Of a stretch of DNA of 35,505 nucleotides, positions 1-35,505 are shown piece after piece. Under the pieces are notes generated by a model. That model was given only the letters and a program-made list of their open reading frames with translations. It was not told the DNA's origin and did not search any database. Source of the stretch: a virus; IMG/VR virus record IMGVR_UViG_3300008517_000070, positions 1 through 35,505 of that record; one strand, written 5' to 3'. How positions within the stretch are numbered: position 1 is the stretch's first letter; each line of letters begins with the position of its first letter. The translations under genes and the position numbers were made by a program.

Positions 1-551
1 GGTTTTATAATCCCATCTTTGCCAACATCAAACCAGGTGGAATGGACAGCCACGCCAAGTGCAATCGGGCCGGTTTCATGCAGGCCCCGCTGGATGAGTC
101 TCATATCCTTTTCAGGGATGGTTAGGCTTCGATATTTTTTGATTCTGAAAGGATACGCTCTGGAAGCAGCTTGCTCATCAGGCTCACCTCTTTTTCCAGG
201 CACATACGGCCATAATTCCTCTGGGCAAATCCCGTGTTTTGCGAGTGCCTTCATTATTCCCCGGATAGTAGTTCCTTCGTACGATTCACCGGGGAATTCA
301 TCCTCCACCTTGGCCCACTCATAAATCCATCTTTCGGAAAAGTCGTATTTCTTGCCGTACTCTCTCCATTCTTGAAACTCTTTTAAACCAGCTCCCATAA
401 ATCCTGCACAGGTTCCCTCATTACCCTGATCCCTGACTTCTGTTTGTTGGCTTGTCCAATTAACTTCCTTCGGCAGATCATATTGAGGAATCGGCACCAT
501 AAGGTCTTTTGTGTTTGGCGGCTCTGGTCGATAACCTAATCTATGATCCAT
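1..551 (-). CDS. Papain-like (C1A-type) cysteine peptidase, N-terminal part, cut by window edge
   Basis: The frame is open from an ATG at 551 to the left edge, about 183 codons with no stop, so the 3' end lies outside the window. A Shine-Dalgarno AAGGA lies about 8 nt before the ATG. The protein contains the papain signature VRDQGNEGTCAGF: Gln42 matches the oxyanion-hole Gln and Cys48 the nucleophile. The catalytic His and Asn of the family come later and are not visible. There is no clear signal peptide or membrane segment. It starts 11 nt after the stop of the TIM-barrel gene, so it is the last visible gene of the radical SAM cassette operon. It could cleave host envelope protein or, by analogy with peptide-maturation loci, trim a modified virion protein; both roles are inference. 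Family confidence is high, role confidence low. Confidence 0.8.
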   Translation of the reverse strand, partial: MDHRLGYRPEPPNTKDLMVPIPQYDLPKEVNWTSQQTEVRDQGNEGTCAGFMGAGLKEFQEWREYGKKYDFSERWIYEWAKVEDEFPGESYEGTTIRGIMKALAKHGICPEELWPYVPGKRGEPDEQAASRAYPFRIKKYRSLTIPEKDMRLIQRGLHETGPIALGVAVHSTWFDVGKDGIIK

Positions 552-562
552 TTTCGGTTTCC

Positions 563-1621
563 TTATATTTTATTAAATAGATTTTTAATCTCCTCATACA
601 TTCTATTATCAGTGGCCGGGCCAAAGTGATTATGGTTCCAAGCCCAGAGGGCAACTCCTATAGTAAATAAATCATACGGCAGAAGGGTATCGAATTGCGC
701 TTGGATTTCCCCTAATGGAACCTCGCTATCATAGTTTCCAGAGCTGTCGGCTGGTTCGCCGCAACACTGGAAAATGAACATAACAGGCTTAGTAATACCC
801 TTTCTGTTCAAGTATTCTCTTTCTTGCCTGCCGACTTCGGCGAGATACGCTAGGGGTTCCTTCCCCCACATCTCGCCAGAGCCATCAAAGGCATAGCAAT
901 CGGGACTAATGAAGTCCATCGCATCAAAGTTTATTTTGTCCCAGTCGCTCGTTCCTCCTGCGAGTGTCTGCGTTACTGGATGGTTATCCCGTGCCTTGAA
1001 GAAGTCGTATATCTCCTTTTGCTGCTCAAAGCTTATATCCCTGTTCCAGAGGTTAGCTTCCTCAATCGGCTGCCAACAGTACAAGGCAGGATGGTTCTTG
1101 CATTTTTCGATAATCTCTGCTACATCATTTTTATTCCAGGAGCCGGTTGCCAGTATTTGGTTATGAACCATACTAGCGATTGAATAATAGACTTTAAGAT
1201 TCGCGTCTCTGGCCCTATCCAAGAAACTAATTCCACTTCGTATTGAATGGGAAAGTTGGAACCTTTGCGGCATTCTCTCAAATTTGCGTAGTCCCAGGTA
1301 TGGAAGCTCATAACTCTGAACAATAGTAATACCGAGATCAGCTATTTTAACGAAATCATCATCAGGCCCCACGCAGAACATCACCCGCTCAGGCCCGATT
1401 TGCGATTCCTTCTCAGGCCAGTCGGTTATATCTGGGCCAATTTCAGGAAACTCATTCTCATTTAGAAATACACGTTTCTGGTAATCCAAATAATCTATCT
1501 CAGTTTCAGCTTTTATCTCGGCACAAATTTCCTTAAAATTATTCCAGTCCCTTATGTGCCTAGCCTTACCCCCTCCCTTCTGAAGATAAAGTTCTGCTCT
1601 TTGCAGAATTTTTCCCTTCAT
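563..1621 (-). CDS. TIM-barrel glycoside-hydrolase-like protein (352 aa)
   Basis: This 352-residue protein looks like a (beta/alpha)8 glycosidase of the GH5/GH-A general type. Visible signs are a segment around residue 180 reading HPALYCWQPIEEAN, like the strand-4 region that carries the acid/base Glu in clan GH-A, a following DFISPDCYAFDG strand, KPVMFIFQCCGEP, and a late GVALWAWNHNH strand rich in Trp and His. No signal peptide is seen. The start at 1621 has a purine-rich AGGGGGGAT just upstream; it overlaps the preceding gene by 56 nt, so a slightly later start is possible. In a phage tail region such a protein could be a sugar-cleaving depolymerase or host-wall enzyme. Substrate and activity cannot be read from sequence, and a catalytically dead barrel is possible. 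Confidence 0.72.
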   Translation of the reverse strand: MKGKILQRAELYLQKGGGKARHIRDWNNFKEICAEIKAETEIDYLDYQKRVFLNENEFPEIGPDITDWPEKESQIGPERVMFCVGPDDDFVKIADLGITIVQSYELPYLGLRKFERMPQRFQLSHSIRSGISFLDRARDANLKVYYSIASMVHNQILATGSWNKNDVAEIIEKCKNHPALYCWQPIEEANLWNRDISFEQQKEIYDFFKARDNHPVTQTLAGGTSDWDKINFDAMDFISPDCYAFDGSGEMWGKEPLAYLAEVGRQEREYLNRKGITKPVMFIFQCCGEPADSSGNYDSEVPLGEIQAQFDTLLPYDLFTIGVALWAWNHNHFGPATDNRMYEEIKNLFNKI

Positions 1622-2159
1622 CTTTTATCCCCCCTTTCTGGAGTGTTTCGAGATACGCCTTGCTTAGCTCGAACGCTGGTGGGGTAAAGCGCTGAACGTT
1701 CCTGAGTCTTTCCGTCAGACTCTTGATAATGTTAATCGACTGGACCAGCGATAAATTCCCTTGGGTAATAGCCGTGATATTTTGGGCTACCTGCACAATG
1801 TCAGGCCGCTTGCCGAAGCTCTTATTCCAGTTGAATGCGAGCAACCGGAACTCAAGCGCCAAATCTCTGAGAATAGGTATTATCGGAGCGTTGATAACCC
1901 TGTTCAGTACCAGGTTGAGCGCCTCCTTGACCTGGGACTTCTCTTTCCCGGTTGCCGGAACTAATTGTTTTTCAGCCGCCTTATCATCCATTCCCTTACG
2001 CATAACGGCAAATCCCTTTTTCACAATTTCCTGCTGTTTCCGGCCCAGGATCATATTAAGATCCTTATGTCCCAGGATGTACTCCAGTTTCTTTTTATTC
2101 CTCTCGTATGCCTTTTTGTTCTTCTCCTCCTCAACGTCTTTCTTTCTCTTGTTTACCAT
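1566..2159 (-). CDS. Helical protein of unknown function in the radical SAM operon (197 aa)
   Basis: I do not recognise a family. The N-terminal 50 residues are a highly charged Lys/Glu-rich helix; the middle (about 75-165) is a predicted all-alpha segment with Leu/Ile heptad-like spacing (VKEALNLVLNRVINAPIIPI, SLVQSINIIKSLTERLRNV). No membrane segment, cysteine or signal peptide is seen. The ATG at 2159 is preceded by GGAGGAG (2167-2173) at 7 nt spacing and overlaps the stop of the upstream radical SAM gene by 29 nt, so it is translated with that operon. It could be a structural tail component or a partner of the two enzymes; neither is shown by the sequence. Confidence 0.7.
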   Translation of the reverse strand: MVNKRKKDVEEEKNKKAYERNKKKLEYILGHKDLNMILGRKQQEIVKKGFAVMRKGMDDKAAEKQLVPATGKEKSQVKEALNLVLNRVINAPIIPILRDLALEFRLLAFNWNKSFGKRPDIVQVAQNITAITQGNLSLVQSINIIKSLTERLRNVQRFTPPAFELSKAYLETLQKGGIKDEGKNSAKSRTLSSEGRG

Positions 2160-3474
2160 TTTTTAGCTCCTCCAAGATTTTCAGGGATATTTGCTTTTCT
2201 TTCCCCAGCCTGTTAAAAATCGCCTGGTATAGGCCGAGCTTCTTATATGTTTCTATCATGGCGGCTACCTTGGCATGGGCGAGCTTGCACACCGAGGGGA
2301 TAGGACTAAAGGGGTCTCCCGTGATCTCGTACATGCTACCCAAACATTGTCCCTGGCAGAGGTACTTAATCGCACAGCTCTCGCACTGAGGCATAGTCTT
2401 GAAATCAAAGGCAATCTCTCCGATAGCCAGCTCAAGATTCTTCGCCCGAATACTTTTGATTGCACCGTTTTTCACCATGAATTTCCCCAATATGAACTGG
2501 TCATACGATTGCCTGTGGCAGGGAACAATAGCCAAATCCCCCAGCCTTACATAAAGACAAGCCTGTAAAGAGCAGCCCAAACCCCGGCCGATCGAGGTGA
2601 GGCAGTTAGTCAAAATGTTATATCCCCTGCCCTTGAAAAGAAAATCAAGATACCGGGTCAAATCTCCGTTGCAGGGCTCCCTGAAAGTCCATTCAACTAG
2701 GAACTGCAAAAAGTTCATATAGTCTCTAATCTGTTCATCAGACCACTCGACATTGCGCACTTCCAACAGGTAAATATTGCCGAAGGGGATACCGAATTCC
2801 CGAAATTTACCCTGGAACCAGAGAAAGTTTTTCTTCCATTCTTCAATCAGTTCAGAGTAGACCATAGGGTGATAACCACAGCGATATTTCGCTCCAAACT
2901 CGAAGCATCTATCATAATACGCATCATCACGCTTCTCAATCCCCGACTTGAACGGCCTGTTGGCTTCGCAATATTTCCCGTCGAAAGAGGCTGACAGGTA
3001 AACAGGGATCTCTACTTCTCTGGAGAAAAGCATCAACTTTTCTACTTTTCTAGTCAGCCTTTCGTTAAGCAGAAAAGTAAAATTAGTCGGTATGACAATC
3101 ATTTTCGGTTTTAATTTAGCTTTACTAAACTTTTTCAAAATCAAATTTAGAGCATCAAAACCTACTTTCTGAAACAGAGGTTCACCAGAGAAAAACTCCA
3201 AATCGGGCGCAAGACTCTTATTAATTAACCAATCTAAAAGCAATTCTAGGTTATGCAGTACGTCTTCCGAGTGGCTTATTTCTTTGGGGTAGAGTTGCTC
3301 GCCGAACTTGGCATAGTAGCAATATTTGCAATCAAGATTACATTTAGCATTAAGCTCGATCTCTAGCCTGCGGAAGTTTACGAACCGCTCATCCTCTTTA
3401 TGCTTCCAGGCGTAAAAGAATGTCCTATCGAAAAAGGATTGTAAAAGCCGGTCATTTTCCTGTTGGAAAGTCAC
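2131..3474 (-). CDS. Radical SAM/SPASM-type peptide-modifying enzyme 2 (447 aa)
   Basis: The 4Fe-4S cluster motif C-x3-C-x2-C is at residues 45-52 (CNLDCKYC), followed by the GGEP-like strand FFSGEP near residue 95. The C-terminal third carries a SPASM-type auxiliary cluster region: C-x2-C-x5-C-x3-C (CESCAIKYLCQGQC), an upstream CHRQ block and a final single Cys. SPASM enzymes typically modify ribosomally made peptides or proteins. I chose the GTG at 3474 over the ATG at 3510 because GGAGGAGG (3481-3488) lies exactly 6 nt before it, and the neighbouring gene has the same arrangement; the ATG has no ribosome site. The gene overlaps the upstream radical SAM stop by 23 nt. The likely substrate is the adjacent tetrad-repeat protein (inference). 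It could alternatively act on a host or cell-wall target. Confidence 0.9.
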   Translation of the reverse strand: MTFQQENDRLLQSFFDRTFFYAWKHKEDERFVNFRRLEIELNAKCNLDCKYCYYAKFGEQLYPKEISHSEDVLHNLELLLDWLINKSLAPDLEFFSGEPLFQKVGFDALNLILKKFSKAKLKPKMIVIPTNFTFLLNERLTRKVEKLMLFSREVEIPVYLSASFDGKYCEANRPFKSGIEKRDDAYYDRCFEFGAKYRCGYHPMVYSELIEEWKKNFLWFQGKFREFGIPFGNIYLLEVRNVEWSDEQIRDYMNFLQFLVEWTFREPCNGDLTRYLDFLFKGRGYNILTNCLTSIGRGLGCSLQACLYVRLGDLAIVPCHRQSYDQFILGKFMVKNGAIKSIRAKNLELAIGEIAFDFKTMPQCESCAIKYLCQGQCLGSMYEITGDPFSPIPSVCKLAHAKVAAMIETYKKLGLYQAIFNRLGKEKQISLKILEELKNGKQEKERR

Positions 3475-4801
3475 AAATTGCCTCCTCCAAAATTTCCTCA
3501 AAAGCACCATTCCCGAAAAGACGAATAAGTGAAACTGGAGCGAAATGAATACATCCTGTATTTAATATGTTCTCCATAGGACAAGACAAGCAAATATTCA
3601 CAAATAAGCCAAAAATAACTGCCAATTCATCATTGAGGTAGTATTTAGAAACTTGACCAGCTAAAGCCAATTCCTTCAGCATAGCCATGATATAGCTAAT
3701 TTTCAGTCTCCAGAAGTCGTGATAATTCCTGAGGACATAATAGAATCTTATTTTTTCTACTTCATCATTTGTATTTACAATGAACTTCTCATTAATGAGC
3801 TTGATTTTGCCTTCCTCAAACAGTGAAACATCCCAATTATCTACTATTTTTTGGGATAAAATACTCTCTATATATTCTGGATAATTGAGGAAAAAAGTCC
3901 GATGACACAAATGAAGGTCATTTTTTATTCCTATACCCAAATTGCTATCCCCACCTGAACAGGTGAACATGGCTGGTTTGGTAGCCAATTCATTCTGATA
4001 TTTCAAAATCCTCTGGAATCTAGTTAGATAAGTATTGGGATATTTCCCTTTTCTTAAATTCCTGAAAAATCTAGCTAACTCCTTCCCATTCTCACTGGTA
4101 TATCTTCCTGGAACGCAAAGGGTCGGTGAGCAGGAGTTGACAAAATTGACTCTGCTATTTTTGTTAGTCTTCTGAAAATCCTTCTCAATCTGACCAAAAT
4201 AATCAAAATATTCCTTGACCTTGTTTGGTTCACTATTTAATAGTCTAATATTTTCCATAGTTAAAGTAGATTTCATCCGAATCTCAACTTTCACTTTCTG
4301 GAGCTTTCTCTTATTTAGACTCATTACTAGCGAATGAATATTTTGGGGAATTCTCTTTGCAGCCCCAGTTACTCGATTAACATCCGTAATATAGGCTGGC
4401 CCATCAAGTGAAATTTGAGGCTCGAAAATGACTTCCTTATTGCAGAATTTATCTATCTGAGATACAGTGTTGACTATTATTTCAGGATTAGTCATCAGAT
4501 TTGTGGAAAATGCAATTTTTTCTAATTTGGGGAATCTTTTGAATAATTTCTGAAAGGGAATATATTCCAGAGTTAGAGTCGGCTCTGCTCCCCAGAGTCC
4601 AAAATAGGTAAGATTTTTGCCATAGACATTTTCTAAACTATCGAGCCAATTATCCTGTTTGAGCTCCTTGATAATCTTTTCATTGAGCAATTTCATAGAA
4701 TTGGATTTAGGCAAATAGCAATATTTGCACTGAAGATTGCAACTTGCAACCGTAAACTGCTCTGCAGAAACCAATCTATTAGTAGCCGTAATGGTGGTCA
4801 C
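3452..4801 (-). CDS. Radical SAM peptide-modifying enzyme 1 (449 aa)
   Basis: The radical SAM motif C-x3-C-x2-C (CNLQCKYC) is at residues 21-28, and a GGEP-like motif (WGAEP) at 70-74. Further conserved-looking cysteines fall at about 281 and 299 (the second in LCHRTFF) and in a C-terminal C-x2-C-x9-C group at 404-417, plus a late Cys near 443, compatible with auxiliary iron-sulfur clusters of the SPASM/twitch kind. The open frame extends upstream to 5050, but that extension overlaps the repeat gene out of frame and is biased junk. I chose GTG 4801 because GGAGGAG (4808-4814) lies 6 nt before it. It overlaps the stop of the tetrad-repeat gene by 23 nt and is itself overlapped by radical SAM 2 by 23 nt, which points to a functional unit. 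Its substrate is probably the neighbouring repeat protein (inference). Confidence 0.88.
   Translation of the reverse strand: MTTITATNRLVSAEQFTVASCNLQCKYCYLPKSNSMKLLNEKIIKELKQDNWLDSLENVYGKNLTYFGLWGAEPTLTLEYIPFQKLFKRFPKLEKIAFSTNLMTNPEIIVNTVSQIDKFCNKEVIFEPQISLDGPAYITDVNRVTGAAKRIPQNIHSLVMSLNKRKLQKVKVEIRMKSTLTMENIRLLNSEPNKVKEYFDYFGQIEKDFQKTNKNSRVNFVNSCSPTLCVPGRYTSENGKELARFFRNLRKGKYPNTYLTRFQRILKYQNELATKPAMFTCSGGDSNLGIGIKNDLHLCHRTFFLNYPEYIESILSQKIVDNWDVSLFEEGKIKLINEKFIVNTNDEVEKIRFYYVLRNYHDFWRLKISYIMAMLKELALAGQVSKYYLNDELAVIFGLFVNICLSCPMENILNTGCIHFAPVSLIRLFGNGAFEEILEEAICDFPTGK
3481..3488 (-). promoter_or_regulatory. Ribosome binding site that sets the start of radical SAM 2
   Basis: On the minus strand this reads GGAGGAGG, then CAATTT, then GTG at 3474. 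It lies inside the end of the upstream radical SAM gene, so the downstream gene is probably translated by coupled re-initiation. Confidence 0.75.
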
Positions 4802-5333
4802 TGTGGACTCCTCCATAATAAGTAACATACTCGCTAGCATAGTGTGGCATATAAAAATCTGTATATTCTGCTGAATCCTGGGTATAATAGACTCCATTGC
4901 GATGATCATTCCTGTCATTAGTATGATATACAGAACGATGTGTGTCGTTATCAACACTGAGCACCCCCGAATCGTAGGATGAATCAACACTAGAATTATG
5001 AGGAGCATCTTCAGACACATTCTCATCGTTGTGGTAGGTTGCGTTATCACCAGTATCTACCCCGCTGTTATGGTCATTCTGGTAAGTCGAGTGCTCGTCG
5101 ACATCATAACCTGAATTGTATCCACTGTTTACACCTGTATTCTCATCGGTGTGGTGCGTAGTATCATGGTTTGTATCGTCCGAAGTATTCTGTGAAGGGA
5201 TATATGTGGTTTTGTCCGCAACGCAGGCTTCATTATCCTTTATCGAATCAAGGTTTGTCCTAATCTCATCAACAACCGCTTTGGTGGTCAAAGCAGAGCC
5301 TTCAGTAATATCTTCATCCCAAACAAAAGACAT
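4779..5333 (-). CDS. Tetrad-repeat fibre-like protein B (184 aa), candidate radical SAM substrate
   Basis: Residues 1-46 form a small non-repetitive head with DEIRTNLDSIKDNEAC, like the NELRTAxD motif seen in many tail-associated proteins and like the head of the neighbouring paralogue. From residue 47 to the end the protein is 34 consecutive four-residue units with no phase slip, of form small/polar-[Y,V,H,E]-[D,N,H]-[S,T,N] (for example GVNS GYNS, PHNS SVDS SYDS). The tail end is rich in Tyr and His (SEYV TYYG GVHS DHHY GY). A single Cys (37) precedes the repeats. No signal peptide. It sits 11 nt after the paralogue and overlaps radical SAM 1. Best guess: a tail-fibre appendage that is enzymatically modified; it could also be just a novel repeat fold. 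Confidence 0.85.
   Translation of the reverse strand: MSFVWDEDITEGSALTTKAVVDEIRTNLDSIKDNEACVADKTTYIPSQNTSDDTNHDTTHHTDENTGVNSGYNSGYDVDEHSTYQNDHNSGVDTGDNATYHNDENVSEDAPHNSSVDSSYDSGVLSVDNDTHRSVYHTNDRNDHRNGVYYTQDSAEYTDFYMPHYASEYVTYYGGVHSDHHYGY
4782..5195 (-). repeat. 34 in-phase tetrapeptide repeats (protein B)
   Basis: The repeat encodes residues 47-184. Twelve-base units vary at DNA level but keep amino-acid phase throughout. Position 2 is mostly Y, V, H, D or E, position 3 mostly D, N, H or Y, position 4 mostly S, T or N. Confidence 0.85.
4808..4814 (-). promoter_or_regulatory. Ribosome binding site that sets the start of radical SAM 1
   Basis: Minus strand GGAGGAG, 6 nt, then GTG at 4801. 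The site is within the last codons of the tetrad-repeat gene, implying coupled translation of substrate candidate and enzyme. Confidence 0.72.
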
Positions 5334-5344
5334 AAATTTCTCTC

Positions 5345-5896
5345 CTAATTTCCGCTGTTATAAGTGCTATTCTGTGCATTATAGACCCCAGTATCATAAG
5401 TCCCAACAGCCGACGCCTCGTGCGAGGAATCGACACTACTATCCTCACCAGAATGGACAGTGGTATCATGTCCTGAATCTACCCCGCTGTTATAGGATTC
5501 CTGAACGCCACTATCATAAGCCCCGTCTACCCCATTATTATAGGAAGAATCATATCCCGAATCCTGACTGCCATGAACTGTTGAACGATGAGGACTGTCT
5601 GCTCCAGTGTATGCAGTGGCATCATCCCCAGTTTTGGCTGTGTCGTTGTCCACTGCGTTATAAGTAGCATCGTGATTGCGGCAATAGTTCTGGTCGTCAG
5701 CGTAGTCTATTGCGGTCCTTAATTCCTGGTAATCTGCGTCGTCTATCTCATCACCAATGCTGACGGGAAGATGTTGCCAATCATACTGACTCAATTCCAA
5801 GTCGGAGTAGACTATATCAATATTAGTTTTGACTTCGTTTTTATGGGCTGCACCATCTAACGTGCCTATAGTAATCGGAGTCCAGTCGAATCCCAT
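5345..5896 (-). CDS. Tetrad-repeat fibre-like protein A (183 aa)
   Basis: This is a paralogue of the next gene. The head has two related segments: residues about 14-28 (DGAAHKNEVKTNIDIV, similar to the AAHxNELRxAxD motif of tail proteins) and 49-72 (DEIDDADYQELRTAIDYADDQNYC), the latter aligning with the head of protein B including the single Cys just before the repeats. Residues 70-181 are 28 four-residue units in one phase, such as GYDS SYNN GVDG AYDS GVQE SYNS GVDS GHDT TVHS, ending in GN. The head is probably the attachment part and the repeats an extended shaft or display surface. It starts 3 nt after the zinc-ribbon fibre gene. Function is not known; modification by the downstream radical SAM enzymes is my inference. 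Confidence 0.85.
   Translation of the reverse strand: MGFDWTPITIGTLDGAAHKNEVKTNIDIVYSDLELSQYDWQHLPVSIGDEIDDADYQELRTAIDYADDQNYCRNHDATYNAVDNDTAKTGDDATAYTGADSPHRSTVHGSQDSGYDSSYNNGVDGAYDSGVQESYNSGVDSGHDTTVHSGEDSSVDSSHEASAVGTYDTGVYNAQNSTYNSGN
5348..5689 (-). repeat. 28 in-phase tetrapeptide repeats (protein A)
   Basis: The repeat encodes residues 70-183. Many units pair into an eight-residue super-repeat G-V-D-S-x-[YH]-[DN]-[ST]. No insertions or deletions break the phase. Confidence 0.85.
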
Positions 5897-5899
5897 TTT

Positions 5900-6997
5900 T
5901 CACCTCAAGGTAATTATCGAATCGATTCTTTTCTTCTCACCAGGATATAGCTTCTCCAGAGCCTTAGCCACGATTGCGCCTAAAGGATTGCCCCTCATTG
6001 CGATCCCCCTAAAATTGCTGCTCATTAGCAAGTCTCCCACAAGTACAGGTCCGACTGCATTAATCTTCAATCGTCCAGAAATTCCTACAGGGGTAAATCC
6101 AGCCTTGATTGCTGCCTTGATATTCTTGTGATTGTCTCCACCTAAGCAAAAACCAAAGGAGTCTGAATGCACTCCTATCACTCGCTTGTCGTTTGCTTTT
6201 ATTGATGGGCAAACCTTGCCATCTTTCCAAATCAGGACATCCCCTGGTTTGGACTTCTCTGAATAAGGCATTAATTCTGCGAGGTCGTTATAAACGGCTC
6301 TCCAAACTTTTCCGTCGTCATCGATAATAGTATAGGTATTATCATCTGCGGCTATTTTCTTAATCAAATTACCCTTCGCTGTCTCAATATCCCCTGATAG
6401 GATTGGAGCATTCTCATGGCCCTCAGCGACCGCGGTAAAATTGGCCTGATTGCTAGTCATCTTTGCCGAGGTGAGCAGCGAGTTTTCAGCATAGGTCAGA
6501 GCCGTCCAGGTTCTTCTGATGAATTGCGGCCCCAAAGCGTAGCCCAATTCGAGATAGCAATTAGGGCACACGGCGGGTGGAGTCCCTATTCCAAGACTGG
6601 AAAGCGTCCAAAGCATAATCCATCCCGGAAAGCCTATACCAAATATCTTCTCTTTCTGGGTAATTTCACACCGGGAGCATCGGATTACCCGGGGTTGCTT
6701 CACGGTGATTTTTTTCCCAACCCTTTTCAGGCATTTGGGACAAACCTCAGGAGTCTTGCCCTCGGAGTCCAAGGCCAAAGGCAGAATTCCCCAGCCGAAA
6801 AATCCAGACCCGGGTCTTTCTTCAGTCTCATGTTTTCCGCAAAATACGCAGTCCACCGTCCTCTTTGGAGTCTGGAATTTCCCGTCTATCTTAGCTAAAT
6901 TCCAAACTGGCTTACCGGCTTTAAGGACATATTTGACCCCCCATTTCTTCCATTTTTCCTCTATCAAACAATTAATTACCTTTCGATTTACTTTCAT
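5900..6997 (-). CDS. Tail-fibre-like protein with two zinc-ribbon-like units and a C-terminal fibre domain (365 aa)
   Basis: The N-terminal half has two tandem, similar Cys units: CxxC at 50-53 paired with CPKC at 86-89, and CSRC at 107-110 paired with CPNC at 144-147, each enclosing a hydrophobic GFFGWGILPLA or GFPGWIMLW segment. The C-terminal half (about 250-365) carries the layout common at phage fibre C-termini: PGDVLIW, RVIGVHSDSFG, TPVGISGRLKINAVGPVLVGDLL, GIAM, GAIVAKALE and a final IITLR. The ATG at 6997 follows GGAGGTAATT. It is probably a tail-tip or fibre protein; zinc binding is suggested by the cysteines only. The hydrophobic centres of the Cys units could make a membrane-interacting hairpin instead. 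Confidence 0.78.
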   Translation of the reverse strand: MKVNRKVINCLIEEKWKKWGVKYVLKAGKPVWNLAKIDGKFQTPKRTVDCVFCGKHETEERPGSGFFGWGILPLALDSEGKTPEVCPKCLKRVGKKITVKQPRVIRCSRCEITQKEKIFGIGFPGWIMLWTLSSLGIGTPPAVCPNCYLELGYALGPQFIRRTWTALTYAENSLLTSAKMTSNQANFTAVAEGHENAPILSGDIETAKGNLIKKIAADDNTYTIIDDDGKVWRAVYNDLAELMPYSEKSKPGDVLIWKDGKVCPSIKANDKRVIGVHSDSFGFCLGGDNHKNIKAAIKAGFTPVGISGRLKINAVGPVLVGDLLMSSNFRGIAMRGNPLGAIVAKALEKLYPGEKKRIDSIITLR

Positions 6998-7016
6998 AAT
7001 TACCTCCTGAAATACG

Positions 7017-7238
7017 TTAAGGTAATGGTATTAAAATAGCCATAGCAGCCCAAGTCCCGGGTGTGCCTGCTACCGTGCAGACCCAACCCGGCGGATCGCC
7101 TATAGCTGGAGCAACATTCCAGACCATATCGCCCACCTTCCATGTGCCCGAATCCGGTGCTCCGGGAAGATAGGCTTTAGGAAATCTCTTATGATGAACA
7201 TTAGGGTCTTTCACGTGGGACTCACCGTCAAATGCCAT
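7017..7238 (-). CDS. Small tail-fibre module protein (73 aa)
   Basis: The second half reads GTWKVGDMVWNVAPAIGDPPGWVCTVAGTPGTW, a Gly/Trp-rich motif that recurs in phage fibre and spike proteins. GGGAGATTAAA precedes the ATG at 7238. It lies directly after the hub-like gene and ahead of fibre genes, so it is probably a fibre accessory or attachment piece. Exact role unknown. Confidence 0.7.
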   Translation of the reverse strand: MAFDGESHVKDPNVHHKRFPKAYLPGAPDSGTWKVGDMVWNVAPAIGDPPGWVCTVAGTPGTWAAMAILIPLP

Positions 7239-7239
7239 T

Positions 7240-9480
7240 TTAATCTCCCCCCATCATAGGGTTGTAATCTTGGTCTAATAAGCCCAAATAAGCATCATCT
7301 AATACAAATGCCAGTATCTTCTCGTCGCTAATATCCCTGCAGATAAAGTCCACCAAACCCTGGGCAATATCGACGTTCTGGATCTCCTCTACCCTGGCGT
7401 AAATGGGATTAAGATTCTTCAAAAGCTCCGTAACTAGGATTGTGTCTCCCAAACTCAGGAAAATTCCCTTCAAAGTGGAAGTGACAGTGACTTTGATGAG
7501 GGGCTGCTTGTTTTTGTCGACTACCCTCTCGGCGTGCTCCGTTGCGCTGTCAAGGTCCGCGTGCCAGACAACCTTGTCTTCCTCCACGCCGGGATAGGTC
7601 CCAAACTCCGTCTTGCTGGCCTCATCCTCCGCCAGATGGCTGCCCGCCCACTCGTTAATATCCTCGTCCCAGCCGTATCTGCAGCGAAACGAGTTGATCA
7701 GGTTCTCCTTCGTTACGGAAGCATCTATTGCCAGACAATTGCTTCTATTGTAAGATGGCAGAGTGCCAGGTATGAAAGGCGGGATGGGTCGCTTGAACTT
7801 GAATTTCCCATCCTCCCCGATCCAGATATAGCTGCTGGTCAAATCCGCAATCAGCAAAAGGGCGGTAGTAATGTAGTGGCCGGTGAATTTCGCCCGCAGG
7901 GAATATTTTAATGTAGTGCAATCAGTCTTGTAGCTGCTCCAGCTTGTGTAATCAATGTCCGTGTTAGCGGTGCTCGCCGTATTATCCAGCCCCCCGTGGG
8001 TCGTCAATAAATCCCAAGCCATGTCCGCTGGGTTTTGAGGGGTCAGGTATTCCACTGGATTCTCGCCGTTACCCAGTCTTTTCTCTAAGGTGCTCACCAT
8101 CTTATCTCGGATTTTTAAAATAGCCTCAGCTTCGGTATAGGAGACGTCCTCAACCCTCCCCGTGAATAATTCCTTTTCATTAGTGAACCCCAAATCGTCG
8201 GGTAGCTTTATCCCGAGCTGCGCAATAGTGCCAATTTCCGTCCTGTCACTTAAAAACAAATTCCAAATCTGCTCAATATTGGACAGGATGGCAGACCCGA
8301 ACCCCGAGGTCAGCTCTGCAGACCTGGTTATGGTAGAAACATCGTTTAAGTAGTTGGTATAATCCACATCCTTGTGCCTAAACCAAATACCAGCTCTCAC
8401 CATCTGCAGGGAAAGCCTTGCCTCGAATGCGGCGGCGTCGAGTAACATATCCGTTACTGTTTCCAATAATCCCAAAGATTCCTCTAAGGTTAAGGCTCTC
8501 TCAAGAGTAGGAAGGGATTCTAATAAGCCTAAGGACTCGGTGAGAAGAGCATTGATAGCGACTGTCTCATCTTCCTTCAGGGCTAGACTCTCCTCTAAAA
8601 CCAAACCTCTGTCTAAACTGGGTAGGTTTTCCAGTAGAGCTAGGCTTTCTGTGAGAACTTCACCTCTTTCTAATTTTGTTAAGCTCTCAGAAAAAGCCAA
8701 CTTCTCTTCAAGAGTTTCAGTCCAATGTGGAACTATCCGCACCATAGTCACTGGCCTTACCAGTTTCACAGGCCCCGCCCGATAAACTGGGGAATTAGCA
8801 GGTGAGCCGTGATTTCCGTTTCCCGATACGTCTATTACTGAGCTGGCTACGGTTGCAGTCCCTCCATCTGGTTTTTCGTTCATTCTCCAATAGCCAACAA
8901 GACCGTTTACGATATTATCATTACCTCGGGCATAGTGAAATGCCTGAATTTCTGCTAAGGTTAAATGTCTGTTGTACAACCTGACAATCAGTTCTCCATC
9001 AAATAAACTTGCGGCAACACCTCCCCAGTTATGAGCACCTAATAACATATTATTAGGAAAATTGGCAAAATTATCAGGAGTCTCTTGATTGGCATAGTTT
9101 ACAGCTTTTGACACAGCATCGAGATATACAGCGACAGTGTCATTAGGGCCATCAAAATTCAATATAGCCGTATGCCAGTTCCCATCGCAGACTCCAACTG
9201 CTCCAGTATTTCCATTTAGAGCATTCCCATCTTCATCTTTTAGATAAAAATGTATCACATTCGCTAGGACTTTTTCATTTACATAATCATAATTAAAGCC
9301 TCCCCACAATGAAGTATTATTACCAGCTGCGCCAGTGCCAAAATAGACTTGAGAACCGATCGTAAAACTTGTCTTAACATGCATAGCGATGCAAGGCTTA
9401 TTGGTTGCCATCTCCGAGCCAAAATTACCTAATGTGCCAACGTCCACATACTGGTCAATTCCATCAAATTCTAATGCCAT
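7240..9480 (-). CDS. Tail hub/receptor protein: LamG-like lectin domain, ESL-repeat linker, tail-hub domain (746 aa)
   Basis: Residues 1-240 resemble a LamG/concanavalin-like jelly roll: MALEFDGIDQYVDVG at the start, DGNWHTAILNFDG in the middle, LFDGELIVRLYNRHLTLAEIQAFH and GLVGYWRMNE later; such domains bind sugars. Residues about 253-345 are a linker of ESLALLE/ESLGLLE repeats. Residues about 360-746 (RAGIWFRHKDVDYTNYL, FTGRVEDVSYTEAEAILKIRDK, then a beta-rich end) look like the central tail-hub/baseplate protein that follows the tape measure in siphophages. Its position three to five genes after the tape measure fits. It probably combines host recognition with tail-tip architecture. The domain order, lectin first, is unusual. 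Confidence 0.78.
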   Translation of the reverse strand: MALEFDGIDQYVDVGTLGNFGSEMATNKPCIAMHVKTSFTIGSQVYFGTGAAGNNTSLWGGFNYDYVNEKVLANVIHFYLKDEDGNALNGNTGAVGVCDGNWHTAILNFDGPNDTVAVYLDAVSKAVNYANQETPDNFANFPNNMLLGAHNWGGVAASLFDGELIVRLYNRHLTLAEIQAFHYARGNDNIVNGLVGYWRMNEKPDGGTATVASSVIDVSGNGNHGSPANSPVYRAGPVKLVRPVTMVRIVPHWTETLEEKLAFSESLTKLERGEVLTESLALLENLPSLDRGLVLEESLALKEDETVAINALLTESLGLLESLPTLERALTLEESLGLLETVTDMLLDAAAFEARLSLQMVRAGIWFRHKDVDYTNYLNDVSTITRSAELTSGFGSAILSNIEQIWNLFLSDRTEIGTIAQLGIKLPDDLGFTNEKELFTGRVEDVSYTEAEAILKIRDKMVSTLEKRLGNGENPVEYLTPQNPADMAWDLLTTHGGLDNTASTANTDIDYTSWSSYKTDCTTLKYSLRAKFTGHYITTALLLIADLTSSYIWIGEDGKFKFKRPIPPFIPGTLPSYNRSNCLAIDASVTKENLINSFRCRYGWDEDINEWAGSHLAEDEASKTEFGTYPGVEEDKVVWHADLDSATEHAERVVDKNKQPLIKVTVTSTLKGIFLSLGDTILVTELLKNLNPIYARVEEIQNVDIAQGLVDFICRDISDEKILAFVLDDAYLGLLDQDYNPMMGGD
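8446..8724 (-). repeat. ESL-type linker repeats inside the hub protein
   Basis: Repeated units such as LTESLALLENLP, LEESLALKED, LTESLGLLESLP and LEESLGLLE occur over residues about 253-345. Unit spacing is about 20 residues with the short ESLxLLE core; probably helical. Confidence 0.7.
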
Positions 9481-9490
9481 CTAATCACCT

Positions 9491-9994
9491 CTATGTTACG
9501 GGTATTCTTATCTTCAGATTCAAAACCCCATAATCCCCAGTAACCTTCGTTCCATCATCTATCGCTATACGAGACAGCATCAAGCGAACCAAATCCTGAG
9601 CAGCCCAGCCTAGATTGCCCACCGTCTCATTCCACTCAATCTGGTCAATCTCATCCTGGTCACCATCTGTTGCCTTGTCTCCGCTATCTAATGTTCCATA
9701 GGCAGCATCCCAACTCTCACCCTCGGTCTTGGCTGAGTGAGATATTCTGAACTGAACCTCATTGCCGTCAGCAGTTTTAGCATAACCATATAAGCTGAAA
9801 TATACCGTACCAGAAGCATCCAAATTATCAGGCAATTCAAATGCTGGCTCTAGGAGGATAAACTCCTCGGTGGTATCGTCAAAAAGATGTCTGAACATTC
9901 CACCGTTAGTGCCTGTGTCCCTGTCAAGAGGAGCGGGATTACTAGTTGGATAATTCCAGCTACCTGCAGGTAGATTTACTTCTGTATAGGCCAT
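9491..9994 (-). CDS. Putative beta-sandwich virion protein (167 aa)
   Basis: I do not recognise a named family. The sequence alternates polar and hydrophobic residues (FELPDNLDASGTVYFSLYGYA, EVQFRISHSAK) as in jelly-roll or carbohydrate-binding-like folds, and has no signal peptide or membrane segment. It ends with DYGVLNLKIRIPV. It lies between small tail genes and the LamG-hub gene, so a tail-tip or fibre role is likely. Confidence 0.7.
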   Translation of the reverse strand: MAYTEVNLPAGSWNYPTSNPAPLDRDTGTNGGMFRHLFDDTTEEFILLEPAFELPDNLDASGTVYFSLYGYAKTADGNEVQFRISHSAKTEGESWDAAYGTLDSGDKATDGDQDEIDQIEWNETVGNLGWAAQDLVRLMLSRIAIDDGTKVTGDYGVLNLKIRIPVT

Positions 9995-10037
9995 TTTTTA
10001 CACCCCCAAATTTAATATTCTTAAACCCGCTTTAGTC

Positions 10038-10430
10038 CTATGCTCCCTGCTGCATAGTCACCTTAACCGTAAAGGTCAAAGTCTCCCCTACCCCCAAGGT
10101 AATAGCGTCATAGGTGAATCTGCAAAGACACTTATTAAGATGATTTGCATTATCCTCACAGATAACTAATTCCTGGTAAACGTGGGAAGTTAAATCACCG
10201 AAACTAAATGTATTCTCCCAAGTAGCTTTGTAACTGGCCTCATACGCACCAACCACATCGTCGTAATGAGTCTCTGCGCCTATCAGGTCATGCTGGGCTG
10301 CGGCTGCTGCGGTGTTGTCCTCCCCTGCTCCCATCCCAGCGTAGTTAGCGGATACTGGCGAGTCATCGCAGATTATCTTTGCCACATTAGTCAGGGCATC
10401 GTTTAATATCGCACTTGAAACTTTAGCCAT
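10038..10430 (-). CDS. Tail-region structural protein, unknown family (130 aa)
   Basis: The start (MAKVSSAILNDALTNVAKIICDDSP) is helical, the rest mainly beta with an Ala-rich turn (NTAAAAAQHDLIGAET). AGAGGTGGGATAAGA precedes the ATG. It overlaps the end of the upstream gene by 8 nt. The C-terminal part (ITLGVGETLTFTVKVTMQQGA) is typical of small virion beta proteins. Role unknown; probably a tail-tip component. Confidence 0.68.
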   Translation of the reverse strand: MAKVSSAILNDALTNVAKIICDDSPVSANYAGMGAGEDNTAAAAAQHDLIGAETHYDDVVGAYEASYKATWENTFSFGDLTSHVYQELVICEDNANHLNKCLCRFTYDAITLGVGETLTFTVKVTMQQGA

Positions 10431-10683
10431 TCTTATCCCACCTCTTATGTTCTAATATTTCTCCCTCTCCGGTTGAGCGTATCTTCTGCTGGTGGACAAC
10501 CTTCCCCTTTTTATCCCGTTTGACTATATCCACCGATAGCTCCCCGATTCCCATTTTGGTATTGAGATTTTTCCGGAGAGGCTGCTTTTTAAGAAGCATC
10601 TCCCCTATTTTTTTAATCCTCAGATACGCCTCGCTCCAAAGTCTAAGCAAAATCATAAACTCACCATCGGTGAAATCAGGCAT
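10423..10683 (-). CDS. Small tail-region protein, unknown (86 aa)
   Basis: The protein is basic, with a helical N-terminal half (GEFMILLRLWSEAYLRIKKIGEMLL) and a beta-hairpin-like charged C-terminal half. No recognised family. It starts 2 nt after the previous gene and overlaps the next by 8 nt, fully embedded in the tail operon. Confidence 0.6.
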   Translation of the reverse strand: MPDFTDGEFMILLRLWSEAYLRIKKIGEMLLKKQPLRKNLNTKMGIGELSVDIVKRDKKGKVVHQQKIRSTGEGEILEHKRWDKNG

Positions 10684-10684
10684 C

Positions 10685-11053
10685 TTATTTCTCCCTCAAG
10701 ATTAGCGTTCCGTAATATAGACCCTGCCATCCTTGCCCAGACATCATCATCTGGAGGGGCCGGGTCTCGTTGATTATGACGATGGTGACGTAGCTGCCGG
10801 GGTTGTTCTGATAATCGTAATAGTATTCAAGTTCCGTTATATCTTGCCACCATTCGTTGAGCTGGTCGGCGTCGGCCTTCTCGATAGCCATGATAGGCAC
10901 TTCATCGTATCTCTTATTACCCCATTCATAAACGTACAGAGAGTTGTCAAGGGTTTTATGAACAGCCCGCCTTCGGCCCTCGGGAACTTCGTATCCCTCT
11001 ATGGGGTCGAAATCAACATCTATCACTCCGTCGCTCAATCGCATTATGGCCAT
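10685..11053 (-). CDS. Protein following the tape measure, possible distal-tail component (122 aa)
   Basis: The gene starts with the base that ends the tape-measure stop (1 nt overlap), the position usually held by distal tail or minor tail proteins. It is beta-rich and Tyr/Trp-rich (SLYVYEWGNKRYDEVPIMAI, DITELEYYYDYQNNPGSYVTIVII, GLYYGTLILREK), like the N-terminal half of distal tail proteins. Assignment rests on context and fold impression only. Confidence 0.62.
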   Translation of the reverse strand: MAIMRLSDGVIDVDFDPIEGYEVPEGRRRAVHKTLDNSLYVYEWGNKRYDEVPIMAIEKADADQLNEWWQDITELEYYYDYQNNPGSYVTIVIINETRPLQMMMSGQGWQGLYYGTLILREK

Positions 11054-14000
11054 TATCTCACTCTCCTGACTCCCACAAGATCCCGGGAGAATATACCCCG
11101 GCGCGCTGTTTCCTTAATAACAGGAATAAATTTCTGGAACATTCTTTCAATTTTGTCTGGCGTTAAACTTTCAATATCAACATTAGGAAATTCGGCAGTC
11201 ATATTTATAGGACCAATATTCTGTTCTATTCTTGCTCCGCCTTCCCCTCTCCGCCACTGCTCGGCCTGAATGGGGTTGAGGATCGCCTCCTCTTTGTGAA
11301 CTTTGACGATCATGGGTCGGGGTATGTTCGGGATTCCTATCTGGGCACTGGGGATACTGGGGCCGTGGTATGTCCCAAAGATGTCGAAATACTGAGAGCC
11401 TATCGAGGGGATGTCCGGCATGTGGAGGATTCCAAAAATGTCAAAACTTATTTCCTCGGGGATCTCCTGAAGTTTGGTATTGATTTTATTTACCATCTCA
11501 TTTATGGCACGAACTATAGCATCGGCCATATCCCCTATGGCTCTGGTTATATTCTCTGCCATATTGTTTATACTGGTAGCTAGATCCTCTGTTGCTCTAT
11601 CTATGGCGACTACCATGTCTTCTGCTGCGTCCTCTATGCTCCCCGCCGCATCATCCATCGAGTCCTCTATTTCCTCTCCTGCCTCGTCCATAGCCCCGAC
11701 CATTTCATCCGCTGCGGTTTCCGTGGAAGTCGACATATCCTCTGCGGCTTCCTCTGCTACCTTAGCGGTTTCCTTTGCGGCTTCCTGTTTTTTCTTCTCA
11801 GCCTCCTCGTATGCCTCGACGCTTTTATTATAGGTATAGAGCATCTGATCGAGTTCTTTTTCTAACTGCTTTGCCCTCGCACTATGACCATATTCTTCTC
11901 TCTCTATTTTTAACTCTAAAAATTTAATCTCTATCTGTGTTAGGGCTATCTTGCGCCTTAATAATTCATCCTCTTTTGCATATTGATTTTCTATTTGCTG
12001 GAGCCTGCTGATTGCCTGGTCTTTGCGCCTAGCCTCCTGCTCTGCCTCCGACTCCTCTACTTCCTGAATAGCCCCTGTCTCAATTCCTACCCTGGTCTCG
12101 GCAGAGAGGGCTAACAACTCATCCAGACTTTTTTCCTTCAGCCAGCGGTAATCATAGTATTTATCCAATTCGTCAATGAGCTTTTCTCTGGTGCTTGCCC
12201 CCAGGTCAGCTTGCGATTGATACAGTCCTTCAAGTTTATACTGGGCGTCCTCTATCGTCTTTGATATAGCCAGTCCCACTCGGTTGAACTCGGTTTCCAA
12301 CATGCTTGTAAAACCTAATATATTCTCTCCCATTTCCATTGTGGTATGCGCCATGCTTCTACCCAGAGTGCCCCAGGCGGTCTCGAAGTGGGTGGTTGTC
12401 TCTCGTATTCTTACTCCGAATTGTATGAGAACTGCGGTGGCTGCTGTTAATACGCCAGTTATGACGTCTCCTGCTGCTATAGCTGCCACAGCCATCTTTG
12501 CCAGTTGAGTAGCCACAGATTTCTGAAGGGCTTGAAAGGCTTCTGCGATGGTCTGGGTTCCTGCGATGACGGCGACCATAGCGTCCGAGAAAGAGGCTTT
12601 GACTGCTTCGCAAATAGACCCCCAAACTTTTCCTATTATGTCGCAGAATTTTTGCCAGAGGGACTTACCCTTATCAGTCAACAAAGCCCATCCCTGGAAC
12701 CATTTATTTTGTCTTTTCTCTACAGTATTAAACAGCCCTTCCATCATTGCCATTACATCATCGACAAGAGCCCTGATCTCTGCTGCCGCTTCAGGGCTAA
12801 ACTTTTCAACAATCTTCAGGATGGCCTCGAAGATAGTCTTGAATAATCCCACTATCGGCTGGAATATCTTCATTATCTTTTTAGTCATGTCATCCATAGA
12901 ACCGAGCATCTTGTCTAACAATTTTTTAGTTTCTTTGGTTCCTTCTTCCAATTCAGTTAGCATACCAGGAGATTGACCCAAAAAGGCTTTGCCAGCTTTC
13001 ACGCCTGCTAGACTTAAAGCTCGTTCAAGATCTCCCGATATAAGGGCATCGAGGATAGCCTTCTGTATCTTGGGTTTAGCCTTCATAAAGTTCTTTTCAA
13101 ACTTTTCGCTAAATTCATAGGGAGCTTTTGCCGCTATGTCGGTAATTCCATGCTCAAACAGAATGAAGGCAGCGGCCGTGGCCGCAATCTGCCGCTTGGC
13201 TACCTGATTATAAGTTCCCCACCCTTTACTCGCATACTCCAGGGCTACTTTCTGTCCTTTTATTATAGGTATCAAGTGACTTAAATCTTTATCTAATACT
13301 TTAACCTGAGCAATGACTCCAGCGGGTATCATCTCTTTTAATGCTTCTCCAGTATCTTCTGCTCCCTTTTTTATCAATTTAAATTCTTCAGGAACCTTAA
13401 ATCCTTTGAACCACCATTTGAATGCCCATCCAAGTCCCTCTCCAATTTTTTCACCTATATACTCCCCTATTTTTTTCCAATCCTCAATATGTTCTTCAAC
13501 AATATCTTGAATCCAAACCCAAGCTCTGAACTCGGCCTCTATATAGTCTCTAATTCCGTCAATTAAGCCTTTGCCTATTATCTTTGCTATCTCAAGAGGA
13601 GTAACTGTATCCTCTTCAAACTCTCCAATTAGACCCTTTATAAAACCTTTGAAAAATGAGCCAACTATTTCTGCGAGATTCCATATAAATTTTATTTTAA
13701 GTTCAATTGTCTTTTCTGTTTTTTCTAAATATTCCTTAAACTTTTTAACCCAGCTTTCAGCTTGCTCTTCTGGTTTCTCTGGTGCAACTAACTTCTGAAT
13801 AAATTCCACAGTAACTCGAACTATCTTTCCAAGCGCTGGCCAAAGCTCATCTTTTATCCAGCTCCAAGTTTTCCCTACTAAAACCATTGTCCAATTCCAA
13901 GCTTTTGTGGTATATTCTTCTATTTTTGGCCATAGAGTGTCTTTTATCCACTTCCAAGCTCCTGTTAGTTTCGGTGCAGCCCAATCCCAAGCCATTTTCG

Positions 14001-15819
14001 CATAATCCTCAATGTAAGGCCATAATTTCTCTATCATCCAAACCCAAAATCCTTTTAGATTCAACACCCATTCCCAGGCTTGACCAGAATATTTTTCTAT
14101 GTTGGGGAAAAGACTTTTTTTTACCCAATCCCAGGCATCACCACTAAGATTAAGTGTCCAAGTCCAAGCTTTACCTAAGGATTCTGTAATTTTCGGGAAT
14201 ACTCCTTCTTTTAGCCATTTCCAAGCATCACCCGCTGTCTTTATGGTCCATGTCCAAATCTTAGAAAGATTCTCTATAACATAAGGGATAACTCCCTCTC
14301 TTAACCATTTCCAAGCTTCTCCAGCCGTCTGTATAGTCCATGTCCAGACTTTAGATAGACTCTCAAAAACAAAAGGAAAAGCCTCCCCTTTCAGCCAATC
14401 CCAAGCTTCTCCAGTAGTTTTAATAGTCCATGTCCATATCTTATCTAACATTGCCTTAATCTCTGGGAAAGCTTCTGTTTCTATCCATTTCCATGCTTCA
14501 CCTGCCGTCTTTATAGTCCACGTCCAAATTTTATCCAAAGTTTCCCTTATAGTTGGAAATACTCCTTCTTTCAGCCATTTCCAAGCTTCTCCAGCCGTCT
14601 GTATAGTCCATGTCCAGACTTTATTTAGAGTTTCCGTTATAATAGGGAAACCTTTTTGTAGCCAATCCCATGCCTTACCAATAAGATCAATAGTCCAGTT
14701 CCAGCTTCTTTGTAACCAACCCCATATTCCCTGGAATATAGGCGCTAGTGCCTTCCAGACTGTTTCCGTCTTTCCCTGTATATTCCCCCAGTTGAATGCC
14801 CAGGCCAAAGCCAAAGCACCCACCGCCAGCATAATTAAGCCTAGGGGGGAGGTTATTAGCCCAAATGTCCCCGCAATGATGAGGCCCGCGGCCTTGACTA
14901 CCACTGCTAGTTTCGCAAACAGACCCAATGCCCCTATGGCCCCCAGGGCCGCCGTACCCAAAAAGACAATCTGAGTGATGAGTTTTTTTTGCTCAGGGGT
15001 TAAAGACCTAACGGCTTCCTTCCATTCGCTCATTTTATCGACGATAGCTGCGCAGGCATTCACGATTACAGGCTCAAGCAGGAATCCTAATTCTTCTGCT
15101 AAATCGCTCATGGCATTCTTTGCTTTTGAGAGAGAGCCTGCCAGTGTTTTTCCCGTAGCCTCGGCTAACCCCCCCGCATTCTCTTGGAAAATTTCCATGA
15201 GAATATTGATTTTTTCGTCTGCGTCGGCTAAAGCTAGTGTCTTTTTCTGAGCTTCCGTGATAGCAATACCCATCTGGACTAACCGACCCGCTTGACCTCC
15301 AAGAGCCACACCAACCATCTTGGCCACTGAAGCGAGGTCGGCCTGCTGGCCGGTAGTGTTCTCGGTCATAATAGCCAAGTTGAGCAAGTGAGGGGTGAGT
15401 TCTTTGATCTGCTGGGTAGTGAGATTAAAAGAAGCGAGCATAGCCTGACCTGCTATAATTTGCTCATCCCCGAACTGAGTAACTTTCTGTAGTTCAGAAG
15501 CTAGCCCCGTTAGAGCAGAGATATTCTCCTGCGTAGCCTCTCCGTGATTCTTAAGTTGTTGGACTAATTTGGCAACTGCTTTTTCTTGCTTCTGGGCTGC
15601 ATAGGTCACTCCTGCTATTGCCGCAGTCATACCAAGAAAGCCCCAGCGGGCTATGCCTGAGATTTCCGACACACCTCTGCCGATTTGGTCAAAACTGCGC
15701 TTCATTTTATCAACGGAGGTCTTGACAGAACGCTCTAGCTTTCCAAGTTCTTGAGTGAACTTGGCCTGATTGGTTTTTATCTCAACATATGCCTCGCCGA
15801 TTTTACTCCCAACAGCCAT
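11053..15819 (-). CDS. Tail tape measure protein (1588 aa) with ten 30-residue Trp repeats
   Basis: The N-terminal 200 residues have the tape-measure core (AYVEIKTNQAKFTQELGKLERSV, then SGIARWGFLGMTAAIAGVTYAA). A strongly hydrophobic stretch follows at about 285-345. Residues 368-666 are ten consecutive 30-residue units of the form L-x-K-[IV]-WTWTIKTAGEAWKWLKEG-x-x-P. Residues about 1250-1455 form a long Glu/Lys/Ala coiled coil ending in repeated AAEDM/AID units. No peptidase or transglycosylase motif was seen. The protein sets tail length and occupies the tube lumen; by the usual near 0.15 nm per residue its length suggests a tail over 200 nm (inference). A ribosome site AAGGGATATAA precedes the ATG. 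The gene follows the tail chaperones, as expected. Confidence 0.95.
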   Translation of the reverse strand: MAVGSKIGEAYVEIKTNQAKFTQELGKLERSVKTSVDKMKRSFDQIGRGVSEISGIARWGFLGMTAAIAGVTYAAQKQEKAVAKLVQQLKNHGEATQENISALTGLASELQKVTQFGDEQIIAGQAMLASFNLTTQQIKELTPHLLNLAIMTENTTGQQADLASVAKMVGVALGGQAGRLVQMGIAITEAQKKTLALADADEKINILMEIFQENAGGLAEATGKTLAGSLSKAKNAMSDLAEELGFLLEPVIVNACAAIVDKMSEWKEAVRSLTPEQKKLITQIVFLGTAALGAIGALGLFAKLAVVVKAAGLIIAGTFGLITSPLGLIMLAVGALALAWAFNWGNIQGKTETVWKALAPIFQGIWGWLQRSWNWTIDLIGKAWDWLQKGFPIITETLNKVWTWTIQTAGEAWKWLKEGVFPTIRETLDKIWTWTIKTAGEAWKWIETEAFPEIKAMLDKIWTWTIKTTGEAWDWLKGEAFPFVFESLSKVWTWTIQTAGEAWKWLREGVIPYVIENLSKIWTWTIKTAGDAWKWLKEGVFPKITESLGKAWTWTLNLSGDAWDWVKKSLFPNIEKYSGQAWEWVLNLKGFWVWMIEKLWPYIEDYAKMAWDWAAPKLTGAWKWIKDTLWPKIEEYTTKAWNWTMVLVGKTWSWIKDELWPALGKIVRVTVEFIQKLVAPEKPEEQAESWVKKFKEYLEKTEKTIELKIKFIWNLAEIVGSFFKGFIKGLIGEFEEDTVTPLEIAKIIGKGLIDGIRDYIEAEFRAWVWIQDIVEEHIEDWKKIGEYIGEKIGEGLGWAFKWWFKGFKVPEEFKLIKKGAEDTGEALKEMIPAGVIAQVKVLDKDLSHLIPIIKGQKVALEYASKGWGTYNQVAKRQIAATAAAFILFEHGITDIAAKAPYEFSEKFEKNFMKAKPKIQKAILDALISGDLERALSLAGVKAGKAFLGQSPGMLTELEEGTKETKKLLDKMLGSMDDMTKKIMKIFQPIVGLFKTIFEAILKIVEKFSPEAAAEIRALVDDVMAMMEGLFNTVEKRQNKWFQGWALLTDKGKSLWQKFCDIIGKVWGSICEAVKASFSDAMVAVIAGTQTIAEAFQALQKSVATQLAKMAVAAIAAGDVITGVLTAATAVLIQFGVRIRETTTHFETAWGTLGRSMAHTTMEMGENILGFTSMLETEFNRVGLAISKTIEDAQYKLEGLYQSQADLGASTREKLIDELDKYYDYRWLKEKSLDELLALSAETRVGIETGAIQEVEESEAEQEARRKDQAISRLQQIENQYAKEDELLRRKIALTQIEIKFLELKIEREEYGHSARAKQLEKELDQMLYTYNKSVEAYEEAEKKKQEAAKETAKVAEEAAEDMSTSTETAADEMVGAMDEAGEEIEDSMDDAAGSIEDAAEDMVVAIDRATEDLATSINNMAENITRAIGDMADAIVRAINEMVNKINTKLQEIPEEISFDIFGILHMPDIPSIGSQYFDIFGTYHGPSIPSAQIGIPNIPRPMIVKVHKEEAILNPIQAEQWRRGEGGARIEQNIGPINMTAEFPNVDIESLTPDKIERMFQKFIPVIKETARRGIFSRDLVGVRRVR
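13822..14718 (-). repeat. Ten 90-bp direct repeats within the tape measure gene
   Basis: The repeat covers residues 368-666. Units at 398, 428, 458, 488, 518 and 548 are each exactly 30 residues with the WTWT...AWxW pattern; flanking units (368, 578, 607, 637) are diverged, one being 29 residues. DNA copies share long blocks such as those near 14315-14350 and 14580-14615. Confidence 0.92.
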
Positions 15820-15834
15820 TTATATCCCTTTCCT

Positions 15835-16514
15835 TCAAATCTTAATTCCCTTCCTTAATAGTTTTTGTTTCCGGGTTGTAGCCATAGCCCTGAGTCTTTT
15901 GATCCGTTGGTCTTTATTTTCTTCCACTTTTCCTTTTCCAGCCTGTTTCGGCTGAAACAGCTCGACGATTTCCGCTATTTTCTCCATATAATCCTGCCAT
16001 TGATAAAGCGTAAGCCTCGGAATGTCCCAGGGAGCAATCCTATAGAAGTAGGTAATCAAAGGAAAATTTAGTTCCCAATCTACTTCTTGGTCGGCCCCCT
16101 TTTCAAGTTTTTTGCTTCTTTTACTGCCTTCCCCCCTAATTCTGAGACTATCTTCAAAGCATCCTCAAAATTATCGAGGTCTATCAATTGACCCATTTTT
16201 TCCAGCTTCAGCTCAGGGTGATTTTTCTTCAGGGAACACCAGAGGAGAAACCTTACTCCTATCATCGAGCCCATGTGCTTATCAATATCCCTAAGAGAAA
16301 CCGGGCTTGAGGCTGTCGCTCCGATAGCCTCTATAATCACGCTATCTCTTAACTTGCTACTTTCGAGCGACTCCAATAAAGCCTTGTTTCTCTCTTTCCT
16401 GACAATGGTCTCGAACTCGGCCAAATCATCAATCGTTAGAGGAGAAACTTTGTATTCCTTCCCCCGTATCTCGACAATGCGGGGAATCCCCGCCATGTCC
16501 GGTAATGTAGTCAT
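15835..16514 (-). CDS. Tail assembly chaperone, frameshifted long form (gpGT-like, 226 aa)
   Basis: Reading 16514-16107 in frame, then stepping back one base at A AAA AAC, the -1 frame is open to the stop at 15835. It adds 90 residues beginning LEKGADQEVDWELNFPLI and continuing YRIAPWDIPRLTLYQWQDYM, a typical gpT-like extension. The product is 226 residues. The T part has no good ribosome site of its own and would begin with TTG at 16059, so frameshifting explains it better. It ends 16 nt before the tape measure start. The long form is expected to link chaperone, tape measure and tail tube protein. Confidence 0.82.
16080..16514 (-). CDS. Tail assembly chaperone, short form (gpG-like, 144 aa)
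   Basis: This small acidic/basic helical protein (LTIDDLAEFETIVRKERNKAL, HMGSMIGVRFLLWCSLKK, DNFEDALKIVSELG) is located between the major tail protein and the tape measure, the position of the lambda gpG-type chaperone. Its last codons contain A AAA AAC in the zero frame (16107-16113), where ribosomes can slip by -1 to make the longer form. The protein is expected to coat the tape measure during assembly and not to stay in the virion. Confidence 0.85.
   Translation of the reverse strand: MTTLPDMAGIPRIVEIRGKEYKVSPLTIDDLAEFETIVRKERNKALLESLESSKLRDSVIIEAIGATASSPVSLRDIDKHMGSMIGVRFLLWCSLKKNHPELKLEKMGQLIDLDNFEDALKIVSELGGKAVKEAKNLKRGPTKK
16107..16113 (-). promoter_or_regulatory. Programmed -1 ribosomal frameshift heptamer A AAA AAC
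   Basis: Minus strand zero-frame codons are GCA AAA AAC TTG, giving the X XXY YYZ heptamer in correct phase, nine codons before the TAG at 16080-16082. Confidence 0.82.
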
Positions 16515-16631
16515 AAATTCACTCCTTAATTTATGTCATAATTAACCTATCTATGACATTTTTTATACTCCTCTTTAGGGCTGCACGGCTCAAGGAGTTA
16601 TTAGCCTCATTAGACCAGCCCTGAAAACTTA

Positions 16632-17069
16632 CTATGCGCTTGTGGATGCAACGGTCACTCTCACCAAACCAGTAGAGACAAAGTCAAAACTGACAGCCTG
16701 CGCCCCATCGTGAGGAACATCTATTGCCTCTCCCGTAATCAGGGCCCAGCAAGAGTAAGTGTTCCCGGTCTTGGACTCAAGTTGCAAATAGACTACTGTT
16801 CCGCTAACCGTGGCAGAACCCAATATGGCATCCTGCAAGATTTTTTGACCCGTGGCATCTTGTAAGTACCATGACCCGTCAAACGAGCCAGTGAAGTCCC
16901 TCTTCCCGGCAATCCGGGTCCTGTCGGCCTGGAATTTAGGGGTCTCTATTGCATCCAATGCTATAGTTCCTGTCCAGTGTCCTATCTCCGCAACCTCGGT
17001 AACAGGAGAGGAGGCAGCTCCCACATAAACTTTTCCTTGATACCCTGCAATTGCTTTCGTCTCGGCCAT
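16632..17069 (-). CDS. Major tail (tube) protein (145 aa)
   Basis: The protein is beta-rich and of tube-protein size, with features common in siphophage tube proteins: AETKAIAGYQGKVYVG at the start, GHWTGTIALDAIETPKFQAD, a DFTGSFDGSWYLQDATGQKIL core and FDFVSTGLVRVTV at the end. Its place, just ahead of the frameshifted chaperone pair and tape measure, agrees. The ATG is preceded by GGAGGTGA. No sheath gene is next to it, so a non-contractile tail is likely. It is preceded by a strong hairpin-plus-T element that may set its expression. Confidence 0.85.
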   Translation of the reverse strand: MAETKAIAGYQGKVYVGAASSPVTEVAEIGHWTGTIALDAIETPKFQADRTRIAGKRDFTGSFDGSWYLQDATGQKILQDAILGSATVSGTVVYLQLESKTGNTYSCWALITGEAIDVPHDGAQAVSFDFVSTGLVRVTVASTSA

Positions 17070-17095
17070 TTCATATTCACCTCCATATACTTAAT

Positions 17096-17138
17096 AAAAA
17101 GCCCTCTAATCCATTGCCGTCTAGCTAGATTAGAGGGC
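17096..17138 (-). terminator. Rho-independent-type hairpin just ahead of the major tail gene
   Basis: Minus strand: GCCCTCTAATC, 16-nt loop, GATTAGAGGGC (11-bp perfect stem, 17101-17111 with 17128-17138) followed by TTTTT. It lies 27 nt before the ATG of the major tail gene, leaving no room for a promoter between, so it may act as an attenuator or a 5'-end stabilising hairpin. Confidence 0.8.
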
Positions 17139-17281
17139 ATATCTCGGGTGATCAGACCGAGTTTTATTTTAGTTTTTCAAAGAAAACGTTAATAAGACAA
17201 TAGCTTATTTCTGCTTTTGGAATTAAGTTTTACTGAAAATGGTTGTTTCAACAAACGATGAAACTATATCAAAGAGTGAAA
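17139..17281 (-). other. AT-rich noncoding stretch upstream of the major tail protein
   Basis: No gene seen. On the minus strand it has two small hairpins: GTTTCA/TGAAAC (17247-17266) and CTCGG/CCGAG (about 17145-17163). It could hold a promoter for the tail module (several TTGAAA-like boxes), but no -35/-10 pair is good enough to call. Confidence 0.5.
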
Positions 17282-17686
17282 CTACTTAGATGTTTCGACT
17301 TTAATACGATATTCAAGTATCATATGAAAACGATTGTTCTCATCCTCATATAACAGCCTCGGGGGGCCTTGCCTCTGGCAAAAGTAAGCAGAAGCTCCCA
17401 CCTCAAGGTCTGCTTCGTCCATCTCTTCTGTTATTTGCTTGCTTATATCCCCGCACTCCTTTGCAGAGTTAGAGTCGCTAAAGATGTCTATCTGGCAGAG
17501 AGCCTCATCCTTCCATTCGGTAAAACTATCCTCATTACTTCCTGTGACTATCCAGTAGCAGACGTAGGGATAAGCTGTGCCCTGTGGGGCTTTATAGTGA
17601 TAAACTCCTGTAACAAGATTTGTTACATCTGTAACATTCAAGGCATTATAAATTCCCGTATTTAGGGCATTTATGTCAAGACTCAT
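17282..17686 (-). CDS. Tail terminator / tail completion protein, DUF3168-like (134 aa)
   Basis: Features shared with gpU/DUF3168 proteins include an N-terminal helix with IYNALN, then VTGVYHYKAPQGTAYPYVCYWI (the xxPxGxxxPYVxxxI pattern), a conserved-looking LCQIDIFSDS strand and a C-terminal beta strand RFHMILEYRIKVE. Context (ahead of the major tail protein) fits a ring protein that caps the tail tube. It overlaps the upstream cytidylyltransferase stop by 11 nt, showing that the sugar cassette is transcribed together with tail genes. Confidence 0.8.
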   Translation of the reverse strand: MSLDINALNTGIYNALNVTDVTNLVTGVYHYKAPQGTAYPYVCYWIVTGSNEDSFTEWKDEALCQIDIFSDSNSAKECGDISKQITEEMDEADLEVGASAYFCQRQGPPRLLYEDENNRFHMILEYRIKVETSK

Positions 17687-18107
17687 TTATGTCCTCTATT
17701 ATCCTGTCTGTCATTTGCTCTTTTATCCTGGTGGTAGAAATCCCCTCGGTATAGGGAAGAATTACAAACCTACCTCTTTCGAGCATATATTTCTTATATC
17801 TTTGCTGCCCTTCTAATTTACCCCAATCTCCGCCCACTACTAATATGTCCACACTTAACTCCCCTAATAATTCAGTTATATCCAGCTTTGAATAAGGCAC
17901 GGTTAAATCAACATATCTAATAGCGTCTATAATCCTTTTTCTTTGTCTATAAGGAATAATTGCCTTTTTGCCCTTATAGCTTTCTATTAGCTCATCAGTA
18001 GCAATTCCCACAATCAGCTTATCACCCAATCCCTTTGCTTTCTCCAAAAGGTTGAGATGTCCTATATGGAAGAGATCCCAGACTCCGAATGTAGCAATTA
18101 TTGTCAT
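17676..18107 (-). CDS. Cytidylyltransferase of the TagD/glycerol-3-phosphate type (143 aa)
   Basis: The protein begins MTIIATFGVWDLFHIGHLNLL, with the HxGH nucleotide-binding motif at residues 14-17, and has the second family signature ISTTRI near its end. It is expected to join CTP and a phosphorylated alcohol (glycerol-3-phosphate or similar) to give a CDP-activated donor. I chose ATG 18107 because AGAAGG lies 7 nt upstream and it overlaps the previous stop as ATGA; an upstream in-frame start would add 11 poor residues. Size matches TagD-like enzymes. It follows a fusion containing a LicD-type phosphotransferase, which uses CDP-alcohol donors, so both probably work in one pathway. Exact substrate unknown. 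Confidence 0.88.
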   Translation of the reverse strand: MTIIATFGVWDLFHIGHLNLLEKAKGLGDKLIVGIATDELIESYKGKKAIIPYRQRKRIIDAIRYVDLTVPYSKLDITELLGELSVDILVVGGDWGKLEGQQRYKKYMLERGRFVILPYTEGISTTRIKEQMTDRIIEDINES

Positions 18108-19495
18108 ATTCTGGCCTTCTTTTTTTCTGGCACTTGCCAATTCCCATACATAAATTCAAGATATTCCTCAACTCTTGCAGGAACATTAAATGCCCTACCC
18201 TTATATGCTACTGTCCTCCCTAGTTCTAAGAATGCCTTATGCTCTGGGGCAACAGAATACCAAACATCAATCAGAACCCCTCTTTTAATAAAATGAACAT
18301 GGGGTAAGTGATTCTGGGGTTCTCTGTCCGTAATTACATAACTTCGCTTAAAGGCCCCTTCTTCCAATTCTTCAAAGAACCTATTCCGCTCCTCTTCTGA
18401 GCATGTTACACCAACATCTATATCGTTATCTCCCTTTATATAGCCATTATCCCTTACCAAACCCAAGCACGTGCCGTAAACTAGAAAATATGTAATCCCT
18501 GTTTTTTTAGCTATATCATCAAATTCAAAGAGACATTTATCCACTTCCTTTGGGTGCTTAACTAGCTCAAAGGTCACACTTTCCATAATCTTTCTTTCTT
18601 CTTCTACTGCCTTTTTTAACATCTCACCATACCTATCCCAGGCTTTTGACTGCTCCGACCCCATAGGACTGAAATTCAGCGGCCATCCTCCCAGAAGGAA
18701 GAGGGCTGTTTCCCTGTCAACCGTCCATATATCCTTAATCTCTGTATTAATCCCAAACCCAACATACCACTCCAGCATCTCAGTGGGCCTGAACCTAAGC
18801 TCAACTTCTTCAGGCAATTCCCACTCCTTCATCTCAGGCATAACGTCGGGGAAGTTATAGCAGAGTCGTTGAACGAAGGTCTTTTCCCCTGCGTCTTTTG
18901 TGGTCAATCCCTCCTGGCAGATATGATCTCTCTCTTCTACTCTGGCTCTCCTGATATGGATTACCCTGGACTTAGAACAGTGCGCGAATTTCCCCCAACC
19001 CACGCTGCGGACAGTAAGCTCCACATCACACCAGTAATGGACGTAGTCAGGGTGGAATATATTCCCCTTGAGGTATTTTTCTACATACTTGCGACTAATA
19101 AGCCCGTGGGGGGCGAGTCTGTCGTCGAACTCATCGGCAAAGCTCACAAGACCCATCCCATCGGGGAACGACTCGTGGAAGGTTGACACCGCCTCAGTCA
19201 ACCAGTTACGGTTGACTTCCACGTCATCAGCGAGGAAGACAATTAAAGGAGAATCTGTTTTGTGATAACCATAATTGATTTTCCCGACATACATCTCCCG
19301 TTTTTTCTTTATCAGAATTCTCACATCATCAAAAGGAAGTTGTATTATAACTGCTAGCGACCCAGGATCGTCTTTATCGACAATCACCACAACCTCATAA
19401 TCAGGATAAACCGTATTCTCAAAGAGCTTAGTTAGGCACTTTGCCAGTTTTTCATGGCGCTGGCGCGTGGGGATTAGGATTGACACTTTTTCCAT
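18104..19495 (-). CDS. Glycosyltransferase family 2 fused to a LicD-type phosphotransferase (463 aa)
   Basis: Residues 1-210 are a GT-A glycosyltransferase: VSILIPTRQRHEKL at the start, VVVIVDKDDPGS, and the DXD-like LADDVEVNRNW at 88-98. Residues about 320-455 match the LicD/fukutin nucleotidyltransferase-like fold: YGTCLGLVRDNGYIKGDNDIDVGV (GTxLGxxR at 341-348, DNDID at 356-360), a further acidic strand GVLIDVWY and a C-terminal YLEFMYGNW. The first half would move a sugar, the second would transfer a phospho-alcohol from a CDP donor made by the next gene. The ATG overlaps the upstream gene stop by 1 nt (TAATG). No membrane segment. The target could be a virion protein or a host surface glycan; sequence does not decide. 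Confidence 0.87.
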   Translation of the reverse strand: MEKVSILIPTRQRHEKLAKCLTKLFENTVYPDYEVVVIVDKDDPGSLAVIIQLPFDDVRILIKKKREMYVGKINYGYHKTDSPLIVFLADDVEVNRNWLTEAVSTFHESFPDGMGLVSFADEFDDRLAPHGLISRKYVEKYLKGNIFHPDYVHYWCDVELTVRSVGWGKFAHCSKSRVIHIRRARVEERDHICQEGLTTKDAGEKTFVQRLCYNFPDVMPEMKEWELPEEVELRFRPTEMLEWYVGFGINTEIKDIWTVDRETALFLLGGWPLNFSPMGSEQSKAWDRYGEMLKKAVEEERKIMESVTFELVKHPKEVDKCLFEFDDIAKKTGITYFLVYGTCLGLVRDNGYIKGDNDIDVGVTCSEEERNRFFEELEEGAFKRSYVITDREPQNHLPHVHFIKRGVLIDVWYSVAPEHKAFLELGRTVAYKGRAFNVPARVEEYLEFMYGNWQVPEKKKARI

Positions 19496-19812
19496 TATTT
19501 TCCGCCTAATAATCGCTTGATTTTCCCTTTGTTATTTTCCAGTGCGGGCCTGAGATAGGGTTTCGCTGAAGCCCTATCGGTGCCGTACTCAACGTAGACC
19601 CCATATTCAACGTTCGTTCCGACCCTTCCTATAACCTCGTCTCCGCTCTTCTCTGTTTCGTGTGTAATGCTCGCTCTAAGCCTTCCCGTATCTACGGGAC
19701 ATATCCTCTTGGCGTCCCCCTCCACAAGAAGGCAAGCCTTCTCCATAGCCTGGAAGCATTTCTGCCCTACAAACTTAATAAGTTTGTCTCCATACCATTT
19801 TACTTCAGCCAT
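19495..19812 (-). CDS. HK97 gp10-like neck/tail-completion protein (105 aa)
   Basis: Signature of the gp10-like family: CPVDTGRLRASI near residue 38, then IGRVGTNVEYGVYVEYGT and AKPYLRPALE. These small proteins act at the head-tail joint or in tail completion. Overlaps the preceding zinc-ribbon gene by 13 nt and is followed without a gap by the glycosyltransferase fusion, so the sugar cassette separates it from the tail terminator gene it usually adjoins. Confidence 0.9.
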   Translation of the reverse strand: MAEVKWYGDKLIKFVGQKCFQAMEKACLLVEGDAKRICPVDTGRLRASITHETEKSGDEVIGRVGTNVEYGVYVEYGTDRASAKPYLRPALENNKGKIKRLLGGK

Positions 19813-19958
19813 TCATCCCACCCCGAATAAAGATAAAGAATGTCCGCCTCATAAGTAAAATCCAAGGGCTTTTGATACCCGCAGTCCAGACAGCGAGTCC
19901 CGCTGGTATCCCAGTTGTTACGCTTGCACTGGGGACAATATTCTATGATGATTGGCAT
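19800..19958 (-). CDS. Small zinc-ribbon protein (52 aa)
   Basis: Begins MPIIIEYCPQCKRNNWDTSG and contains two CxxC pairs, CPQC at 8-11 and CLDC at 23-26, a compact zinc ribbon, then an acidic Tyr/Trp-rich tail. The ATG follows the upstream TAA directly and its stop overlaps the gp10-like start. Function unknown; embedded in the neck operon. Confidence 0.75.
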   Translation of the reverse strand: MPIIIEYCPQCKRNNWDTSGTRCLDCGYQKPLDFTYEADILYLYSGWDEWLK

Positions 19959-20279
19959 TTATGAAATCTCCTTCATCTCAATCTCCAGGTGCCTGTGCTG
20001 CTCGGCGGGGTCAACCACGCATGTTATATTGAATTTCCTCGCCCCCAAAGTGAACTTGTCAATCGCCGTGATGGTGATTCCTATAGGGTAATCAACCATG
20101 AATTTGTGCGTCCTGAATACCTCTGTTTTCCCCGTCACGAATCGCTCGTTGCCGGGAAGGGAAATTAAAACACCCTTCATTTTTCGGTCGCCTTGATAGA
20201 CAAAGGTGTATCCCCCCATCCCGTCGGAGACTTTCGTATAGTGTTGTAATGTCAATTGAGTTTTAGGGCCTGGAACCAT
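19959..20279 (-). CDS. Head closure / head-tail joining protein (106 aa)
   Basis: Pattern of the small head-closure family: LTLQHYTKVSDGMGGYTFVYQGDRKMKGVLISL at the start, a TEVFRTHKFMVDYP strand and a C-terminal RKFNITCVVDPAEQHRHLEIEMKEI block. Its position between the gp6-like adaptor and gp10-like gene agrees. The ATG has GAGGTATAAA upstream. Expected to close the portal after DNA packaging. Confidence 0.82.
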   Translation of the reverse strand: MVPGPKTQLTLQHYTKVSDGMGGYTFVYQGDRKMKGVLISLPGNERFVTGKTEVFRTHKFMVDYPIGITITAIDKFTLGARKFNITCVVDPAEQHRHLEIEMKEIS

Positions 20280-20280
20280 T

Positions 20281-21396
20281 TTATACCTCTATCTTTCTAT
20301 ACCTAGACAAAATTTCCTTTGCCTCACTTGGCATCTCCTTTTCGAGCACTTCCCTAATAGAATCTAGCGAATACTGGCTGACTCCGAATATATCACTGCC
20401 TCTTTTCTTGTAGATAAATTTGACCAGCATACTCACCGCCAACTTCAAATCCTCGGGCAGCGTCGCCCACCCCGCCGTATAGTCAGTCCTGATATTCCTG
20501 TGCCCCCTGGGGAATCCCCCCGGCCTGTGAATAATCCCGCTATCGGGAAAAACCTCAAAAGCGCTATCAGGCTCATGGGGTATCTCCAGATAGGCCCAGG
20601 AAGCGTTAAGGCACTCTTGACCCATTACCTCAATCAGCTCGGTAGAGGCGTAGGAAGCGTAGCTGCTGTTCACCACCGAAGCCGACCAGTTGGTTTCATT
20701 ATTTATCGCAGCCACCATAAGAGTTATGGTAGCGTAATCCGCAAAGAGTAAGGTTGTCTCTGTCCCGTCTTTGTTCAGAACCACGCCTGTGGAGGTGACT
20801 GACACCGTGGCGTAGGTAGAAGTTGCCGAGTTATTGACCTTGATGGCGTTGTTCCTGCCGATTGACAGCCTTGATACTGAGATGATAGGGAACTGCTTCA
20901 AGAACAGATGAGCCGATCCGTCTCCGTTAGAGTATTCCTTATAGGAAGTCGATTCGAAGTCCCTATGACAATGAGTATTTTTAACCCACGCATCTACCCC
21001 ATTATTTATGCTGTCCACTATATCTGTTGGATCTTCCGCTGCCGCCTGGTCTGAGGTGATGGACAAGGCTGCGGTCGGGTCAGAAGTAAATCCGAATGTC
21101 AATGCGGCGTCGCTAGCCGAAACATCTATGGTTATCGTGTTTGCCGCAACTGTAATGGTGAATTTATAAGTAGCCGAATTGTAGGCTACCGTTGAACTGA
21201 TAGTGAAAGCAGCGTCTATTCTAGTTTGAAGCTCAGTTGCTAAATCGTCACCCTGATAAGTGCCGTCCGTTATCTCCACGTTTTTGGTCACTGCATTGTA
21301 AGTCATATTCAGGACATCGTTCTCGGCGGTTATCTCAAAGTAGCCAGTCCCTACATCCAGGAAGTTAAGAGCTTCTGTAAGCGAAATTATGCTCAT
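20281..21396 (-). CDS. gp6-like head-tail adaptor with large inserted domains (371 aa)
   Basis: The ends look like a gp6/gp15-type adaptor: an N-terminal LTEALNFLDV helix, a helix DIVDSINNGVDAWVKNTHCHRDFES, KQFPIISVSRLSI, and a C-terminal RNIRTDYTAGWATLPEDLKLAVSMLVKFIYKKRGS. Family members are usually 100-200 residues. Here about 110 residues are inserted after residue 15 (beta-rich, with TYQGDDLATELQTRIDAAF and repeated TITVAANTITIDV strands) and about 100 more around residues 185-290. The insertions are low in charge and rich in Thr/Ser/Ala, like surface beta domains. They may decorate the neck. The adaptor call is fairly sure, the insert role is not. Confidence 0.78.
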   Translation of the reverse strand: MSIISLTEALNFLDVGTGYFEITAENDVLNMTYNAVTKNVEITDGTYQGDDLATELQTRIDAAFTISSTVAYNSATYKFTITVAANTITIDVSASDAALTFGFTSDPTAALSITSDQAAAEDPTDIVDSINNGVDAWVKNTHCHRDFESTSYKEYSNGDGSAHLFLKQFPIISVSRLSIGRNNAIKVNNSATSTYATVSVTSTGVVLNKDGTETTLLFADYATITLMVAAINNETNWSASVVNSSYASYASTELIEVMGQECLNASWAYLEIPHEPDSAFEVFPDSGIIHRPGGFPRGHRNIRTDYTAGWATLPEDLKLAVSMLVKFIYKKRGSDIFGVSQYSLDSIREVLEKEMPSEAKEILSRYRKIEV

Positions 21397-21411
21397 TTTT
21401 CTAACCTCTTT

Positions 21412-21609
21412 TTATAAATTAGATTCACTTAAATTTTCTCTTTTATAATGTTCGCAAATAAAATCTTTACATCCATCCCCGGGGTCTCGTGGTTTCTCAT
21501 GCCAAACACAATAACCCCTACCAACGTAAGCACCTTGACTACCATTAAAATTGTAAAGACGACAGAAATCACAGACGGCTCCACCTTCACAATCTGAACA
21601 CTGCTTCAT
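21412..21609 (-). CDS. Small Cys-rich protein (65 aa)
   Basis: Eight cysteines: CSDC, CDFC, then later single Cys residues (YCVWH, GCKDFICEHY) suggest bound zinc or an iron-sulfur cluster. GGAGGGAAA precedes the ATG, and the gene overlaps the upstream stop by 4 nt. No family recognised. Confidence 0.7.
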   Translation of the reverse strand: MKQCSDCEGGAVCDFCRLYNFNGSQGAYVGRGYCVWHEKPRDPGDGCKDFICEHYKRENLSESNL

Positions 21610-21857
21610 TTTCCCTCCTGTATCTTATAAGTGCTATATTTATTAATATGCTTTATTATTTTATCTATTCTCTTCTTCAAGCTATCTATAAAACCACCAA
21701 GCGCACTCATTTCAGCATGATAAGCCTCATGCAAATAATTATAATTCTCTACAAGCTCATTTATCTTTTGTGCTATCTCATCCCAATCCCAATATACCTC
21801 AACCTCTTTATCTGTAATCCATTGCTCTTTTGTCTCAATCTTCTCCATCTTCTTCAT
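21606..21857 (-). CDS. Small helical protein, unknown (83 aa)
   Basis: The sequence is charged and helical with a middle WDWDEIAQKINELVENYNYLHEAYH segment and a Lys-rich C-terminus, possibly a coiled coil. Ribosome site AAGGAGGGAATAA before the ATG. No known domain. Confidence 0.68.
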   Translation of the reverse strand: MKKMEKIETKEQWITDKEVEVYWDWDEIAQKINELVENYNYLHEAYHAEMSALGGFIDSLKKRIDKIIKHINKYSTYKIQEGK

Positions 21858-21868
21858 TTATTCCCTCC

Positions 21869-22030
21869 TTAATTTAACCCGTGAATAGTCCGCATAAAAC
21901 TGTTGCCCTTAGCATAAAGGAATATCCAGTAGGGCTTTTTCAGCTCTAACCCTAGATATTTCTCCTTGTATATCCCCCCAATTATCGAGGGAGTCCACCA
22001 GGGCAAATTTAACTGTATGATTTTATACAT
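21869..22030 (-). CDS. Small protein, unknown (53 aa)
   Basis: Begins MYKIIQLNLPWWTPSIIGGI and ends SFMRTIHGLN; aromatic-rich and basic. The ATG shares a base with the upstream stop (TAATG), with GGGGAA just before it, and AAGGAGG of the next gene follows its stop. Packing supports it as a real gene; no family known. Confidence 0.6.
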   Translation of the reverse strand: MYKIIQLNLPWWTPSIIGGIYKEKYLGLELKKPYWIFLYAKGNSFMRTIHGLN

Positions 22031-22254
22031 TATTTCCCCAATAGTTGCGCCAGAGTGAGTGCCACCACGAGATTAGACAGAATAATCATAATAGCTGTGG
22101 TGATCCAGCTCGGTCTTTTTCCTAATCTTTCCACATCTTTGGCAAGATGGAAAAAGTCATTATTCTTGAAGTCCTCAAATAGTTTGATAAAGTTGTCCAC
22201 TCTCTCTCGTGTGACCTTGCCATAGGCGCATCCCTTATTTTCTTTGCCAGCCAT
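22030..22254 (-). CDS. Small membrane protein, holin- or XhlA-like (74 aa)
   Basis: A helical charged N-terminal part (DNFIKLFEDFKNNDFFHLAKDVERL) is followed by GKRPSW and a single membrane segment ITTAIMIILSNLVVALTLAQLL, ending in GK. This layout is common in small XhlA/holin-like phage proteins. ATG 22254 is preferred to the TTG at 22263 because AGGAG lies 9 nt upstream of it. No endolysin lies next to it, so a lysis role is only a suggestion. Confidence 0.68.
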   Translation of the reverse strand: MAGKENKGCAYGKVTRERVDNFIKLFEDFKNNDFFHLAKDVERLGKRPSWITTAIMIILSNLVVALTLAQLLGK

Positions 22255-22426
22255 TCTCACCAACTCCTATGTGTCTTCCAGCACGTCGTATTTTATTGAA
22301 TTTCTCGTTAAATTCCTTTCTTAAAGCCTCGACTAATTTATCGAAAGTATCGAATTCCTCATATTTATCCTTTCACTCAACTCTCATGGAGTATCCCTTT
22401 TTCAGCTTCGTTATGTGGATTACCAT
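22235..22426 (-). pseudogene. Small gene apparently split by an in-frame TGA
   Basis: From ATG 22426 the frame runs MVIHITKLKKGYSMRVE, then TGA at 22373-22375, then stays open for 45 codons (KDKYEEFDTFDKLVEALRKE and on) to TAA at 22235. The second part looks like real amphipathic helix and lacks a start codon of its own. AGGA lies 12 nt before the ATG. It overlaps the membrane-protein gene by 20 nt. It may be a decayed gene, a sequencing error, or a readthrough case. Confidence 0.4.
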
Positions 22427-22440
22427 TCAACTTAATGTTC

Positions 22441-22815
22441 CTATCGTATATAAAGATATGCTATTCCCTTTTTGTTAGTGCCGGCACCTGAAATATTGAC
22501 GGTCAACTTATCATTCGCTACTGCGCCCAGGGAAGTAGATAGAATATACTCAGTGTTCGCAGTATCCCTATTACCAACCGCTGCTCCCATCAGCACATCC
22601 ATGCTATCCTCGTCTGTCACTGTGACGGTATAATTATCGCTGGGGGCTGGTGAGCCCGGGTCGGTGGCCAGACCCAATATTTTGCCCGAGTAAGGATGGG
22701 TGGTCTGCCCGCTAGCCGTTCCGTCCTCTGCCCCGTCGCCAGATATCCAGGAAAATTTTATCTTCTTTATAGTGCCGTAAGTTTCCTCGGTTATAACCAC
22801 TGTTCCTGCTGCCAT
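22441..22815 (-). CDS. Small beta-rich virion-region protein (124 aa)
   Basis: Begins MAAGTVVITEETYGTIKKIK; the sequence is a low-charge Thr/Gly/Ala-rich beta protein with DNYTVTVTDEDSMDVLMG and NDKLTVNISGAGTNKKGIAYLYI. AAGGAGG precedes the ATG. Proteins like this are frequent among capsid-associated genes of phages from environmental samples; name and role unknown. Confidence 0.68.
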   Translation of the reverse strand: MAAGTVVITEETYGTIKKIKFSWISGDGAEDGTASGQTTHPYSGKILGLATDPGSPAPSDNYTVTVTDEDSMDVLMGAAVGNRDTANTEYILSTSLGAVANDKLTVNISGAGTNKKGIAYLYIR

Positions 22816-22818
22816 AAT

Positions 22819-23259
22819 TTATTCCTCCTTAATGAGCCTTCCCAAACCCAGGAGGTCAGCACCTTTAAGGGTGTTCATCTCCTTGCCATCCTTATCTTTG
22901 ATGATAAAACTCTCTATGGGTCTGGGCTCGTATTTGATTTCTATCTCCTGTTTTGCCAGCTCTGTAAACTCCTTCTCGAATGCTTCCATATCTGTCATTA
23001 CATATACCCCATTCTTTATAACTAAATCCCCTTTCTTTTCGATTATCTTCCCGTCCTTATCCTTTTTATCCTTTGTGTATCTCTTCCCGTATTTGTCTTC
23101 TATCAGCTTTTTCCTGGTCTCCTCGAATACCTTGAACTCTTTGATAATATCTACCAGCGCCCTTGACAGCCAGTAGGATGTCTTGACGGGCAACTTTTCC
23201 TCGATAATCTTTGGCAAAGTATCTATTATTGGTCTTAATTCACCTAGTTTTAGCTTCAC
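22819..23259 (-). CDS. Hypothetical phage protein (146 aa)
   Basis: Starts at GTG 23259 with AAGGAG 7 nt upstream. The N-terminal part (LKLGELRPIIDTLPKIIEEKLPVKTSYWLSRALVDIIKEFKVFEETRKKLI) is helical and resembles small proteins found between head and tail genes; the centre is Lys/Asp-rich. A specific family cannot be assigned. Confidence 0.66.
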   Translation of the reverse strand: MKLKLGELRPIIDTLPKIIEEKLPVKTSYWLSRALVDIIKEFKVFEETRKKLIEDKYGKRYTKDKKDKDGKIIEKKGDLVIKNGVYVMTDMEAFEKEFTELAKQEIEIKYEPRPIESFIIKDKDGKEMNTLKGADLLGLGRLIKEE

Positions 23260-23280
23260 TTATTTCTCCTTTTTCTTTGT

Positions 23281-23301
23281 GCGGCGTTTAAGGCACGCCG
23301 C
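23281..23301. other. Perfect 7-bp hairpin in the intergenic gap
   Basis: GCGGCGT (23281-23287) pairs with ACGCCGC (23295-23301) around a 7-nt loop. There is no T-run on the minus side, so it is more likely an mRNA processing or stabilising stem than a terminator. Confidence 0.55.
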
Positions 23302-23329
23302 AAGCCTATAAATCAAAATCTTATTCCTA

Positions 23330-24280
23330 TTAATCTACTGACTGCCAAGTGTGAGCTGCCATTAGATATAGTGTTTCTGCGACACCTTTCACCCTTACTG
23401 GAATCAAGACGCATTCATCAAACGCACCAAATTCGCCAGTCTCATCGCTGCTAGTCCAACCATCTGAAACCGTCCCTTGGAAATCAAAGGCATAAGTAAC
23501 AGTCCCGTCAATTTCTAGCTCCACAGCAGATACAGCAGTCGCAGCAGATTGATTTCTGATATTAACTATTGAATCAGTCGTTATAACCGTTCCCCCATTG
23601 ACAATATAAGCCACAAAGGCATCTCCACTTACCGTTCCAGCAGTCCCAGACCCATCAAACATAGCCTGTAGAGCACAGACCCTATCAGCAGTTCTTTGCC
23701 CAGTTCCGAGATTGACATAAGCTGAAACAGAGATTAACTCGCTGGAAGTTTTAGCTCCACTAACGGTCATGTGAGACTGGACTCCATAGGCTGAATCAAG
23801 ATTCATGTCAACTGTTACCCGAGGAGCAACTGCTACAAGCTGAGAAAGAGGAGCTTCTGTAGCACCATCTGTCTCCACCTTGAAATATGCACCCAAGAGT
23901 GATTTGGCAGCACTTTTCTTCAGCTTGAACCAAGTTCCTATTCCCACAACATTATCTGCAAAGGTTGAAATTTCTATAGAAGATGCGCTTGTTCCAATCC
24001 CTATATATGGACTCGCTAAACCTTCAGCGGGCAAAGCTCCTGTCATTTCAATTGAAGATTTAGAAAAGTTTAACTGGTAAGTTCCGTAGTTAAACTCAGC
24101 ATACTGGTCGGATGCCCCCAAGAACACCTTGAAGTCTATATCATTGGTAGCAGAGCCTACCGTGACTCCGTCATCTCCTATGGTTAAGACATTGTAAAGA
24201 GCCGCAGGTCTTGACGCGAGCGCTTCGTGGAATATTAAATCTCCACCACTCCAATGAGAGTGTATTTTTGTTACTGGCAT
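23330..24280 (-). CDS. Virion beta protein, possible head fibre or decoration (316 aa)
   Basis: Starts MPVTKIHSHWSGGDLIFHEA; ATG 24280 chosen since GGAGG lies 9 nt before it, whereas the earlier ATG sits on the ribosome site. The body is a long beta-rich, Ser/Thr/Ala/Gly-rich sequence (DDGVTVGSATNDIDFKVFLG, DNVVGIGTWFKLKKSAAKSL, TADRVCALQAMFDGSGTAGT) typical of virion surface proteins. It lies between capsid and neck genes. Specific role unknown. Confidence 0.72.
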   Translation of the reverse strand: MPVTKIHSHWSGGDLIFHEALASRPAALYNVLTIGDDGVTVGSATNDIDFKVFLGASDQYAEFNYGTYQLNFSKSSIEMTGALPAEGLASPYIGIGTSASSIEISTFADNVVGIGTWFKLKKSAAKSLLGAYFKVETDGATEAPLSQLVAVAPRVTVDMNLDSAYGVQSHMTVSGAKTSSELISVSAYVNLGTGQRTADRVCALQAMFDGSGTAGTVSGDAFVAYIVNGGTVITTDSIVNIRNQSAATAVSAVELEIDGTVTYAFDFQGTVSDGWTSSDETGEFGAFDECVLIPVRVKGVAETLYLMAAHTWQSVD

Positions 24281-24330
24281 TAAAATCATCCTCCATACGC
24301 TTTTAGCGTTTTACAGCGGTGGTTCCGCTG

Positions 24331-24519
24331 TTATTTTTGTAGTCTCGGCTCCCGAACCATCCTATCCATCGGAGGGGAGCTGATATTTCTCATATAGTCG
24401 CCCTCATGCGCCTTTATCGCCTTGTGAGCGATGATAAGCTCAAGCCCCTCGGTGTCGGGAAGCTGTAATACGCTTCCCTTCCTGTAGTTATGCCAGTCTC
24501 TCGTGAGTCTAATCCACAT
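24331..24519 (-). CDS. Small protein of a tandem pair (62 aa)
   Basis: Begins MWIRLTRDWHNYRKGSVLQL and continues with a GLELIIAHKAIKAHEG helix. The ATG shares its A with the TAA of the upstream gene (TAATG), fixing the start; the frame extends further upstream but that part overlaps another real gene. It aligns in outline with the gene just upstream (W..., then VL-L, then a helix ending in LI..KxAK). Confidence 0.65.
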   Translation of the reverse strand: MWIRLTRDWHNYRKGSVLQLPDTEGLELIIAHKAIKAHEGDYMRNISSPPMDRMVREPRLQK

Positions 24520-24650
24520 TATTTTTTCTTTGGGGGCTTGTAGGGCTTCGCCGTTTTTCGGTCGATAAGATCCTGGGCTGCCCTGTCTGACAAAGTCAGG
24601 ACAGCCTTTTTTGGATGCCCCATCCATTTACGTAAAAGCTCGATTTTCAA
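24519..24650 (-). CDS. Small basic protein of a tandem pair (43 aa), TTG start
   Basis: Reads (L/M)KIELLRKWMGHPKKAVLTL, SDRAAQDLIDRKTAK and a basic Pro/Lys tail. TTG 24650 has AAGGAG about 7 nt upstream, right after the preceding stop. Pattern of strand, turn, strand and a helix with DLI..KTAK recurs in the next gene, suggesting tandem duplication. Confidence 0.62.
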   Translation of the reverse strand: MKIELLRKWMGHPKKAVLTLSDRAAQDLIDRKTAKPYKPPKKK

Positions 24651-24660
24651 TCCTTACTCC

Positions 24661-25185
24661 TTAATCGGTGATTGCCGTAGGCCCAGCTGCGTCTGCGAAG
24701 CGGGGTTTGCTCAGTATAGCTACGCAACTAAGCAATACGCTGTGATTGCTGAAACGGAATCCGAGCTTCACCGTGTCATACGGATTGGCTACAGTCGGTG
24801 CCAGATCAGCAGCATCTATCTCCACAACGATAATGGCGTTATCGCCTGTGACATCTAAAGTGTTTCCAGTTCCCATACTTACGCCAGTCGTGGGTAGAGC
24901 CACCAAGGCTTCCAGGGTATCACCGCCGCTAGTCACCTCAGCCCTATACTTACAGGCAAAAGCGGTAGCGCAAGTGGTGACATCCTCACCCTTATAAGCT
25001 ATCAAATTTGACTCAGAACCAGTCCCAGTCACAGCAGAAGCTGAAGCGTTCACTACCCCGAAGGTCAATATGAACGTGCAGTGATCATAGTTTTTCATGC
25101 TGATTATATCGGTCTCTACTGCTGTATTGTCCCCATCAACCGCAGGAATCGCATTTACAATCTTATTTCTTTCTGAGAAAATCAT
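24661..25185 (-). CDS. Virion protein next to the major capsid gene, possibly decoration (174 aa)
   Basis: N-terminal part IFSERNKIVNAIPAVDGDN, then a beta-rich region with NYDHCTFILTFGVVNASASAVTGT and DTLEALVALPTTGVSMGTGN. GAGAGGTGAGAATAA precedes the ATG. Immediately follows the major capsid gene, the usual place for decoration or head-fibre genes. Function inferred from place only. Confidence 0.68.
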   Translation of the reverse strand: MIFSERNKIVNAIPAVDGDNTAVETDIISMKNYDHCTFILTFGVVNASASAVTGTGSESNLIAYKGEDVTTCATAFACKYRAEVTSGGDTLEALVALPTTGVSMGTGNTLDVTGDNAIIVVEIDAADLAPTVANPYDTVKLGFRFSNHSVLLSCVAILSKPRFADAAGPTAITD

Positions 25186-25211
25186 TTATTCTCACCTCTC
25201 TATTTCAGGAT

Positions 25212-25232
25212 GGGGGGGAAAATATCCCCCCC
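25212..25232. other. G7/C7 hairpin after the major capsid gene
   Basis: Seven G (25212-25218) can pair with seven of eight C (25226-25233) across a short AT loop, 9 nt past the capsid stop. No T-run follows on the minus strand, so it may protect or process the abundant capsid mRNA. Confidence 0.5.
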
Positions 25233-25241
25233 AAATTATCA

Positions 25242-26465
25242 CTATCTCGCATTCAAAGTTATGAATGGACTTAAAGTCGAACTGGAATACCTCGGCGTTA
25301 CTGCCGAAGGTAGCCAGGGCTGTCCGTCCACTCTAAAAGTGAACCTGAATGCTGTTTGGTCGTAGTCGAATTTCAAATGCATACTGGAATCGGCCTTAAT
25401 TCCTCTTCCCTTTTTCTGCCCCAAGAGATATTGGGAGAAATCTGCTAAATAAATGTCTCCCTTATCTCCTAGCGTCTGGCAATGCTCCGTGAACATCAAG
25501 GGTCTCCCCATAAGAGTTTTATAGGGTTTCCCTGAAGCTCCGCCAGCAGGAAGATAGACCGGAACTCCGCCAGTCCCCACCGGTATAGTCATCACCGCAA
25601 GTTGGGGGAACGTGTCCTTGTTGGCCAGGTAGACAGCTTTGGCCTCGGACTCAGGAAGCAAGCGAGCCTCCATCTTCACGATATTCTCGTAAAGTATGGT
25701 ATCGGCTGCCTGCCCCGTCTCCTTGGTTATGCCTACCAAAGCGGGAGCATTATATATTCCCATTGGTTGCGCCGCTCCGGTTCCATTAAGAAGCATACCA
25801 TCCATTACCCAAGCGAAAGCATCGCTGAAGCAAGCCGTCAAAAGGGGCTCCATGCTGATGGGAGAATCCTCTAGTATCTGGTTAGAGGTATAAGCCATTC
25901 CTGCCAGTTCGTGCAAGGTCAAAGTAACCTGTCCGAATTTAGGCTTGGATGCGGTCTTTTCTGCCTCTTCTCCTACCCAGTAGAGCATTATCGCTCCGTG
26001 GACATATCCAGAGCTTCTGTCAACTGCCTTGATATAAGGCATGGTGATAGAGTTCACTGACATAGGAACGTTCATACATCGGGACATCAGGTTGGATTTC
26101 TCCTCCGACAGCTTCAATAATTGAGCACGGAATTCAACTGGAATTAGAAATCCGCCTTCGCTATCGGTCCCGGCAGTCAGCCCGTCTCCTGCGGCTTTCA
26201 CCTCAAGAGCAACCAATCTTTTGTCTATATTCCTTGGGTTTACCTCGGCTTTGGCAACTGCCTGAGCATACTCGGCAAAGTTGTAGAATCCACCCTTGGG
26301 GTCTCCCTCCTCGGTGGGGTCAATTAATTTCTTATCTACAGGCTTCTTGAGTTCCTCAAGCTGTTTCTCCATGCTTTCGATGAATTTCTTGTTCTCCTCG
26401 GTCAGGTTCTTAGTCGCCTCGGTTATAGAATCGTTTATTAATTTTTTGAGTTCATCTGTAGTCAT
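25242..26465 (-). CDS. HK97-fold major capsid protein (407 aa)
   Basis: N-terminal 60 residues are a charged coiled coil (DELKKLINDSITEATKNLTEENKKFIESM), the delta-domain that is cleaved in HK97. The capsid body follows with GTDSEGGFLIPVEFRAQLL, NVPMSVNSITMPYIK, LTLHELAGMAYTSNQILEDS and MLLNGTGAAQPMGIYNAPA, all family hallmarks. The ATG at 26465 is preferred over the upstream start at 26507 because GGAGGTGA lies 8 nt before it. The gene follows the protease-scaffold gene and makes the icosahedral shell. The prohead protease upstream should remove the delta-domain. Confidence 0.95.
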   Translation of the reverse strand: MTTDELKKLINDSITEATKNLTEENKKFIESMEKQLEELKKPVDKKLIDPTEEGDPKGGFYNFAEYAQAVAKAEVNPRNIDKRLVALEVKAAGDGLTAGTDSEGGFLIPVEFRAQLLKLSEEKSNLMSRCMNVPMSVNSITMPYIKAVDRSSGYVHGAIMLYWVGEEAEKTASKPKFGQVTLTLHELAGMAYTSNQILEDSPISMEPLLTACFSDAFAWVMDGMLLNGTGAAQPMGIYNAPALVGITKETGQAADTILYENIVKMEARLLPESEAKAVYLANKDTFPQLAVMTIPVGTGGVPVYLPAGGASGKPYKTLMGRPLMFTEHCQTLGDKGDIYLADFSQYLLGQKKGRGIKADSSMHLKFDYDQTAFRFTFRVDGQPWLPSAVTPRYSSSTLSPFITLNAR

Positions 26466-26782
26466 CTTAGTTGTCACCTCCCGTGACATACTAGGAAGGA
26501 CAACCATCGCTACTTTCTGGCATCTCTGGTATTGTGTTCGCTATCTAACAGTTTTGCTCTGTCTCCGATAACTACTGTGCTCTACCTGATACCTCTAATT
26601 TCGGAATAGTCGCTTTCCCGTTATCCCCTTTTTTCAAAGAGCGGTTTTCCTAAATGGAGGTGGAGAAAATTGCACTCTCGTCCTCGGCAGACACTTCGGC
26701 CTTTCTCCGAGTCGACCTTTTTCACCCCCAATTATATTGGATCTATAGGCACCGTAGGTATTAACTCACTTCTTTCTCTCAT
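26466..26782 (-). other. Gap between protease and major capsid genes
   Basis: About 317 nt. Only tiny open frames are present (a 16-codon ATG frame at the protease stop and a 34-codon GTG frame with a basic Cys-containing product), neither convincing. Probably the 5' untranslated region of the capsid message; no clear promoter. Confidence 0.45.
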
Positions 26783-28615
26783 TTATTCCACCTTCCCCCG
26801 TGCCTTGTCTATCATTTTTCTAGTCTTTTCTTGCTCTTCAATCATCTTGGCAAGATGCGTTTGAAAAACATCTCTAACTATATCCAGGATGTTTTGCTCG
26901 CTGAGATTGACTTTTTTATCCGTAGGATTTTCTTTGATTAAATCTAAATCGACCTCTTCTGCTTTCGCAGGGGGTTCGGTCGCATTGTAAAGTTCAAGGA
27001 GCATATCACTGCACTGCTTAACGAGCTTGCGGTTCTTCTCGGAGAGGACTCGGCCTTCCTTGAGGGATTTAAGCTCCTCTTCTATCTTGTTTAATTGCTC
27101 GGTCGTTCTGTCGAACAGCTCTCTGGTGATTTGTTGCTCTCTTTCGGTTTGCTCTGATTCTTCCTCTACGTTCTCTTTAACGGGTCTCTTTTTCTTATCT
27201 TCCAACTCAACCACCTCCCGTTCACCGCACTCATCACTACCAGATCCAGTTCCATCCAGTAAGCCATTTTCATTAAAGTATAAATCCCTTTCTCCTATTC
27301 GTATCTTTGTTGTTCCAGTATCATATTCATCTATCTTAATTGTTCCCAATATGGTATCCTCAAACTGCTGAGGACTAATATAACCCTTCTCTTTGAGCTT
27401 ATTTAATCCCTTAATAGTAGTTTGTTTTAATTCAATGCTGTATATATTCTCCCTTTCGTCCTTTAGGAAATCAAAGCTGTCTAGGTTGTCTGCTGATTCC
27501 TGCCCTGGCCCTGGCCTTCCCACGCGGCGCATAGTCCCACCGCATTTTTCGCATTTGTAGGTATTGCAATGTTTCTCTGATGTGTGCTTCCAGCCACATT
27601 TAACACATTCGCAGTTGTATTTGGCCTTTTCTTCCCAATCCTCATAATATTCCTCCCCACCATATAAAACTGCTACACCTTCCTTGTTGGTGAGAGTGTT
27701 TACAGTTTCGTAAATCTTAACTTCCTTCCCGTGCTCCTCCACCCACTTCTTCGCTTTCGCCATCGTCCAGTTGTAAGGGGGTCTTTTGTCGAAAATGTAA
27801 GTCCGAACTTTCTTTATCTTTCCACAATAAAGAGCCGTTATTCCTTCTTTCTCTGATATAGTAATGGTAGCGGTTACTTTGCAGTCCCTCACGGGAATGC
27901 GGATAAAATTGTCGGTCTCCTCGGGTTTGGTGATTATCTCTTTAACAGTGCACTCATCACCGACGCATTCGATTATATCCTTTTTTAGCTTATCCGACTT
28001 TATCAGCCCCTTCGCCACCATCTCGGTCAGGGCTTCACGGTTGGAGGGGATCATAACTGCGGAGTATTCCATAAGCTCCCATTTCTTGTATCTCCGCCTG
28101 AGCCTGGTGTCTTGCTCCCCTTCTTTGGGTCTGGTTTCTTTACCATCGGGCTCTTCCCACTTGAGGGGGATAAACCCGACGCTCCACCCCTTCATAGCCG
28201 GCCCCGTCCCCGCCACGTCCTCGGAATAGAGGCGGTAAACGTCATCGGCAAATTGATGTTTAAGGAAGACTGTCTTTGCTATTAATCCCTTCTTATCCTT
28301 CTTGATCCAGATATTCTTCGCCACGGGAAGACCCGCGTAATTGTGTCCATACGGCACAACGGGGTTTTGCCGATAATGGGTTAGAATAGCGCCCTCGGGC
28401 TCTAATATCTCATTGTCCCTATCTTGCTTCCCCGTGTTAATATAGTTGGTCACCGCCCGCTCATCCTTATTCACCTCGGCCTTCTCGGCCACAATACCTT
28501 TCCTCACTAATTCCAAATCCTCAACGTCAATATCATGCTCTTTCGCCAGAGCCTCGGCCCGCTCGGGGTATAAGTCCTTGAGCTTGAGCCGCTCTGTTAC
28601 TAAGTCCTTAGTCAT
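26783..28615 (-). CDS. Prohead protease (U35 type) fused to scaffold, with inserted zinc ribbon (610 aa)
   Basis: Residues about 40-205 match the HK97-type prohead protease: His91 in VVPYGHNY, Ser145 in KGWSVGFIPL, then ELMEYSAVMIPSN. Residues about 240-330 form a separate domain (DNFIRIPVRDCKVTATITIS, GITALYCGKIKKVRTYIF, then WTMAKAKKWVEEH). Residues about 332-362 have a Cys cluster with CECVKC and CEKCGG, a zinc ribbon. The remaining part is highly charged and coiled (TEQLNKIEEELKSLKEGRVL), as scaffolds are. ATG 28615 is chosen because AGGAG lies about 9 nt upstream. It cleaves itself and the capsid delta-domain during head maturation. The middle insertion is unusual for this family. Confidence 0.87.
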   Translation of the reverse strand: MTKDLVTERLKLKDLYPERAEALAKEHDIDVEDLELVRKGIVAEKAEVNKDERAVTNYINTGKQDRDNEILEPEGAILTHYRQNPVVPYGHNYAGLPVAKNIWIKKDKKGLIAKTVFLKHQFADDVYRLYSEDVAGTGPAMKGWSVGFIPLKWEEPDGKETRPKEGEQDTRLRRRYKKWELMEYSAVMIPSNREALTEMVAKGLIKSDKLKKDIIECVGDECTVKEIITKPEETDNFIRIPVRDCKVTATITISEKEGITALYCGKIKKVRTYIFDKRPPYNWTMAKAKKWVEEHGKEVKIYETVNTLTNKEGVAVLYGGEEYYEDWEEKAKYNCECVKCGWKHTSEKHCNTYKCEKCGGTMRRVGRPGPGQESADNLDSFDFLKDERENIYSIELKQTTIKGLNKLKEKGYISPQQFEDTILGTIKIDEYDTGTTKIRIGERDLYFNENGLLDGTGSGSDECGEREVVELEDKKKRPVKENVEEESEQTEREQQITRELFDRTTEQLNKIEEELKSLKEGRVLSEKNRKLVKQCSDMLLELYNATEPPAKAEEVDLDLIKENPTDKKVNLSEQNILDIVRDVFQTHLAKMIEEQEKTRKMIDKARGKVE

Positions 28616-28652
28616 TATCACCATCTCCTAAGTATTTACCTTCACTCAGTTT

Positions 28653-28829
28653 TTAATTTCGTTTATTATTTTTCAATTTTATCCCATTAACTTCAACTCT
28701 AACCTTAGTTAATGGTATAAAGGAATCGCGTAGACTCTTTTTATTATCAGTTGATTTGACAAGTTTGGTCAATTCGGCATCAATTATCTTCCCGATTTCC
28801 TCACATAAATTTTCATCTTCATCTATCAT
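28653..28829 (-). CDS. Small protein upstream of the protease (58 aa)
   Basis: Begins MIDEDENLCEEIGKIIDAEL, with a basic C-terminal half ending KLKNNKRN. AAGGAG at 6 nt from the ATG supports translation. It is the first gene after the structured intergenic region. Family not recognised. Confidence 0.65.
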   Translation of the reverse strand: MIDEDENLCEEIGKIIDAELTKLVKSTDNKKSLRDSFIPLTKVRVEVNGIKLKNNKRN

Positions 28830-28944
28830 TTATTTCTCCTTCTTTCTCTAAATACATATTACATAAGGGGGCTGGCAGGATTTTTGCATACCTGCAATCT
28901 CCCAGGATCACTGCAACCATATCTTTATATTAGATAGGGTTTCA

Positions 28945-29038
28945 AGGGGATACTCTCCTCCAGAGTCCTCACCGCTTGGCGCACCCCTCCGGTGAGATAC
29001 CTTAGCCCGTGATCAGGCTTAATTCAGTCACAGCCCCT
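28945..29038 (-). ncRNA. Candidate multi-branched structured RNA
   Basis: An outer stem AGGGG/CCCCT (28945-28949 with 29034-29038) encloses three hairpins: ACTCT/AGAGT (28952-28966), CTCACCG/CGGTGAG (28968-28996) and AGCC/GGCT (29004-29019). On the minus strand it lies between a strong terminator and the first gene of the protease/capsid unit. Not matched to a riboswitch or ribozyme class I know; could be a leader element. Confidence 0.4.
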
Positions 29039-29048
29039 GATTGTCAAT

Positions 29049-29085
29049 AAAAAACGCCCTAGCCGTCTGTATACAGCCAGAGCGT
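29049..29085 (-). terminator. Rho-independent terminator after the portal module
   Basis: Minus strand: ACGCTCTGGCTGT, loop ATACAG, ACGGCTAGGGCGT makes a 13-bp stem (with G-T pairs), followed by TTTTTT. It closes the transcription unit of terminase, portal and two small genes. Confidence 0.85.
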
Positions 29086-29180
29086 CTTGAACCAATAGGA
29101 CTCGCCTAGTGGTCTTTATCGGGGAGCGACCCCGACGTTATTGCCTGTCGTTATACGAAGTAAGGGCGGGGAGATTATTG
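29086..29180 (-). other. Noncoding gap with a GC hairpin
   Basis: Between the 58-aa gene stop and the terminator. Contains a 6-bp stem TCGGGG/CCCCGA (29119-29135) with a 5-nt loop. No gene seen. Confidence 0.5.
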
Positions 29181-29357
29181 TCAAATTTCTTTTGGCCTGA
29201 ATACTATCTCCACTGCCTCCCATCCTTTAGGAACTTTCTTAGAACAATAATCTACTTTAAAATAATCCAACTCCTTCTCCTCAAATCTACCCATCAGCAA
29301 CCCAAGCAACTGCGAAAACATCTCCTCCTGTGTTTTCCCTTCCATAACTGCACTCAT
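29181..29357 (-). CDS. Small protein after the portal gene (58 aa)
   Basis: Begins MSAVMEGKTQEEMFSQLLGL and ends WEAVEIVFRPKEI. GAGGTAAAAA precedes the ATG, 3 nt after the previous stop. Acidic helix plus strands; no known family. Last gene before the terminator. Confidence 0.65.
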   Translation of the reverse strand: MSAVMEGKTQEEMFSQLLGLLMGRFEEKELDYFKVDYCSKKVPKGWEAVEIVFRPKEI

Positions 29358-29360
29358 TTT

Positions 29361-29564
29361 TTACCTCATTAATAATTCTAGTGACTTTAATGCTTCCTGC
29401 ATTTGCTTTCTGACCACTTTAACTTGCTCTTGTTCATCAGAAGACATCTCATCCCAAATAAATTCATAATGATACCCATCGGGCAGGTATGATATGCCTA
29501 CCTCAATAGCGGCCTTTAAATCTTCCAATCTCTTTTTAGCTTGAGGAGAAAATTGTTCGCTCAT
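29361..29564 (-). CDS. Small helical protein (67 aa)
   Basis: MSEQFSPQAKKRLEDLKAAI at the start, a Tyr-rich middle and a helical C-terminus (KQMQEALKSLELLMR). ATG 29564 is preferred to ATG 29579 because AAAGGAG lies 5 nt before it. Unknown function, in the portal operon. Confidence 0.65.
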   Translation of the reverse strand: MSEQFSPQAKKRLEDLKAAIEVGISYLPDGYHYEFIWDEMSSDEQEQVKVVRKQMQEALKSLELLMR

Positions 29565-29575
29565 ATTAGCTCCTT

Positions 29576-31813
29576 TCATTCCTCAATCACGGCCAACAGA
29601 GCACATTTGCAATTTGGATGAGCGCTAGGAGCGCTCACCCCACTGTTAAAACTCTCTTCCAATCCAATCGGGCCTTGCGCCTCATTATCTAAACATATTT
29701 CACAAGCACCAGGAGCAGTTAACCACTCCTTCTTTTCAACAACCCCGCTTTGCCTAAAAGCCTCAAGCGCTCCTTGATTACTGGCTGTTATCGTCTCAGT
29801 CCTCGATATCATCTGCGCCCTGTATTTACTACATCCCTCAAAAACTCCCTGGACTCTTTTTCTTAATTTTGGGATACTCTCCCCTTCTGCTACTCCTTCC
29901 CGTAGTGTCCTTTTTATTGAATCCAATGTAGTCCCATTAACGCTTTTTGAATATTCCTCTAGTCTAGTCCCCAGCCATCTCTGCACTCGGGGGTTGTTTA
30001 TATCGAAGTCAATTCCTACTGCAAGGTCGGCCAGCTCAGCACTTCCCACGTCTTCCAGCACTCCACCAATAAAGGGTTTCCCTTCATGGTTAAACCTGTT
30101 AATCCACAGCGCCTCATTGAACAGCCAGTCCTCCTCCCAGTCAGCCTTGACGGCTTTGGGGGTTCGCTTCATATTGGCGAGGACTTCGGCCTCCTGCTTG
30201 CCGAATAATTCTTTAAGTTTAGTAATGAATTTTCTTTCGTAAGGGTTTTGCCGCCTTATGAATATTTGCCATTTGCGTTCTCGGAGTTTTTCGTCGTCTT
30301 TTGTTTCTGGCGGCCCCGGTGATCCTGGTATTGAATTTAAATTATCGGCTATTTCTCTAGCGACATCACCAACTAAATCATCAAACTCTTTCTTTTCTTG
30401 TGGTACGGTCGTACCACCTGGGAAATTAGAAGCGAGCATATCCAAATAAGCCTGCCCTTTTATTCGTTGCAGTATCTCATTTAAGTCTTTGCTCGAGCTA
30501 ATCGGCATGAGGTTCATCGGTAAGAGGGGAACTTCGCCCCAGGGGACTTCCTCCTGCCCGTCCTCCTGCCTCTCCTGGTTTATGCTGGAGTAGCCGGTTC
30601 TAAGATTGCTTTCCCTTTCCTTCAGCCTGAACTCCTCGTCCTCGGGGACGGGATTCTCGAATAGGCAAAATAGCTTTCCTGGGGGATTAGGATATAATGG
30701 CATCAACTTCTCATTCAGCTTCTCCTCAATCAGCCGCAGGCGGGGGCTGATGGTGTCCTTCATGTACTGGTATTCCCCGATTTTCGCATTAGCGAGGTTC
30801 ACGTCCTCAGTGGTCACTTTACTCATCGGCACCCCGAATATCCCGCAGATCTCCTGCATGGTCATCTTGCGGCCCACCAGATAGCTCATTTCCTTGGGGG
30901 AGAAGCCTAGTTCTTTAATATCGAGATCCCCCTCCAACACTCCGAACTTCCCGGCCTTCTTCCTGCCCTGGAATTTCTCCCGCCATTGTTTCTCAAAACG
31001 CTTGCGCTGGTCGGGAGTCATCCCGGTCTTAGTGATAACCATCAAGTCAGGTCTACCTTGATTCTCGAATAATCCCTGCTCGTAGTCCCTCATGTACTGG
31101 TTCACGTCCACCGCATTGGCCGCCCCCATCAGCGGCCCCATGCCGTATAATATATCTCTGGGGTTGGGGAAGCGAAAGTGGATTATCTCTGAGGGATCGA
31201 ATTTCTCCGGCTCGCCGAAGCCTTTTCTTCTAAGCTCGAACCTCGCTATGAATTCCACCGGATCGGGGACGATAGTAATGCGGTTAGAAGGCAACACCCA
31301 GACCTCAGCGGGGACTTGCAAGCCGTTATTGCGTATATACCAATAGCTGTTGCCCGTCAGTTCCAAAAATAACTGTGTCTCGTAATGCAAATCGAAGGCG
31401 TTCCTCCAGAGATTCACATTCTTCATCAAATCAAGGAACGGGTGCTCCTCTATCTCCTCTATCTCCACGTCCTTCCTGATATACGACTTCAAGCGTCTAT
31501 TCTGCAAATAGCATTGATAAGTCTTGTCGGTGACGGGGATGTGATTGACGAACTTCATCCCCTTTTCTCGTGTCGTCCTTCCCCCCGCCGGCCTCCTCAC
31601 ATACAATTTCAGAGAGACCTGCGCCACGCTGGTGGCGTTCATGCTCGCACACCGATAGACCCAGCTACCGTATGCCTTCACCATCTTGTCGAAGTCGCCA
31701 TCGGCCAAGCGTCCCCGGGATAGCTCCCAAGGGGAGAACTCGGCGGCTAGAAAGGGATTCATTTTCCTCGCTGCCTTCATAAGTAAGCCTGAAAAGAATT
31801 GTCTAATAGTCAA
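29576..31813 (-). CDS. Portal protein fused to MuF-type head morphogenesis domain (745 aa)
   Basis: Residues 1 to about 420 are an HK97-type portal: YGSWVYRCASMNATSVAQV, LTGNSYWYIRNN, VPAEVWVLPSNRITIVPDP, IIHFRFPNPRDILYGMGPLM, NANAKIGEYQYM-like region and a wing. The last 125 residues are a MuF domain: AQMISRTETITASNQGALEAF, KKEWLTAPGACEICLDNEAQG, then SAHPNCKCALLAV, the zinc-like Cys/His set. The start is TTG 31813 with AGGAG 10 nt upstream; ATG at residue 12 is an alternative. The portal part makes the dodecameric DNA channel and the MuF part may be injected or help assembly. Portal and MuF are more often separate neighbouring genes. Confidence 0.92.
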   Translation of the reverse strand: MTIRQFFSGLLMKAARKMNPFLAAEFSPWELSRGRLADGDFDKMVKAYGSWVYRCASMNATSVAQVSLKLYVRRPAGGRTTREKGMKFVNHIPVTDKTYQCYLQNRRLKSYIRKDVEIEEIEEHPFLDLMKNVNLWRNAFDLHYETQLFLELTGNSYWYIRNNGLQVPAEVWVLPSNRITIVPDPVEFIARFELRRKGFGEPEKFDPSEIIHFRFPNPRDILYGMGPLMGAANAVDVNQYMRDYEQGLFENQGRPDLMVITKTGMTPDQRKRFEKQWREKFQGRKKAGKFGVLEGDLDIKELGFSPKEMSYLVGRKMTMQEICGIFGVPMSKVTTEDVNLANAKIGEYQYMKDTISPRLRLIEEKLNEKLMPLYPNPPGKLFCLFENPVPEDEEFRLKERESNLRTGYSSINQERQEDGQEEVPWGEVPLLPMNLMPISSSKDLNEILQRIKGQAYLDMLASNFPGGTTVPQEKKEFDDLVGDVAREIADNLNSIPGSPGPPETKDDEKLRERKWQIFIRRQNPYERKFITKLKELFGKQEAEVLANMKRTPKAVKADWEEDWLFNEALWINRFNHEGKPFIGGVLEDVGSAELADLAVGIDFDINNPRVQRWLGTRLEEYSKSVNGTTLDSIKRTLREGVAEGESIPKLRKRVQGVFEGCSKYRAQMISRTETITASNQGALEAFRQSGVVEKKEWLTAPGACEICLDNEAQGPIGLEESFNSGVSAPSAHPNCKCALLAVIEE

Positions 31814-31832
31814 AAGTTATCAACTCCTAATC

Positions 31833-32243
31833 TTAAACCCATTCTTTATTAGTCCAAATTTTGTTATATTTTTTCTTCATCACAAATGCCAGCCAGAGCT
31901 GCTCTATGGAATTGAAATAAAAACCCGGGCATTTAACACTGTAATAATCACTGTCTAAAAATTTATGGAAATCATCAAGCAAGATGAGTATACTAATTGT
32001 GCCTGTTATCTCCTGCAACTGGTCTTGGCGGGGAAGCCAGATACAATTACTATAATCAATATCCTGAAAATCATAATCATAGCCGCCAGGGGTAACTATA
32101 TTCTCCCAAATAGGAACATAATGCCCCAAACACACTACACCCTTTCCCGGCCAACAAAACCAGTCACCTTCCTTGTATTTATGTTTATATTGTATCTTCT
32201 CCGCCTTTTTGCATGCCTCAATATACTCCTTACTAATATCCAT
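31833..32243 (-). CDS. Conserved-looking phage protein (136 aa), unknown
   Basis: Contains KEGDWFCWPGKGVVCLGHY, a central acidic segment and CIWLPRQDQLQEITGT, a short motif that I associate with uncharacterised phage proteins near terminases. C-terminal half has a hydrophobic patch (ISILILLDDFHKFL). No catalytic motif recognised. Confidence 0.68.
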   Translation of the reverse strand: MDISKEYIEACKKAEKIQYKHKYKEGDWFCWPGKGVVCLGHYVPIWENIVTPGGYDYDFQDIDYSNCIWLPRQDQLQEITGTISILILLDDFHKFLDSDYYSVKCPGFYFNSIEQLWLAFVMKKKYNKIWTNKEWV

Positions 32244-32254
32244 TCACTCCTCCC

Positions 32255-33523
32255 CTATTTTCCCTCCTCAAAATCCTCCCCATACCTTTGCTTCAGCATC
32301 TCCTCCCGGGTCTTGGGCACGGGCTTCTCCTCCTCCCCGCCAGCTCCCACTACCCAGAACTCCGGCTGGACTTGGGCTTTCATGTTGACTATTGCGTAAC
32401 GAGAAGCGTCTAGGGCGTGGTTCGGCCCCTCGGGCTTGTCCTTTCCCTCGGGATAGTGGTGCGTCTCCACCTCGTCCAGCCAGTTGGGGCATTTCTTGGA
32501 GACGAATAACGCTTGATTCTTTATTAGTGCAGTTACCGCCCCCTGCCCTTCGGCGACGGACTTCACTTCGTTCGCCCTTGCGTCTAGCCCTGCCCTGCGG
32601 AGCATCTCTATACTGCCCGGCTCGTCCTGGCCGCACCAGAAGGTCTCTACCTTGTAATCCTCTTTCAGTTTCTTGGCTTTTTCGCAAATCTCGTCGGGGG
32701 TCTTTCGCAGCTCATAGTATTCGTAGAATATCCAGACCCTTCCTTGGCTGTCCTCGCCGTGCAGGATTATTGCCGCCGGGTCGGGGTAGAATCCCCAGTC
32801 GATGCCGCCGATGACCCGCTTGAACTCAACGCCCTTCGGCTCCTTGATGTTGCGGTTGGTGAACTCCACATACACCAGCCCGGCCATCTTGCGGAAGAGG
32901 CCCATGTAGCGCATCTCGAATATGCGGCGGTCTAGGGTCTTGCCTGCCCTCTCGTATTCCTGCTGGGGATAATAGGGGTTGTCAATAGAGGAGAATTGCA
33001 CCACGTCGTAATCGGGGTCGCCCTTCTTCCACCGGTCAAAGAACTCAGTCTTGAGCCAGTTCAAACTATAGGGGGTGGTTGTTAGCAGGCACCGGCCCAT
33101 CTTGACGCCTAATCTCCTCTGTATCGCCTGCCAGGAGGCCAGCTTTATCTGACCCGCTTCGTCCGTCCAGCAGGCCCTTACTTGCCCGCCTTCCAGGCTA
33201 TCGGGTCTATCGGCTGACCCAAAATAAACTATTCCCCCGGAGCCTAATCGGTATTCCCTCTTTTGCTCCTTATATTCCCCCTTAATACCGGGCTCGTAAT
33301 CAAACCGCCTCCTGAATTCCGGAAGAGTTGTCCGGTTGAACAGGGGGAACGTCGGAGCTATAACAAAGAACGAATCAGTCGGATGATTACGGACTTCCCT
33401 TAATAGCCAAATAGGGCCAAAGAAAGTTTTGCCGCCGCCGGTGCCGGCGATTAAACCGATGAAGCGGGCTTCGGACTCAAAGGCTTTCGCCTGGTAATCA
33501 TGTAGCTCTACCTCGCCGTTCAT
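32255..33523 (-). CDS. terL: Terminase large subunit (422 aa)
   Basis: ATPase: Walker A AGTGGGKT at 26-33, Walker B CWTDEA with Asp120/Glu121, and a coupling motif LLTTTPY near 146-151. Nuclease: GGIDWGFYPDP (Asp241), QDEPGS (Asp299/Glu300) and NHALDASRYA (Asp371), the RNase H-like triad. It cuts concatemeric DNA and pumps it into the prohead. Length is typical. It follows the small subunit gene and precedes the portal. Confidence 0.96.
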   Translation of the reverse strand: MNGEVELHDYQAKAFESEARFIGLIAGTGGGKTFFGPIWLLREVRNHPTDSFFVIAPTFPLFNRTTLPEFRRRFDYEPGIKGEYKEQKREYRLGSGGIVYFGSADRPDSLEGGQVRACWTDEAGQIKLASWQAIQRRLGVKMGRCLLTTTPYSLNWLKTEFFDRWKKGDPDYDVVQFSSIDNPYYPQQEYERAGKTLDRRIFEMRYMGLFRKMAGLVYVEFTNRNIKEPKGVEFKRVIGGIDWGFYPDPAAIILHGEDSQGRVWIFYEYYELRKTPDEICEKAKKLKEDYKVETFWCGQDEPGSIEMLRRAGLDARANEVKSVAEGQGAVTALIKNQALFVSKKCPNWLDEVETHHYPEGKDKPEGPNHALDASRYAIVNMKAQVQPEFWVVGAGGEEEKPVPKTREEMLKQRYGEDFEEGK

Positions 33524-33614
33524 TCATCTTTTCTTCTATTCTCGTTATATTCTGGTTGAGGCCAAGTCCCACTATTAAGACCCACCGACTTACATACTGA
33601 ACCGCTATCATCAT
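33498..33614 (-). CDS. Possible 38-residue hydrophobic peptide between terminase genes
   Basis: Begins MMIAVQYVSRWVLIVGLGLN and ends in a basic charged tail. It overlaps the terL start by 26 nt; a GGTGGG stretch lies just before the ATG. It fills the only gap in this operon, but its small size makes it uncertain. Confidence 0.35.
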   Translation of the reverse strand: MMIAVQYVSRWVLIVGLGLNQNITRIEEKMNERRGRAT

Positions 33615-33654
33615 GTGCCCACCATTGATTTAGAATTTGAACAATTATCAATGC

Positions 33655-34122
33655 TTAATCCTCCTTTTTGCGGATTATTACTTTAAGGGGTTTTAACTGC
33701 CCGCTATGCTCAACCTTCTCGGGTGCGTATGCTCCTTTGAGCTTATATGCCATATCCAAGTATTTAACTCTCACATTAGAATCGGGAACATCTATAAACT
33801 CGATATTCTTTTCATTGGCATTAGGTAAATCCCCCGTGCTTGGCTGATGTTTCTTGGGCGGAATGGGAACCACTGAAATTACTTTAGTTGCTTCTAGTCC
33901 CTCTTTGAGTTTTTCATTAAGGTAAGCATCGGTCACGCCCATTTTGTCAAGAAGCTCGGTAACTGAAATGTCTACTTTTTGTAACATTCGATACCCATAT
34001 TGACGGGCATGTTGTCTTGTCACTTTGGGATTTACAGCCAAATATGCCTCGGTTGCATTTCCGCTATTTTTAATATAGGCATCTATGAATTTACGCTGTC
34101 TTAATGTTCGCTTTATCTCCAT
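33655..34122 (-). CDS. terS: Terminase small subunit (155 aa)
   Basis: N-terminal helix-turn-helix segment RQRKFIDAYIKNSGNATEAY followed by an arginine-rich region (RQHARQYGYRMLQK) as in terminase_2 small subunits, then an oligomerisation-like helix (DNVRVKYLDMAYKLKGAY region). ATG 34122 is chosen; the GTG 34131 is upstream and lacks spacing to AGGTGG. The protein recognises packaging sites. Directly upstream of terL. Confidence 0.86.
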   Translation of the reverse strand: MEIKRTLRQRKFIDAYIKNSGNATEAYLAVNPKVTRQHARQYGYRMLQKVDISVTELLDKMGVTDAYLNEKLKEGLEATKVISVVPIPPKKHQPSTGDLPNANEKNIEFIDVPDSNVRVKYLDMAYKLKGAYAPEKVEHSGQLKPLKVIIRKKED

Positions 34123-34131
34123 CCGCACCAC

Positions 34132-34293
34132 CTAATAACATATTTTCATTCCATCTTTGGAGTATTCAACCACAAATTCACTGCTACAAGCCAAACATAT
34201 ATATTCATACCTAATTGGATCGTCCGCTGAGGTTGCACTATAACTAAAGACCTCAAGCTTACCTCCGCATTCGGGACAAAAGCTAATTAACAT
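34132..34293 (-). CDS. Small zinc-ribbon protein (53 aa)
   Basis: Begins MLISFCPECGGKLEVFSYSA with CPEC at 6-9 and CLAC at 33-36, a classic zinc ribbon. AGGTGA precedes the ATG at 7 nt. Overlaps the upstream gene by 7 nt. Function unknown. Confidence 0.78.
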   Translation of the reverse strand: MLISFCPECGGKLEVFSYSATSADDPIRYEYICLACSSEFVVEYSKDGMKICY

Positions 34294-34496
34294 TTAAATT
34301 CACCTAATCTTAAATCCTCAGCATGTTTCTCATTAATTCGTATTTTAATTACCGCCCTATTTCCGTATCTCTCAAAAATCTCGACTACCTCGCCAGTAAG
34401 TTCCTTTATCCGTCCAGATTTATCATAGTAAGGTAATCTGATTTCTCTAGGGATATGTCTTTTTGACAATTTAATTTCAGCGGTTACAAATGCCAT
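34287..34496 (-). CDS. Small basic protein (69 aa), unknown
   Basis: Beta-rich with basic start (MAFVTAEIKLSKRHIPREIR) and GEVVEIFERYGNRAVIKIRI; could bind nucleic acid, but no family was recognised. Starts 1 nt after the previous stop. Confidence 0.62.
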   Translation of the reverse strand: MAFVTAEIKLSKRHIPREIRLPYYDKSGRIKELTGEVVEIFERYGNRAVIKIRINEKHAEDLRLGEFKC

Positions 34497-34685
34497 CTAC
34501 ACCACCGACTCATCCGCTACGCCCTGAAAATCAGCAACGATCAGTTCAAGTGCCAACCCATCCTGCACCTCGTCCGGCAAATCCTCGTTAATTTCAGCCA
34601 ATAATTTGACCCTCTCCAATTCTGACTCTAAAATATCTAAAGCCGCTTTAGGCATCCGACATTTAAAAATGTACCAGTTATTCAT
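34497..34685 (-). CDS. Small acidic protein (62 aa), unknown
   Basis: Starts MNNWYIFKCRMPKAALDILE, mostly acidic helix. Overlaps the upstream gene by 8 nt. Function unknown. Confidence 0.6.
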   Translation of the reverse strand: MNNWYIFKCRMPKAALDILESELERVKLLAEINEDLPDEVQDGLALELIVADFQGVADESVV

Positions 34686-34869
34686 CTTTCTTTCCTAAAA
34701 CGCTACCAAGTAAAATATTCTGGAGAGTGATTGTAAACAGCATCTTGGTCAATTCGAACGCCTGCCTTCTGCTAAAACCCCGGTTCTTACACTCCTTATA
34801 GTGTCCCCACAGGCTCTTGGACATGTCGGTCAGCGCTTCTTCTAGTTTTCTCCACTCTACTGGTTTCAA
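34678..34869 (-). CDS. Small helical protein (63 aa), unknown
   Basis: Starts MKPVEWRKLEEALTDMSKSL and contains RGFSRRQAFELTKMLFTITL, a pattern found in small phage early/late proteins. Overlaps the HNH gene by 74 nt out of frame. ATG is preceded by AAGGAGG-like GGAGGAAAA. Confidence 0.65.
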   Translation of the reverse strand: MKPVEWRKLEEALTDMSKSLWGHYKECKNRGFSRRQAFELTKMLFTITLQNILLGSVLGKKDE

Positions 34870-35122
34870 ATTTTTCCTCCTTTCTTTTTATCTCAAACAA
34901 CCCTTCCTTTCTTAAGTATGGCTTCCTTAAAAAATGCGTCCTGTCGTGGTCATCAAGGCATAAGCTAATCATATTATCGGGTACACACTTGCCCCCCTGA
35001 CTTCTAAGGACAATCTCATGCACCTGCACCGCTGGCCTTCCACAGACTTCGCACAGGGAATGATCCTGGAAATAGGCCCACTGGGCCAGCCTGTCTTTTT
35101 TTCTCCTCATCCTCCAATTCAT
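34796..35122 (-). CDS. HNH endonuclease (108 aa)
   Basis: Zinc/metal-finger HNH motif: CEVC at 24-27, VHEIVLRSQGG with His35/Glu36, Asn50, then SLC55 with His59. HNH nucleases next to terminase cooperate in DNA cleavage for packaging in many siphophages. The ATG overlaps the previous stop as ATGA. The acidic/basic C-terminal tail runs into the next gene out of frame. Confidence 0.87.
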   Translation of the reverse strand: MNWRMRRKKDRLAQWAYFQDHSLCEVCGRPAVQVHEIVLRSQGGKCVPDNMISLCLDDHDRTHFLRKPYLRKEGLFEIKRKEEKFETSRVEKTRRSADRHVQEPVGTL

Positions 35123-35262
35123 CCAGCCCGCCTTATCCTCTTCGCCAATTCCCTTTTGGCTTTGCGGTTCAGCCCGGGCGGGTTCTTTTTGACCCAGCGA
35201 TCTTTTAATTGCTTGTGTTGCTTCTCCTTGTAAGTATGAGTTTCCCCGCTTTCGTTGCTCAT
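35119..35262 (-). CDS. Small basic protein upstream of the HNH gene (47 aa)
   Basis: Reads MSNESGETHTYKEKQHKQLK and ends in a Lys/Arg-rich helix with LNRKAKRELAKRIRRAG, so a nucleic-acid-binding role is possible. It is linked by ATGA overlaps to both neighbours. No family recognised. Confidence 0.66.
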   Translation of the reverse strand: MSNESGETHTYKEKQHKQLKDRWVKKNPPGLNRKAKRELAKRIRRAG

Positions 35263-35489
35263 ATTTTCCCCCTCTCTATCACAAGCCGAGCGTTCTCACC
35301 GAATCTTATCTCTAGGTCTCCATCCTTAGTAATCCCCATACCGTTTATCGCAAATTTATACACATTCTCGCCTGCGTGAACTTCGACAGTTTCTGGAATA
35401 TCGTCATCCGTTCGCCTGATGTCCGCAGGAGTAATATTTGCGCTCCAGATCCCTCCTATTATTTTACGAGTCTTCCCTTCTTTTTTCAT
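35259..35489 (-). CDS. Hypothetical protein at the right edge (76 aa)
   Basis: Begins MKKEGKTRKIIGGIWSANIT with a basic start, then beta-rich segments (ETVEVHAGENVYKFAING, GDLEIRFGENARLVIERG). GAGGGAAAA precedes the ATG. Function unknown. Confidence 0.66.
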   Translation of the reverse strand: MKKEGKTRKIIGGIWSANITPADIRRTDDDIPETVEVHAGENVYKFAINGMGITKDGDLEIRFGENARLVIERGKI

Positions 35490-35505
35490 TTTTTCCCTCT
35501 ACTAC

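Follow-up and report, generated by a model that had tools for sequence, protein, structure and literature searches.

A compact cassette of five genes, encoding two tetrad-repeat proteins (T1 and T2), two radical SAM enzymes (R1 and R2), and a helical partner protein (H), is likely to be a phage protein-maturation system acting on the T1 and T2 tetrads of tail-fibre-associated proteins. The same gene set is present in dozens of very different uncultured phages near tail-fibre genes, and it is therefore probable that such phages chemically alter the repeats of their own tails. The radical SAM maturases known so far act on small peptides, cofactors, and a few enzymes. To our knowledge, no such modification of tail repeats has been reported in virions, and a literature search for phage tails with radical SAM or SPASM maturation, which left most subscription papers uncovered, found nothing relevant. 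If true, the proposal would extend phage receptor-binding biology by a further layer and establish a new class of radical enzymes that read repeats and act at many sites, with useful chemistry.

Gene layout of the cassette

The window analysed is the whole of IMG/VR virus record IMGVR_UViG_3300008517_000070 (35,505 bases). Every gene named in an earlier note on this DNA was found, all on the minus strand.

5345..5896, minus: T1, tetrad-repeat protein, 183 aa (gene call from the window)
5345..5683, minus: T1 tetrad-repeat region, from Cys72 (family consensus [YHDV]-[DNY]-[STG]-[TGS])
4779..5333, minus: T2, tetrad-repeat protein, 184 aa (gene call from the window)
4779..5225, minus: T2 tetrad-repeat region, from Cys37 (cyclic HMM)
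3452..4801, minus: R1, radical SAM enzyme with a reduced auxiliary-cluster Cys set, 449 aa (GTG start, GGAGG before the start)
2131..3474, minus: R2, radical SAM/SPASM enzyme with a complete 7-Cys SPASM (GTG start, GGAGGAGG before the start)
1566..2159, minus: H, helical partner protein of no known family, 197 aa (helical by inspection)
5900..6997, minus: fibre-like protein gene directly upstream of T1 (context, outside the cassette)
7240..9480, minus: tail-type protein with a LamG-like lectin domain (Laminin_G_3, 26.8 bits vs. cutoff 27.6; context)
563..1621, minus: TIM-barrel-like protein downstream of the cassette, not conserved alongside it (outside the cassette)
3..551, minus: papain-like peptidase truncated by the contig end (PF00112, E 5e-8; outside the cassette)

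The R2 start is taken as the GTG and not the ATG at 3510 given by the ORF tool, 36 nt upstream. H has no consistent match to any Pfam or PHROG family. The tight packing described in the earlier note is evident, with T2/R1, R1/R2, and R2/H overlapping by 23, 23, and 29 nt, respectively, an arrangement typical of translational coupling. Promoter- and terminator-like sites in the window are about as numerous as expected by chance and were left uninterpreted.

The earlier note also listed a C1A-type peptidase, suggested to trim the repeats, and a TIM-barrel protein. The peptidase family is supported by the PF00112 match, although the ORF runs off the end of the contig, and the TIM-barrel gene is present but has a sub-threshold GH99 match only. 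No homologue of either was found in any related locus examined. Both were therefore ruled out as cassette members, and trimming by the peptidase is not a conserved feature.

Recurrence and tail-fibre context

Alignment-based scans recovered dozens of loci while a single-protein R2 scan recovered none. The T1/T2/R1/R2/H set recurs in 42 non-redundant loci, mainly on viral contigs, across which R1 identity ranges from 19 to 80% and three genetic codes are covered. Co-occurrence of tetrad proteins with paired radical SAM genes in other phages, a check proposed earlier, is widespread: R1 and R2 are both present in 42/42 non-redundant radical SAM loci, and 39 of them have a tetrad protein no more than 4.5 kb away, with at least two in 31/42. 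The counter-pattern raised in the earlier note, radical SAM homologues consistently lacking repeat proteins, was looked for and did not appear. R1 and R2 distances also co-vary (Mantel r 0.855, 0/5000 permutations).

Among ~1,340 ORFs more distant from the radical SAM genes, the only tetrad matches are four T genes in L056 and L063. These are T-seeded loci; the L056 contig stops just past T2, and in L063 the edge of the contig holds a fragment resembling R1 (19.6 bits), which was left out of the linkage count. The reverse search, using the T1 N-terminal domain as query, returned six known loci together with L056, L062, and L063, and radical SAM genes adjoin the T genes in L062 and L063. These results, with the maturase-like nearest families of the enzymes, support the earlier proposal of a phage protein-modification locus joining tetrad proteins to two radical SAM enzymes.

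Gene orders include T-T-R1-R2-H, R1-H-T-T-R2-H, H-R1-R2-T-T, and R1-R2-H-T-T; order is shuffled among phages with the gene set retained. The three radical SAM loci where no tetrad protein scored are L019, L048, and L049. L019 starts within R1, and L049 has short degenerate candidates only. L048 encodes a His/Ser-repeat protein in place of the tetrad protein, with a below-cutoff match to HxsA models. In L021 the tetrad match is to another protein of 654 aa, and the module-bearing proteins are degenerate.

Some cassette phages appear to have reassigned stop codons and others are found in archaeal MAGs; the hosts are mostly uncultured. Neither the window's R1, R2, and T2 nor the R2 and T2 of L017 had a match among INPHARED phages. 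In the phyla to which two cassette-bearing MAGs belong, the other genomes sampled (284 and 292) contained no match at E ≤ 1e-40. No relatives were found with the window TerL as query. Distant radical SAM matches in Campylobacter and Salmonella phages (~22–30% identity) were not counted, with no convincing tetrad protein nearby in the two loci read.

Most cassette loci sit among tail/fibre genes, in agreement with the tail context described earlier. L010, L026, and L041 have tail-fibre/virion matches upstream of their cassettes, and in L011 a Peptidase_G2-type (IMC domain) fibre gene is immediately 5' of the cassette. The C-terminal part of the window protein at 5900..6997 is 48% identical to that of this L011 counterpart, which matches Peptidase_G2. 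T1 of L041 contains a LamG lectin domain and the tetrads of L009 are fused to a tail-like protein, which points to tail fibres. Tail-gene flanks are not obvious in L047 and L049.

Tetrad repeats and radical SAM enzymes

Residues 1–71 of T1 consist of two copies of a W-x-I-G-x-I-E-N-D module, followed by the conserved Cys72 and then the tetrads, while T2 has a single N-terminal module before Cys37 and its tetrads. The period-4 repeats reported in both proteins proved to be far above chance. Relative to composition, a cyclic HMM of period 4 gains 2506 nats, compared to 36–385 for periods 2, 3, 5, 6, and 7, with period 3 gaining only 36. With the window and its three closest relatives withheld from HMM training, T1 and T2 of the window score 14.2 and 13.3 SD above composition-matched shuffles, respectively (0/500), and period-3 and period-5 models give chance-level scores in the same held-out test. 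The leading Cys occupies tetrad phase b in 50/50 T proteins whose analysed tract starts at Cys.

Position a of the tetrad is Y or H in 40% of cases and otherwise mainly D, V, E, or N; position b is Y in 17% and Cys in 6%, with Cys rare at other positions. Both positions tolerate many residues, and residue-pair coupling within tetrads gave an excess MI of ≤0.1 bit, with no strong pairing and no clear cross-link signature. These observations speak against any one side-chain pair being obligatory. In the AF2 model of T1, residues 1–70 are largely helical (block pLDDT 83–95) and residues 83–183 are nearly all below pLDDT 50, leaving the tetrads unmodelled. No match to the T1 model was found among PDB and BFVD structures.

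R1 and R2 belong to the radical SAM superfamily. Both carry the C-x3-C-x2-C motif noted earlier (C21/C25/C28 in R1), whose three Cys are kept in 39/39 homologues of each, and both score below the PF04055 gathering cutoff of 29.5 (R1 24.3, R2 21.6). The SPASM-like Cys sets ascribed to both enzymes apply in full to R2, whose 10 Cys are all kept in 39/39 homologues. Its 7-Cys SPASM signature consists of C313, C331, C376-x2-C379-x5-C385-x3-C389, and C408, each in 39/39. R1 does not display the signature, having three auxiliary Cys only, C281 and C299 (39/39) and C407 (37/39). A full SPASM set of the R2 type is found in cross-linking and oxidising maturases.

Profile searches, also proposed earlier, placed R2 above the SPASM cutoff (TIGR04085, 29.6 bits vs. 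27); this model was absent among the matches listed for the window R1. PapB (NF047865) is the best NCBIfam match of both enzymes and is matched by every scanned R1/R2 member, yet R2 and R1 score 56.8 and 40.6 bits against a cutoff of 340. PapB joins Cys to Asp or Glu (PMC9413430), whereas Cys makes up just 6% of one cassette tetrad position. Cyclophane-forming maturases (GrrM/OscB, YhhB, AmcB) and ChlB (9gm3) come next for R1 in sequence and fold, but R1 is under every cutoff (GrrM 40.3 vs. 310, YhhB 33.2 vs. 445, AmcB 34.7 vs. 425) and the aromatic-x-x motif matches only part of the tetrads.

The R1 model (AF2 pLDDT 91) matches solved radical SAM enzymes, with anSME 4k37 the best Foldseek match and ChlB 9gm3 next; the nearest folds are anSME (4k36–4k39), ChlB, SuiB, and EpeE, with BlsE and viperin-like enzymes interspersed. 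These four are modifiers of proteins or peptides, EpeE being an epimerase. anSME modifies a residue within a protein, as is proposed here, but its profile scores are 33.9/37.6 bits vs. 349 and a sulfatase was not noticed in cassette loci. Overall, R1 and R2 are nearest to peptide- and protein-modifying maturases but belong to none of the named families tested. With both far under every named maturase cutoff, homology does not reveal which reaction they catalyse.

The earlier note likened the locus to the His-Xaa-Ser system (HxsA/HxsB/HxsC/HxsD), which also combines a repeat protein with two radical SAM enzymes. Membership in that system is not supported: HxsB scores are 28.4 (R2) and 20.6 bits (R1), where 370 is the cutoff, and the repeat period is 4 rather than 3; HxsC and HxsD are absent among the matches listed for R1 and R2. 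The Tvg pathway of Halomonas anticariensis (TvgA/TvgB) likewise encodes a tetrad-repeat precursor beside a radical SAM enzyme, which repeatedly converts Val of TVGG tetrads to cyclopropylglycine (Kostenko et al. 2022; PMC9062424). However, Tvg is a bacterial cluster with another tetrad, one radical SAM enzyme, a dioxygenase, and two membrane-associated transporter proteins (PMC9062424), while the cassette has two radical SAM enzymes, two long precursors, the H protein, and a phage tail context.

Proposed maturation and alternative explanations

In the proposed mechanism, T1 and T2 would be tail-fibre-associated proteins whose folded N-terminal modules serve in leader-like recognition and in attachment. 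The modules end at the conserved Cys, in register with the long tetrad run, along which R1 and R2 would work repeatedly by generating 5'-deoxyadenosyl radicals. H may act as a partner, either presenting the substrate or assisting the enzymes. The product would be a chemically hardened or altered fibre, with C-C or C-X cross-links of cyclophane type inside the repeats, modified Val/Ser side chains, or D-residues, and would enter the particle without leader removal or export. The broader proposal, a widespread new virion maturation in which a radical SAM pair modifies tens of repeats per fibre protein to give a covalently stiffened or D-residue tail fibre, is about as likely as not.

One tentative version of this explanation, with which it can coexist as a sub-case, is that R1 and R2 epimerise fixed tetrad positions, and the D-amino acids confer protease resistance or a regular fold beyond AlphaFold. 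The range of residues accepted at a and b, their weak pairing, the predicted disorder of the tetrads, and the presence of EpeE among the structural neighbours of the R1 model would fit such backbone chemistry. However, anSME, ChlB, and SuiB all rank above EpeE, and the full SPASM Cys set of R2 resembles that of cross-linking and oxidising maturases. It is rather improbable that T1 and T2 are instead the precursors of a phage-encoded RiPP, a small bioactive molecule resembling a bacteriocin or acting on the host, which R1 and R2 mature and which is then released. The architecture of precursor plus radical SAM enzyme and the nearest families, which are RiPP maturases, suggest this. Thuricin CD is a precedent with two radical SAM enzymes and two precursors, though it is a small two-component sactibiotic with thioether cross-links (PMC12093266). 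T proteins, in contrast, are large (~94–470 aa) and contain long tracts of repeats, the loci are mostly surrounded by tail/fibre genes, T-type repeats are joined to LamG or a tail-like protein, and the recurring genes are T, T, R1, R2, and H, with no protease or exporter seen to recur in an unsystematic look for proteases and transporters.

That T1 and T2 are ordinary unmodified fibre repeats, with R1 and R2 as auxiliary metabolic enzymes that just share the operon, seems very unlikely. Phages do carry metabolic radical SAM genes; Campylobacter phages CP220 and CPt10 have 11 and 12, which the authors attribute to host metabolism (PMC2853527), but the one distant CP220 radical SAM locus read has no tetrad protein nearby. 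The 42/42 pairing, the 39/42 association with a tetrad protein, the set kept despite shuffled order, and the return of radical SAM loci by the T1-seeded search also argue against this reading. The slightest likelihood is given to R1 and R2 targeting H or another virion protein rather than the tetrads. In L014 and L044, which have R1 and R2 apart, an H gene does come after each of the two. However, conservation of H is poor, without a single invariant residue, and H was undetected in L029, L049, and L062, in contrast to the strictly maintained phase of the tetrads.

The cassette and its neighbours

The window (IMG/VR virus record, 35,505 bases) is a tailed-phage late operon on the minus strand, with HNH/terminase genes at the right end and tail genes at the left. 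The genes at the tail end are as follows, with names assigned by reading, as throughout the window except where a database match is given.

5896..5345, minus: T1, tetrad-repeat protein, first cassette gene at the tail end
5333..4779, minus: T2, tetrad-repeat protein, after T1
4801..3452, minus: R1, radical SAM (rSAM) enzyme, after T2; GTG start behind a GGAGG-type site
3474..2131, minus: R2, rSAM enzyme, after R1; GTG start behind a GGAGG-type site
2159..1566, minus: H, helical partner protein, after R2
1621..563, minus: TIM-barrel-like protein, after H
551..3, minus: papain-like peptidase, ORF cut by the contig end

The pairs T2/R1, R1/R2, and R2/H overlap. The earlier note counted the peptidase and the TIM-barrel protein as parts of the locus, but both are rejected as cassette members and regarded as neighbours only; no homologue of the peptidase (3-551) was found in related loci. 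Between the head genes and the tail genes, a glycosyltransferase-like gene whose product is LicD-like towards its C terminus and a gene for a cytidylyltransferase-like protein (17676-19495, minus strand) were recognised by reading.

In scans of contigs from IMG/VR and GTDB, rSAM genes were found at 42 non-redundant loci, the window included. The proposed co-occurrence of repeat proteins with paired rSAM genes is borne out, as R1 and R2 are both present in 42/42 loci and at least one tetrad protein lies on the same strand within 4.5 kb in 39/42, a count generous by one because the match in L021 is a different protein. Two or more tetrad proteins occur in 31 of the 42 and H in 39. Among ~1,340 ORFs farther from the rSAM genes no tetrad proteins were detected, save in L056 and L063, two loci found with the T1 N-terminal domain as seed. 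The L056 contig stops a short way past T2. In L063 an R1-like fragment lies at the contig edge and is left out of this tally. The sensitivity of the tetrad model is partly circular as its training included many of the T proteins (T1, T2, and relatives) scored; this does not touch the far-ORF result or the held-out tests. A scan seeded with the T1 N-terminal domain alone recovered six known and three new loci, two of the latter adjoining rSAM genes.

Gene order varies among loci while the gene set is kept, and in L014 and L044 each rSAM gene is followed by an H gene. Some cassette loci belong to phages apparently reading TGA or TAG as sense codons. Judged by coding density and in-frame stops, these are TGA in L019, L022, and L025 and TAG in L026, L038, and L049, with the cassette retained. 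No R2 match at E ≤ 1e-40 was found in other genomes sampled from the phyla of two cassette-bearing MAGs, hence the gene set looks viral. An expanded cassette occurs in L062 (1340-8768), where four tetrad proteins surround R2-like, glycosyltransferase-like, and R1-like genes.

Repeat proteins and their tail setting

T1, T2, and relatives are built on a period of 4. The gain of a cyclic HMM is 2506 nats at that period and 2765 nats at period 8, against 36–385 nats at periods 2, 3, 5, 6, and 7. Identity is higher at lags 8 and 16 than at lag 4, a hint that the repeats have a super-period of 8 or 16 residues. When the window and its three nearest relatives are kept out of the training set, the period-4 model places T1 and T2 of the window 14.2 and 13.3 SD above composition-matched shuffles, respectively; period 3 and 5 models score both at chance. 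Tetrad composition (n=1,692) is Y/H/D/V at position a, D/N/Y at b, S/T/G/A at c, and T/G/S at d. A short N-terminal module is present twice in T1 and once in T2, followed by a conserved Cys in nearly all T proteins. This leading Cys is in phase b in all 50 T proteins whose analysed repeat tract starts with Cys. AlphaFold2 predicts helices with high confidence for the N-terminal part of T1 but gives no such model of the tetrads.

The gene immediately 5' of T1 in the window and the Peptidase_G2-bearing fibre gene immediately 5' of T1 in L011 are homologues. Elsewhere, matches of upstream genes are to central tail fibre J in L010, to tail fibre proteins in L026, and to a virion structural protein in L041. 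In T1 of L041 (6956-8191) the two N-terminal modules are separated by a LamG lectin domain, and L009 has a larger tail-like protein to which tetrads are fused. No obvious tail genes flank L047 and L049. In L016 (2-4008) and L018 (2-7163), genes adjoining the cassette carry collagen-like SGYSG repeats, another repeat type.

Radical SAM enzymes and the proposed modification

SPASM-like Cys sets had been proposed for both enzymes. This holds for R2, in which the rSAM triad and all seven SPASM Cys are present in 39/39 homologues, but not for R1, whose homologue alignment has the triad and three auxiliary Cys. PapB is matched by all scanned members (26/26 R2, 24/24 R1), and other peptide maturases by most. 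The window enzymes score far under every family cutoff, save that R2 passes the generic SPASM domain model. By profile, the closest solved sequences are 5wgg (CteB, named 'Radical SAM domain protein'), 8vpo, and ChlB, with anSME in addition for R1. The predicted R1 structure (pLDDT 91) has anSME, ChlB, SuiB, and EpeE among its best fold matches. R1 and R2 distances co-vary (r = 0.855).

Most likely, R1 and R2 modify the tetrads of T1 and T2 and the product is retained in the tail. The N-terminal modules would guide the enzymes to the tetrads, along which they would act repeatedly, assisted by H, and the modified protein would remain in the tail. Given the residue tolerance and weak pairing in the tetrads, several types of reaction are possible: the enzymes may cross-link side chains or act oxidatively on some of the tetrads, or they may epimerise residues. 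In TvgA/TvgB, an rSAM enzyme modifies Val of TVGG tetrads, a precedent for a single rSAM enzyme working along a tetrad repeat (PMC9062424).

Relation to known systems

A SPASM-type rSAM maturase paired with a repetitive precursor is already known as a kind. No description of this enzyme/precursor/helper family, its phage tail setting, or its spread was found in the open literature searched. The 158-kb viral contig L048 (features at 5713-6453 and 7502-16072) may form a bridge to the His-Xaa-Ser system: its R1, R2, and H genes lie close to one for a His/Ser-repeat protein that matches HxsA models below cutoff. Another rSAM pair and additional radical SAM-like genes are present there as well. Distant radical SAM genes occur in the cultured Campylobacter phage CP220 (L050) and phage SEGD1 (L051), the latter having two adjacent ones, gp166 and gp167.
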